IMG/VR virus record: IMGVR_UViG_3300006810_000064
Span: 1-52,017 of that record
DNA from: a virus
Strand: one strand, 5' to 3'
DNA length: 52,017 nt
In this document: positions 1 to 52,017 of the stretch, in pieces
Layout: each line of letters starts with the position of its first letter
Position numbering within the stretch: the first letter of the stretch is position 1
Notes under the pieces: generated by a model
Databases searched by the model: none
Told to the model about the DNA's origin: nothing
The model's input: only the letters and a program-made list of their open reading frames with translations
Translations under genes and position numbers: made by a program

Positions 1-507
1 ATATTTCCAAATCTATTAGCAAGTGATTTACCTTGTGATTGGGATAACAATATAGGTATTTCTAATACTTTCGTAGGAGGAGCTTTAAATAATACGTCGG
101 AAATAGCAACTAATATTGTAACACAAAATGAAGCAGTAGATTTAAACGGAACTTTTACTCCTATTGATTTACAGCACTTTGATAGTCCTGTTAATGGTCA
201 ATTAAGACATATAGGAACAAATCCAAGAGAATATAACGTTACTTTCGACTTTGTTTTAGACGGTACTAATAACGGAGAATACACTTTATTTTTATTAAAA
301 AGTGATGGAGGTCTACCTTCTGTGGAATACACACAAAAAAGAGTTATTAATAACTTACAAGGCGGTAGAGATGTAGCTTATTACAACGGACAAACTGCTG
401 TAATATTAAATCAAAATGAGTATATATTTTGGCAAGTAGCAAACTCAACTGGAACCCAAGATTGTACTTTAGAATTAGATTCAACTTGGTCTGTAAAAGA
501 AAGATAA
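1..507 (+). CDS. C-terminal part of a virion structural protein (5' end outside window)
   Basis: The reading frame is open from base 1 to the TAA at 505-507, so this is the last ~168 residues of a longer protein; the ATG at 322 is internal. The sequence is rich in Asn, Thr, Gly and short beta-strand-like stretches, with no catalytic motif, and ends in WSVKER. It sits 4 bases before the CPC ring-protein gene in the late + strand block, which suggests a tail, collar or fibre component. I do not recognise the family. Confidence is good that it is a real coding end and low for any specific role. Confidence 0.6.
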   Translation: MFPNLLASDLPCDWDNNIGISNTFVGGALNNTSEIATNIVTQNEAVDLNGTFTPIDLQHFDSPVNGQLRHIGTNPREYNVTFDFVLDGTNNGEYTLFLLKSDGGLPSVEYTQKRVINNLQGGRDVAYYNGQTAVILNQNEYIFWQVANSTGTQDCTLELDSTWSVKER

Positions 508-511
508 AATT

Positions 512-970
512 ATGAAGACAAAAGAAATAATACAACGGATTCAATCTCTTTATTCTAAAGGGGTAAAATCTGATGATTCGAGATTGTCATCAAGACACAT
601 TTATAATAAAGCCTTGACAACTAGGGCTTTTCTTATTGAACAGAAACTGGATAAAAGACAGCCTATTAGTCAGTCTGTATATCAAACTCTTGATTGTGTA
701 GAGCTTATTCCTGCTCTACCTTATGAGTGTCCTTGCCTGCCTGAAGTAGGATGTAAGATACTAAGAACAAAATATCAAATACCTCAACTACTTACTGGAT
801 TACTAGAAGGTGCTGCTATTCAATCAGTTAACTCTGTTGAAGGTAGTTTAACATTTAATAGAACAACATTTGAGGACAAGAAATATAAAAAGGGAAATAA
901 GTACACAGCTTCAAAACCTGATTATTACATTAGAAATGATTATTTATATCACCTGCAAGGATGCACCTAA
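512..970 (+). CDS. Crass-type ring (tail-connector) protein, N-terminal part, interrupted by a frameshift
   Basis: The 152-residue ORF carries the signature of crAss-like ring/connector proteins: a Cys-Pro-Cys stretch (ECPCLP, about residues 73-78), then GCKILRTKYQIP and, near the end, KPDYYIRNDYLY. In this family, as I remember it, the YYI..YLY strand continues into a hydrophobic strand and a GLFxDP motif. Here the frame instead ends in six unrelated residues, while the expected continuation (ITCKDAPKVITITGLFDDP) is found in the next frame downstream. The intact protein would be about 246 residues with the 870-1250 ORF. It probably forms one of the dodecameric rings below the portal, joining head to tail. 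Best homology guess is the crAss001 gp40-type ring protein; the exact numbering is from memory. Confidence 0.7.
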   Translation: MKTKEIIQRIQSLYSKGVKSDDSRLSSRHIYNKALTTRAFLIEQKLDKRQPISQSVYQTLDCVELIPALPYECPCLPEVGCKILRTKYQIPQLLTGLLEGAAIQSVNSVEGSLTFNRTTFEDKKYKKGNKYTASKPDYYIRNDYLYHLQGCT

Positions 971-1250
971 AGTAATTACTATAACTGGTCTCTTTGATGA
1001 CCCATTGGATGCCTGGGATTATCCTAGTATCTGTGGGGCTGATGATTGTGTAGACGCAACCACAGAAAGTACAAATCCTACTAACTGCCCAGAATGTGTC
1101 AGTCCTCTTGATAAAGAATTCCCAATTGAGAAGAGCATGATTAAGACTTTAGTCGAGATTGCAAGCACAGAGTTGATAGGAATGTTTAATCAGAGCAGAG
1201 AAGACAAAAGCAATAATACAAAAGATTCAACAACAGAAGAAACTAAGTAA
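870..1250 (+). CDS. Crass-type ring (tail-connector) protein, C-terminal part in the shifted frame
   Basis: This frame is open from the ATG at 870, but its first ~26 residues overlap the upstream ORF and look like out-of-frame translation. The meaningful part starts near base 948 with ITCKDAPKVITITGLFDDP, the expected continuation of the ring protein, followed by a Cys-containing acidic segment (CGADDC, NCPEC) and a helical tail ending TTEETK. An internal ATG at 936 could also start it, but no convincing ribosome site precedes it. The TAA overlaps the ATG of the next gene (1250) by one base. Treated as the second half of one gene product; see the frameshift entry. Confidence 0.55.
   Translation: MRTRNIKREISTQLQNLIITLEMIIYITCKDAPKVITITGLFDDPLDAWDYPSICGADDCVDATTESTNPTNCPECVSPLDKEFPIEKSMIKTLVEIASTELIGMFNQSREDKSNNTKDSTTEETK
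941..956 (+). other. Frameshift junction in the ring-protein gene (TA-rich stretch)
   Basis: At 941-956 the coding frame has to move from the 512 frame to the 870 frame to keep the family sequence. The bases read TATTTATATCACCTGC. Restoring one extra TA (TATATATC instead of TATATC) would give the uninterrupted YLYITCKD. The lesion therefore behaves like loss of a TA dinucleotide, equal to a -2 or +1 change of frame. It may be a sequencing or assembly error, a true mutation, or programmed recoding. Confidence 0.55.
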
Positions 1251-1708
1251 TGAAGAATTTAAGAGATAGTTATAAATTATACAAAGAAAGTGTAGAGAAC
1301 CCAACAGATATTAAAACATACCTGCTTTTAGCAGCAGACTATAATAAGTTCTTAATAGACAAGGTGTTAGAAGGGAAATCTATAACCTTACCCTCAAGAA
1401 TGGGTACCCTGGAAATAGTAGGGAGAAAGACAAAGATAAGATTTGATGAAGATGGAAAGATAATAGGTCTAGCTCCTGATTGGGTAAAAACAAAAGAACT
1501 GTGGGACAAAAACCCACAAGCTAAGAAAGAAAAGAAAAGGGTATTCCACCTTAATGAAGACACAGGAGGATATCGATTCAAATTTTTATGGTCAAAGAAG
1601 AATGTATTAGTAGAGAATAAGACTCTATATTCTCTTAGGTTAACAAGAACAAACAAAAGAGCTGTACACGAGAACATAAAGAATGGGGTACAGTATAAAA
1701 CAATTTAA
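1250..1708 (+). CDS. Conserved small late protein of the ring-gene cluster
   Basis: A 152-residue basic protein whose ATG shares a base with the preceding TAA. It starts with a helical segment (about residues 1-45, LLAADYNKFLIDKVLEG), followed by a beta-rich part with SRMGTLEIVGRK, a GLAPDWVKTKELW segment (around residues 75-88) and an Arg/Lys-rich end (LRLTRTNKRAV). I recall similar proteins lying between ring-protein genes in other crAss-like phages, but no function. The GTLEIVGRK strand near a basic tail faintly resembles HU/IHF-type DNA-binding proteins; I give that little weight. Likely a connector-assembly or DNA-associated virion protein. Confidence 0.6.
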   Translation: MKNLRDSYKLYKESVENPTDIKTYLLLAADYNKFLIDKVLEGKSITLPSRMGTLEIVGRKTKIRFDEDGKIIGLAPDWVKTKELWDKNPQAKKEKKRVFHLNEDTGGYRFKFLWSKKNVLVENKTLYSLRLTRTNKRAVHENIKNGVQYKTI

Positions 1709-1710
1709 TT

Positions 1711-1974
1711 ATGGAAGAAAAAGTAATGGCATCAGATGTTACCTTTGAAGGTAAATCAAAAGTCAAACTCCCAAAAGGAGCAGAAGTTATCAAAAAAGAA
1801 GTTAGAATAACAGTAGAGGAAATAGAAAATGGATTTATTGTAAAAAAGAGTTATGACATCACCTTTACTCTAGGAGAAAAAACTGATTATTTATACTATA
1901 CTAAAAAAGTGTTTTCAGATGATAATCCTATTCAAATAGAGGATGATAAAATGTTAGCAGATTATTTTGATTAA
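1711..1974 (+). CDS. Small late protein of unknown function
   Basis: An 87-residue ORF starting 3 bases after the previous stop; a second ATG six codons in (MASDVTF) is an alternative start. The sequence alternates charged and hydrophobic residues in a way that predicts an all-beta fold and ends in acidic residues (EDDKMLADYFD). There is no membrane segment or Cys. Its place between two connector genes points to a virion or assembly role. I do not recognise the family. Confidence 0.55.
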   Translation: MEEKVMASDVTFEGKSKVKLPKGAEVIKKEVRITVEEIENGFIVKKSYDITFTLGEKTDYLYYTKKVFSDDNPIQIEDDKMLADYFD

Positions 1975-1987
1975 TAAATAAAACATT

Positions 1988-2905
1988 ATGAGCGAACTTA
2001 AATTTGTAACAATAGATAGAATACTTGCAAAGCTCAACAGAGATTTGAAAGGTTCATTGCTAAATGAGGGAGACGTTATTGAAATGATAGGTGAATCCCT
2101 TGAATTCCTTAAGGTCCCACAGGTATTAGAACAGTCAGTAGCCTTTTTAAAAGTAGAAGACTATCATGCTGTTATACCTGATGGTTTGCACATGGTAACA
2201 CAAATAGCTAGAAACAACAAACCAACAGAATGTACTTGCCCAGCATCAGATGTATCTGCTGTGAGCACAGATGAAGAAGTTACTATACCAGTAAATGTTC
2301 CATGTGAATGTAACTTTACTTGCCCAGATAGGATACTAAATCCTGACTGGACTTATGAGGTATGGACAAGCTCACCTGAATATGAAAGAAACTACTCTGT
2401 TGTTAGATTAGCCACAGGAACATTCTTTAACTCTTTGGTATGCAAGGAGAAAGATGAGTCATTATATATGACCTGCGAGGATGAATACACAATAGTTGGA
2501 ACAGTAGATAAGAGATTAAGATTTAATTTTATTGAAGGTCAGGTAGCAATAGCTTACTTGAGAAACACTATTGACCAAGAAACAGGCTATCCATTAGTAC
2601 CTGAGCATATTTCTTATATCTCTGCAATCACTTATTACATTAAGTGGAAATTAGCTGAGATGTATGAGTGGGCTGGTAGAGATGGTTGGGCAGGCAAAGC
2701 TGACAAGGCTGAAGCTAGATGGATAAAATATGCAAGACAAGCTAAAAATGAAATGAAGATGCCAAAAACTCTAGACCAATACCAGAACTTACTTGAGCAA
2801 ACTCATCAATTAATACCAAACCACAGAAGATATTATGGTTACTTTGGAAACTTAGGTAAAGACCAACCTAGAATTTATAATACATTAAACAAAGTCTATG
2901 GATAA
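1988..2905 (+). CDS. Crass-type ring protein / tail adaptor upstream of the muzzle gene
   Basis: A 305-residue protein. The N-terminus is helical (residues 1-50, DRILAKLNRDLKGSLLNEGDVIEMIGESLEFLKV), as in head-to-tail connector (gp4/gp11-like) adaptors. A beta-rich, Cys-rich centre follows (CTCP, PCECNFTCP, about residues 78-120), then LRFNFIEGQVAIAYLR and a helical C-terminus with an aromatic-rich end (RRYYGYFGNLGKDQPRIYN). It overlaps the muzzle gene by 8 bases. The order ring protein then muzzle matches my memory of crAss001 (gp43 then gp44). It probably forms a ring between portal and muzzle; family-level call fairly sure, exact ring number not. Confidence 0.65.
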   Translation: MSELKFVTIDRILAKLNRDLKGSLLNEGDVIEMIGESLEFLKVPQVLEQSVAFLKVEDYHAVIPDGLHMVTQIARNNKPTECTCPASDVSAVSTDEEVTIPVNVPCECNFTCPDRILNPDWTYEVWTSSPEYERNYSVVRLATGTFFNSLVCKEKDESLYMTCEDEYTIVGTVDKRLRFNFIEGQVAIAYLRNTIDQETGYPLVPEHISYISAITYYIKWKLAEMYEWAGRDGWAGKADKAEARWIKYARQAKNEMKMPKTLDQYQNLLEQTHQLIPNHRRYYGYFGNLGKDQPRIYNTLNKVYG

Positions 2906-5900
2906 GAATACTACACCTATCAAAGGGGGATTACATTTAGATAATTCTCGTACTGATGTCCCAAAAGGGACATATCAATATGCATTAAATGCAGTAAATG
3001 AAACTGAGCAAGGTGACAACTCTTTTCTTTCAAATGAAGGCAGTAACACTCCTTGTGGACCTTTACCCTCTGGTTATATACCAATAGGTTCAGTCTACAT
3101 AGGAAATAACAAAACTGCTATCTTTTCTATTAGTCAAGATGGCTCTACTAGCGAAATAGGTGTTAGAGATGAAGAATGTAATTATGTTACACACGTAAAC
3201 GGAAACTTAGGGTTTAAAATTACACAGCAAATTGATGCAACCTTCAGGTTGAGAAAAGGATGTGAAAGAACAATTTACTGGGTTGATGGTAAGAACAATA
3301 AACCAATGTATTATGTATTTGAGAAGCCTTGGCAATTCCAAACTGATTTAGGGGCTTGGGATAAAAATAAATTTGAGCTCCAAAGGAGTTATGGGAAAGT
3401 ACCTAGATTTCAAGAAGTTGAAGTTCTTAATTCTGGAGGACAATTAGAGGCAGGTTCATATAATATAGGCATAAGATACAAAGATGAAAACTTAAATCCA
3501 ACAGAATGGATTACTACATCTGAAGTAATTTTAGTATATAACACTGACACTAATGAAGAGTATCTAGATATTAGTGGAAGTATAAATATAGAATCAGGAG
3601 CAGATATAGAAGATTATAGAGATTTTCCAACTACAGATAAAGCGATAAGAGTAGTGTTAGATAATTTAGATACTACTTTCTTATTTTATCAACTAGCATT
3701 TATAGAAGCAACAACAGGTAATGGACAGATTAGTGCTATAAAATATACAGAAGATATACCTATAGATAATAGTATCTTTATTTTTACAGGAGGAAATTTT
3801 AGTGTTAATGGTACAGAAGAAGAAATTAAAGCTGTAACAGCTATTATTGAATCAGCAGGGTCTATTGAGCAGGCAGACAATATGTTAATCTTAGGTAACA
3901 CTCAAGGGAAACAAGTTAATTTCTGTAAGTTACAAAGATATGCATCTAGGATTCAAGCAGATATGACAGTAAAAAATGTATTGTCTAATAACATGATAGA
4001 CCCAGCAAATCCAAAAAGTCCTACAGCTAGATTTGAAGGAGTAGGATATATGCCAGGAGAAATATATTCTTTTGGTATTATCTATGTATTTAAAGATGGG
4101 TCTCAGTCTCCTGTATATCATATCCCTGGAAAAAGTAATAGTATACTGTCTCCATTAGGGGATAATGTTTCAGAAAATTATATATTTCAACCAGCTATTG
4201 GGCAAGAAATTTATCCTATGTCTATTGATAATGGAAGTTTGAATTCTAGATATAGTGATAATAGTACTTGTGAAGATGGAGATTTTTGGGGAGTTGATTC
4301 AATAGGAACTCCCTTAACAGGAAATTTGGTCAGACATCATAGATTCCCATTAAGGAGTGATATAGGTTTACCTTTAGTTAGTTTAGATACAGTAGAAGGT
4401 GGAGTAAGCACATATTATCAAATAAAATTAAGTGTTACAGGTACTATACTGTCTTCTTTTGTTTGTGATGCAACAGGTGTTTCAAATGGTGACTGCCTCT
4501 CTACAGAATTAGGATTACAAATTCCTTATGATATTTTTCAAGTTAGGATAAGTTTTGAGCATGAGGGACAACCTGATGAAATGATTGTTAATATAAATCC
4601 TTTAGATTACTTAGGTGTGGGAGATACAGCTACAATTGATTTAGCAGAATACTCAAACTATTTAATTACAAATGCAATCACTATCACAAACCTTCAAGAA
4701 AGTAAATATGATGGTACTGCTGTAAGTCTTGGTACCACTTCAGGAACTGGGGATGCAGAACATGGGTCATTATCCTACACTGTGGAAGTTGTTCCAGCAG
4801 AATTTAATTCAGAGACTCGTCTTTACTCTACAAAAATGTATGGTATACAATTTTCAAATATCGATTTACCTACTGTTGAAGACACAGGAGGAGAAGAAAT
4901 TATTGGATATTATATAGTTAGAAATGAAAGGACTGAGTTAGAAAAAACTATTTTAGATAGTGCTGTTCTTACTCCAACAGTTACAAATGACAAATATATT
5001 TCTCATGGATTAATGTTTCCTGAATTCAATGGGGCTCCTAGAGTGTCTCAGGAAGTTATGGGATTAATTCACCCTGAACATAAATTTCACAATAAAAAAT
5101 ATTCTGAGTATTCAGAAATGATTCAACAAGGTGGATTTAAAGTTATACAAAGAGAAAAAAGTAAAAGTAGATATTTAGATATTACTGATGGAACAACCTT
5201 TGACTCTTCTGTACACAAAGGAGGAGGTGGTCAAGATGATGATGGATGGTCTTTAAAAGCTATTACTAGGGATAACATCACAGAATTTGTTACAGAGTAT
5301 GATGAGTTTAATTATACAGAAGCAGAGATTGAAGACACTTTTTATTTAAAGGCTCTTCAAAGCAGAAATATACAAGCAGAAGAAAAGAAAGTATTTAATC
5401 TTGCAGGAGATAATAGAGTAGGTATTGTAGAGCTTGCAACAGGCACAAATGCATATATTACAGACACATTACCTTATGTCTATATTAAGCGACCAATAGC
5501 AGATTCATATTCCACATTTAGGTCTCTGCCTTATTATAAAACAAGCATAAATATGCATGAATTTTATGATGCAGCAGGAGTCTATGACCCTGATAGTGAT
5601 ACTACTGTTGAGTTTGCAGGAGACACATATATATCCGCTATGAGGTATGTCAACACAATGTGGTGGGATAACAGAGTGGCTAAAAGGGCTGGGAGAACAT
5701 CAGTCTGGAGTTATATAATTGGTGCCATACTTATTGTGATAGGAGCTATTCTAACTATTTTTGGAGTAGGAGTCATAGTAATTGGACTAGGTATTGCAGT
5801 TCTTGGAGCTGGAGCATTATTTATTTCTTCAGGTATTGAAAGAGATGCTTTAGTAAGAGCATACTATGATGAGTATGATAAAGGGTTAAGAGAGACTACT

Positions 5901-8732
5901 TTAGATGATTGGGTAAGTAAAGAATATCAAGACTTACCTTGTGAAGGATATGGTAGAACAACATGTGATACACCTGAAGATGATGAAATAGAGTGGTTAG
6001 CAGATTGTGTAACAGATTTATGGTTTGAATCTCAAATTAATATATCTTTAAGGTACGGAATGACTTCTGGTGTTCCTACATTCCTAAATGCACCAGGTAA
6101 ACTAGAATCAGGTAATACAGAGGTGGAACAAGCCTATGAACATTTTGATATCTATAAGCAAAGGGATGTTTCAATATATCCTTTTACAAAATTGGATAGA
6201 CATGTTATGGATAAGCTTTTGGTATTTAGCCCTGAAAGAGGAGATAGCAGAGAATACATAGGACACCCATTAGGAGAATGGTATGAAATCAATCCTGATT
6301 ATAAGAGAGAAAATCATGAAAAATCATACTTTCATTTGCCAATTGAATATGATTGTTGTTCAGAATGTCAAGAGGATTTTCCTCACAGAATTCATAATTC
6401 TCAGCAATCATTCCAAGAAGAATTAACTGATAACTTCAGAGTGTTCTTACCTAATGATTATAGAGATATAGAAGGTGAGACAGGGCAGATTACAGATTTG
6501 TTTAGAATATCAAACAACATCTATATCCATACTGAAGAAGCATTATGGCACCAACCTCAAAACTTCCAAGAAAGAGTTACAGGGGATATTGTGTCCTTCT
6601 TAGGAACTGGTGGTTATTTCAATATACCTCCAAGAAAAATATTAGATGATAATAAAGCTTCTGCAGGGACTAGACATAGATGGGGAACTACAAAGACTAA
6701 GCATGGTGTATTCTTTGTCTCTGAGCAAGAAAACAAAATATACAATTTTGATGGGAATGCTTTAAATCCTATTTCTGATATAGGAATGTCCTCTTGGTTT
6801 AATAAGAATACAAAAATTAAATTACTAAGTGATTATTATGATTCAGATGGTTCAGTATTTCCTTATGATAATAATCCTTCAAACCCTTATGGAGTTGGTT
6901 TTATTTCTGTCTATGACACAGAGAAAGAAAGAGTACTCTTTACTAAAAAAGATAAAGTATTAAATGAAGCTTTACCAGCCAATGGGGACTATGAAATTTG
7001 TACTTTAGGTGGAGACCTCACTATATTTGAAGATATCAGTCAGACAATTGCAACTAGGGCTTTAGCTGGGTGGACATACACGGGTATAGAGGATTGTAGA
7101 TTAAGATTTGAAAGGACTATTAATAATACACAAACTGTAACAGGGCAAGTATTGCATTTAGAAACACTACCTACTACAGCTGATATTGTGGTACATTATG
7201 ATACCTCTGGTTCTTTTACTCCAACAGCAAGAGCAGACATTAAAGCTGTTGTCGATGCATGGTTACTTACATTCCAAGCAAATAACCCAGGATGGGTTGG
7301 AAGTTTATACCATTTTGAAACGGGTTCTTCATCTGGAGAAGTTTGGATAAATGCACTTGATGAAGTATTAAATTCTCCATCTTTGCCTTTCCTTGCAAGA
7401 CCTAATGATGAAATAGATATGGTAATGGTGTCTTTCACTAATGAATCAGACCCACATTATCATTCTAATGTATTATCTAATCCTATGCAGTCTCCTCCTG
7501 CATTGTTTGATACTCATGCAGCTCAATTTAGACTCCAACATGATACTTTAAAATCATTTAAAGGTTTATTATACCCTGTAGTATTTTCTACTGGTGGTGG
7601 CAGTGATGCTTCTACTAGAGTATTTTATCAAACTATGCTTGGAGCAATAAAAAATACAAATTATTCAACAGGAGAGACAGATGTTATCCCTGTAAATCCA
7701 GGTTTTTCTGCTCCAGACTGGGCTATATTAATAGGTTCTTTACAAAATGCTATTGGTTATGCTCAATATGTTGGTTTTGAAAATTATGGTTGGAAAGTTG
7801 TTTATGATAGCTGGTGGGATGGTAATGTTTTAAACCCTATTGTAGATGAGGCTGAATTTAATACAAACATTGAGGAATTCTTAACAGGTACTCCTGTGGT
7901 ATTATATGACAATCAAGATATAGAAATTAATGTACCTACAGTAGAAGTAGAATATGAAGATGGTATACCTACTGAGTTAGCACAAGGAGACCAATCTTGG
8001 ACTATGAGTTATTCTTTAAAAGGTAAGTCATGGACTTCTTGGCATTCTTATTTACCTGACTTTTATTATTCAATAGCAGGTAAATTTTATTCCTGGATAA
8101 ATGAGATTGATTTAGAATTCCCAAGACCAAATAGTTTTTATAAACATAACGTGCATGCTCAGTACCAGAGATTCTATTATTCTCAGGTGCCTTTTATTGT
8201 AGAGTACACATCTTTATCAGACCCTATAAAAACTAGAGTATGGGAGGATATTAAACTTCACACTGAGGCAAAGAAATGGGATGCAGTAAATGAAGAATAC
8301 ATAGACCAAAGATTTATAACTTTTAATAAAGCTATAATGTATAACCACAGACAGTGTACAGGAGAGCTTATATTAGAGCCTAAGAGCACAGATGATGATA
8401 ATGTAGACTACTTATTAGAGCAAGTAGTAAACAACCCAGGACTCACCATCACAGTAGATAAGAATGAGGGAGATTGGTCTCTTAATGATATCAGAGACAT
8501 TAGAGTAGATTATGACCAAACTATATTTGATTCTAATATAATGTCACGCCAAAGTGATTACTATACGGACAAAATATTAAATGTTTCAGCTCTAGATGAA
8601 AATAAATCACCATGGGAACTTGAAAGTTTCAGAGGAAAATATTTGGTAGTTAGGTTAATATTCGATAACTTTGATGACGTTAAGCTGATTATGAACTATT
8701 CTATTGAAACTGAACAGGTTACAGATGTTTAA
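2898..8732 (+). CDS. Giant muzzle/nozzle-like tail protein with vWA-like insert and hydrophobic stretch
   Basis: A 1,944-residue protein. The N-terminus (IKGGLHLDNSRTDVPKGTYQYALNAV, then SNEGSN) is the pattern I associate with crAss muzzle/stabilisation proteins, related to P22 gp10 and T7 gp12 nozzles. Long beta-rich regions follow. Residues about 938-980 form a Gly/Ile/Val-rich hydrophobic stretch, enough for one hairpin or two membrane passes. Residues about 1425-1560 look like a von Willebrand A domain: DTSGS at 1435-1439 fits the MIDAS DxSxS motif, and a later hydrophobic strand ends in TNESD (1514-1518). Near residues 1220-1290, HQPQNFQERVTGDIVSFLGTGGY and KTKHGVFFVSEQENKIYNFDG are typical of the nozzle propeller. 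It should form the distal DNA-exit tube; the insert may bind host glycans or protein with metal help. Confidence 0.7.
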   Translation: MDKNTTPIKGGLHLDNSRTDVPKGTYQYALNAVNETEQGDNSFLSNEGSNTPCGPLPSGYIPIGSVYIGNNKTAIFSISQDGSTSEIGVRDEECNYVTHVNGNLGFKITQQIDATFRLRKGCERTIYWVDGKNNKPMYYVFEKPWQFQTDLGAWDKNKFELQRSYGKVPRFQEVEVLNSGGQLEAGSYNIGIRYKDENLNPTEWITTSEVILVYNTDTNEEYLDISGSINIESGADIEDYRDFPTTDKAIRVVLDNLDTTFLFYQLAFIEATTGNGQISAIKYTEDIPIDNSIFIFTGGNFSVNGTEEEIKAVTAIIESAGSIEQADNMLILGNTQGKQVNFCKLQRYASRIQADMTVKNVLSNNMIDPANPKSPTARFEGVGYMPGEIYSFGIIYVFKDGSQSPVYHIPGKSNSILSPLGDNVSENYIFQPAIGQEIYPMSIDNGSLNSRYSDNSTCEDGDFWGVDSIGTPLTGNLVRHHRFPLRSDIGLPLVSLDTVEGGVSTYYQIKLSVTGTILSSFVCDATGVSNGDCLSTELGLQIPYDIFQVRISFEHEGQPDEMIVNINPLDYLGVGDTATIDLAEYSNYLITNAITITNLQESKYDGTAVSLGTTSGTGDAEHGSLSYTVEVVPAEFNSETRLYSTKMYGIQFSNIDLPTVEDTGGEEIIGYYIVRNERTELEKTILDSAVLTPTVTNDKYISHGLMFPEFNGAPRVSQEVMGLIHPEHKFHNKKYSEYSEMIQQGGFKVIQREKSKSRYLDITDGTTFDSSVHKGGGGQDDDGWSLKAITRDNITEFVTEYDEFNYTEAEIEDTFYLKALQSRNIQAEEKKVFNLAGDNRVGIVELATGTNAYITDTLPYVYIKRPIADSYSTFRSLPYYKTSINMHEFYDAAGVYDPDSDTTVEFAGDTYISAMRYVNTMWWDNRVAKRAGRTSVWSYIIGAILIVIGAILTIFGVGVIVIGLGIAVLGAGALFISSGIERDALVRAYYDEYDKGLRETTLDDWVSKEYQDLPCEGYGRTTCDTPEDDEIEWLADCVTDLWFESQINISLRYGMTSGVPTFLNAPGKLESGNTEVEQAYEHFDIYKQRDVSIYPFTKLDRHVMDKLLVFSPERGDSREYIGHPLGEWYEINPDYKRENHEKSYFHLPIEYDCCSECQEDFPHRIHNSQQSFQEELTDNFRVFLPNDYRDIEGETGQITDLFRISNNIYIHTEEALWHQPQNFQERVTGDIVSFLGTGGYFNIPPRKILDDNKASAGTRHRWGTTKTKHGVFFVSEQENKIYNFDGNALNPISDIGMSSWFNKNTKIKLLSDYYDSDGSVFPYDNNPSNPYGVGFISVYDTEKERVLFTKKDKVLNEALPANGDYEICTLGGDLTIFEDISQTIATRALAGWTYTGIEDCRLRFERTINNTQTVTGQVLHLETLPTTADIVVHYDTSGSFTPTARADIKAVVDAWLLTFQANNPGWVGSLYHFETGSSSGEVWINALDEVLNSPSLPFLARPNDEIDMVMVSFTNESDPHYHSNVLSNPMQSPPALFDTHAAQFRLQHDTLKSFKGLLYPVVFSTGGGSDASTRVFYQTMLGAIKNTNYSTGETDVIPVNPGFSAPDWAILIGSLQNAIGYAQYVGFENYGWKVVYDSWWDGNVLNPIVDEAEFNTNIEEFLTGTPVVLYDNQDIEINVPTVEVEYEDGIPTELAQGDQSWTMSYSLKGKSWTSWHSYLPDFYYSIAGKFYSWINEIDLEFPRPNSFYKHNVHAQYQRFYYSQVPFIVEYTSLSDPIKTRVWEDIKLHTEAKKWDAVNEEYIDQRFITFNKAIMYNHRQCTGELILEPKSTDDDNVDYLLEQVVNNPGLTITVDKNEGDWSLNDIRDIRVDYDQTIFDSNIMSRQSDYYTDKILNVSALDENKSPWELESFRGKYLVVRLIFDNFDDVKLIMNYSIETEQVTDV

Positions 8733-8759
8733 GATAGTAATTTAAAAGTTAACAATAAT

Positions 8760-10487
8760 ATGAAAAGAAAAAAATTTGGATACGGAGGTAGAAATAGAGT
8801 AGTTAGAAACTATTTAGAGACTCCTTCAGAGACCTTGGCAGAGAATGATATCATGCTTGCCAAGGCAAAAAGTAAAGCTGCAAACAATGGATGGGTTAAA
8901 GCAACCCAGATACTTGGAACTGCAGCTATACAATATGGCATGAACAAAATGGGTGCAGGAGGAGCATCAGGTTCTATAACAGGAGCTTTTAATGACCCAT
9001 CTGATGGTGGTATAGTAGGAGGAGAGAGTTCTCAAGGCTTTGATAATCAACAAAGTACTTTCAATGCAGGCTTTGGTGATGGAGGATTTGGCGATGCAAT
9101 GGGGAATGATGATAGTATGTATGCAGCCTTTGGTGGTGAAGTAAAATCACAAGAAGTTGAAGTTGAAGATGGAGAAACTGCAGAACTTCCTGATGGTGGA
9201 TTACTTGAGTTTAAAGGTAAAGACCATAAAGATGGTGGGATAGATGTAAACTTACCTGATGGCACAGACATTTTTTCAAAGAGAATATCTATTAAAGGTA
9301 TAACCATGGCTGAAAGAGAGAAAGCTAGAAAGAAAGAAGAACAGAGACTAGCCAAACTTTTAGATAAGACTCCTTATGATAAAACTTTAGAGAATACCTT
9401 TCTCAGAACTCAAGAAACAAATAAAATGGAACAAGAAAAAGACAAGAGACTTCAAAAAGCAGTCAAAATGGTCAAGGACCTTGCCAGCATGTCAAACCAA
9501 GTTAAGAAGAAAGCTGCCTGGGGATTAGATGGTGGTGATGACCCTGAAAATCCATTGTATGCAAATATGACTGACGAAGATTTCTTGGCACAGGCTCAAG
9601 TCTTTCTACAAATGAATCAAGATGATGGAGCAGGAACCACAGCAGGAAAAGGAGTAGAAGGAGGAACTGATAAACCAGGAACTGGATTTGGTAGGATGGC
9701 TAGAAATCTTTTTGGAGGTACAGACCCTGATGGCAATGAAGTTGAAGGAGGTCTTAATTTAAACATGGGAGATTTAGCAGGCATGGCAGGTACAATGTAC
9801 TCAGCCTTTGCACCTATGGCAAATACAAAGAAGCAAAGGTCAGAGGATACTCCTAATATAAATGCATTCAGAGACTTTGGAAATGATGCCTTAGATAGAA
9901 TAGACAGTGCAAAAGGATATGCAGATGAACAAAAATCTAAAGCTTTACTGGATGTTGATAAGGGAAGAAACAGAATAATACAGGGTAACAGAGCTAGTGC
10001 AAGAGGTGTTAATACCTTAAGAGCTTTGGACTTAGCAGCAGATAGTCAAGCAACAGACCAAAAATCAGATATCTATGACCAGTTCAGTAAGAACATGATG
10101 AACATGCTTTCAACACAAGCAGGATTTGAAAACCAACAAGATTCAGCTGTAATGGCAGGTGAGCAAGCAAGAGACTTAGCTGATAGAGAAGATAGAGATA
10201 ATTACTACTCTCAACTGGCACAAGACATTGCATCAAAAGGACAAGGAATACAGCAAGGTGCTAAAATGCTTAATCAACAAAAACTTAACAAAGCAAAAAC
10301 TGAAGCAGTTAATAATACAAGCACTGACTTTAGTTATGTTAATGGTAAAATTGTTGATAAGAATGGAAAAGTAAAGATGAGCCCAGCAGAAATAGAAAAA
10401 GCAGCAAGAGTTGGAGGATTTTTAAACGCAGATGGAACTGTGAACACAGAAAAGTATTTAGCATCAATAGGTATAACAACAGAATAA
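8760..10487 (+). CDS. Probable capsid cargo/internal virion protein
   Basis: A 575-residue protein beginning with a basic segment (MKRKKFGYGGRNRVVRNYLETPSETLAENDIMLAKAKSKAANNGW). A Gly/Asp-rich linker follows (about 60-125), then a compact domain at about 138-174 (AELPDGGLLEFKG, then DGGIDVNLPDGTDIF) seen in internal proteins of Bacteroidota phages, a Lys/Glu-rich coiled coil (180-240), and an Ala/Gln/Asp-rich helical half (360-515) without Cys. It lies between the muzzle and the RNA polymerase genes, as cargo proteins do in crAss001. It is likely packed in the head and ejected with the polymerase. The DGG-DGT motif may be a fold unit, not an enzyme. Exact counterpart unknown. Confidence 0.55.
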   Translation: MKRKKFGYGGRNRVVRNYLETPSETLAENDIMLAKAKSKAANNGWVKATQILGTAAIQYGMNKMGAGGASGSITGAFNDPSDGGIVGGESSQGFDNQQSTFNAGFGDGGFGDAMGNDDSMYAAFGGEVKSQEVEVEDGETAELPDGGLLEFKGKDHKDGGIDVNLPDGTDIFSKRISIKGITMAEREKARKKEEQRLAKLLDKTPYDKTLENTFLRTQETNKMEQEKDKRLQKAVKMVKDLASMSNQVKKKAAWGLDGGDDPENPLYANMTDEDFLAQAQVFLQMNQDDGAGTTAGKGVEGGTDKPGTGFGRMARNLFGGTDPDGNEVEGGLNLNMGDLAGMAGTMYSAFAPMANTKKQRSEDTPNINAFRDFGNDALDRIDSAKGYADEQKSKALLDVDKGRNRIIQGNRASARGVNTLRALDLAADSQATDQKSDIYDQFSKNMMNMLSTQAGFENQQDSAVMAGEQARDLADREDRDNYYSQLAQDIASKGQGIQQGAKMLNQQKLNKAKTEAVNNTSTDFSYVNGKIVDKNGKVKMSPAEIEKAARVGGFLNADGTVNTEKYLASIGITTE

Positions 10488-10490
10488 ATT

Positions 10491-12437
10491 ATGGGAAGAT
10501 TTTATAAAACAGCAAAGCCAACTTTTGTAGATGATATTATCTACCAGGCACCACATGAACTGATGTTAAATGCCTTAACCTCTCATCAAGAGAAGTTTGA
10601 CCAACAGAAAGAAGTCATTGATAGCTTTTCTGCAGCAGGAGAAAATCTTGACTATGTAGATAAAGATTCAGAAGCAAGACAGGCAGCTATTGACAAACAC
10701 AGAAATAAATCTAATGAGCTAGCAGATAAGATTGCTAAGAATCCAGCATTATATCAACATTATATGGGTGAAATCAATAAAGCCAAGAGAGACTATGAAT
10801 ATGATATGACTCAAGGTGATTTATTCCAAATGGACAGAACAGCAAAGAGACGAGAAAAAGTTAGAGCTGCTGAGAAAGTCAGATTAGATAAAGGTGAGAT
10901 TAGTGCAGACCAATATCAAGCAGCAATAGACACATTAGATAGACAATATGAAGGTGTTGGTAAAGGTAACTATGATGAAAGTATCCATATCTATAATAAA
11001 GTAGATGAAAATGCACTTGTCAAAAACCTTAAAGACAATATAAATGTCTCTACCACTGGAGTATCAACTACGCAGCCTGATAAGCCTGGGTATATGATTA
11101 AAGAAGGGTCAACAACAGCTTACTTAACAAAAGAAAGGCTAGAACAAATTATAGAAGCAGACCCACAAATGCAGGATTGGAGAAATGCTGAACTGCAAAC
11201 TATGGAAAGACAACTAGCTAATGGTGCTCTTACAGATAAAAATGGCAGACCTATCACAGATGAGGATGGTATGAGAGCTGAGTATCTTAAAAGGTCAGAG
11301 GATTTCAAAAAATCAACTATTGACAAATTAGCTTACCAAAAAACTGATGTCGAAACTGCCTATTCTAATGATGCTTCATACTGGGCAGGGAAGAGTAATG
11401 AAAGAGCGTGGTATCAGATAAGAAAGAAAGAAGAAAAAGAAGGTGGTGATGTATATGAACTTAATGTAACTGGACAATATAAAGAATTAGATGCAGGCAG
11501 TGTTGAAAACATATTTAGTATTGGAGGTTTGGATAAAACCTATGGTAACCAAATACCTAATGCTCCAGTTAATGCAGATGGTTCAATTCCTAAAACTCCT
11601 TATACAAAAGAACAGATGGTTGCATATCTTAATAATGAAAAAGCTAATCTTGCTACAAAATTAAAGGCTATTGATATGCCTCAGGAAACCTTTAAAGAAA
11701 AAATGAAAGACTATAATGAGAGAACTAAACTAGCTAAACAATTGGGAGTTACAGTAGAGCTACTTGCGAGACAAGCTAATTATGATACGAGTTATGAGTA
11801 TAGGGCTGTTAGGTCTCCAGATAGAAATGGAGAAGATTATAATCTTAATCAGCAATATGAAGCAACTATTGTTAAGGGAGTAAATAATATGGGGGCTGAG
11901 ACTATTGTTAAAGCTAAAATTATTCGCCCAGATGGTACAGTTGTATCAGATGAGGATATTACATTGGGTAATGCTAATAAACAAGGCTATATAACTCCAC
12001 AACAGGTAGCAACAGTTGAAGAGGATTTAGTTCCACTTTCAAAGGATGGAAATGTTGGTTACAAAGGGCATACTGGAGAAGTTGTAATGATGCCTTCTGG
12101 AGAAACAGAGGAAGTAAATGGCAAGATAAGAGACAAGGAAATTCCTGCAACTAAAGAGTATGTCGTGAATAATGGATTAGGCGTAACTAAAAAAGTGCAG
12201 GGGGTAAAGAGTGATGACACAAAACCTTTAGTGAATATAGATAAAGATAGAATTACAACGTCTGAGATAACAGATTATGGTAATGGAAGGTCAGCTCCTA
12301 AAACTACAAAATACTATAATGTCCACACATATAAAAATGTTATGAACCCTAGCACGGGTAAGATGGAACAACACACAGTCATACTACAAATACCTGAAAA
12401 GGACTTCGACATTAAGATGTTGAGAACACAAAACTAA
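10491..12437 (+). CDS. Probable capsid cargo/ejected virion protein
   Basis: A 648-residue protein, 4 bases after the previous stop. It starts with a short conserved-looking head (MGRFYKTAKPTFVDDIIYQAPHELM), followed by a long charged helical region (residues 30-150), a mixed region (150-400), and a beta-rich C-terminal half with several DG turns. No catalytic motif, signal peptide or membrane span is visible. The gene order (muzzle, two helical proteins, RNA polymerase polyprotein) and absence of Cys suggest an internal protein that passes through the tail channel in unfolded form. I would class it with the crAss cargo proteins, mainly from position and composition. Confidence 0.5.
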   Translation: MGRFYKTAKPTFVDDIIYQAPHELMLNALTSHQEKFDQQKEVIDSFSAAGENLDYVDKDSEARQAAIDKHRNKSNELADKIAKNPALYQHYMGEINKAKRDYEYDMTQGDLFQMDRTAKRREKVRAAEKVRLDKGEISADQYQAAIDTLDRQYEGVGKGNYDESIHIYNKVDENALVKNLKDNINVSTTGVSTTQPDKPGYMIKEGSTTAYLTKERLEQIIEADPQMQDWRNAELQTMERQLANGALTDKNGRPITDEDGMRAEYLKRSEDFKKSTIDKLAYQKTDVETAYSNDASYWAGKSNERAWYQIRKKEEKEGGDVYELNVTGQYKELDAGSVENIFSIGGLDKTYGNQIPNAPVNADGSIPKTPYTKEQMVAYLNNEKANLATKLKAIDMPQETFKEKMKDYNERTKLAKQLGVTVELLARQANYDTSYEYRAVRSPDRNGEDYNLNQQYEATIVKGVNNMGAETIVKAKIIRPDGTVVSDEDITLGNANKQGYITPQQVATVEEDLVPLSKDGNVGYKGHTGEVVMMPSGETEEVNGKIRDKEIPATKEYVVNNGLGVTKKVQGVKSDDTKPLVNIDKDRITTSEITDYGNGRSAPKTTKYYNVHTYKNVMNPSTGKMEQHTVILQIPEKDFDIKMLRTQN

Positions 12438-12447
12438 ACTATAAAAT

Positions 12448-15400
12448 ATGGATGAATTTGCAATTGAAGTACTAAAAGCTAATGGGTATGATTATGACAG
12501 TGGTGGAATAATTGATGCAGAAGGTAATTTTCTATCTTCAGTAGAATTAAATGGTAAAACATACACTTCTGAGGCAGACCCAGTTCTCTGGGAAGAAGCA
12601 CAACAACCTCAGTATCGTGAAACTGGAGCACCTGACCCTGTACAAGACTTTAGAGGTTTTGAAGCTGACCCATTAGGGACTGCACTTACCCCAGCTCAAA
12701 AGGAAAATTATCCTATGTATGCTCAAATACAGGAAGAGCAAGGGCTCCCAACTTATGATGATGCAAACATCTATGAAAAAGAGATGGAAAGGCAAGCTGA
12801 AGAAGAAATGGAAGACCCTTATTATGGTACATTGAGAGAGTTACAGGAAGAAGGACATGAGGGAATTAACGATGAGTTAATCAATAAGATAAAAGAAAAT
12901 GAAAAGTTCATCGCTGAAGTTGAAGCAAAAGACCCAAGTTGGAATGTTAATATAAGAGAGAAGGATGATACTGATGAACAAATAGAAGATGCAGCTATGT
13001 ATAATGTACCAGGTATAGCAGCTGGTTACATAGAAAAAGGAGTAATGGGTCTAGTTAAATGGGCAAACTCAACTTTCTATGGTGAGAGTGCTGGTATGAA
13101 TGGGACTAAAGAAGAAAAATTAGCTTATGAAAAAGCTTTGCAGGATAGAAAAGAAATGAAAAAACCTGCAGCTAGAATAATGAAAGCTAAGATAGATGAA
13201 AAATTAGCTGAGCTTAATCCTGTATGGGAGGAGATGAGTATGTTAGAAACAATTCACCCAGACAATGATATTGTAAGATATGCAATTAATGAATTAGAGC
13301 AAGAGAAAGCTTTAATTGATAACTCAATAGATGAGCAATGGATATTCAATCCTCTTAGTGATAAATATACAATTAACACATTAACTGCAGGTTTTCAAGG
13401 TGTGATTGATAAATATATGCACTTTCAACCATTAGCTAATAAAGTTACAAAAGGTGAAGAACTTACTGAAAATGAACAACTTGCAGCAGAAGCCTTAGGT
13501 TTACAAACAAAAACACAAGGTATGCAACTTGAACAACACTGGATGCATGGTTTAACAAAAGGTACTTTTGATAGTGCAGCATTCTTATATGGTGGTGCAG
13601 TAGGTAGGGTTGCAATGAAAGGTGTAACAAAAGCAGTAACCACAGCTGCATCTAAGCAAGTGGGTAATCTATTTGGTAATATTATAGGAGGAAGTGTAAA
13701 CATGACTGGACAAGCTATCCTACACCCTGAGTCTCATATTAGAGCAATAGATAAATATTATGGTTCAATTGCTATGGATGTTGATGCAGAGGGTAAGCCT
13801 GTTTTGACAACAGACAGAAGAACTTATGCTACTCTTATGGAAGAGATGACCCAAAAAGAGGATGAGCTTGAAGAAATGTTGCTTACTGCAAAAGACCCTG
13901 ACATGAGAAGAAACCTTCAGGCTGTCTTAAAGAGTACACAAGATATTAAGAATGGATTAGTTGAGCCAGAAACCTTGGCTAACTCTATTGGTTATGGATT
14001 TACATCAGTTCTTACAGAGAATACTATTGAGAACTACGGTTTAAAGATAGGAAAAGGGTTGATTAAAAACCCAGTAACAAAAAAATTAGCGTCTAAAAAC
14101 TGGGTTAAATCAGTAGCTGCAAGTAGAGCTGCTAAAGGAACTGGAGCTGCACTTAATAAAGTGGATAATCTCTTTATGGGTGTCAAAAGAAAATTCAATG
14201 CTATCACAGGAGATGGAGGGTCTAAACTAGTTGGTGGTAACTTTGAAGAAATGGGGGAAGAAGTCGCAACACAATTGGTACCTGTTTGGGGAGAAACTGA
14301 TGAAGAAGCTATTGCAAGAAAAGGTGAACTGCTTGAATTGTCTTTTTATGGGCAAGTAGCAGGGCAAACTCTATTGATGGGTGGACTGATGAAAGGTGTT
14401 CATGCACCAGCTGCAGGATTATCTGCTCTTCAAAATAGTAGAAATAAAGATGTAAAAAAGGCTAGACAAGCCTACAAAGACCTCGTAAAAGAATTTGGAA
14501 AAGGAAATATCACAGAGGCTGAGACCCATGAGTTACTAATGAAAGCTGGTGGTGGTAAGTTCACAGTTCAAGAGTACAACAATAAAATAAACCAGCTAAA
14601 AGCCCAAGGTGATTTTGCTGGAGCAGCTGATGTTGAAAGAAATAAGACTTTCAATATTGGTAAGGAAATGATAAAAAATGGTAAAGGGAAGCAATTTGTT
14701 AGAGATATGAATCGCCTTATAGCCAATGGTACTATACCTGCAGAATCTACCCCAGCTGTAATGGAAGCTGTAAATGAAATAAAGAAAATGAATGGTGATA
14801 TGTCTAAGCACGGTGACCTTAGAAATAAGGACTTTGTCTTAGAATTGAAATCCAAGCAACGTTATACTGCAAATCAAAAAAAGAAGATAAAAGAAGAAAT
14901 GACAAGATTGCAGGGTGAAGAAGTTTCTCCACAAAGAGATGGGTCCATTAAAGGGCTAGAGACTGCATTGGCTAATATAGAAACCTTTGAAGGTCGTCTC
15001 AATAAGCAACTAAGACTGGAAACTTCAGAAGCAATGAGAGATAAACTGCAAAAAGAAGCTGAGATTACCCAGGAACTTGTTAAAAACTACAAAAAACATG
15101 AAGGTGACAAGGGTACAGGCTATGTAAAGATTACAAGAAAAGAGGCTATTGATAAGATGGAGAAGAAATATGGTAATACTATTCAGAGTTCTGTCAAACA
15201 AATGGCTAAGAAAAATCTTGATAGATACATTCTTAATGAGACCATTGATGAGCACATGAAGAAGTTTGAGGCTATGCCTGCAAACAAACCAAATGAAACC
15301 GAAACAAAAGTTGATAATCAAAATCCTCCTGAGGATGGTGCAACACCACCACCAACATCAACTCCACCTGCAGAAACACAAGAGGTAACAGCAAAGCAAA

Positions 15401-18400
15401 CAAAGGTTAAAGACCATGTTGATAAACTAAGTAAAAGTATCGATGAGGTTACTGCACAATTAGAACAACAGCAGACATTATTTGATGATGAGGGTAGTCT
15501 AAATTTAGCAGCCCCTGACACTAATGTACCTCCAACTAAAGAACCAGACACTGACCCTGCAAAGGATGCAACTCTAGAACAAGCAGAGCTTATGGATACT
15601 GCATTCTTTGATGATATGCCAAAAGCATCAGATGGTAAATTTGAAAATGAACCATTCCAAGCTATGGTAGATGCTGTGAAGACAAGAGTTAAAGAAATGG
15701 AAGAAGAAAATGGTGAAGCTCCTACATTTGATGACTATGTTGATGAGATGTTAGAGAATGGTGATGTTGAGGCAGATGTTATGAAAGGTCACATGAGAGC
15801 CCTAGGTTTAGCCTGGGATGGAGCTCAACTAGGAAAATCAAATTGGAAAAAATCTTACAATGAGAGATATGCTAGTATGGAAGCAATGTTAGCTTTGGAT
15901 GCAGCAAAAAGAAGTAATGTACCTCCAAAGGTTAAAACTGATGAGGAAATTGTAGAAGAGGAGAAAGAACAAGAACAAGTGGCAGGTAAGAAGACTAATT
16001 CTGAACCTATCACATATAATCCAGACACTGGAGAAGGTTCACATGTTACACCTAATAAGCAAAAACATTACGGTACAGAACACAAAGCAAACTTCTCTGC
16101 TATTCAATATGAAGAGGAGATTACCATAGATGAAAATGGTAAAGAAGTACGTAAAAAAGTCAATGCACCTGTGCCTCAAGCAAATATGGAGAGTTCTGTT
16201 AATTGGTGGGACTTAGTAAATCCTAATAAGAATAACATAGGTGACAAACTAATTCCAACTTTATTAGAGGGAGAAGAATTAGCAAACACTGATGTAGCTG
16301 TTAGAGATGAGAGAGGTATTCAAATACCTGGGAAGTCAGAAACCTTTGAAGCATGGACATTGAGAACCATGGAGGAAAAATACCCAAGCTTAACATTTGA
16401 ACAATTTCAAGAAACTCAAGAATATAAGGACAAAGTACCTATGGTCTATAAAGACTCTAATGGAAGCAATGTGGCTTATGTACCTGAGGTTATGTGGTTT
16501 AATGCAAATTCTGTTGGAGACCCAACTGATGTTGAAGAAATCGATTTAAACAATCCAACTGCATATCATCAAAAACTCATAGACCAAAATAGAGAGCAAG
16601 CTCGTGCTTTGAGAAATGGAATTCTATCTGGTGATGTTGTAGGAATGGAGATAGCAGATAATTTGAGTATGCCTCCATTTATTAAGATGGAGAAGCAAGA
16701 TGCAGATGGTATGCCCATCCCAACAGCTCCATTAAATCAAATGCATCCTGATACAAGACTTGTTCAAATGAATCCAAATGGACAGTTCTATGGATTAGAT
16801 GGTGTTAGTTTAAAAGATGAACACGCTGACATTATTAACTATGGAGATGATAAGTCAGGTTTAGGTAAAATGGAGATGAAGCAGCAAGGAAAAGCTAAAT
16901 CCCAAGTAGCAACTAATAAAGGACACTACTATGCTCTTAGTTTTATAGGTATGAAAGATGGTAGAAAACAATATATAGCTATTGAACTTAATAGAAAGAA
17001 AGAAGATGGGCTTACAGATGGAGCTCATAAAGACGATATAGAAACTGCAAGATGGATTGCAGCCACAAATAAAATTACAAAATTCCCTAATTCTCCAGTT
17101 GGGGATAATGATACTCACCCTAATCACATGACTAAGACTGAGGCTGAGGCTTTGAGAAGACAAATCCTGGAGGTAACTGGTATTGATGTAAAAGATAAGT
17201 ATGCTGATATGCTTGAAGCTAGAGTTGCACACCATTTAGGTGGGTTTTCCAAAAAGACAACCTTTGGTAAAGACACCATAGGCATGCTATTAGGATTTAA
17301 TGAAACTGCAGGGACATATACAAAACCTGACAGTGAGTGGGTAAGTAACATGAAGTTTAAGTTTAATGCTCCAATGGTTACTATTAAAAGGAATCCTGAC
17401 AGGTCATTTGAAGTTAAGCTAGTTGAGATAACACCTAAAACAGTAAATGGTGAAAAAGTTACTCAAGCTAAAAACTATGAAGATTTCTTAAAAGAAAGAC
17501 TATCAAGTAATGTAATGGGATTCAATGTAGGTACTGAGGCAAACCCAGTGTTTACAGCTGCACCTCAACAAAGATATAAACTTACACCTATACTTAAAGA
17601 CAAAACCCTTGAGGACCACAAAGAGACCTTTAAACAAGAGGTAGAGGATTTGAAACAAGATGAGAAGGTAGAGAAGAAAACAACTGAAGTTGAAACAAAA
17701 GATGCTCCAGTAGTAGCTGATACTAAGATTATTGATAAGGCTAAGCGAAAAGAAGCAATGACTCAAGCTGCAGCTCTTGCTAAAAGATTAAACCTCAACA
17801 TTGAAGATATTTCAGAAATCGATAACTTAGTTGTTGCAGAAATGGCTACAACTGAGCAGGTTGAAAAGGGAATACTAAGTACTCCTGGCTTAACTATCAA
17901 GCAAGAAGAACAAGTTGTAGACTGGTTATTCAGTCAGTTATCATCAAAAGAAGGAACTTATGAGGATGCAAAGCACAGAATTAGTGGAATCTTAACTCTT
18001 AATGTTGAAGAACTAAACCAATCAATCTCTGACCTTCAAGCATTTAAAGATAACCCAGTTGTCCTTCAGATGATTTTGAACATGGAACAAGCTGTAGAAC
18101 AGCAAACTGAAGTACTTAATTCACTAGATGAATTGGTAGCTGAAGCTGGACTAAGAGCAGTGAACGTTGATTTTGTCTCAGAAGAGTTTGATGTAGAAGA
18201 ATGGGAAGAGAATATTAAAGATTTCTCAAAAGGTGCAGGAGAAGTTAAATCTATTGATAAAGTAGGAACTGCATTGAAAAGAATCTTTGCTCAAGTTTCT
18301 GATGGACAAACAGGATTTATGGGACTTGAAACATTCCCTGGATTCAAAAGGATGTATGACACAGTTACTTTAGCTTTGTCTGCTGATACAACCTTAGAGC

Positions 18401-21400
18401 CTAACTTTGAACAAATGATGGAGATTCTGAAGAAGAGAAAAGATTCCACACCTTGGATGACACCTCTTATTGAAGCTCTGGAAGCTTCTGATAAACAAAC
18501 ACAGAATCAGTTTGTCTACAATACATACCAGCAAAAAGTATATGCAAAGTTTGCAGCATTGTCTATGAAGAACAAAGCTATTGATAGTAGAGTCCTGGAT
18601 AGTAATGCAAATGAAGCAAAGAGACAAATTCAAGAAAAATGGAGAGAAAACTTCAAGAGGTCACCTATTAATAATGAAGGTCTAATAGATAAAGGAGCAC
18701 TTGGAGTAGTAATAGAAGAATGGAATAGATGGCAAGAAGAAGGTGTAGAAGCTCAATCAGATGAGGTACTACAAAACTTCTTATCTAAATTTGGTATTGA
18801 ATTATCACAAGGAACATGGGATGCTCTTAGAGCAAATGAATTAAATGTATCTGAAGGTGGTGGAAAATTAAAAGTTGCTGAGTTCAAGGACCTATTTAGT
18901 GGATTAACTCCAGAAAGTAGCTCAAACAGAACTGGTTTCTTATTTACTAACCTAGTTAAGTATGCATTGCTGAATGAAAGCAAGAAAGGTGATATTGAAT
19001 TCTATGAAGCAACAGACAATCACCCTTTCAAACAAATGTCAACAATTCTTAATCAGCTCAGTGAACTAGAGGCTAAATACAATCCAACTTATGGTGGTAC
19101 TTCTAGGTATGTTGCTGGTAAGTCTGTGACTGAAATGGAACAGTTTACATATTTCTATGAGCAATTCAAGAAATTAAAGAACAGTGCTAAAGGAGACAAA
19201 GCAGAGATAGCAAAGCTTCAGAACTTAAGCTTCTCTCAAGACTCATTCCTTTTAGACTTACTTACAAATGACCCTGTTTTTGCTGAGCAATTCCAACATG
19301 GACTAATAGATTTGATGGCTCTTAAAGAGTTGTACAAACAAAGCCCATTACAAGCAGGTATCGATGAATTAAGTGGAGTAGATTATAGATTTACTCAACG
19401 AGCTTTATTCCAAGATAGAAAGCAAGGTTCAGAAAGAACAGTTGAAGGACAAGATTTTGATATAAGAATGGCACACATGAATACCTTGACTAATTCAGAC
19501 AAGGGAAGAATGATGTTATTGAAGACAGCAGTCTTTGATTTCTACAAGCAATCTGGTAAAGCATTTAAGATAGAAGATGGAGAAGTTACTTTTACAGAAG
19601 AGCTTAACAATCTCCTTTACAAGCAATTAGTGATGCCTGAATTGCGTAGAATAGTGAATTATATCAACAATGGTAATAAATCAACTATTGATAGTTATGA
19701 TGCAGGAGCCACAAGATTTAACATCCTATCAGAATTAAACACTCTGACAGATGCAAATGGGTTAACTTTTGTTGAAGCAATAGTAGCTGAGCTTGATAAA
19801 AATGGAGGTAATGTAGAAACAACTTTAACAGAGATTGAGAAAGAATTCAAAGGCAAGTCTACCAAAGTTCTTGAACAGAATGTAGTTAGAGAGGCTAAAG
19901 ATAATGTAAAAGACATTTCTGAGTTTGCTAAAAAGAAAGACCAGTTTAATAACGCTGACTATTTAGCTAAGAGAGAAGGAACTGTTCTAGAAAATATGTT
20001 AGTAGCAGAGTTAGACTTTACATTAAACTCTATGCTAACAAATATGAATTACATGCAAATGATGACAGGGGACCCAGCTTTATACTATAAGAAACATCGT
20101 TCTGATGAGGTTGCTGAGTTGAATGATTCAGTAGCACAAGAGAAAATGTCTCAAAGATTAGCTATAAACTTAGGGAAAAGAATGGCAGCAATGATTGCTC
20201 CAGGTTCTGTCCTAGCAGATTCTCATGACAATAAATACATCCAAGTCTTTTTAGATGATATGAATGGTCCAACAGAAAACTTGCTGGACATCATAGAGAT
20301 GCATTATGGAGAGAAAGCAGGTGACATCCAGCTGAGTGATGGTGTGTCTGTTAGAGAAGCAGTAGAGCTAACAAAAAAGGGAACTAGAGATTATGTTAAA
20401 CAGCTGGAAGCTGAATTCCCTAGAATAGCAGAATTTATAGACATAGAAAGTACAGATGCTCAAGAGTATACTACCTTAGAAGAACACCTACATGTGATGG
20501 ACAAACAAGGTCGTATATCTCAAAAGTTAATGACAGAGATAAAAGACAAGATAAAAAAAGGGGAAGACTTAACCAAAGAACAACTGGACATTGTCATGCA
20601 ACCTATCAAACCAGTCTACACAGGAACACAATTCGATGCAGATAATGATATTAATAGGATGATGTACATTAAGTCCAGTTCTTTTCCCTTAATTCCTCAG
20701 CTTACAAAAGGTAGAGAATTAGATAAATTAAGAGTGAATATGGAAGAGGTTGAAGCATCTACTGGTAAAACAGTAAGAGCTGCCTATCATTCTGCAGTAA
20801 AAGTAGGTGGTATGGTAAGTGAAAACAGAATTAAAAGTTTTGACCAACCAATCCTACCTCAAAATACTTTGACATTGAACAGAGAGCATTTCAAAATACA
20901 GCAGGATGTACCATTCAAATCAAAAGAAATTCAAGATGATAAAGTATCTATGGGTACTCAAATCTTTAAATTGCTTATGGGTGATGGTATAATGGAGATG
21001 GACGGTTTCATGTACCAAGGTAAGCCAGTGACAGGAAAACAACTTCAAGCTGAATTCCATTCTGTTTTTGCAGAAATGGTAGGTATGAAGAAGGATAAAT
21101 TCCTTAGAAGTCTAGGCTATGATGAGAACATGGAGACTAAGGACCCAGTTAAGACTATGCAGAAGCTAGAGGCTCTTCTTAAGAAAGAGGCTAAAAGCAG
21201 AGGATTTTCTAAGCAGGATTTAAAAATCTTAGACTTAGTTGATGGAGCAAGTGGTAAGACTTTCAAGCTACCATTATGGTTGACAGGGAATAGTAATAAG
21301 TATGAATCGATGCTTAATGCTATGATTAACAATAAAATCTTTAAGCAAAAAATACCAGGAAACAAGTTCGTTACTGGGTCTGAAGCAGGTTTTCAGGTTC

Positions 21401-24400
21401 AAGAGAATATGGAAGGTATTGACAAGAGTAGAATTGTCCATTTAGGTAATTTCAATGGTGATGTACTTCAAAGTGGTAAGATAATAGAAGGAGAGATGCA
21501 GAAAGCACAGGTCCTACTTCCATCTAAATTCAAATTAGGTGGTAAACTTATTGACCTATTTGAAGAGTTTGATAATGATAAAGGTGATGGTGTTTACTTA
21601 AAAAGAGGTTCTGATGGAGTTGTTAGGGTAAAAGAGCACATGGTTGATAAGAAATTGTTAGAGCAGTTTACTTTCAGAATTCCAACATCCTCACATGGAC
21701 TTGGGTCATCTATTGAAGTTGTAGGTTTCTTACCTCCAGAAAGTGGTGACTTAATTGTTACACCTAAAGGCTTTATTGCTCAGATGGGACAAGATTTTGA
21801 TATTGATAGCTTAACAGCTTATCAGTATAATCATATTGTGATGGCTACAAATACTGAAAACTATTCAGAAGGTAGCATTCATTTATTGACAGAAGAAACC
21901 AGAGAGGCTTTTGTACAGGAGAAAGAATTCCTGTTGAACACACTGAGAGATGAGATTAAGAAGGATGGACTAGGGAAGATTATAGTTTCTGCAGCTCCAA
22001 CAGTGGAGAAACCAAATAATGCTTTGATGGCAACACTAGCTCTAGTCCAAGAGACTGGAGCCAGAACAGAGAAAGAGATACTTGATGAGATTGATTTCCA
22101 AAAATCAGAACTTAGAAAAGATTTTGATTTGAAATTACTTGAGAACAAGTTTATTGAGATACACAATTCAGTGTATTCAAATCCTCAGGCTCAGAAGCAG
22201 ATACAGAAAGTATTATCAATGGCAACAGCTGAACAACAAGCTGATGAAATCCAAGCTCTTCAAATAGGGTCAGGAAACTCATTTAATATTTTATCACCAA
22301 GGTACCAACAAATGAAACTTAATGCTGGTTCTACTGGTCAAGTTGCTATTGGTATCTATGCAAAAGGACTTACACTACATAGTTTGGTTCAACAAGCAAG
22401 TGCAGATGGTAGTCTAATTAGATTGGGTACAACAGACAGATTTGGAAAAGAGCATGTGAAGAAAGTAACAATTGGAAACTTGCATAGTGAAGGAGTTCTA
22501 GGACGAACAGATAGCATTAAATCTAAAGGAAAAGAATTTGACGGGTTTACAAGACGTATATCTACAATCTTAGATGAGAGAGCAAATACTGCAACAGATA
22601 ATGAGAAAGCACAAATATTAGGTAGAACAGGACTAAATTATAGAAGTGCTATTGGAGTTGATAGTTTATTATCCATGCTAGGCTTTGACCTTGAGTACAC
22701 TAGAATTACTAAGGATGAATATATAGAAGGAGCACCTTTCCACAGAAAGGCAGAGATAGATGGAAATTCAGTGTATTATTTAGAGCACTCTTTACCTTAC
22801 TTGTTACACTCACAGCCAATCATAAGAGAATACTTTGAGCTTATTGCTAAGAAAGGGTCTCAAACAACTGACTTTAGTGCAGATGCTAAAAAAGAGGCTC
22901 AACTTGCAATGCTTAAAAAATATGGAGAACAAGACCAAGAATTTTTTGATGGAAAAGTTGTAAGATGGGCACAAGATGGAGAGAAGAGAATTCCTCTAAG
23001 TGACCAGGATAACACTAAATTCACTTCTAAATTCTTAGCTGACCAAATAGAACTTAATGGAGCAGAGAATAAAACATCTCAGTTACAGATATTAGCTTTG
23101 TATGTTGATTTGATAAACCAATCAGAGAAACAGAGAGAGATGATGTCACATGTTGACTTACAGAACTTAGGAAAATCTATGTGGGAGTCTACAACAAGAG
23201 CTAAAGAATTTAGAAAATACTTCTATTCTGCACAGAATAGAGGAATGCTTGGAGCTGAAAAGCTAATAGGTAGAGTAGTTCGTCAATCAACAGACCCAAA
23301 TCAAATACCTTTAGGTGATGGTCTCATATTAGAGCCAACAACTAACCAGGGTGTTATGGTAGGTACTGCTTTAGGATTAAGTGAAGCACTGTTTACAAAT
23401 GTATTCCCTGCAAAGAATGTTGCTTTAAATAATATGATGGATGACTTAATTGCAAAGAGTAATGTTAATGTAGATAACATCAATACTCTTATTGATGCAA
23501 AAGAGAAAGTATTTCAAGAGGTTAAAAAATACTTAACCTCAGCAAAACAATTAGGTATCTTTGGTAAGAGTGCAAGTGAAGTTAGAAGAGAATTGATGAC
23601 AGATAGAGAAGGTAACCAATCCTTGAGTAGTTATATTGGTAACATGATGACTTCTAAAAGTACAGAACATGCAGATGGTATTCAAGCAGTACAAACCAAT
23701 TTGTTCCTAAACTTACTTAAAACAGTCAAAGGTGAAAATGGTAAGCCATCTTTATTGACCTTCAATAATAATGAATCATTTGAAGCTAATCAAGAAGCTA
23801 TCTATGCTTCCTTTAAGGAGCTGATAGCTGAAGATAAGACTTTACCACGGGTTATGAGAAATGGAAAATCTGAGTACTATTCTACTAGAATTCTAGCTCA
23901 AGAATTGATTGCATATTCTTATGCTACTGGAGGTGTTGTACAAGGAGCAGTTCAGTTCCACAAGTTCTTACCTATTGAGTATCTTGATGATATGACAAGG
24001 ACAAATAAGAGAGGTGTGACATCAACTATTAGTGAGAACATGAGAAAATTCAATTCTTTCCATAATGAAGTTCCATTACCAATGGAATTAGAACAGTTTG
24101 AAAGACAATATTTCCAGAATAATCCTGACAAGGTGCCACAGAGTAAAATGAAAGAGATAAAGTTAGAGGATGGCACAGTACTCTATGAGACTTTAGAAAA
24201 AGCTGGTGGGCAATACCTTGCTGTAAGACAACAAACAAAAAGCAAGTTGAAGTCAGACAAGTGGAAATTATATGAAAAAATTATAGTAGAGGACAGTGCA
24301 TCATCAAAACTATACAGAGAAATCAGTGTCTTAGGTGATACAGGAATGACTGAATATGAATTTGGTCTAGAAGAATTGTCAAGTGTGGTTAATGAAAAGG

Positions 24401-25461
24401 TAGCTCCAATACGAGATATTGATGCTTTAGAAATGGAGACCATATCAGATGAAAAAATGGGTGAAATTCCTGCTGATGGTAGTACAATAGTTTCTTTCTT
24501 AGATGCCATTGAGAATGGAGAGTATGGAGAATATGGTAATGTAAGAGAAATTGCTAAGTACTTAAAACAATTCGTAACAGATGACCAAGTGTTTACCTAT
24601 ACTAAGGCAGATGTTGCTGGTAGAGTTATAAATGGGCACTTAACTCTGAACCCTGATAACATACCCAACAGAAATATACTTGCTCCAACTTTTATCCATG
24701 AAGTAGCACATGTCATAACTCAGAAACTTGTAAATCAGCATTTAGATGAGTTTGGAGAGCTTAAGTCAGGAGCACCTGCAGAATTGGTAGGATTGAATAA
24801 TGTATTGACAGAATACAAGAAGCAAATTATAGCTGATAATCCTGTGGAGTGGGAAAAATTCCAAGAGAAATTAATTAAGTACAAAGAGGCAGCAAAACAG
24901 AATATACCTTGGGATGGTGTCTTCACACAGATGGAGCTTGATACTTTCTACCCTGCTACAAATCTACATGAATTCATAGCTACTAGTTTAGGTAACAATC
25001 AAGAGTTCATCAAGAAAGCTAAATCGATGTCTTACCTTGAAAGTGGACAGACTATTATGCAAAAATTTGGTTCTCTCATTACTAATTTCATAAAAAGAAT
25101 AGGTAAAATGCAGGGAATTCCAGAAAATAGCGTAGCTTTGCAAGCAATTCAAAGAAGTATGGGCGTAGTAGAAGCAGCAAACAGAGGAAGATTAGCAGAA
25201 ATTGCAGAAAAAGTTGAAGCTCAAAAAGAACCTGATTTAGCCCATGATGAAACAGCTCACCTAGTCGAGAAATTTAACCAACAAGAACCTGACTTTGATG
25301 AAAGTTTCTATCAAGGATGGGACCAAACTCCAGATAACTTAGGTGACCCAACTAAAGACAACACAACAGAAAATACAGGAGACCCAAGCAATGACATAGC
25401 TGATGAGAATTCAATCTCTATGTTACCTGTAATGATTAGAACTAAAAATAAATGTAATTAA
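12448..25461 (+). CDS. Giant virion RNA polymerase polyprotein with zincin-like protease domain
   Basis: A 4,337-residue single ORF. The catalytic centre is DFDID at residues 3116-3120 (bases 21793-21807), preceded by RIPTSSHGLG (from R3077), aligning with the RxPTxHxLG...NADFDGD layout of cellular RNAP beta-prime double-psi barrels. The same DFDID loop is the active site of the Cellulophaga phage phi14:2 gp66 polymerase. A Lys in the SAVKVGG segment (K2785) may belong to the other barrel. The C-terminus has a zincin motif, HEVAH at 4084-4088, with a later NLHEFIA (4172-4178) that can supply the third ligand. The N-terminal third has Gly/Ala-rich membrane-like stretches (about 365-420 and 635-665) and a Pro-rich linker (about 960-975). 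It is probably packaged, injected and transcribes early genes; the protease may cut the polyprotein. Confidence 0.9.
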   Translation: MDEFAIEVLKANGYDYDSGGIIDAEGNFLSSVELNGKTYTSEADPVLWEEAQQPQYRETGAPDPVQDFRGFEADPLGTALTPAQKENYPMYAQIQEEQGLPTYDDANIYEKEMERQAEEEMEDPYYGTLRELQEEGHEGINDELINKIKENEKFIAEVEAKDPSWNVNIREKDDTDEQIEDAAMYNVPGIAAGYIEKGVMGLVKWANSTFYGESAGMNGTKEEKLAYEKALQDRKEMKKPAARIMKAKIDEKLAELNPVWEEMSMLETIHPDNDIVRYAINELEQEKALIDNSIDEQWIFNPLSDKYTINTLTAGFQGVIDKYMHFQPLANKVTKGEELTENEQLAAEALGLQTKTQGMQLEQHWMHGLTKGTFDSAAFLYGGAVGRVAMKGVTKAVTTAASKQVGNLFGNIIGGSVNMTGQAILHPESHIRAIDKYYGSIAMDVDAEGKPVLTTDRRTYATLMEEMTQKEDELEEMLLTAKDPDMRRNLQAVLKSTQDIKNGLVEPETLANSIGYGFTSVLTENTIENYGLKIGKGLIKNPVTKKLASKNWVKSVAASRAAKGTGAALNKVDNLFMGVKRKFNAITGDGGSKLVGGNFEEMGEEVATQLVPVWGETDEEAIARKGELLELSFYGQVAGQTLLMGGLMKGVHAPAAGLSALQNSRNKDVKKARQAYKDLVKEFGKGNITEAETHELLMKAGGGKFTVQEYNNKINQLKAQGDFAGAADVERNKTFNIGKEMIKNGKGKQFVRDMNRLIANGTIPAESTPAVMEAVNEIKKMNGDMSKHGDLRNKDFVLELKSKQRYTANQKKKIKEEMTRLQGEEVSPQRDGSIKGLETALANIETFEGRLNKQLRLETSEAMRDKLQKEAEITQELVKNYKKHEGDKGTGYVKITRKEAIDKMEKKYGNTIQSSVKQMAKKNLDRYILNETIDEHMKKFEAMPANKPNETETKVDNQNPPEDGATPPPTSTPPAETQEVTAKQTKVKDHVDKLSKSIDEVTAQLEQQQTLFDDEGSLNLAAPDTNVPPTKEPDTDPAKDATLEQAELMDTAFFDDMPKASDGKFENEPFQAMVDAVKTRVKEMEEENGEAPTFDDYVDEMLENGDVEADVMKGHMRALGLAWDGAQLGKSNWKKSYNERYASMEAMLALDAAKRSNVPPKVKTDEEIVEEEKEQEQVAGKKTNSEPITYNPDTGEGSHVTPNKQKHYGTEHKANFSAIQYEEEITIDENGKEVRKKVNAPVPQANMESSVNWWDLVNPNKNNIGDKLIPTLLEGEELANTDVAVRDERGIQIPGKSETFEAWTLRTMEEKYPSLTFEQFQETQEYKDKVPMVYKDSNGSNVAYVPEVMWFNANSVGDPTDVEEIDLNNPTAYHQKLIDQNREQARALRNGILSGDVVGMEIADNLSMPPFIKMEKQDADGMPIPTAPLNQMHPDTRLVQMNPNGQFYGLDGVSLKDEHADIINYGDDKSGLGKMEMKQQGKAKSQVATNKGHYYALSFIGMKDGRKQYIAIELNRKKEDGLTDGAHKDDIETARWIAATNKITKFPNSPVGDNDTHPNHMTKTEAEALRRQILEVTGIDVKDKYADMLEARVAHHLGGFSKKTTFGKDTIGMLLGFNETAGTYTKPDSEWVSNMKFKFNAPMVTIKRNPDRSFEVKLVEITPKTVNGEKVTQAKNYEDFLKERLSSNVMGFNVGTEANPVFTAAPQQRYKLTPILKDKTLEDHKETFKQEVEDLKQDEKVEKKTTEVETKDAPVVADTKIIDKAKRKEAMTQAAALAKRLNLNIEDISEIDNLVVAEMATTEQVEKGILSTPGLTIKQEEQVVDWLFSQLSSKEGTYEDAKHRISGILTLNVEELNQSISDLQAFKDNPVVLQMILNMEQAVEQQTEVLNSLDELVAEAGLRAVNVDFVSEEFDVEEWEENIKDFSKGAGEVKSIDKVGTALKRIFAQVSDGQTGFMGLETFPGFKRMYDTVTLALSADTTLEPNFEQMMEILKKRKDSTPWMTPLIEALEASDKQTQNQFVYNTYQQKVYAKFAALSMKNKAIDSRVLDSNANEAKRQIQEKWRENFKRSPINNEGLIDKGALGVVIEEWNRWQEEGVEAQSDEVLQNFLSKFGIELSQGTWDALRANELNVSEGGGKLKVAEFKDLFSGLTPESSSNRTGFLFTNLVKYALLNESKKGDIEFYEATDNHPFKQMSTILNQLSELEAKYNPTYGGTSRYVAGKSVTEMEQFTYFYEQFKKLKNSAKGDKAEIAKLQNLSFSQDSFLLDLLTNDPVFAEQFQHGLIDLMALKELYKQSPLQAGIDELSGVDYRFTQRALFQDRKQGSERTVEGQDFDIRMAHMNTLTNSDKGRMMLLKTAVFDFYKQSGKAFKIEDGEVTFTEELNNLLYKQLVMPELRRIVNYINNGNKSTIDSYDAGATRFNILSELNTLTDANGLTFVEAIVAELDKNGGNVETTLTEIEKEFKGKSTKVLEQNVVREAKDNVKDISEFAKKKDQFNNADYLAKREGTVLENMLVAELDFTLNSMLTNMNYMQMMTGDPALYYKKHRSDEVAELNDSVAQEKMSQRLAINLGKRMAAMIAPGSVLADSHDNKYIQVFLDDMNGPTENLLDIIEMHYGEKAGDIQLSDGVSVREAVELTKKGTRDYVKQLEAEFPRIAEFIDIESTDAQEYTTLEEHLHVMDKQGRISQKLMTEIKDKIKKGEDLTKEQLDIVMQPIKPVYTGTQFDADNDINRMMYIKSSSFPLIPQLTKGRELDKLRVNMEEVEASTGKTVRAAYHSAVKVGGMVSENRIKSFDQPILPQNTLTLNREHFKIQQDVPFKSKEIQDDKVSMGTQIFKLLMGDGIMEMDGFMYQGKPVTGKQLQAEFHSVFAEMVGMKKDKFLRSLGYDENMETKDPVKTMQKLEALLKKEAKSRGFSKQDLKILDLVDGASGKTFKLPLWLTGNSNKYESMLNAMINNKIFKQKIPGNKFVTGSEAGFQVQENMEGIDKSRIVHLGNFNGDVLQSGKIIEGEMQKAQVLLPSKFKLGGKLIDLFEEFDNDKGDGVYLKRGSDGVVRVKEHMVDKKLLEQFTFRIPTSSHGLGSSIEVVGFLPPESGDLIVTPKGFIAQMGQDFDIDSLTAYQYNHIVMATNTENYSEGSIHLLTEETREAFVQEKEFLLNTLRDEIKKDGLGKIIVSAAPTVEKPNNALMATLALVQETGARTEKEILDEIDFQKSELRKDFDLKLLENKFIEIHNSVYSNPQAQKQIQKVLSMATAEQQADEIQALQIGSGNSFNILSPRYQQMKLNAGSTGQVAIGIYAKGLTLHSLVQQASADGSLIRLGTTDRFGKEHVKKVTIGNLHSEGVLGRTDSIKSKGKEFDGFTRRISTILDERANTATDNEKAQILGRTGLNYRSAIGVDSLLSMLGFDLEYTRITKDEYIEGAPFHRKAEIDGNSVYYLEHSLPYLLHSQPIIREYFELIAKKGSQTTDFSADAKKEAQLAMLKKYGEQDQEFFDGKVVRWAQDGEKRIPLSDQDNTKFTSKFLADQIELNGAENKTSQLQILALYVDLINQSEKQREMMSHVDLQNLGKSMWESTTRAKEFRKYFYSAQNRGMLGAEKLIGRVVRQSTDPNQIPLGDGLILEPTTNQGVMVGTALGLSEALFTNVFPAKNVALNNMMDDLIAKSNVNVDNINTLIDAKEKVFQEVKKYLTSAKQLGIFGKSASEVRRELMTDREGNQSLSSYIGNMMTSKSTEHADGIQAVQTNLFLNLLKTVKGENGKPSLLTFNNNESFEANQEAIYASFKELIAEDKTLPRVMRNGKSEYYSTRILAQELIAYSYATGGVVQGAVQFHKFLPIEYLDDMTRTNKRGVTSTISENMRKFNSFHNEVPLPMELEQFERQYFQNNPDKVPQSKMKEIKLEDGTVLYETLEKAGGQYLAVRQQTKSKLKSDKWKLYEKIIVEDSASSKLYREISVLGDTGMTEYEFGLEELSSVVNEKVAPIRDIDALEMETISDEKMGEIPADGSTIVSFLDAIENGEYGEYGNVREIAKYLKQFVTDDQVFTYTKADVAGRVINGHLTLNPDNIPNRNILAPTFIHEVAHVITQKLVNQHLDEFGELKSGAPAELVGLNNVLTEYKKQIIADNPVEWEKFQEKLIKYKEAAKQNIPWDGVFTQMELDTFYPATNLHEFIATSLGNNQEFIKKAKSMSYLESGQTIMQKFGSLITNFIKRIGKMQGIPENSVALQAIQRSMGVVEAANRGRLAEIAEKVEAQKEPDLAHDETAHLVEKFNQQEPDFDESFYQGWDQTPDNLGDPTKDNTTENTGDPSNDIADENSISMLPVMIRTKNKCN

Positions 25462-25463
25462 AT

Positions 25464-28400
25464 ATGGCAAGATGTGATATACAATTGAAAGAGGTAACTG
25501 ACTTAGTCAACAAAAAGTCTGAAGAAGTCATTGCACTACTTTCAAATAAATCTCTTAAGGAAGCTAAAAGACTAGCACCCATAATGAATGATAGACATTT
25601 CTATGGAGCAAGAGTAATACAGGTGCCTAAAGCTCTAGGCACTACACCAGTAGTTATAGCAGACAAAGCTATGCTTGCTGAAGCAATAGAGAATAAGATT
25701 ACTGATGATGAAAAATATGAGATGGAAGAAAGAATGGCTGAGCTTGAAGCAGGGCAAAACTATGCAACTCTAGACATGTTGCCTTCAGGTATGAAGACCT
25801 ACAACAAATTTAATTATTCCAATGTCTTGAACAACAAAATAATTCTCAAAGCCAAACTAGAGGCTCAGCGTAACTTGATTAAGAATAAGAAACGTGATAA
25901 GCAACAATTAAGACAGGTTGAATACTTAAATAATACTATCAAAAAGTTAGCACAAGATATAAAACATCTTAGGACAGCTGATGAGAGCTTAGAAGTTTAT
26001 CTTAATAGTGTTGCTAGAGATGTAAGAAATGTTAAGGCATTACTAAAGAATCCTACTATTGATAACATTCAGGCTATTGGAACTTACATTGAGGTACTAG
26101 AGAATATAACAAAAAAGTCAGGGTCTGAAGGAAATGGATTCCTTATGGATGACATTGACACTATTGAAGAAGACAACCCAATAATTTTTGAGCAGCTCAA
26201 AGAGACTATTGATGAGATTAACTTACTGAGACAAAAGCAAAATATAGCTCAAGAAAGAATGACTAGAGAGCTAATTAGGAACTACTTAAAGAATACTAAA
26301 GGTGCAAACAACTGGGATGAATTAGATTTAGATGATGCAGTAGAGGCTCATTATAAAGAACAATTTGAATCCAATAGAGAAATGGCTATGGGTCTTCAAT
26401 ATGTTACAGGAATGGATGAGCAAGAGAAGAAAAATATTATTGTTTCTGCAATCTATAAGACTTATGCAGATGCTCTAACCCAAAGTAATATGAAGGACAA
26501 GAGAAAAGCCCTTGATGATATTAAAGATGAGGTTAAAGCTGAACTCATTAAATTAGGGCACAGCACAGGAAGGATGTTTAGAAAGGTTGCTAATCAAAAT
26601 ATATTTTTAAGAAAAAATACAAGTGCACATCAATTGATTGGTAAATTCTCTTCTGCCTGGGTAGCATTCCAGAATAAGATGAAAACAGAGAATGAGAGAA
26701 TAACACAAAATATTCTCTATGACCCAAAGAAAACTTCTGATGAGGTAGAGCTTATCAAAAAGACTTTTCAAAAGTTAGATGCTAACGTTGATTTTTTTGA
26801 TGTTACTCTGGTTCCTGAAATCATAGAAGATGATACATTACAACACCATAAAGAATTCTTTGGTGACATAAAAGAAGCAGAAGCTTATCGAGATAAGTTA
26901 GTAGCTAAGATAGGACAAAGGGAATATGATAAGCTAAAAGATGATGCAATGCAAAAGATATTCTCTTATGATATCTTTCTAGAACAACAAGAAGCTAGAT
27001 TGTTAGAGAGACGAGAACAAGCAAAAAATAACCCCAAAATACCGTGGAATGAGGAGACCCATGTAAATAGAGATTTACATTATTCATACTCAAAAAATCC
27101 ATTCATATTTGCTAAGACCTACAAAGATACAGGAAGCAACCAGATTAACAAGCACTATACTGTCAATGGAGAAAAGAAATTTACTAATACTCCTGCTGAT
27201 ATGGAATTTATTTCATACTCTCCCAAGCATGAAAGTTACTTTGACCAAGACTTCAAAGAAATTGAAAATAACCCAGTACTAAACAAGGCTTGGGGAATTA
27301 TGGCTGACCTTGTAGAGTTCAATAATCAAAATGGATTTAATAATTCACCTAATGATTTGAATGAGTACAGTTTAGCAGCTATGCAAAAGAAATTAAAGCA
27401 AATGCCTCTGAGTAAGCTTAAGTTGATGGGAAGGAAAGTCTTAAGTCATTTACATAAGAATGTGACAGCAGAGAGGGAAATGGATGAAAACATTGATAAT
27501 CAATCCAATCAAGTTAGTGGTAGTAGAAACTTAGTTGATAAGCAGATAAAACAGTTATATAAGTCAAAAATTGCACAGTATAATAAGCCTGATAAAAAGA
27601 CAAAAGAGGCAGTTATGCAAGAGGCAAAAGCTCAGATATTAGAGAGACAAAACCCTGACTTAATGGATAACATCCTGACTGCCACTAGAATGACTGAGGT
27701 ATTTAAAGCAAAAAGAGAAGTTGAAGCTGAAGTTCTCTTCTTAAGAAATCAGCTACAAAAGGTAAAAGATAGAGCTGCATTTAAAAAGATAACAGATTTC
27801 TTCATCAACAAAGAATTCTATGGTATTAATAATAGACAGCACTGGGGTTGGCTTAATGTCCCTCCTGTTGAAGGAAGAGCAAGATGGTTTTCTGAACATG
27901 AGAAAGATATTAGAACTGAATCAAAGGCATCTATTAAAGCTCTTCAAGAAAGACTTAAGACAGAGACTGATGATATGATTAGAGCAGACATACAAAGAGA
28001 GATTGCTGCTTTTGAAGAGTTTTTAGAGTCTGGTGGTAGAGTACTTACTGGAGGCTCTGTGGTTGAAGCAATACTTATTAAGTCTACAAGAGTTGTAGCA
28101 TTCTCAGTTAACTTTGGAGCACAGGCTACAAACAAAGTTATTGCAGATGTTAATGCTTGGGAAGTAGATGGGAGAGAAGGCTTTTGGTCAGCAGGTGCTT
28201 ACCATGACTCTAAATCTTTCTCAAGAAAGTGGAAAGAATATGGTGGCAATTTAGAAACAAAACGACAAATTAAAATAGGAGACCTATTATTACAGAGATT
28301 AGAGGTATTCCAAAATAGTTCCAATGAGATATTTAAGCTGGAAAAATCAAAAGCAAAGAATGCTTTGTTGGCGATATTAGAAAATCCAATGAACTTAGTG

Positions 28401-29966
28401 AGTGAGGTTGAGAAAACAATTCAGAGACCTCAAATTCTTGCTATGTTATCTGAGATAGATATACAAGGTGTAGATGCCAATGGCAATCCTATAACTGTAA
28501 AGATGTGGGATAGAAAAACAAGAAGTTTTCCTGCTTTTACAGAAGTTGATGGTGCACTAGAATTAGCTGAAGGGTTTAAGTCTAAAGAAAATATTGATAC
28601 ATACCTTCTTAATAATTCACAAGAATACTCCAATCTCTTTGGAGATGCTGGTACAATACCTAGAAATATTGCCTTTATAAATGGTGATTACCGTGAAACT
28701 AGTACATACTTATTTGAAAAGAATATGCTAACTGCTTTGGCAATGCTATTTAAAAGATGGTCTGTTGCAACAGTTAAGAAGAAACTTAGTATGTATCAAA
28801 GACTAGGAGAAAATAAGTCAGGAGATTTAGCTACAATTGCAACTGCAATGAAAGGTGGGACAGTTATGTTAGCTTCAGGGACTCTCCTTGGTCCCATTGG
28901 TGGAATTATTGGACTTTCACTTTATGGTGCAAGTGTAGGGAGAAGAGTTTATAAAGCAAAATTAAAAGCTGATAAGATAAAAGCCACTGAAGCAGGGATG
29001 CATTTAAAGAATACCCAAGTTACGTGGTATAAAAGAAAAGGTTTTGTAAAAAGACAAATGGTTGCAAGTGCTAGACTTTCTATGGCAGCTTCTGCCACAG
29101 CTTTATCTATGATTATAAGTCCATTTACAAAGAAACAATACATAAATAGTGACAAAATAAAAAGAATAATGGATGTCAGAGGTCTCAACGAATTAGATGG
29201 GACTGAAGTTACAGACAAAGAAATTAGACAAATTGAAGATGATTTATATTTCTTGACAACTTCAGTTGCTTCCACTTTAAAGTTTCTTGCAATGAGAGCT
29301 TTAGTTATGTTAGCCCTTTACCCAGGGGAAGATGAAGAGAAGGAGCATAAAGAAAGAGTTGCAAGAGGAGATTTGTTTTGGTCAAGAATGGCTGCTGACC
29401 CAGATACTGCTCTATATTATACCTTAGAAAATATGTTCTCTGGATTCATACAAGATGCAAACATGCTATTCAATATAAATGGTCTAGTTAGAGAGGGAGA
29501 TGTATTTGGAGCTAAAAAGCTAGGTATTATGGCAAATGACCTTGAAAGTATAGCACAAGGTAATGCAGAGTTAAAGAGTGGGGAAAACAAGGGTAAAAAC
29601 AGATTCTGGACTCACCTCTTTAAATACTATACTCCTGCAGCTATGAAAGATGGGATGTCAATGGGATTTGGGTCAAAATCTAAGAGAGATTATAATACTC
29701 AAAACTGGATTGACCAACTCAAGAGACCTAAAATTGAAAAAATAAATAGTGCTAGACTTGAAGCTAGAGAAAAACATAAGAAAGCTTTGGAAGAATCCAG
29801 CTTGTGGTCTAATCTGACTGAGAAACAAAGAAATCTTCAGATATCACGAGAGCTATCAAAGATGTTTCCTGTTGTTAGAGACGAAGACATGTATGATGAT
29901 GGTTTCCCTGATATCAATAAAAGATGGAAATGGAAGGACTATTATGATGATGGGTATGGAAACTAG
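25464..29966 (+). CDS. Large ejected virion protein, companion of the RNA polymerase polyprotein
   Basis: A 1,500-residue protein starting 3 bases after the polymerase stop. The first ~800 residues are long, charged, coiled-coil-like helices with no recognisable enzyme motif. A Trp-containing segment near 790 (NRQHWGWLNVPPVEGRARWF) precedes a middle region rich in amphipathic helices. Three hydrophobic segments occur in the last third: about 1130-1158 (Gly-rich, GTLLGPIGGIIGLSLYG), about 1198-1221, and about 1267-1288. This layout recalls ejected proteins that line a trans-envelope channel, such as T7 gp16, though I see no sequence similarity to gp16. It is last in the late operon and stops with TAG 16 bases before the terminator hairpin. 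Role inferred from context. Confidence 0.6.
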   Translation: MARCDIQLKEVTDLVNKKSEEVIALLSNKSLKEAKRLAPIMNDRHFYGARVIQVPKALGTTPVVIADKAMLAEAIENKITDDEKYEMEERMAELEAGQNYATLDMLPSGMKTYNKFNYSNVLNNKIILKAKLEAQRNLIKNKKRDKQQLRQVEYLNNTIKKLAQDIKHLRTADESLEVYLNSVARDVRNVKALLKNPTIDNIQAIGTYIEVLENITKKSGSEGNGFLMDDIDTIEEDNPIIFEQLKETIDEINLLRQKQNIAQERMTRELIRNYLKNTKGANNWDELDLDDAVEAHYKEQFESNREMAMGLQYVTGMDEQEKKNIIVSAIYKTYADALTQSNMKDKRKALDDIKDEVKAELIKLGHSTGRMFRKVANQNIFLRKNTSAHQLIGKFSSAWVAFQNKMKTENERITQNILYDPKKTSDEVELIKKTFQKLDANVDFFDVTLVPEIIEDDTLQHHKEFFGDIKEAEAYRDKLVAKIGQREYDKLKDDAMQKIFSYDIFLEQQEARLLERREQAKNNPKIPWNEETHVNRDLHYSYSKNPFIFAKTYKDTGSNQINKHYTVNGEKKFTNTPADMEFISYSPKHESYFDQDFKEIENNPVLNKAWGIMADLVEFNNQNGFNNSPNDLNEYSLAAMQKKLKQMPLSKLKLMGRKVLSHLHKNVTAEREMDENIDNQSNQVSGSRNLVDKQIKQLYKSKIAQYNKPDKKTKEAVMQEAKAQILERQNPDLMDNILTATRMTEVFKAKREVEAEVLFLRNQLQKVKDRAAFKKITDFFINKEFYGINNRQHWGWLNVPPVEGRARWFSEHEKDIRTESKASIKALQERLKTETDDMIRADIQREIAAFEEFLESGGRVLTGGSVVEAILIKSTRVVAFSVNFGAQATNKVIADVNAWEVDGREGFWSAGAYHDSKSFSRKWKEYGGNLETKRQIKIGDLLLQRLEVFQNSSNEIFKLEKSKAKNALLAILENPMNLVSEVEKTIQRPQILAMLSEIDIQGVDANGNPITVKMWDRKTRSFPAFTEVDGALELAEGFKSKENIDTYLLNNSQEYSNLFGDAGTIPRNIAFINGDYRETSTYLFEKNMLTALAMLFKRWSVATVKKKLSMYQRLGENKSGDLATIATAMKGGTVMLASGTLLGPIGGIIGLSLYGASVGRRVYKAKLKADKIKATEAGMHLKNTQVTWYKRKGFVKRQMVASARLSMAASATALSMIISPFTKKQYINSDKIKRIMDVRGLNELDGTEVTDKEIRQIEDDLYFLTTSVASTLKFLAMRALVMLALYPGEDEEKEHKERVARGDLFWSRMAADPDTALYYTLENMFSGFIQDANMLFNINGLVREGDVFGAKKLGIMANDLESIAQGNAELKSGENKGKNRFWTHLFKYYTPAAMKDGMSMGFGSKSKRDYNTQNWIDQLKRPKIEKINSARLEAREKHKKALEESSLWSNLTEKQRNLQISRELSKMFPVVRDEDMYDDGFPDINKRWKWKDYYDDGYGN

Positions 29967-29981
29967 TGGTATGAGAAAAAA

Positions 29982-30017
29982 ATAGGGTAGCCTAACATGT
30001 CTGTTAAGCTACCCTAT
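29982..30017 (-). terminator. Strong rho-independent terminator in the convergent gap, best fitted to the - strand
   Basis: The arms ATAGGGTAGC and GCTACCCTAT (10 bp) enclose a second 5-bp stem (TAACA/TGTTA) with a TGTC loop; one C/A mismatch separates the stems. On the - strand the hairpin is followed at once by TTTTTTCTC, a classic T tract, so it should end the - strand operon just after the 30037 stop. On the + strand no T tract follows, but the stem may still slow or protect late transcripts from the RNA polymerase operon. Confidence 0.85.
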
Positions 30018-30036
30018 GAAAATGATAAAAAGCTAA

Positions 30037-30444
30037 CTACTGTGATATCTTCAACCACATAATTGCCTCTGTTATTTTGCTGTATATGTTAAATAAACAC
30101 ATACTTGTGTGTACATTACCTTGTGGTGAATAAACCTCTGCACATCTTCGCATCTCTTCTTCGTCAGTGACAAATTCCACAAATATTTGGATTTGCTTTT
30201 CTAGGTAATTTATCATATCCTGAGTACTGTCATTATCTTTTGTTAAAACATCTACAATAGGGTTATACTGTACTTCAACTCCATCATTAAAAATTTCCAG
30301 ATATTGACGAGTCCACATTCTACCTTCCCTCAGATATACTCTTGCATCTAGAAGTCCTTCTGGTGTATTTGGTCTATCATAAGTTTGTTTTTTAAGCGTG
30401 TTCTCAAGAACCTGTATTCCTCTTTCTAATTCCTCGAAATTCAT
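30037..30444 (-). CDS. Last gene of the - strand operon, unknown function
   Basis: A 135-residue, mostly helical acidic protein, overlapping the ParB-fold gene upstream by 4 bases. Two regions stand out: an N-terminal helix (ELERGIQVLENTLKK) and a C-terminal helix (SMCLFNIYSKITEAIMWLKISQ). The end loosely recalls the C-terminal helix of Acb2-type cyclic-nucleotide sponges (an LxxLxxAxMWAxxAI pattern), but the rest does not clearly fit and the protein is longer than that family. No membrane segment or metal motif is visible. Being next to the terminator it is probably a non-essential accessory gene. Confidence 0.55.
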   Translation of the reverse strand: MNFEELERGIQVLENTLKKQTYDRPNTPEGLLDARVYLREGRMWTRQYLEIFNDGVEVQYNPIVDVLTKDNDSTQDMINYLEKQIQIFVEFVTDEEEMRRCAEVYSPQGNVHTSMCLFNIYSKITEAIMWLKISQ

Positions 30445-30875
30445 AAATTGTTAATTATTAATTGTTTTATCTTTTGGCAATTTTGGTGCATATTTAGTTC
30501 TTTTTTCCAAATTACACACTTTAGAGCATCAAATCCACGCTCTCTTGCCAATAAAACTCTGTGATATCCATCAATGAGGTGATATTTCCCATCTATTAAA
30601 ACCACTGACATATATCCTAAATCAGGCAAACCTTGATAGGTTTCTAATTCTCTGTTAGCTGCCATACTCTTTGTGGCTGATGTTTGAATATCTCTGATAT
30701 TTATTAAATCAGTACTTGCTTGCCATTTATCTGCTTCAAACAGGAAGGCAAACCATTCCTGAAAGTGTTCTTGCTTGTGGTATTCTATTGCTTCCAATAA
30801 TTCTGGATACATTCCCCGTAGCAAGAGAGCTACTTCATCTTTAATCTTTATTAAGGTATTGTCAATCTTCTTCAT
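30441..30875 (-). CDS. ParB/sulfiredoxin-fold domain protein
   Basis: A 144-residue protein. The C-terminal half shows the ParB-N/sulfiredoxin core: a strand (YMSVVLIDGKYHLI) followed by DGYHR at 102-106 and a helix (VLLARERGF), matching the DGxHR box that binds a nucleotide in this fold. The N-terminal ~60 residues are helical and different from chromosome-partition ParB. No HTH domain follows, so plasmid-type centromere binding is unlikely. Phage ParB-fold proteins act as nucleases, CTP/ATP-dependent modifiers or regulators; the sequence does not tell which. It lies between a spanin-like gene and the terminal unknown gene. Confidence 0.6.
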   Translation of the reverse strand: MKKIDNTLIKIKDEVALLLRGMYPELLEAIEYHKQEHFQEWFAFLFEADKWQASTDLINIRDIQTSATKSMAANRELETYQGLPDLGYMSVVLIDGKYHLIDGYHRVLLARERGFDALKCVIWKKELNMHQNCQKIKQLIINNL

Positions 30876-30892
30876 TTAGCTTGTTTTCTATT

Positions 30893-31612
30893 TTAAAATT
30901 CAATTAATTTATATGTTACACCTAGTCCTACTGACCAATTTATGCTTGTTCCAGTGATTCCCATCCCAATATAAGGTCCAACAACAAAGCGTTTCTTGCT
31001 TTGTGTTACATTGTAAACTCTCATATCTTTTATTTCAGAGTAAGGGTTGTCATCTTGTACAATGGCAACAGTCTTTCTCTTCTTAAATAGACCTTGAGAT
31101 TCTGTCCCTATTACTAAGCTTAAATTATGCACTGTTGTAAGTTTGATTGTTGTAGAATCTTTTGTTGCAACGGTATTTGCTTCATACCACTTGTTCTTTA
31201 TATTTGCAGTATAGATAGGAGTGTTTGAGACGCTGTCTATGGTCACCACAGTAGCTGTGGTAGTATCAATTGTTGTCTGTGACTTGATTATCGCAGCTGC
31301 TGCTTTAGCGTCGTTAAACAGCTTCCTATTGATTCTTACTAACTCCTGTAAATCCAGGATAGTACTGTCTTTTGTTTGCAGGTTTAAGAATGCTTTTTTA
31401 TTGCTAGTTTCAAGTACTTGAATCTTTGCAATACTTTCTCCATTCTTACCTCTCCAAACTTCTATCTCAGACATACTAGCTTCAATCAGGGTCTCCTGTT
31501 CAATTCTAATATTTCTTTCATTCAAATACAAGTATGTCATCAAAAGTAAAGCTATAACTAAACCAATATGCCAAAGTGTTTTTGAAAGTAACCTAGGTCT
31601 TTCTTCTTCCAT
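30893..31612 (-). CDS. Envelope-spanning protein, possible inner-membrane spanin
   Basis: A 239-residue protein with a short charged N-terminus, one membrane helix at about residues 13-30 (WHIGLVIALLLMTYLYL), and a long coiled-coil/Thr-rich extracellular part. It ends in a beta-hairpin-like tail of alternating Gly and hydrophobics (GPYIGMGITGTSINWSVGLGVTYKLIEF) with a terminal Phe, as in outer-membrane-interacting strands. This is the layout expected of an i-spanin linking inner and outer membrane during lysis. Its gene starts 5 bases after a 52-residue two-helix membrane protein that could be the holin. No endolysin is visible in the window. The lysis role is inferred from topology and neighbours only. 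Confidence 0.5.
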   Translation of the reverse strand: MEEERPRLLSKTLWHIGLVIALLLMTYLYLNERNIRIEQETLIEASMSEIEVWRGKNGESIAKIQVLETSNKKAFLNLQTKDSTILDLQELVRINRKLFNDAKAAAAIIKSQTTIDTTTATVVTIDSVSNTPIYTANIKNKWYEANTVATKDSTTIKLTTVHNLSLVIGTESQGLFKKRKTVAIVQDDNPYSEIKDMRVYNVTQSKKRFVVGPYIGMGITGTSINWSVGLGVTYKLIEF

Positions 31613-31617
31613 AATTT

Positions 31618-31776
31618 CTAGATGTATCGTTTAATGTGGAGGATTGAAAAAAATGCCATCCCCATGAAAAACGTTGATGTAGACATATCTTCTGCAATAG
31701 TTAGATATGCTCCAACTAATAAGGCAACAGTAGTGAGTATTCCTCTAAACTGTGCTGATTTTAAGTATCTTTTCAT
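31618..31776 (-). CDS. 52-residue membrane protein, possible holin
   Basis: This short - strand ORF starts at the ATG complementary to 31774-31776 and ends with TAG at 31618-31620. The protein begins with MKRYLKSAQFRG, then has two hydrophobic helices, about residues 13-28 (ILTTVALLVGAYLTIA) and 34-47 (STFFMGMAFFSILH), and a basic end KRYI. Small size, basic ends and two helices match class II holins. The spanin-like gene follows after 5 bases. A hairpin lies 22 bases upstream of its start. A + strand ORF on the same bases is its shadow. Confidence 0.5.
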   Translation of the reverse strand: MKRYLKSAQFRGILTTVALLVGAYLTIAEDMSTSTFFMGMAFFSILHIKRYI

Positions 31777-31798
31777 CTTGTTGTTGTTTTGTGTAATA

Positions 31799-31820
31799 AG
31801 GGAGGCTGTTAAACCTCCCT
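31799..31820 (-). terminator. Hairpin between two - strand genes, possible attenuator or terminator
   Basis: AGGGAGG and CCTCCCT form a perfect 7-bp GC-rich stem with an 8-base loop, standing out in AT-rich DNA. It lies directly after the 77-residue gene (stop at 31825) and before the small membrane protein. The - strand sequence after it (TTATTACAC) is only weakly T-rich, so termination would be partial. It may lower expression of the lysis-like genes early on. Confidence 0.4.
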
Positions 31821-31824
31821 ATCA

Positions 31825-32058
31825 CTATTTTAAAAACTTCTCTATTTGATTGTCAGTATAACTATTTGACAATCCAATCAATCTCCCTGCATTATCAAGA
31901 AACTTAATGTAGTTTCTCTTTGAATTTACTAGAACTTGTTTCCCAGTGCTGTGGTCAGTAAAATAACTGACACCATGCTCTTCTCTGTCATGAAAAGTAA
32001 GACCCAATTCTTGCAAAAATGTGCTCAAATCTTGATTTGCTCTATAAAATTTTCCCAT
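31825..32058 (-). CDS. Small protein of unknown function
   Basis: A 77-residue ORF downstream of the dUTPase with a 42-base gap. It starts with MGKFYRANQDLSTFLQELGLTFHDR and contains short beta-hairpin-like stretches (KQVLVNSKRNYIKFLDNAGRLIGLS). There is no membrane helix and no Cys. The hairpin at 31799-31820 follows its stop. The family is not recognised. Confidence 0.55.
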   Translation of the reverse strand: MGKFYRANQDLSTFLQELGLTFHDREEHGVSYFTDHSTGKQVLVNSKRNYIKFLDNAGRLIGLSNSYTDNQIEKFLK

Positions 32059-32100
32059 TTTATATTGTGTATTCGTAAATATTCAAAACTCTTTTTATTA

Positions 32101-32667
32101 TTATGTACCTGTACTACCAAAGCCATCTTCTCCTCTATCATCCTTATAAGGGTCATGTCCTGATATCCATATTCTCTGTTGGTCAATTGGACCATTTTCC
32201 CTAATAAGTTCTATATCAGGTCTAGTAACTATTGCAGGAACTAATTGTGCAATCCTTTCATCTTTTTCTACTTTATTTAAGAAAGGTGTAGAATTGTATA
32301 ATATAATTCCTATTTCTCCTGTGTAGTCAGCATCTATGGTACCTGGACCATTAAGGACAGATAAGCCTCTCTTCAAAGCCATACCACTCCTAGCTCTCAC
32401 TTGTAGTTCCATATTCTCTGGTAACGCAGGATAAAGTCCTGTTCCAAATAATATTCTTTCAAGTGACCTAAGTTTAATATAACCTCTTTCATTGAAACCT
32501 TCCTGTACTTTCTTTAGGTTTTCAGGGTCAATTTCTCTATCACCTCTAAAGACCTTCAGTATCTTATGTGCTGTCACATCCAATCCTGAGGCTAGAGCTG
32601 ACCCATAAATAGGTCCAGTTCCTCCATCTTCGACTACAAATTTAATTGTGTTATTCTCCATATTCAA
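32101..32667 (-). CDS. dut: dUTP diphosphatase (trimeric dUTPase)
   Basis: A 188-residue protein with all five dUTPase motifs in order: ASGLDVTA (27-34), RARSGMA (91-97), GTIDADYTGEIG (109-120), RIAQL (138-142) and the C-terminal RGEDGFGSTGT arm (178-188). It hydrolyses dUTP to dUMP and pyrophosphate, keeping uracil out of DNA and feeding dTMP synthesis. The protein is longer than the ~150-residue type because of an insert between motifs 1 and 2 (about 40-80). The start overlaps the upstream small gene by 17 bases; a second ATG two codons later is an alternative. A uracil-DNA glycosylase is encoded at 45508-46218. Confidence 0.95.
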   Translation of the reverse strand: MNMENNTIKFVVEDGGTGPIYGSALASGLDVTAHKILKVFRGDREIDPENLKKVQEGFNERGYIKLRSLERILFGTGLYPALPENMELQVRARSGMALKRGLSVLNGPGTIDADYTGEIGIILYNSTPFLNKVEKDERIAQLVPAIVTRPDIELIRENGPIDQQRIWISGHDPYKDDRGEDGFGSTGT

Positions 32668-32881
32668 TTTCTTCTTTATTAGCTATTGTGTATATTCCAT
32701 TTTCAGTCATAAATTGATGACCTCTAACTTCATATATCTCAATATTCTGTTTATTCAAGTATCCCATAAAATGAGACACTTGCTCTTCAGCGTCCTTGTT
32801 CTCTGGCAATTCATCCCATTCAAAACACTTTTCGCTTAGATTAAGACTTTTAATCTTTCTGATTAAACTCCATTCTGCCAT
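32651..32881 (-). CDS. Small protein between RNR and dUTPase genes, unknown function
   Basis: A 76-residue ORF starting 2 bases after the RNR stop and overlapping the dUTPase start by 17 bases, so likely cotranslated. The N-terminal half is helical (AEWSLIRKIKSLNLSEKCFEWDELP); the C-terminal half looks beta (NIEIYEVRGHQFMTENGIYTIA). It holds one Cys and no catalytic pattern. Its tight placement inside the nucleotide genes suggests a linked role, but none can be named. Confidence 0.55.
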   Translation of the reverse strand: MAEWSLIRKIKSLNLSEKCFEWDELPENKDAEEQVSHFMGYLNKQNIEIYEVRGHQFMTENGIYTIANKEEIEYGE

Positions 32882-32883
32882 AG

Positions 32884-34743
32884 TTAAATTATTTCACAAG
32901 AACCTCCTGCACAAGCAACTGTATCTGAGACAGTTGTATTGTCATGAAGTTCTTTGATTAATGTTAAGTCAATAGGATTATCCTGTATGTACTTTAACTT
33001 GCGTTCAAAAACTTCATCACTTACCTCTTCAAAAGGAGCATTTTTATATGTTCCTCCATCAAAAGGTAGGACTGACAGACCATTAAAAGTGTGTCTATTA
33101 TTCCACATCCATTCACCCACATCATGCCACTCTTCAGGTTTAACAGAAACTGTTGCTGATACATTATTAGTGTTTGGTCCTCTTCTGTGCCCAGGGTGAA
33201 CCCAATTAACATTAAGTTCTTTGATTCTCCATAGGAAATCCAATGCAGACTCTTCATCTCTCATTATAGCATTGTCTGGTGCATTTTGAGGAATTCCAAT
33301 TACAGCACTGTTGACATCATACTCCATCACGGTGATTAGCTCAGGGTGATACTGTGTAAAGAAGTTGAATAAATCATCTCCAACTCTACATTGTATGTTT
33401 CTGATGTACTTAGGTGCATGCCATGCATGACACCCAGATGCTGTTCCAACTACACAGGATGTTGTTCCTGCAGGTTTGATAGTAGTTGTCCTAGCAGCTG
33501 ACCTAATATCTATGATTTGTGCTACCCTATGATTCTCTTTCATTCCTACTTCAACAGCTTGCTCTTTATCTAACCCTTCAAGGTTACCATCACCTATACC
33601 TGTTTGCCCAATACCTATCAATGCATCTTTCTCTGTATTTGTCTTCCAAATGTTTCTTAAATAATGAAAATCAGTGATGCCTGCCTGAAGGGTCCCAAAG
33701 AATGCTGCAACCCTAGCTCTGTCGTCTAAGTCTTCCTGTCCTTCAAGAGTCCCAGCATTAATCTCTGTTAAATTACAGAAAGTAAAAGGTCTCAAAGATA
33801 TCTCACAGCATGGGTTGGTTCCATATTCAGGGTCATTGGTAAAGTAAATACCTGGTTCACCTGAGTTAGAATCAACAATCATTTTCCAAAAAGCATCAAA
33901 TTCAGGCTTCTTAACCCTGTTTCTTAAGATGACTGCAGAGTTGTTAGCTCTTCCAAGCTCTGGATACAGTTCCCACCATTGTCCATACTTAGCTGTTACC
34001 ATCTCTTTATCATCCATAGAAAATAAAGCAATGAGTGCAGCTCTACGAATTCCACCTGCTAATACTGCATCAGCAATAAAGCAAGAAATTCGATGTACCT
34101 CAAAAGGTCTTAGCTTATCTCCATTATGTTTGTCATTTAATAAGGCTTCGATTTTGGTTAAGGCTATTCTAAGAGGCTCAGGTCCAGGAGCTTTACCACC
34201 AGCAGTGACAAGCATTGCACCTTTATCTCTAATATCAGAATAGTCAAACCTAGGCTTTACCTTAGTAATACCAAAGTAGGATTTCATTAATGCTTTGACA
34301 GCATCTGCCCATCCTTCAATAGAATCACCTATGAGAAACTTAGCTTGTTTTGTAGGTTTATGCACCTCTGGTAGTTTCTCAACATGGTGGAACTGAACAG
34401 AGTAACCTGCTCCTGTTCCACCAAGTAATAGAAACATTAATTCACTGAAAGCTCTATAATCATCCATAGGCATGTAAGCACAATTGTAACCACGAGCTTC
34501 ATTCTTAGCCATAGCAGGACCAGCAAATTGTAATGCTCTCATTGAAGGGAGCACATTCTTTGCATGGATATACCTTCCATTAGCTTGTATTTCCTCAGCA
34601 AGCATTGGGTATCTTTGTGTCATCATGTTGAGATACCTGTCAACGATTTCTTCCCAAGTTTCCCTTCTTTCAAGGTCTTCTCTGTACTTGGCGTATTTTG
34701 TGTAGACTACTACATCTGATAAAATTTTTTGTGTTTCATTCAT
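32884..34743 (-). CDS. Adenosylcobalamin-dependent (class II) ribonucleoside-triphosphate reductase
   Basis: A 619-residue monomeric class II reductase, shorter than the ~740-residue Lactobacillus leichmannii enzyme. All five key cysteines are present with matching spacing: C88 (GYNCAY, like C119), C312 in NPCCE (N310, C312 thiyl site, E314; like N406, C408, E410), C323 (11 residues on, like C419), and C611/C616 in the tail (ACAGGSCEII, like C731/C736). It reduces ribonucleotides to deoxyribonucleotides without oxygen, using vitamin B12 coenzyme from the host. Its ATG shares one base with the GroEL stop (TAATG), so translation is coupled. The enzyme needs no separate activase or small subunit, which suits an anaerobic host. 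Confidence 0.93.
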   Translation of the reverse strand: MNETQKILSDVVVYTKYAKYREDLERRETWEEIVDRYLNMMTQRYPMLAEEIQANGRYIHAKNVLPSMRALQFAGPAMAKNEARGYNCAYMPMDDYRAFSELMFLLLGGTGAGYSVQFHHVEKLPEVHKPTKQAKFLIGDSIEGWADAVKALMKSYFGITKVKPRFDYSDIRDKGAMLVTAGGKAPGPEPLRIALTKIEALLNDKHNGDKLRPFEVHRISCFIADAVLAGGIRRAALIALFSMDDKEMVTAKYGQWWELYPELGRANNSAVILRNRVKKPEFDAFWKMIVDSNSGEPGIYFTNDPEYGTNPCCEISLRPFTFCNLTEINAGTLEGQEDLDDRARVAAFFGTLQAGITDFHYLRNIWKTNTEKDALIGIGQTGIGDGNLEGLDKEQAVEVGMKENHRVAQIIDIRSAARTTTIKPAGTTSCVVGTASGCHAWHAPKYIRNIQCRVGDDLFNFFTQYHPELITVMEYDVNSAVIGIPQNAPDNAIMRDEESALDFLWRIKELNVNWVHPGHRRGPNTNNVSATVSVKPEEWHDVGEWMWNNRHTFNGLSVLPFDGGTYKNAPFEEVSDEVFERKLKYIQDNPIDLTLIKELHDNTTVSDTVACAGGSCEII

Positions 34744-36368
34744 TATTGGAATTGAGTTGTAGTAACATCATCTTTATTTATGATTGCATAGTTACTAGTT
34801 AATAAGGTGCCAACTATGGACACTGAACTCTCTAAAGCAATTCGCACTACTTTAACTGGGTCTATAACCCCATCCTCAATTAATGAAGGAACATAATTTT
34901 CTGTTCTGACATTGTAGCCTGTCCCAGAAGGTCTGATTTCACACTCAAGTTGAATAACTTCAGGTATCAAACCAGCATTTATCAAAATTTGATTGTATGG
35001 AGCTTTTACTGCTTCACACAATGCTTGGTATCCAGCTTTTACACCAGGTTTAATAGTGTCTTTAAAGACCTTTGCTTCAAATTTCATTGCAGCTTCTACT
35101 AGAGCTGTACCACCACCTGGAACTATTCCTTCAGCTAGTGCAGCTTTAACAGCATGTTTACAATCTTCTACTCTATCAAGTAACTCTTTTGCTTCCTCAG
35201 AAGAGTTGGCTCCAACTTTCACCATAGCCACTCCACTAGTTAGCTTACCAAGTCTTGTTTCAAGTATATCAACTTCATACTTGTTACCTTTATGATGTAC
35301 TAATTGGTCTTGGATGTGCTGAGCTCTCTTAAGAATATCCTCTTCTTTTCCTGTACCACCAATAAAGGCAGTATCTGTGCTAGTTATCTCAGCTTTCTCC
35401 ATCTCACCTAACCACATTGGGTTAAATTGGTCCTGTCCATCTTCAATCACCATCTCCTTTGTTACTAGTTCACCACCAAAAAGGATAGCCATATCACGAA
35501 GTCTTTCAACTCTCTTGTTTCCATAACCAGGTGCCATAACAATAGCAGACCTTACATTTCCACGGATATGATTAGCTGCTAAGCCACGAAGAGCACTTTC
35601 ATTTACATCTTCTGCCACAAATATAATTGGTCTATTTTTTTGACCAGCATATTCCACAGCTTCATAAATCTGTTTGAACTGAGATATCTTACCATCATAA
35701 AGAAAAACATAAGGATTTTCAAAGTCAACCTTCATTTTGATTGTGTCTGTCACACAATAAGGTGACAAATACCCTCTGTCAAACTGCATACCTGTAATCA
35801 TATTCATTGTAGTTTCCATACCACTACCCTGTGTCACAGAGATAACTCCATGAACTCCAAGCTTTTTGTAGATTTTTGTAATAGTCTCTGCAATATCTTC
35901 CTCTCCATTTGAAGAGATTAAAGCTACTGACTTAAGCTCAGGGCTTTCAGGTGTAACCATTTTCTTCATACCTTCAAGATATTTAAGAATATCTATCCTG
36001 GCAATCTTTAAACCTGTGTTGAAATCACCTGCATTTACACCTAAGTCTAACTGTTTGCGTCCAACATTATAAATGGCTTGTGCCAATACAGTAGCTGTTG
36101 TAGTTCCATCTCCAGCTAGATTGTTTGCTTTCAAAGCAACGTTCTTAACTAGATTGGCACCAATTGCCTCTATTGTATTAGGGTCAAACTCAATCTCTTC
36201 TGCTACACTTACACCATCTTTAGTAATACTGATAGCTCCAAATGCATTTTTTACGATAACAGTATTTCCCATTGGTCCCAAAGTGTCCTTAACAGGGTCT
36301 GCCAACTGATTTATTCCTCGTTGAATCCCATTTCTGAATTCTTCATTACTTACTATTTTTTCTGTCAT
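34743..36368 (-). CDS. groEL: GroEL-type chaperonin (phage-encoded, full length)
   Basis: A 541-residue group I chaperonin, colinear with E. coli GroEL (548 residues). ATPase residues are kept: TKDGVSVA (D51), GDGTTTATVLA (D87), the hinge/ATP Asp D402 (DRVED), the P-loop-like GIVPGGGTAL (415-423) and VIDPVKV (501-507). The apical domain has the substrate/GroES helix pair region (QFKQIYEAVEYAG, NESALRGLAANHIRG, then IVMAPGYG). It ends with TTTQFQ and lacks the Gly-Gly-Met tail. The gene follows groES with a one-base TAATG overlap and leads with the same overlap into the RNR gene. The likely role is folding large capsid, tail or polymerase proteins. Sequence drift throughout suggests long residence in phage, not a recent host copy. 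Confidence 0.96.
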   Translation of the reverse strand: MTEKIVSNEEFRNGIQRGINQLADPVKDTLGPMGNTVIVKNAFGAISITKDGVSVAEEIEFDPNTIEAIGANLVKNVALKANNLAGDGTTTATVLAQAIYNVGRKQLDLGVNAGDFNTGLKIARIDILKYLEGMKKMVTPESPELKSVALISSNGEEDIAETITKIYKKLGVHGVISVTQGSGMETTMNMITGMQFDRGYLSPYCVTDTIKMKVDFENPYVFLYDGKISQFKQIYEAVEYAGQKNRPIIFVAEDVNESALRGLAANHIRGNVRSAIVMAPGYGNKRVERLRDMAILFGGELVTKEMVIEDGQDQFNPMWLGEMEKAEITSTDTAFIGGTGKEEDILKRAQHIQDQLVHHKGNKYEVDILETRLGKLTSGVAMVKVGANSSEEAKELLDRVEDCKHAVKAALAEGIVPGGGTALVEAAMKFEAKVFKDTIKPGVKAGYQALCEAVKAPYNQILINAGLIPEVIQLECEIRPSGTGYNVRTENYVPSLIEDGVIDPVKVVRIALESSVSIVGTLLTSNYAIINKDDVTTTQFQ

Positions 36369-36640
36369 TATAAAATTATTAATATGTCCTTAAAGTTCAT
36401 AACAATGTAATCGATTCCATCAATTGTTATGTCTTTTCCATCATAATACTCTTTATACTTTACTTTAGGTTTTGAAGCTAGTTGCATTTGCACTGCCTCA
36501 GGAACAGATTCCCCAAACCTAATTACAGTACCTTCAAATTTGTTTACAGTTTCTTCTTCTGGCATATAAACGCCATTGACTGTATCCACTTTTTTAGGTA
36601 ACTGTACCATCACATTTTCATGTATTACATTCATACTCAT
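36368..36640 (-). CDS. groES: GroES-type co-chaperonin
   Basis: A 90-residue protein with the GroES layout: an N-terminal strand (IHENVMVQLPKK), a mobile-loop position with hydrophobic VYM at 24-26 (GroES has IVL there), the barrel strand EGTVIRFGE (36-44), KPKVKYKEYYDG (58-68) and the C-terminal DITIDGIDYIVMNFKDILIIL. It would cap the phage GroEL ring. Its start forms an ATGA overlap with the upstream gene's TGA, and its TAA overlaps the groEL ATG by one base. Divergence in the loop, VYM for IVL, suggests tuning to its own GroEL. Together the two genes make a complete phage chaperonin. Confidence 0.92.
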   Translation of the reverse strand: MSMNVIHENVMVQLPKKVDTVNGVYMPEEETVNKFEGTVIRFGESVPEAVQMQLASKPKVKYKEYYDGKDITIDGIDYIVMNFKDILIIL

Positions 36641-36819
36641 TTTTTAGTTTTTGTGTATTCTTCCAAAATCTCTACTGCCACAACTTCATTGTTAGGAAAG
36701 AAGTCTCTAAGAGCCTTCTCATATCCTGAACAATATTGTGGTGTACCTTCTACTCTTTGTGAATCTAAGACTCTGTTGTTAAACTGTCCTACATCCATTA
36801 CTTGAAATAAATATGTCAT
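36637..36819 (-). CDS. Small protein of unknown function upstream of groES
   Basis: A 60-residue ORF ending in TGA, which overlaps the groES ATG as ATGA, so the two are probably translationally coupled; it overlaps the gene before it in the same way. It begins MTYLFQVMDVGQFNNRVLDS and ends in a charged helix (EILEEYTKTKK). Secondary structure is unclear; it has no hydrophobic span. No family recognised. Confidence 0.5.
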   Translation of the reverse strand: MTYLFQVMDVGQFNNRVLDSQRVEGTPQYCSGYEKALRDFFPNNEVVAVEILEEYTKTKK

Positions 36820-37010
36820 AATTCTTTATTTATTGTGGCTTTCATTGTTATTTCAACTGCTGTGATATAATCAAATGAAACTGTTTTCTTATCTGTTCCC
36901 ACAGCTAATGAAATATTTATGTCATGCCTGTTTGATAATTCATCGATGTTATGACAAGCTTTCTGTAAAAGTTCTCTTGTCTCTTGTATTAATTGTACTG
37001 TATTGTCCAT
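36816..37010 (-). CDS. Small protein of unknown function
   Basis: A 64-residue ORF 2 bases after the UvrD-like helicase stop and overlapping the next small gene by 4 bases. The first ~30 residues form a helix (VQLIQETRELLQKACHNIDELSNR); the rest is beta-like (INISLAVGTDKKTVSFDYITAVEITMKA). One Cys, no motif. Function unknown. Confidence 0.5.
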   Translation of the reverse strand: MDNTVQLIQETRELLQKACHNIDELSNRHDINISLAVGTDKKTVSFDYITAVEITMKATINKEL

Positions 37011-37012
37011 AT

Positions 37013-38488
37013 TTATATGTTTAAATAATATAATTCTTTCTTTGCTCTACTACGAGCTACATACTTAAGATTCTGCTCTTGAATCAACTGTTCAGGAGAA
37101 GTAGCAAACTTTGAGGGTATTAAGTTCTCATTTAAGATATAGACTACATCTGCTTCTAGCCCTTTGGCTTTGTGTATTGTACACAGCATAGCAGCTTTAT
37201 CTTTAACTTTGAAGAGATTCTGTACCTTATCCAATAGCACTTTGATTACTTCATAATCTGTGCTCATGTTAGCCACCAGGGCTTGGAAGTTAGAATAGTT
37301 CTCCTTAAAAACATAAAGTTTTATTCTTCCTTTGTCTGATTTATCTTTTTGTAATTTGTCTAGTTCGTAGCCCAATTCAATTTTAGTCCCACCAACAGTG
37401 TAGTTGGCATAAGGCTTTAAGAATCTAGTAATAGATGCGAGAATATCCTCACCTTTAATATATGCAGGTATGCCCAATCCTAACAATTGGAAGTACAATT
37501 TAATAATTGGACTTGTATTTCTACATATAATCATAGAGTCTGGCTTTACTTCGTTTACATCTGTTATAACTCCTACTATACCTTTTTCTTCTGTCCCATA
37601 CTCCATCACATCATAAACTTCATTAGTTTCATCGATGATATTTTGAGCACATCTGTAACAGATATCTAAAGGTAGTTCTTCTACTTCACCCATGCTTTTA
37701 AACTTGTCAAAAGATGAAGAATAAGCTCCACTAAATCCATAAATTGATTGGTTTCTGTCCCCAACAGCAATCCATTTGATAATGGTCCCTTGGTTTATCA
37801 GATTTCTAACTAATTTATGTTGTGCTAGATTGAGGTCTTGAGCTTCATCTACCATTAGATAATAAGGTTCTACTGGAATGTTGAAGTTTTCTCTAGCTGC
37901 TAAGTAAATCATATCATTGAAGTCAACGATAATGTTTTTTCCTTTATAACTCGCTTCCCTAAGATTTACAAAGCTAGCCCACAAAGATACAATTTCTTCG
38001 TGAACTACAAAACTTTTATCCATACTTTCTAGATGATTTCTTATTTCTTTTATATCATCAGTCAAGAATAGACGAGCTATGTCATTCATATCCATGAGAG
38101 TATAGCTTAATTTTAGCTTTTCTTCCCAAGACATTTTTCTGAAAATTGTTTTATGTTTTGCTTGTACAGACTTCAGTATATCAAAATTCTTCCCATTATT
38201 AATATGGACTCTTGCTCCTTTATAGTGAGCTCTAATAGCTGACAACCCTAAAGAATGCATTGTTAGTGCTTTACCATGGCTCAGTCCTTTCTCATCAATC
38301 TTGCTTTGAATTTCTTCCTGCACAGATTTGTTAAAGGCTAGAAACAAAGTTCTATACTTACAATATTGTAGCAGCTCAAGTAAGGTTGTTGTCTTACCTG
38401 AGCCAGCTACTGCATTGATTAAAATGTTCTTATCAGTGTTGTTCCATACATTAAATATCTTCTCTTGTTTTTCACTTGCTTTGAACAT
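37013..38488 (-). CDS. UvrD/PcrA-like superfamily 1 DNA helicase
   Basis: A 491-residue SF1A helicase. Motif I is AVAGSGKTTT (26-35, K32), motif Ia LFLAFNKSVQEEI (48-60), motif II MVDEAQDLN (212-220), motif III WIAVGDRNQSIYGFSGA, and the C-terminal CTIHKAKGLEADVVYILN (motif V) and YVARSRAKKELYYL (motif VI). It is shorter than UvrD (~720) and keeps a minimal insert set, close to phage UvrD-like proteins. It likely unwinds or translocates on ssDNA during replication or recombination. It starts 12 bases after the XRE regulator stop. Helicase identity is sure; its exact role is not. Confidence 0.93.
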   Translation of the reverse strand: MFKASEKQEKIFNVWNNTDKNILINAVAGSGKTTTLLELLQYCKYRTLFLAFNKSVQEEIQSKIDEKGLSHGKALTMHSLGLSAIRAHYKGARVHINNGKNFDILKSVQAKHKTIFRKMSWEEKLKLSYTLMDMNDIARLFLTDDIKEIRNHLESMDKSFVVHEEIVSLWASFVNLREASYKGKNIIVDFNDMIYLAARENFNIPVEPYYLMVDEAQDLNLAQHKLVRNLINQGTIIKWIAVGDRNQSIYGFSGAYSSSFDKFKSMGEVEELPLDICYRCAQNIIDETNEVYDVMEYGTEEKGIVGVITDVNEVKPDSMIICRNTSPIIKLYFQLLGLGIPAYIKGEDILASITRFLKPYANYTVGGTKIELGYELDKLQKDKSDKGRIKLYVFKENYSNFQALVANMSTDYEVIKVLLDKVQNLFKVKDKAAMLCTIHKAKGLEADVVYILNENLIPSKFATSPEQLIQEQNLKYVARSRAKKELYYLNI

Positions 38489-38500
38489 TATTTTTTGGTT

Positions 38501-38788
38501 TTAAAGTGTAACTTTACTTATTGGTGGAAAAAGAGATGCTACTTCAATATTTAAGACTTTACAGATTTTCTCCATATCCTTCAGCTTAAAAGTATCTAAT
38601 CCTTTTTCAATGTTTCTAACATAAGTTATAGAAAGTTCAAAATCCAGAGCTCTAAGAAGGTCTTTTATCTTTAGCCCATTTGCCTCTCTGGCTTGTTGGA
38701 TTTGGTATCCCACATATTCTGCTAGAGTTACAGGGACTTCCACTATTGTTTCAATTACTTGCTGTTGTTTTGTTTGTATTAAGTACAT
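38501..38788 (-). CDS. XRE-type helix-turn-helix regulator
   Basis: A 95-residue protein with an N-terminal arm, then a Cro/CI-like HTH domain at about 28-88: YQIQQAREANGLKIKDLLRAL (helices 1-2), ELSITYVRNIEKGL (helix 3, with the ExG turn) and FKLKDMEKICKVLNIEVASLFP (helices 4-5). It is a likely transcription regulator of phage or host genes. Phages without lysogeny often keep such proteins to time middle genes. No operator could be identified. Confidence 0.85.
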   Translation of the reverse strand: MYLIQTKQQQVIETIVEVPVTLAEYVGYQIQQAREANGLKIKDLLRALDFELSITYVRNIEKGLDTFKLKDMEKICKVLNIEVASLFPPISKVTL

Positions 38789-38805
38789 AATTTTTATTTT
38801 TATTA

Positions 38806-39324
38806 TTATATTAAAAAATCGTTGACCTCACTCAAATGAGTTATTGCTAATTTTTCATCAGCAATAACACTCATATATGATGGGACAAATTGTATTGCCA
38901 TCTCAGGTCCACTATTATCATTTATAGATTTACAAGTTTTTGGACTGTCATCAACAAGAATATCTATACCTAGTCTTTCCATTGTTTCAATCTTATTCTT
39001 ACAATGTACTACTGGGGCAATAGGAAATCCTGCAATTTCTAACCAAATCTTTCTCCATTCTAAAGCTGATTCAGGGCTTGATGTAATGTAAGCTGCTACT
39101 TCAAAGTTAATTGAATTAGGGTGAGATATTCTATCAAGCCCCAACCAAAATATAGGGTTATCATCTAACTCTCCTGCCCTCATTATATCACTTATCCACT
39201 TATTAACATCCTTTCCATCCCAAATGTCACATTTAATTTCTGGCACACCATAATGTTCTGAGATACCAGAGAAAAACCCTGCTAAAACATCATCAATATC
39301 TAGTGCTACTTTTTTTATCTGCAT
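38806..39324 (-). CDS. HAD-superfamily 5'(3')-deoxyribonucleotidase-like protein
   Basis: A 172-residue protein with HAD motifs: ALDIDDVLA (motif I, D9 nucleophile and D11), AYITSSPES (motif II), a Lys in HCKNKIETMERLG (motif III) and DILVDDSPKTCKS (motif IV). The size and DxDxxxA start match small cap-type 5'-nucleotidases (NT5C/YqfW-like). It may remove phosphate from dNMPs or act on another small phosphoester, balancing the pools made by RNR and dUTPase. It is separated by 15-17 bases from its neighbours. Substrate not shown by sequence. Confidence 0.82.
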   Translation of the reverse strand: MQIKKVALDIDDVLAGFFSGISEHYGVPEIKCDIWDGKDVNKWISDIMRAGELDDNPIFWLGLDRISHPNSINFEVAAYITSSPESALEWRKIWLEIAGFPIAPVVHCKNKIETMERLGIDILVDDSPKTCKSINDNSGPEMAIQFVPSYMSVIADEKLAITHLSEVNDFLI

Positions 39325-39339
39325 TTTGTTTTTGTTTAT

Positions 39340-39870
39340 TTAACATGACATGGCACCATAGATTTCCCAAGTCCCATTTTTTTCATTACTTGCACTCTTA
39401 TAGTCTATCTTAGCCACCATTGTTTTCTGACCTTCAAGAACTTTAGCTATATGAACAGTCAAGTTATCCTCAGGATATTTCTCTACCCATGCTCTTGCTT
39501 TCTTAATAGCAGCTCCCTGTGTTAGCTCATCTACAACCATTTCTGCATAGTTATTTCTATAAGTAGTTGCCTGATACTTGGTAACCCATTTTCTGGTGCC
39601 TGTTACAGGATAGTTTGTTACAACAGTTTTTATTTTATTAGTATTTACTATCGGTTTTCTGATGCATTTTGCTATTGCAGGTTGGTACTTACTCATATCA
39701 TCACACTTATCAAACTCTGCAGCTGATACTTCTCTTACCCCTTGACAATTATTCCACTCTCCATTATAAATGTCACCACCATACTCTTCTCTACATTCAT
39801 CTTGTAAGCGTTTAAATGCTGACTGTAACGTTTTTCCCGTAATTGTTGCTGTCTTTATTATTGTTCCCAT
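39340..39870 (-). CDS. Unknown protein following the MazZ-like gene
   Basis: A 176-residue protein. The first part (ATITGKTLQSAFKRLQDECREEYGGDIYNGEWNNCQGV) looks alpha/beta and carries several Cys (DKCDD, KCIRK, and a final AMSC). A Tyr/Thr-rich middle and a helix (TQGAAIKKARAWVEKYPED) follow. It overlaps the upstream gene by 59 bases, the longest overlap here, in a different frame. The Cys could bind metal but no clear knuckle is seen. Function unknown. Confidence 0.55.
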   Translation of the reverse strand: MGTIIKTATITGKTLQSAFKRLQDECREEYGGDIYNGEWNNCQGVREVSAAEFDKCDDMSKYQPAIAKCIRKPIVNTNKIKTVVTNYPVTGTRKWVTKYQATTYRNNYAEMVVDELTQGAAIKKARAWVEKYPEDNLTVHIAKVLEGQKTMVAKIDYKSASNEKNGTWEIYGAMSC

Positions 39871-40195
39871 CTTCTAAAAGTTGTTTAAAATTAAATCTAT
39901 CATCTAAATCTGGTCTGTGTTCCATCATCCAAGATAGAAACAGAGCATTACATTGTATATGCCCAAGATGTGGTAGTCCACTTTCTGGGTCATTATCTTC
40001 TCCCTCCATAAAAGCATCAAGGTGCCTTTTGAGACTTTCACAAATCTCAGTTATAGACATCCCTTTCATCCAATTATAGCTGTCATATTTTTTTGCTCCA
40101 AATTCTAGTACTCTTACCATTGGTAAAAGACTAGATTGAGGGACAAGACTCCATTTAGCCTTGCCCTCATTATATCTTAGTCCTTCTGCTTTCAT
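39812..40195 (-). CDS. MazZ-like dATP/dGTP diphosphohydrolase domain protein
   Basis: A 127-residue protein of the DUF5664/dGTP-pyrophosphohydrolase N-type (MazG-like) group. Residues 7-45 (RYNEGKAKWSLVPQSSL, then VLEFGAKKYDSYNW) are the conserved lead. The metal box follows: H58, then EGEDNDPESGLPHLGHIQCNA with E64, E66, D69 and E71 (63-83). Relatives include cyanophage S-2L MazZ, which hydrolyses dATP/dGTP. The Asn-rich tail (about 108-122) overlaps the next gene by 59 bases. It likely cleanses or shapes the purine dNTP pool. No PurZ-like synthetase is present in the window, so a 2-aminoadenine genome is not supported. Confidence 0.82.
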   Translation of the reverse strand: MKAEGLRYNEGKAKWSLVPQSSLLPMVRVLEFGAKKYDSYNWMKGMSITEICESLKRHLDAFMEGEDNDPESGLPHLGHIQCNALFLSWMMEHRPDLDDRFNFKQLLEDGNNNKDSNNYGKNVTVSI

Positions 40196-41304
40196 AATAT
40201 ACCTTTAAAGTAATCTATAACAATAGGTCCTGGATTCTCATCCAAAATCTTATCTTGATTAAATTCTGTTTTTTGATAATAGAGATAATCATCTACCAAT
40301 TCAGTAAAACCTTTAATAGGTCTAGAATAAAATAGTGGTGCATCTAGTACGCCTTGTATCATTCCTCCAGGTCTACCATCTCTTCCTAATGCTAAGGTTT
40401 CTTCATTGAGTTCAAATACCAAAGGATTTCCAATATTTGTAGTTGATTCAACAACAAATTTGAAAGGACGAATAATATCTGTTTCAACGCCAAAATGAGA
40501 TTGTAGAGCTTGGATATACCATGCAGCTTGCATGTCATATCGATGTGTTCTAAGATTACCAGCAAAATCAAAAGTGTATCCTGACATTGTCTTAACATCA
40601 ATAGGGTCAATAAATACTATATTCCCTGAGCTGTCTTTTCCTACTATACATAGGTCCATCAAAGCTTTGCAATCCTGACCTTTGTACTTGAAATATATAG
40701 GCAACTGATAGTAGAATTCTACATCTAGCCTATCTTCTTGTGCCTCTCTATCAAAATATTTACTAGTTCTTGGATGGGACTTCAATGAGTTTACGATATT
40801 CCCAATTCTCTCATTCATCTCAGTAGAGATTATCTCTTTACCTGTTGACATTAGAAGCTCCTGAAAGTAAGTGTCACATTTTTCAATGATTTTATTCACT
40901 CTAGTCTCAGCTTTCCAATTAGCTTGCCAGTTAAAGGTATTACATGCCTCAAGTATTTGTTCTCCATAATTATCCATAGTAACTACACCAGCAAATAGGT
41001 CAACACTATTAAATACATGTTCAGTTATCTCTTTCTCTGCATCAGAGGGCATCTTATCAAGTCTTGATACATAGAAAGCTTCTTCAAACTCTCCATCTTC
41101 TCCAGTAAGAATTAAATCTACTGCATTACCTATTATAAAATAGTCAGGCAAAGCTTTATTTTCTTCATTATCCTTCTCTCTTTTTGCAATAGTAGCTAAC
41201 ATATAATCTAGTCCTTTTTCTAATAATTTAAAAGTGGACTGATTTAATGCATCAGCATCAAAGTATTCCTGTACTTTATTCCTCGTCGTTATTATTACGC
41301 TCAT
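40192..41304 (-). CDS. RecB-like PD-(D/E)XK exonuclease
   Basis: I use the ATG at 41304 (MSVIITTRNK, 370 residues), because the longer 41361 start lies inside the zinc-knuckle ORF with no ribosome site. The fold core shows IGNAVDLILTG (about 58-68), LDVEFYYQL, CKALMDLCIV (D217), IDPIDVKTM (D236, K238) and RYDMQAAWYIQAL (Q259), the order seen in RecB/Cas4-like nucleases of phages. It probably acts on DNA ends in recombination, host DNA breakdown or replication. Its end overlaps the next gene by 4 bases. No Fe-S cysteine set is seen, so it is not Cas4-like in that respect. Confidence 0.82.
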   Translation of the reverse strand: MSVIITTRNKVQEYFDADALNQSTFKLLEKGLDYMLATIAKREKDNEENKALPDYFIIGNAVDLILTGEDGEFEEAFYVSRLDKMPSDAEKEITEHVFNSVDLFAGVVTMDNYGEQILEACNTFNWQANWKAETRVNKIIEKCDTYFQELLMSTGKEIISTEMNERIGNIVNSLKSHPRTSKYFDREAQEDRLDVEFYYQLPIYFKYKGQDCKALMDLCIVGKDSSGNIVFIDPIDVKTMSGYTFDFAGNLRTHRYDMQAAWYIQALQSHFGVETDIIRPFKFVVESTTNIGNPLVFELNEETLALGRDGRPGGMIQGVLDAPLFYSRPIKGFTELVDDYLYYQKTEFNQDKILDENPGPIVIDYFKGIL

Positions 41305-41419
41305 GTTTTCTCTTTTTGTTTTTTGTTTTTTCGTCTCTAATATAGACTTCACACTCATCATTGGTGCAATACTTGTCTACTGTGGGCTCTCCACATAAAT
41401 GACATCGTCTTATTCCCAT
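41276..41419 (-). CDS. 47-residue zinc-knuckle protein
   Basis: A short - strand ORF from the ATG complementary to 41417-41419, ending in TAA at 41276-41278. The protein starts MGIRRCHLCGEPTVDKYCTNDEC: C6 and C9, then C18 and C23, a four-Cys zinc site of CxxC-x8-CxxxxC form. A strongly basic then acidic tail follows. Its ATG overlaps the stop of the resolvase-like gene (ATGGGAATAA), so translation is likely coupled. Its end overlaps the start of the RecB-like gene in another frame. It could be a nucleic-acid-binding or adaptor protein for the nuclease pair. Confidence 0.6.
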   Translation of the reverse strand: MGIRRCHLCGEPTVDKYCTNDECEVYIRDEKTKNKKRKHERNNNDEE

Positions 41420-41973
41420 TTTGTTGTTTTTACTAGTTCTTTAAATGTTTTGAAGGTCATGACAAGTAGCCTATCTTCTGCAGTAGGAAGATAAAGCATC
41501 ATACCTTCAGGACTTCTCCATAGTTCTTCTTCATAGTTCCAACCTCTTTTCTGTCCTTCCTGAACAGGCATACCATCAACATCGATATCTGCTTTAGGAA
41601 ATAGCTTTCTAAAGTTTTCAGTTCTCATAAAGACCAACTCATCATAGATACTCTTCTTTTTTCCACGCCCAGTATCTTTTTTGTGTATGAGGATATTCAC
41701 TTTCTTGTGTATATCATCATAAGGTGGAAATAGCAAAGGTAAACGCTCACGTATAATGTCTAAAGTCTTTACTTCATTAAGACCTTTTGCGTAACCTGCT
41801 TTAATCTGTACATTAAAAGGAAGGAAGTTTAAATCCACACCAGCATCATCTAACATTCTATTAGATGCTCTAGAGGTTTTACAGAAGGTAAAGCCAAGGT
41901 CCTCTCTGAAGACCTTAGCATAATACCGTTCTGCGTTACTACCTTTTCTCTTATTACTAGCTCCTCTGCTCAT
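41410..41973 (-). CDS. Holliday-junction-resolvase-like PD-(D/E)XK nuclease
   Basis: A 187-residue basic protein. The start SRGASNKRKGSNAERYYAKVFRED has the early Glu (E15) of the Hjc-type core, followed by GVDLNF (D47) and VQIKAG (Q56-x-K58), together the E/D/QxK catalytic set of PD-(D/E)XK nucleases. The rest is an unfamiliar C-terminal part with many Lys/Arg. It likely cuts branched DNA before packaging. It overlaps the rIIB gene by 17 bases and is followed by the zinc-knuckle gene. Family call from the motif spacing; the exact substrate is unsure. Confidence 0.72.
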   Translation of the reverse strand: MSRGASNKRKGSNAERYYAKVFREDLGFTFCKTSRASNRMLDDAGVDLNFLPFNVQIKAGYAKGLNEVKTLDIIRERLPLLFPPYDDIHKKVNILIHKKDTGRGKKKSIYDELVFMRTENFRKLFPKADIDVDGMPVQEGQKRGWNYEEELWRSPEGMMLYLPTAEDRLLVMTFKTFKELVKTTKWE

Positions 41974-43147
41974 GCTTGAGTTTTAACAAGGATTTGATAT
42001 CATCCAATCTTGCAGTAATACGAGTTCTGCTAAGTTCTGGGATGACAGGTACATCAATAGTGTAAGCAGAAACCTCCTTATCACTCTTCTCTCCTGCATA
42101 AGATATGATATCAATGAAGTTATCTTCAAATCCATCTTCAATATCTTCATCCATGATATTTCCATTTTCGTCAAAACCTACAATACCAATTGGATAATAG
42201 GCACAAACTCTCATCTTACCATAGCTGTCTTGTGGTGGTACTGCTACAACATCAGCTGGGTTAACAAGACATCTAAGTCCTGTGTCACCAAAATAGTTGT
42301 TTTGTAACCAAGATTTCCCTGCTACGTGAAGTCCACGAGAACAAGTATTATTTTGGTTAGTATCACACCTAGCTCTGTCCATAGTTACGGGCTCTCCAAT
42401 TCTAATTCTGAATTTGCCTGTGTAACCATCAGTATAGACGGGTCCTGCTTCTTCATCTGAAAGACCATCATATAGACATTGTAAATTTCCATATTCTTCT
42501 TCCATTTGACTGCGTCTATTCTCACTTTTTGTACAAGTAAGCTCACCTTCAATAAGACCAATGTAATAATCTTTAGCAGCTTTCTTTTGCTTAAATCTGA
42601 TATTTGTAAAAGAATCTGTAATAAACTTCACTACATCTGGTCCATAGTTATATTTGGTGTTACCCATAGAATGAACTTTAACATTTCTATAAGCTACAAA
42701 TAAACCTGAAGCAGAAATACTCATCCCATATCTGTGCAGGAACCAAAATAGGTTCTGTCTTGCAGCAGGGTCTAGGTTCATAGAGGCAAGAGTCCAAAAG
42801 TTTAAGTAAGTAGCTAATAACTCTAGGTCCTTAGCAACTTCTGCATTCCAAATTGCAACAGCCAGGTCTTCAGGCAAAGACAATTGGGAAATAGAGGTAA
42901 CATAAATTGATGCTCCTCTTACAGATAAATACTCAGACCTATCAAAGTTATCAAGCATATCTTGCTTGCTTCTGATTTCTTCCTTCATTATCTGATAGTT
43001 AGGAGTCATCAGGTTCCTAACTACTTCTTCATCATACTGGTTTTCCAATATGGTTTCGTACATTTCATCTGTACATCTGTTTGTTGTTAACAAACTACCA
43101 TCATCAAATACAATGGTCAAACTGGTATTAATCTTAGATATTTTCAT
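41957..43147 (-). CDS. rIIB: rIIB-like protein
   Basis: A 396-residue protein resembling T4 rIIB as found in crAss-like phages. The characteristic block is near residues 265-310: CSRGLHVAGKSWL, FGDTGLRCLVNPADVVAVP and YGKMRVCAYYPIG, plus GLFVAYRNVK (around 147) in the middle. It pairs with rIIA in membrane-linked exclusion, lysis timing or protection from host systems; the biochemical role is unknown even in T4. It ends with TAG inside the resolvase-like start and its first bases overlap the end of rIIA by 14. Confidence 0.85.
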   Translation of the reverse strand: MKISKINTSLTIVFDDGSLLTTNRCTDEMYETILENQYDEEVVRNLMTPNYQIMKEEIRSKQDMLDNFDRSEYLSVRGASIYVTSISQLSLPEDLAVAIWNAEVAKDLELLATYLNFWTLASMNLDPAARQNLFWFLHRYGMSISASGLFVAYRNVKVHSMGNTKYNYGPDVVKFITDSFTNIRFKQKKAAKDYYIGLIEGELTCTKSENRRSQMEEEYGNLQCLYDGLSDEEAGPVYTDGYTGKFRIRIGEPVTMDRARCDTNQNNTCSRGLHVAGKSWLQNNYFGDTGLRCLVNPADVVAVPPQDSYGKMRVCAYYPIGIVGFDENGNIMDEDIEDGFEDNFIDIISYAGEKSDKEVSAYTIDVPVIPELSRTRITARLDDIKSLLKLKHEQRS

Positions 43148-45506
43148 CTTCTTCTATTAATTTATAAATTGTTTCTTTCTTTGCTTTAACCACAGCTTTT
43201 ACACTTGGTCTAAAAATCTTTCTTGCTAGGACATAATCTGTCAACAAATTGATTCTTCTTTCTGGTATTCTACTACCATTAGTAAAATCTAACAAGAATA
43301 AGGCAGCTTCAAGGTCTTTTCTGTTCTTTTCAAACAGACCTCTAACTTCTTCATTAAAGTAATTACTCTCTAGGGCAACTGCATATATTTCTTCAGCTAG
43401 AGCTTTTCTAGGGTCTCCACCTAAATAATACTCATACTTCTCTTGATGTGCATAAAGTACATCGACTACACCTTTTAGCTTTCTTGAGATATCTCCTAAA
43501 TTCTGGATATTATACATATCCTTTAAACGAGGATACTCTGCTTTAAGATGATGAGCAGTTGCAATGTTTCTAAACAGTTTGTGTTTTGTGTCCATAAAAT
43601 CATTTATATTTACATAGCTTTCTATATGTGTGATTAACTTTACTTTTGATGGAGCAATTTCAACCATGTTTGGTCTAACTTGGCTTTTGAACATCCCAAA
43701 TAAGTCCCTCAACTTTTCTGCATCATCTGTTCCTTTAGCTGCATAAATAGTTAACTTCTTGTGCCTCTTCTGTAAATCCTTCATCTTGTAAGGTGTAGAA
43801 TCAGAAGTAATATCATACCCGTGATAAGCAAATCTTAGCTCATGAACATTTACATTCTGAGACCAATCAAAGCCTACTTTTTTGATTTTACCACGCTTAG
43901 CTTTATCAGCTGCCTTAGTATCAGCAATCCACTTTTTAGGCACCTTTGCCATTGTAAAATGTGGAATTTTTCCTATGTTAGGTAGAGTAGCATTTACAAG
44001 AACTTTGAATATTTTCATATCAAACTCTCCTCCATGCTCTGGCTTCAGATATCCTTTGTTGATTCTATTAGCAAGATTCTCAGCATCTTCTTTCAATTTT
44101 TCAATTGCTCTCTTGATACCTTTTCTAGGATTCTCATACTTTAAGAAAATACTCTCCTCTTTGAAAACCTCTCTAATATACCTTTTAGTGATATTATTAA
44201 AGTTTCCAATATCAGCAAAGAAAGCTCTGTCAAACCTTGACTTCAACCAATCTATGCTTATATAATGGTTTGTATATCTAATTTTACCATTATTCAGCTC
44301 ATAGGTTTGGTAAATTGAAGTGTTACTCTGAGATAAATTCTTAGCCATAAACTTGAAGTTCTTTTCATCATAGTGGACACCATTCAGAGTATAATTTTTC
44401 TTGAAGGTCCCATACTTTAACTTTACGTCATAATCATTGATACCTTTAAGAAGTGTTACACTACCTTTCTCATTAATTGCCTCTATGTATTCTCCCAACT
44501 TATCAAAGTTCTTTGTGCTTTCCTTAGCTACAATGTCTGCAATTTCCTCTAAAGCTAAATCTAGTTTTGCTTCAATAGTTTCGATATTCTTTTGATTATA
44601 CAATATCTCTTCCCTATTTGGAGTAACTGCTAAGTCACCTATCTCAAAGATTAATGATATAGGATACTCAGCAACTTTCTGTGCATAGTGCTTCCCAAGT
44701 GCATCGATTCTTAAAGGATATCTTACCTTCCCTAACAATAGATTAATCTGTTCTGTCCCATCTAAAGAATTTACCCAAAAGTTTTTATACTTATGAATAG
44801 AAAAGTTATTGTACTCTTTGTCTATTTCAGCCCAGTGCACTCTGTTATACCTATATATATTGTTATCTTCACCATCTTCTAATACAGATAGTGATGGAGC
44901 AACAATATATAGATTCTCAAAGTAGACTAACTGTGATTTAATTGCATTACAAAAGTTGTTATAATCTCCATCTCTTACTTGCATCTTAACCTCAACACCA
45001 TTTCTCTCATCAGTGTCAACAGAAGTCATCAAATCGATAGAGATAGTGTTACCGTCCTTGTACATCATGTAGATATACTTGATACCATCATAAACTGAGG
45101 TAATATGCACCACATCAGAGTAGGCTAGAGCTGAAAATCTTCCAATTCCAAAACCACCTATTTGGTCATTATCAGCTCTTTTAGTTGAGCTACCAATATT
45201 CCTATAAATAGTGTTGAATCTCTCTGGGCTTAGCCCTACACCAAAATCTTGAATTCTACAATAAAAATCTCCTTCAGGGTCTTTTAACAGCTCCAAGATA
45301 ACTGGGTCATCCACACCTGCTTCCATGTGTGAATCCCAAGCATTACTCACAGTCTCTCTAATAAATGATTCAATTGGCTTTGAATATAAGTTTGTAGAGA
45401 GAATTGTGACTATGAAGTCTATGTTATTTACGTCTAACGAGACTGTATTTTTACTGATGTCACCTGTCTGCTTTACATCACTTACTAAATTTGTTTCAAA
45501 TTTCAT
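43134..45506 (-). CDS. rIIA: rIIA-like protein with GHKL ATPase domain
   Basis: A 790-residue protein. The N-terminal GHKL/HSP90-type ATPase fold is clear: IRETVSNAWDSH (E51, N55, D58), QDFGVGLS (D87, G89, G91), IYRNIGSSTKR (100-110) and GGFGIGRFSAL (117-127). The remaining ~550 residues are a transducer-like beta/alpha region (PNREEILYN is a typical GHKL-transducer turn) and a helical C-terminus. It partners with rIIB encoded directly downstream. In T4 rIIA is membrane-associated and affects exclusion and lysis; the mechanism is not established. Two bases separate it from the uracil-DNA glycosylase stop upstream. Confidence 0.88.
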   Translation of the reverse strand: MKFETNLVSDVKQTGDISKNTVSLDVNNIDFIVTILSTNLYSKPIESFIRETVSNAWDSHMEAGVDDPVILELLKDPEGDFYCRIQDFGVGLSPERFNTIYRNIGSSTKRADNDQIGGFGIGRFSALAYSDVVHITSVYDGIKYIYMMYKDGNTISIDLMTSVDTDERNGVEVKMQVRDGDYNNFCNAIKSQLVYFENLYIVAPSLSVLEDGEDNNIYRYNRVHWAEIDKEYNNFSIHKYKNFWVNSLDGTEQINLLLGKVRYPLRIDALGKHYAQKVAEYPISLIFEIGDLAVTPNREEILYNQKNIETIEAKLDLALEEIADIVAKESTKNFDKLGEYIEAINEKGSVTLLKGINDYDVKLKYGTFKKNYTLNGVHYDEKNFKFMAKNLSQSNTSIYQTYELNNGKIRYTNHYISIDWLKSRFDRAFFADIGNFNNITKRYIREVFKEESIFLKYENPRKGIKRAIEKLKEDAENLANRINKGYLKPEHGGEFDMKIFKVLVNATLPNIGKIPHFTMAKVPKKWIADTKAADKAKRGKIKKVGFDWSQNVNVHELRFAYHGYDITSDSTPYKMKDLQKRHKKLTIYAAKGTDDAEKLRDLFGMFKSQVRPNMVEIAPSKVKLITHIESYVNINDFMDTKHKLFRNIATAHHLKAEYPRLKDMYNIQNLGDISRKLKGVVDVLYAHQEKYEYYLGGDPRKALAEEIYAVALESNYFNEEVRGLFEKNRKDLEAALFLLDFTNGSRIPERRINLLTDYVLARKIFRPSVKAVVKAKKETIYKLIEEDENI

Positions 45507-45507
45507 T

Positions 45508-46218
45508 TTACCACATTATTTTTGTTAAACTTCTTTTTTCCAATAATGAATTAACTTTTATAAAACCTTCCTTTGAGAACCCTGGTCCTGAGATAGGATG
45601 TAATCCTGACACAGTGTAATTCAATAGTGGGTCTACGGGAATGTCTTCCATTAATTCATCATCATATTTTTCTACCTCTAAAGGATTTAGTATGTAGTTG
45701 CCAAAAGCATGTGCATAAGTTCCCCAAAGCATCCATATACACGGATTCTCTTGGCTTATGAAAGCTATGACTTTCTCAGTGAATTCTTTCCACTCTAATG
45801 CGTGGTTTCCTCCTTCTGTGTCGACAGTTAAAGCTGTATTCAATAAGAATACTCCTTGTTCTGTCCAGTGTTCTAATGCTTGCCAATTTCCTGTTAACAT
45901 ACTACTCATAGCTATAGGGTTCAATTGATACCTTAATACCTCTTTTTGTATGAACTCTAAAATTGCAGGCATTCTTGTTTCCTTTGGAACAGCATAAGCT
46001 CTTCCAACAGCAGTCCCTGGTCTTGGGTATGGGTTTTGTCCTAAGATGACCACTTTAATCTTATCAACAGGCATCTCAAATACTTTGAATATCAAAGCAA
46101 GAGGTGGTTGAATAGACTTATCCTTAAGACTATCTAAAAAACTAACCATAGGCTCGTTGTAAGCCAAGCTGTGTAACAATGGAATCCAAGATTCGTGTAC
46201 ATTTTTAAATAAATTCAT
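45508..46218 (-). CDS. ung: Uracil-DNA glycosylase family 1, with Asn in place of the catalytic Asp
   Basis: A 236-residue UDG. Aligned to E. coli Ung: KVVILGQNPYPRPGTAVGRAYAV (Ung has GQDPYH), FLLNTALTV (uracil-reading Asn N127), and SGLHPISGPGF (the Leu/His loop, H207). The water-activating Asp of GQDPY is Asn here (N62, codon AAC), and the PYH His is Pro. Such a change strongly cuts activity in the E. coli enzyme, so the protein may be weak, use another base, or act by binding uracil without cutting. It is followed by rIIA and overlaps the primase by 4 bases. Family identity is firm; catalytic activity is doubtful. Confidence 0.9.
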   Translation of the reverse strand: MNLFKNVHESWIPLLHSLAYNEPMVSFLDSLKDKSIQPPLALIFKVFEMPVDKIKVVILGQNPYPRPGTAVGRAYAVPKETRMPAILEFIQKEVLRYQLNPIAMSSMLTGNWQALEHWTEQGVFLLNTALTVDTEGGNHALEWKEFTEKVIAFISQENPCIWMLWGTYAHAFGNYILNPLEVEKYDDELMEDIPVDPLLNYTVSGLHPISGPGFSKEGFIKVNSLLEKRSLTKIMW

Positions 46219-47279
46219 AATATATAGTTTTCTTTTAAAAAATTAATTAATTGTTTTTCATTTCTTTTGTGTACTAAATCTGAAGGGTCTGATATCCCTG
46301 AGGCAAGCATATCTACTGGTAAGTGGATATATCTAGCTTTTGTACCTTCAGGATAATTAATCAGCTGAACTAAATCTTGAGCTGATTTGATTCCTGCTGA
46401 ATCATTGTCGAAGAATACTACTACTTTATCAAAAGCAGCAATTAACTCCCACCATTCTTCAGTGTCAGGATACATTCCTTCATTCTGTAACCACCTTACA
46501 TTCAGCCCTAAGTTTCTTAGAACTCTGAAATCCTTGTAAGATTTTGTGATTATTAATAGTCTTCCTGATTTGATAGGAGAATGCATTCCTCCTATATCAT
46601 TTGCTGAGCAGTTTGTAATGAAGCGTCTCTTTCCTTTTTTTGAAGGTCTGTAAATCTTCTTATTACCACTGTCAAACTCTGTGTAAGCATAAGCAATATC
46701 TGGTGTTCTAAATAGATGGTCTCCACTCTTAGTATTTGTGAGTTTAAACTTCTGAATAGGAAAGACTTTATCTTCAATAAGATTCTCCTTTGTTATTCTA
46801 TACCTATTCTGCCAGAAATTCCTATCTAATATTAGGAAATCTCTAGTGTTTATTAACACTCCAACTTTATTCTTAACTCGTTCTCTTTTAACTTCACGAG
46901 GTTTTATATGAATAATGTCATGCTTAATGTCTTTACCATCAATAAGCTTAGCCTTTATAAACTCAAGAGTTTTGTAAAAGTTAGGCATATCGTAGTAAAC
47001 TGTAACAGCATCAAAACAATCAATGTTTGACATCTTGATACCCTTAATTACTCTGGTGTCTGCAAAATCTGTAAACCTTAACTTATTTGTGTTAATGTCA
47101 TACTCAAACCAACATCCTGGACTATTGTCTTCTCTGAATGGAGAAGTAACGTATTCAAATTCTACAGGCTCAAATCCAAAGACTAATTGGAATATGTCTT
47201 CTTGTGAGACATATTCCAATATCTTGTCTTTGTTAATAAAACCACTTTCTGCTATATCATCAGTAGTTCTGTGAAGCAT
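46215..47279 (-). CDS. DnaG-like DNA primase (Toprim type)
   Basis: A 354-residue protein. The first 75 residues resemble the primase zinc-fold region without the Cys/His set (TSPFREDNSPGCWF, RFTDFA). The Toprim core is at about 238-340: LLIITKSYKDFRVL, VVVFFDNDSAG (D291, D293), and DPSDLV (331-336). The acidic residue normally at the start of the first Toprim strand loop (E in EGxxD) is Lys/Ser here (TKSYKD, D250), as I recall for other crAss primases. It should make RNA primers for the DnaB-like helicase encoded nearby. It overlaps UDG by 4 bases and the SSB-like gene ends 4 bases before it. Confidence 0.83.
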   Translation of the reverse strand: MLHRTTDDIAESGFINKDKILEYVSQEDIFQLVFGFEPVEFEYVTSPFREDNSPGCWFEYDINTNKLRFTDFADTRVIKGIKMSNIDCFDAVTVYYDMPNFYKTLEFIKAKLIDGKDIKHDIIHIKPREVKRERVKNKVGVLINTRDFLILDRNFWQNRYRITKENLIEDKVFPIQKFKLTNTKSGDHLFRTPDIAYAYTEFDSGNKKIYRPSKKGKRRFITNCSANDIGGMHSPIKSGRLLIITKSYKDFRVLRNLGLNVRWLQNEGMYPDTEEWWELIAAFDKVVVFFDNDSAGIKSAQDLVQLINYPEGTKARYIHLPVDMLASGISDPSDLVHKRNEKQLINFLKENYIL

Positions 47280-47283
47280 TGTT

Positions 47284-48039
47284 TTACCACTTTGACTTCA
47301 CTGGAGCTCCACCACCAGCAGTTGGGATAGAAGTTACCTCTGGTTCTTCTCCTTCAATTTGCTGTTTAGCTTTGTTACTGCCCATGTAGTTTGCACTACG
47401 AGTAAATGGGTGCTCATTGTTGGCATCATCTACATAACGAAGACCTTCACCATCAACAACTTCATTCCACTTACCTACTGGTGCAATAGCAGGACATAAG
47501 AAACGTCCACCTTTTATATTCTTTGGTAACTGTAAGAACGTTCTGTCATTATCAGTCCCAATACTCCACTGCCACTCAACAAATGCATCAACAGGAAGCG
47601 TTGCAAAGTTTGCAGGCTTGATGCCACACATTGCTGTTGCCCAAGTTGCAAAATTTGTTACATTACCTGCAACTAATGCTGCTTGAATTTGTGCTTCAGT
47701 GGCTCCAAGAGCTTTAACTGCATGCACAATTACTGCCTCACGCTGTGCTTTTTCCGAATTATACAATTCATTGTACCCAGGCTCCTCAGGTGATACAGTA
47801 CTATCTCCTTTGTATAAATCTCCTGTTATATCATAGACTCTACTACGAAATTCTTTGTCTCCAATAGACACTGTGATATCAACTGCTTCTCCAGCTGTTC
47901 CCTCTTTACCTGCATTAGGATTAAATTCCAATACGGTGATGTGGGCATTATTTAACCCAAATCTACCACCTGATTTACTTTTTAATGATTCATCTGTATC
48001 AGATTGAAATCCCCATGCACTTTTTTGTTCTGTACTCAT
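47284..48039 (-). CDS. Possible single-stranded-DNA-binding protein
   Basis: A 251-residue protein with a low-complexity start, then GGRFGLNNAHITVLEFNPNAGKEG and VDITVSIGDKEFRSRVYD (about 24-68), which look like the first strands of an OB-type fold. A helical insert (EKAQREAVIVHAVKALGATEAQIQAAL), aromatic-rich FVEWQWSIGT and KGGRFLCPAI follow. The tail is Gly/Pro-rich and not acidic, unlike bacterial SSB. Position between primase and helicase/ATPase genes supports an SSB or replication-accessory role; I did not find a decisive motif. Confidence 0.5.
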   Translation of the reverse strand: MSTEQKSAWGFQSDTDESLKSKSGGRFGLNNAHITVLEFNPNAGKEGTAGEAVDITVSIGDKEFRSRVYDITGDLYKGDSTVSPEEPGYNELYNSEKAQREAVIVHAVKALGATEAQIQAALVAGNVTNFATWATAMCGIKPANFATLPVDAFVEWQWSIGTDNDRTFLQLPKNIKGGRFLCPAIAPVGKWNEVVDGEGLRYVDDANNEHPFTRSANYMGSNKAKQQIEGEEPEVTSIPTAGGGAPVKSKW

Positions 48040-48056
48040 ACTTTTAACTTTATAAA

Positions 48057-48076
48057 TTTATTTAATATTAAATAAA
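48057..48076 (-). promoter_or_regulatory. Perfect 20-bp AT palindrome, possible operator or promoter element
   Basis: TTTATTTAATATTAAATAAA is an exact inverted repeat with no spacer, in the 43-base gap before the SSB-like gene (start 48039). It is too AT-rich and lacks a 3' T tract on the - strand, so I do not read it as a terminator. The core TTAATATTAA recurs at 50956-50965 before the 182-residue macro gene's start. A protein-binding or promoter role is possible; chance in AT-rich DNA cannot be excluded. Confidence 0.3.
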
Positions 48077-48082
48077 AAACTC

Positions 48083-48583
48083 TTAGTTCCATTCAGCTTT
48101 TGCTGCCTCTGCCAGTACATCTTCAGCACTGTCAATAGGTAGTTCTTGTTCGGTATCTTGTTCGGTATCTTGTGCTTCAACTTCTGCTTCAACTTGTGCT
48201 GTCTCATCTTCTAAAGCAGCAGGGATAGCAGGTTCTTCTGCATCTGCTGTTACTTCTTCACCGTTCAAATACTTTTCACCAAAACTTGATTTCTTAACTT
48301 CATCTTCAATAAAGTTTTCAACCTCAACTTCAGCAATTGCTACTTCTTCTTTAACAACTTCAGCTTCAACAACTTCTATGTCCTCAACAGCCACTTCAGC
48401 ATCATCTACAATAGTAAATGAAGGCTTTTTATGTGTCTTTTTCCCAAGTAAATCTGGGTGTTTGAACAATAGCTTGCATTCAGCCTTTGTGATGCCATAG
48501 TATTCAGCTATGTCATCTCTAGTCATTCCATCTTTTAAGTGTTGTAGACACTGTTTTACTCCAATAACTCGTGTATTTTTCAT
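48083..48583 (-). CDS. Small HTH-like N-terminus with long acidic tail
   Basis: A 166-residue protein. Residues 1-50 look like a helix-turn-helix (CLQHLKDGMTRDDIAEYYGITKAECKLLF). From about 60 on it is strongly acidic and Val/Ala/Glu-rich (EVAVEDIEVVEAEVVKEEVAI and similar), with two DTEQ units, ending AEAAKAEWN. The acidic part could mimic DNA or bind the polymerase or SSB. It holds a 12-bp tandem repeat. It is 1 base after the P-loop ATPase stop. Not recognised; function unknown. Confidence 0.55.
   Translation of the reverse strand: MKNTRVIGVKQCLQHLKDGMTRDDIAEYYGITKAECKLLFKHPDLLGKKTHKKPSFTIVDDAEVAVEDIEVVEAEVVKEEVAIAEVEVENFIEDEVKKSSFGEKYLNGEEVTADAEEPAIPAALEDETAQVEAEVEAQDTEQDTEQELPIDSAEDVLAEAAKAEWN
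48146..48205 (-). repeat. 12-bp tandem repeat inside the acidic protein gene
   Basis: On the + strand TTGTTCGGTATC occurs twice in a row (48146-48169), followed by two diverged 12-base units TTGTGCTTCAAC and TTCTGCTTCAAC (48170-48193) and a partial fifth. On the coding strand these read as DTEQDTEQ and EAEVEAQ-type repeats, so copy number changes would keep the frame. Confidence 0.7.
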
Positions 48584-48584
48584 T

Positions 48585-49259
48585 TTAATACGTTTTTAAT
48601 GATTTAATTATTTCGTTATAATCGTTAGGTATCTTACCATCAAACAGTCCCATTGGACTTCTTGCAGTATTGAAACCATTATTCTGAGTCTCAAGGATAT
48701 AATTTAACTCCCCTTTCTCATCTTTCTCTACATTTGCGTAGAACACATTCTCTAACTTACCTTCTATCTGCATCTTATTTGCAAGATTTCCTAATGTTTT
48801 AAGTCGAATTCTTGTGTCCACACCTTCTTTGTATGTTTCAGTATGCCCAGTTAATATGGCATATCTGTCCTCTTCAAACATTCCCTTTTCTATGCCCACT
48901 GAAATGTGGTCTATAATCTCTTTATAAGACCTAGGAATGATATGATAGGGTTCAATTGGACCTGTTTTCTTTCCATATTCAGCTCTACCACCTTGCCAGA
49001 CAGGATTCTTATTATCTGCGTTATACCATATATTAGTTTTTGAAGGTAAGAGACGCATTCCTGTTGACTTACCAACTCCTGGTGGACCTACAACTAAGCA
49101 AATCTCAAATCCAAGGTTCTGTAAATCGATAATAAATCTGTAAATGTCTTGGGAATAATCTTTCCACTTGTCATGCCCAGGTTTTTTCTTGTCTAGCATG
49201 AATTGATTCTCTTGAATTTGTGTCAATGTGTCAACGCATACCGTGCTAATTTTTGTCAT
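48585..49259 (-). CDS. P-loop ATPase, RecA/Sak4-like with unusual motif order
   Basis: A 224-residue protein. It starts ISTVCVDTLTQIQ (5-15), which looks like the Walker-B strand and the following helix of Sak4/RecA-type annealing ATPases, and then DKWKDYSQDIYRFIIDLQNLGFE. The P-loop GPPGVGKST comes only at 58-66, followed by NIWYNADNKNP. The C-terminal part (AILTGH, LGNLANKMQIEGKLENVFYANVE) matches the end of Sak4. So the Walker-B-like part precedes the P-loop, the reverse of standard order. It likely helps recombination or replication-fork work next to DnaB. It is 9 bases after the helicase stop. Confidence 0.68.
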   Translation of the reverse strand: MTKISTVCVDTLTQIQENQFMLDKKKPGHDKWKDYSQDIYRFIIDLQNLGFEICLVVGPPGVGKSTGMRLLPSKTNIWYNADNKNPVWQGGRAEYGKKTGPIEPYHIIPRSYKEIIDHISVGIEKGMFEEDRYAILTGHTETYKEGVDTRIRLKTLGNLANKMQIEGKLENVFYANVEKDEKGELNYILETQNNGFNTARSPMGLFDGKIPNDYNEIIKSLKTY

Positions 49260-49268
49260 ACTTTTTAT

Positions 49269-50387
49269 TTAATTAATTAATTCAAAATTCTTTATTCCAC
49301 CAAACATGTTTACTCTAAAATGTTGTGGGAACTCACAATGTCTACTCTCTACTAAGTGCACTGTTCTTAAATTAGGAAAGATAGGGTTGTCTTTACTATC
49401 CCTAATCACCACGCCAAAGTGCTTTTTCAAATTGTACCTTTGGTCATTTGGATTAAAGAGAGTAAAGACGTAGTCAGCATCTTCTGCTAAATTACCCGTA
49501 TCTTTGATATCATCACTTCCTGGATACAACATATCACCAAACTCTTTAATTCTACCTGTCTCAGTCATACCTCTATTAAGGTGAATGATGTGGACAAAGG
49601 TAAAATTACACCAGTTTCGTAGTTCAACGCTGTATTCAATAAACTTATCTACTGTTTGTTTCATCTGCCAACCTCTCTCTGGCAACAACTTTCTAAGGTG
49701 GTCAGTAACTATAATAGTATGTTTATCAGGCTTGTGTGAGTTATACCCAACTATTCTTGTTGATTTACCATACTGTTGAGTCACGAATTTACCTGACTTT
49801 TCAGCATGCTTTTTAAGGTACTTGTAGTGACCTGTGGGATTATCCTTTTCTTCTATGAAAGTGATGTATCCCTTGGTCAATTGAATTCCACCAACTGAGT
49901 ATTCTCCAAACAAAGGTATTATCCTCTTAGTGTACACTTCCTGTAAGACTGTATATATCTCAGGTTTAACTACAATAGTCTTACCTTCATCATCTTGCAT
50001 TCTTCCTCGCAGATAGTCAGGAGAAAGGTCAATTACTGACTCTCCCTCCCTATATACTCCATCTGGCAATGTTACTTGTCTAATACCATAATCGTGAAAT
50101 AAGAAATGAGTTGCAAAATCAAATTCTTTTGACACTCTGTCTAATTCAAAAGAGTAATATATCCACTCAACATCTAAGTTGTGCTCTAAGGCATGCAGAA
50201 ATGGCTGTATTACAAATCCGTAATCTACAAAGGTTGACTTACCTGCTTTTGGAGCTGCAGCCACACCATATATTCTACCTCTTTGTACTCCATTGATAGG
50301 TTTAGATATGTTCACTAAACCACCACCCATTGGTAAACCTTTGTTACCACCTGCTTGACCTTTTTTATATTCCTCTATGAAATTCAT
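49269..50387 (-). CDS. DnaB-like replicative helicase (SF4)
   Basis: A 372-residue RecA-fold helicase. The P-loop is GVAAAPKAGKSTFV (41-54, K50, S51), followed by WIYYSFELDR (DnaB motif 1a-like, about 75-84), Walker B TIIVTDHLRKL (224-234, D229) and a hydrophobic strand with His (TFVHIIHLNRG) as motif 3. It lacks the N-terminal primase-binding domain and has an Ile/Lys-rich insert (about 140-215). It unwinds DNA ahead of the phage polymerase and should act with the Toprim primase. It ends 9 bases before the P-loop ATPase and begins 4 bases after the macro-domain gene. Confidence 0.85.
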   Translation of the reverse strand: MNFIEEYKKGQAGGNKGLPMGGGLVNISKPINGVQRGRIYGVAAAPKAGKSTFVDYGFVIQPFLHALEHNLDVEWIYYSFELDRVSKEFDFATHFLFHDYGIRQVTLPDGVYREGESVIDLSPDYLRGRMQDDEGKTIVVKPEIYTVLQEVYTKRIIPLFGEYSVGGIQLTKGYITFIEEKDNPTGHYKYLKKHAEKSGKFVTQQYGKSTRIVGYNSHKPDKHTIIVTDHLRKLLPERGWQMKQTVDKFIEYSVELRNWCNFTFVHIIHLNRGMTETGRIKEFGDMLYPGSDDIKDTGNLAEDADYVFTLFNPNDQRYNLKKHFGVVIRDSKDNPIFPNLRTVHLVESRHCEFPQHFRVNMFGGIKNFELIN

Positions 50388-50391
50388 TTAC

Positions 50392-50940
50392 TTATTCCTC
50401 TTTATTTGGACTAGGCACTTTTCCTAGTTTTTCCATTACTTTTGTAGGTAAATACTCAACTGCAATGACATTAAATTCTGCTAACTCTTTCATTAGTACT
50501 GGCTTAACATCAGCCCAATCAGCTCCACCTATACCACAACCTATCCAAGGACAGTAGATTGTAAACTCTGCTCTCTTGTCTGGGTTTATACTATATCGGA
50601 AACTTTTTAGTGCAGTTTTTAGTGCTACTATATCAAAATTCTCACCTCGATTGTATTGTGTATACAGGTTAACTCCTATCTTTAATTCGTTTTCACTCTG
50701 AGCCAAGACTAGTGCACCATAGCTCCCAAATCTTTGGGTTGTGTGTCTAGCATCGAACTGGTCCAGAAAGTAAAGTGGAGATATTGAGTCTCTCACTTGT
50801 GCAGCTATTCCACTGCCCATCATTTTTTGGCAATTGGCTCCATGCATAAATATTGCATTGCCTTTGCTTGCGAAGAAAAGGTCTATTGCATCACCTTTTA
50901 CTTCTGCAAATGTAGGGATAATTTTCGTATTTTTACTCAT
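50392..50940 (-). CDS. Macro-domain (ADP-ribose-binding) protein
   Basis: A 182-residue protein with the macro fold: FAEVKGDAIDLF (strand 1-2), GNAIFMHGANCQKMMGSGIAAQVR (28-50, N36 and the GSGIA turn), GVNLYTQYNRG, and the C-terminal YCPWIGCGIGGADWADVKPVL (129-148), the loop that holds ADP-ribose. Such phage proteins remove or bind ADP-ribose derivatives, for example Appr-1''-p phosphatases, and could reverse host ADP-ribosylation or blunt NAD-based defence. It lies before the DnaB gene. The domain is sure; the role in defence evasion is inference. Confidence 0.85.
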   Translation of the reverse strand: MSKNTKIIPTFAEVKGDAIDLFFASKGNAIFMHGANCQKMMGSGIAAQVRDSISPLYFLDQFDARHTTQRFGSYGALVLAQSENELKIGVNLYTQYNRGENFDIVALKTALKSFRYSINPDKRAEFTIYCPWIGCGIGGADWADVKPVLMKELAEFNVIAVEYLPTKVMEKLGKVPSPNKEE

Positions 50941-50970
50941 ATTTATTGTTTAATTTTAATATTAATACTT

Positions 50971-51228
50971 TTAAAACTTAAGATAATAAGTGCCTGTCTT
51001 TTTCTTAATGAAAAATCCTTTTGTATTTTTATACACACACTTCCATCCTACCCAATTCACAGACTCATCATAGATAAGCACTTCTCCTTGGGTCATGTTG
51101 TTTTTGTTTTCTCCTTTGTAATTCAATTGAATTTTATCAAAATCTCCTCTCTTTCCTAATAGAAATAAGTGTCTCCCAATAAGTTTAGATTTCTCTAGTA
51201 ATTCTTGAAATTTGTTAAAATTTTCCAT
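50971..51228 (-). CDS. Small protein of unknown function between ligase and macro genes
   Basis: An 85-residue basic protein starting 2 bases after the ligase stop. It begins with a helix (NFNKFQELLEKSKLIGRHLF) and continues in beta-like segments with Trp and Tyr (VNWVGWKCVYKNTKGFFI), ending KKKTGTYYLKF. One Cys, no motif. The high charge and aromatic content could suit nucleic acid binding. The 30-base gap after it includes TTAATATTAA. Unknown function. Confidence 0.5.
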   Translation of the reverse strand: MENFNKFQELLEKSKLIGRHLFLLGKRGDFDKIQLNYKGENKNNMTQGEVLIYDESVNWVGWKCVYKNTKGFFIKKKTGTYYLKF

Positions 51229-51230
51229 AA

Positions 51231-52017
51231 TTATTTTTCATCACGCCATGAGTCGAAAAATGCATGCCTTGGGAAGTCTTTGATAGGAGGCATTCCCGTG
51301 TATTTGAAACTTTTCCCAATGTAATTTTCTTTGTTATCTAAGAGCTCTTTTCTGGCAGCATGGTCAAAACCATTTAGTCCAACACAGAAAGTCCCTTTTC
51401 CTTCAAATTCTACTACAAAGCCTTTAGCCATTCCACTAGGAATTCTATCAGCTTTTAATTGAGAAGTCTTACTCCTACCTAATTCATTAACTGTCTTCTC
51501 AACACCATCTTTTACCATTGTGGCTTCTTCCACCTCTAGTATCACACCATCATATTCATTCTTATCATCTTTCATCTTCAGAAGAGTGCCTTGATTTAAG
51601 GTTGTCCTTCCAAATTTATATGGATGAGTGCTATGAGTAAGTACAAGACCTTCATACCCTTGTTCAAGATTAAATTCATATAAAGAATATAGGTCTTCAA
51701 TAGACTCTGGTTTCATTCTATCTGGCATTCTAAGATACATCTCTTCAAAACTATATAAAGATAATCTTTTGAAAGCTTCTTGCCATCTCTCTTTGAATCC
51801 TATCAAATCTGGTCTGTCAGTGATAATAAAATCAAATGCAAAACACTCCAAATCTTCATGAAATGTGGTTAAGAACTTGATATCTTTACCTCTATACTTT
51901 TCTTGAAATGCTTCAGGTTTTTTCTCTTTCATCTTTGTAAGCTCATCGATATAATCCTGTGTAGTTACATCAGATTTAGAGAAAAACCTAAATATTTCAT
52001 TGAATGGCATTCCATGC
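51231..52017 (-). CDS. ATP-dependent DNA ligase, C-terminal part (5' end outside window)
   Basis: The frame is open to the right edge and continues upstream past the ATG at 52010 (GMPFNEIFR), so the N-terminus with the AMP-accepting KxDG lysine is outside. Visible ligase motifs are ECFAFDFII (motif IIIa-like), GYEGLVLTHS (motif IV) and GTLLKMKD (motif V), then an OB-fold end with GRSKTSQLKADRIPSG, GKGTFCVGLNGF and FKYTGMPPIKDFPRHAFF. It seals nicks in replication and repair and fits the adjacent replication genes. High confidence for ligase. Confidence 0.93.
   Translation of the reverse strand, partial: HGMPFNEIFRFFSKSDVTTQDYIDELTKMKEKKPEAFQEKYRGKDIKFLTTFHEDLECFAFDFIITDRPDLIGFKERWQEAFKRLSLYSFEEMYLRMPDRMKPESIEDLYSLYEFNLEQGYEGLVLTHSTHPYKFGRTTLNQGTLLKMKDDKNEYDGVILEVEEATMVKDGVEKTVNELGRSKTSQLKADRIPSGMAKGFVVEFEGKGTFCVGLNGFDHAARKELLDNKENYIGKSFKYTGMPPIKDFPRHAFFDSWRDEK

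Follow-up and report, generated by a model that had tools for sequence, protein, structure and literature searches.

A diverged GroES–GroEL pair encoded by a crAss-related, Fpv-like phage

Phages T4 and RB49 provide only the lid of a chaperonin (gp31 and CocO, respectively) and rely on host GroEL, whereas the locus described here encodes both partners. The jumbo phages EL, OBP and AR9 also encode chaperonins of their own, which function without a co-chaperonin (PMC9598537); the single-ring chaperonin of OBP does not retain the R197–E386 ion pair (PMC9598537), and that of EL is 22% identical to E. coli GroEL (PMC7185714). Some phages carry both GroES and GroEL, according to a passage in PMC7185714 that cites Marine et al. 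2017, and GroEL was reported in 2017 from 36 of 78 environmental genomes of the phi38:1/IAS-virus group (PMC5332604). In immuto-like phages the chaperonins adjoin nucleotide-metabolism genes (PMC11348598), and mass spectrometry showed that phi38:1 makes its GroEL during infection and that lysines in this protein are methylated (PMC13288928).

The initial annotation of the window, by which we mean the whole 52,017-base stretch of DNA analyzed, had presented a full pair as unusual in phages. This did not hold up: in addition to the published report of both genes, 13 of 16 GroEL-bearing phage records that we examined whole also encode Cpn10, in a sample that was hand-picked for spread rather than random and that includes the window relatives G001 and G002. 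Window GroEL is matched by 285 INPHARED records, a few of which are bacterial contigs filed as phage. The window pair is a well-supported new example of a system already known in several phages. Our analysis adds the strict co-occurrence of the two genes, a single-capture history as the simplest account of their origin, the loss of ion pairs and ring contacts in GroEL, and a lone GroES-like protein whose occurrence is exclusive of the pair.

The locus and its phage

The IMG/VR record consists of this single contig and holds no other, so in all likelihood the window is a fragment. For its DnaB-like protein, the search hits included Fpv-group phages of Flavobacterium psychrophilum, at 54% identity, and crAss-like Bacteroides phages; a second window protein matched Fpv phages only. 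A sister contig (G001, 105 kb) encodes a portal protein that shares 30% identity with its counterpart in the Crassvirales phage cr111_1 (E = 1e-46). Judged from these matches, it is sound to regard the window phage as crAss-related and Fpv-like, close to Flavobacterium phage Fpv3. Membership of Crassvirales in the formal sense is not established, because Fpv3 is classified as Fipvunavirus, outside that order; with this qualification, the earlier description was upheld: the phage is crAss-related, and its pair is complete and intact. The nearest isolated relatives have Flavobacterium psychrophilum as their host, and the hosts of the window phage are probably Flavobacteriaceae bacteria.

The chaperonin genes belong to an operon-like block that runs, in order, UvrD helicase, two small ORFs, groES, groEL, ribonucleotide reductase and dUTPase (Table 1). 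This replication and nucleotide-metabolism block is not beside the head genes and lies on the strand opposite the giant virion genes. At the groES–groEL junction (TTATAATGACAGAA) the final A of the GroES stop codon TAA is also the A of the GroEL ATG, giving a 1-nt overlap, and this TAATG arrangement suggests translational coupling of the two genes. The ORFs, the junction, Pfam and PHROGs together bear out to the base what had been annotated, namely adjacent genes for GroES (90 residues) and GroEL (541 residues) that overlap by one base. The groEL and ribonucleotide reductase genes overlap by 1 nt as well. A Pfam search of both small ORFs gave no match; the 64-aa ORF upstream of groES is conserved in relatives.

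Table 1. Features of the chaperonin block, in coordinates of the window
Feature	Coordinates	Strand	Length and start	Assignment or support
groES	36368..36640	-	90 aa, ATG start	co-chaperonin; Pfam Cpn10
groEL	34743..36368	-	541 aa, ATG start	group I chaperonin; Pfam Cpn60, PHROG groEL
groES/groEL stop/start overlap, TAATG	36366..36370	-	1 nt	from sequence
Two small ORFs between helicase and groES	36637..37010	-	60 aa and 64 aa	
UvrD-like helicase	37013..38488	-		Pfam UvrD 1.7e-25; marker gene for relatives
Ribonucleotide reductase, directly downstream of groEL	32884..34743	-		PHROG 5.3e-115
dUTPase, same block as the pair	32101..32667	-		Pfam dUTPase 2.5e-12

Conserved and altered features of the two proteins

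Window GroEL matched Pfam Cpn60_TCP1 (PF00118, E = 2.3e-52) over profile positions 1–489 of 490, with the equatorial–intermediate–apical architecture matched end to end, and PHROGs groEL with E = 3e-130. Its top PDB match is a reconstructed ancestral Fibrobacteres–Chlorobi–Bacteroidetes chaperonin (392.6 bits); bacterial GroELs score 345–393 bits, with E. coli GroEL at 345, and phage EL scores 101. As initially annotated, the ATPase residues D51, D87 and D402 are kept, and a residue map aligns them with E. coli D52, D87 and D398. K51, G32, P33, T30, T89–T91, G414–416, N479 and D495 are also kept, and every ATPase and nucleotide-pocket residue that we tested is conserved. By these sequence measures window GroEL is a typical group I GroEL, encoded with a GroES, and falls outside the EL/OBP/AR9 jumbo-phage chaperonin group.

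Each of the five window-clade GroELs has S/K/R in place of E386, N in place of D83, S/N/D/A in place of K327 and I/N/S in place of E461, so that the ion pairs R197–E386 and D83–K327 are lost in every member; Flavobacterium GroEL retains all four residues. At the ring–ring interface, to which E461 belongs, R452 is changed in two of the five and V464 is kept. In E. coli GroEL, D83–K327 and E461 are established as stabilizing the apo state and ring pairing. The R197–E386 pair stabilizes the apo state of the same protein (PMC9598537). Because both ion pairs and inter-ring contacts have changed, window GroEL may go through a cycle unlike that of its E. coli counterpart, with allostery possibly altered. 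E391, which lies near the lost E386, could act as its substitute. The K207–E255 pair was dropped as evidence, since Flavobacterium GroEL lacks K207 too.

Window GroES matched Pfam Cpn10 (PF00166, E = 6.9e-11) over 85 of its 90 residues and PHROGs GroES with E = 6e-9. The loop sequence GGIVLT of E. coli is NGVYMP in the window protein, so that the tripeptide VYM (residues 24–26) replaces IVL; relatives have VYM, VYV, VLL or VIQ at this place, the unrelated Flavobacterium phage elemo has LYL, and Bacteroidota mostly have III. The AF2 model of GroES is a beta-barrel (pLDDT 84.1) in which confidence falls to 57 at residues 21–30, the position of the mobile loop. Together with VYM, this low-confidence stretch points to a predicted mobile loop that carries a hydrophobic tripeptide. 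The model also places a short helix (residues 48–54) where E. coli GroES has its roof hairpin. All 27 PDB structures that matched the model at E ≤ 0.001 are GroES/Cpn10, an outcome favored by the bacterial GroES sequences in the alignment behind the model.

The C-terminus of window GroEL is ...NKDDVTTTQFQ, with no Gly-Gly-Met repeat. Such a tail is common in bacteria and not universal, so its absence is not decisive for group I membership. The missing tail and the VYM loop had been put forward as signs of specialization. Both features are present, but as such signs they lose force: tail-less GroELs are frequent among the phage GroELs that we compared, and VYM is a conservative hydrophobic variant of the loop tripeptide.

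Inheritance and ancestry of the pair

We used the helicase as an independent bait for relatives and then sought GroEL and GroES in the whole records by Pfam profile. A tblastn search of window GroES against phages gave no match even at E = 0.1, which shows that pairwise searching is blind to GroES of this kind and that profiles are needed; an initial single-protein scan of the genome contigs gave no match either. Among helicase-clade records of at least 32 kb, six have both GroEL and GroES, 11 have neither, and none has one alone (Fisher p = 8e-5, uncorrected for shared ancestry). Fragments aside, all sampled members of the window clade retain the pair at a fixed site in the core replication block, and Fpv3 is among the near relatives that lack it.

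Four relatives carry the same pair in the same place, with GroELs that are 71% (L106), 67% (L109), 67% (L104) and 66% (L002/L003) identical to that of the window. At these identities (66–71%) the gene order groES–groEL is constant, and the junctions measure -4, -1, 0 or +1 nt. Pairwise dN/dS within the clade is 0.10–0.24 for GroEL and 0.14–0.36 for GroES, ratios that are rough because dS is near saturation. Retention of both genes in the same order, together with low dN/dS, indicates that they are not chance ORFs, and GroES and GroEL are under purifying selection. The initial annotation had raised recent host capture and contamination as possible explanations. Neither was found: the best bacterial GroEL match is 42.7%, which rules out the former, and the recurrence of this locus in four further, distinct viral genomes rules out the latter, the pair being present on four or more related viral contigs.

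In near relatives that lack the pair, Fpv3 among them, the same downstream block often encodes a protein of ~93–107 aa assigned to phrog_15861 ("unknown function"). This protein resembles GroES weakly: against the GroES PHROG, three members gave E about 1e-4 and a fourth gave 0.014, one member matched Pfam Cpn10 with 0.0014, and alignment to bacterial GroES by hhalign gave E = 4.7e-5 and a probability of 68. Of the viral records that lack the pair, seven encode this protein, counting Fpv3 once; no record with the pair does (p = 0.03). Its AF2 model was poor (pLDDT 64.6) and had no PDB match at E ≤ 0.001. From the profile matches, the lone protein is probably a co-chaperonin that supplies only the lid, like T4 gp31.

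The closest bacterial GroELs are those of Bacteroidota (41–43% identity), and the window branch shows about 41% identity to bacteria for GroEL and 20–28% for GroES. In a 65-row GroEL tree, for which the program warned about long branches, the window clade (100/99) sits on a long stem outside all bacteria, as do several other long phage branches. When twelve other phage rows, mostly long-branched, were removed, the window clade and the GroELs of two further phages, G007 and G008, grouped as a single clade (90/85) nested within a Flavobacteriaceae set (100/100), and an AU test on the full tree did not reject their grouping (p = 0.351). The GroELs of G007 and G008 are 68% and 65% identical, respectively, to those of Flavobacteriaceae and kin. 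A helicase tree unites the seven pair-bearing phages in a single clade (82/87), with the window-clade and G007/G008 phages as sisters. Placement within a host clade, which the initial annotation had also considered, was thus recovered in part, and after long divergence: a Flavobacteriaceae origin depends on leaving out the other long branches, because the full tree puts the window clade outside bacteria. Following the reduced tree, we treated the GroEL lineage predating the bacterial groups that the full tree would imply as probable long-branch attraction.

The simplest history is a single capture from Flavobacteriaceae, after which the window's branch changed rapidly. A history of two captures, in which the window-clade chaperonin belongs to an ancient phage lineage, unrelated to the G007/G008 pair that was taken later from Flavobacteriaceae, is less probable though by no means negligible. 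The pair lies 7–8 kb from the helicase in G007 and G008 and about 1 kb from it in the window clade, a difference in position that fits two captures or a later move, and the full tree separates the two groups. However, they unite once the long phage branches are removed, the AU test leaves a single clade unrejected, and the phages themselves are sisters by their helicases.

Proposed role and comparison with known chaperonins

We consider it highly probable, from the features of both genes, that the locus encodes a working, phage-dedicated group I GroES/GroEL system of cage and lid, captured from Flavobacteriaceae and since diverged. An ancestor of the lineage would have acquired the groES–groEL pair from a Flavobacteriaceae host. 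One overlapping message would allow GroES and GroEL to be co-translated; GroEL would assemble into heptameric rings, powered by ATP, to which unfolded phage proteins bind, and phage GroES would cap these rings to give a folding chamber. Given how strongly the window's branch has diverged, GroES and GroEL of this phage are probably better partners for each other than for their host counterparts. What the sequences show is two intact genes, inherited jointly without exception, under purifying selection and with their catalytic residues conserved; we infer folding activity, partner specificity and clients among phage proteins of replication or virion assembly; to name the 4,337-aa polymerase or the capsid as clients is speculation.

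The two partners might instead mix with those of the host, phage GroES capping host GroEL as T4 gp31 does and phage GroEL taking host GroES, so that the pair supplements the host machine. This is somewhat unlikely. The loop tripeptide is still hydrophobic, the groove of GroEL keeps Y199, Y203, L237 (as V), E238 and L259, and the lone GroES-like protein of GroEL-less relatives would need host GroEL, but the groove positions L234, A241, V263/V264 and F204 are changed in the window clade alongside a diverged GroES loop, and strict co-inheritance of the pair suggests mutual dependence. It is unlikely that GroEL is now holdase-like or single-ring, as in OBP and AR9, with GroES retained for a modified cycle. 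Loss of R197–E386, D83–K327 and E461 would weaken ring pairing and allostery, and the window protein shares with the single-ring OBP chaperonin the absence of R197–E386 (PMC9598537) and is without the Gly-Gly-Met tail. Yet GroES is always co-inherited here, whereas EL, OBP and AR9 need no co-chaperonin (PMC9598537); V464 is kept, as is R452 in three of the five clade members; E391 could stand in for E386; and the sequence is much nearer to bacterial GroEL (345–393 bits) than to phage EL (101 bits).

That the pair is passive cargo, an accessory for host stress tolerance with no part in phage protein folding, is very improbable. Its absence from near relatives such as Fpv3 implies that the wider group can do without it, but within the clade it is kept despite divergence, at a fixed site in the core replication block and under purifying selection. 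A bolder version of the dedicated cage-and-lid system would be a phage-specialized lineage in which GroEL, despite the loss of two conserved apo-state ion pairs and of ring–ring contacts, still depends on its GroES. The two would make up a self-contained and perhaps single-ring cage, adapted to phage clients and orthogonal to the host machine, in a group that alternates between the whole machine and a GroES-like lid only; we think this distinctly doubtful.

The relatives form a natural series of phages with neither gene, with the lone GroES-like protein, with host-like sister pairs and with the strongly diverged clade pair, which bears on the question of why phages bring the whole machine, the lid only, or nothing. 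Comparing this series could reveal when a phage gains independence from host GroEL and whether the pair turns orthogonal. If it does, it could provide a compact second chaperonin system for hard-to-fold phage proteins in the laboratory.

Among crAss-like phages, phi14:2 and cr111_1 (Steigviridae, in the ICTV Crassvirales) likewise encode GroEL. Unlike in the window, their groEL genes lie near terminase, portal and capsid genes, and the proteins have diverged strongly (that of cr111_1 shares 29.6% identity). A Pfam search of cr111_1 gave no Cpn10 that passed the cut-off, the GroES PHROG profile found no GroES in phi14:2, and we found no support for the neighbors of either GroEL as a hidden GroES. 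Flavobacterium phages immuto and elemo, Cellulophaga phage phi38:1, Bacteroides phage DAC16 and ctfjg026 each have both genes in one genome, adjacent or one gene apart. Their GroELs are just 30–39% identical to that of the window, and order and spacing vary, with GroEL first in elemo and ctfjg026. The window GroES model also matches, though weakly, the structure of T4 gp31 (1g31), a phage co-chaperonin with the GroES fold. With the GroES/GroEL of Flavobacteriaceae, the window pair shares the same two genes in the same order, the ATPase residues and the predicted GroES fold. It differs in that its GroEL is only ~41% identical and lacks E386, D83, K327, E461 and the Gly-Gly-Met tail, its genes overlap, and its GroES has an altered roof region with a predicted short helix.

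GroES-like genes in related phages

Fpv3-like phages without GroEL often encode a lone GroES-like protein (phrog_15861, a family labelled 'unknown function'), and among the Fpv3-like phages and relatives examined we found no case of this protein together with a GroES/GroEL pair in one phage. Among the pair-bearing phages compared, G008 alone has a 144-aa ORF separating groES from groEL. In the sister phage L002, a 171-aa ORF lies between groEL and ribonucleotide reductase; the window has no such ORF.

Putative phage chaperonins

The annotation 'putative 10kDa chaperonin' is carried by a Crassvirales protein in 50 phage records, its gene lying close to that of the terminase. Likeness of this protein to GroES was weak (PHROG E=1.8e-4), and a profile search gave no Pfam match. 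By eye, g096 of phi14:2 resembles the cr111_1 protein. Counts of 'phage' GroEL in INPHARED are too high because two 500-kb Salmonella contigs, AFYI01000007.1 and AGRM01000005.1, are entered there as phages.

Coordinates of the features discussed
Feature	Location	Strand	Basis
4,337-aa protein gene	window 12448-25461	+	
Lone GroES-like protein	L116:13829-14110	+	phrog_15861
Same	L018:9138-9419	-	phrog_15861
Same	L114:14636-14917		phrog_15861
Same	L120:4568-4882		phrog_15861
Same	L124:13356-13676		phrog_15861
Same	L133:11292-11576		phrog_15861
Same	L117:13773-14051		phrog_15861
Inserted ORF, groES/groEL	L113:18382-18839 (G008)		
171-aa ORF	L002:11618-12133		HD-phosphohydrolase-like by eye
'Putative 10kDa chaperonin'	L012:12849-13259 (cr111_1)		annotation
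g096	L161:7264-7653 (phi14:2)		by eye
rIIA and rIIB homologues, neighbouring	window 41957-45506	-	

Other genes of the window

The initial annotation had interpreted the 4,337-aa protein as a giant RNA polymerase, with which a DFDID motif at residue 3116 is in line. Homologues of the lysis-inhibition proteins rIIA and rIIB are encoded side by side, whereas in the sister phage G007 and in the Flavobacterium psychrophilum phage Fpv3 different genes occupy this position.
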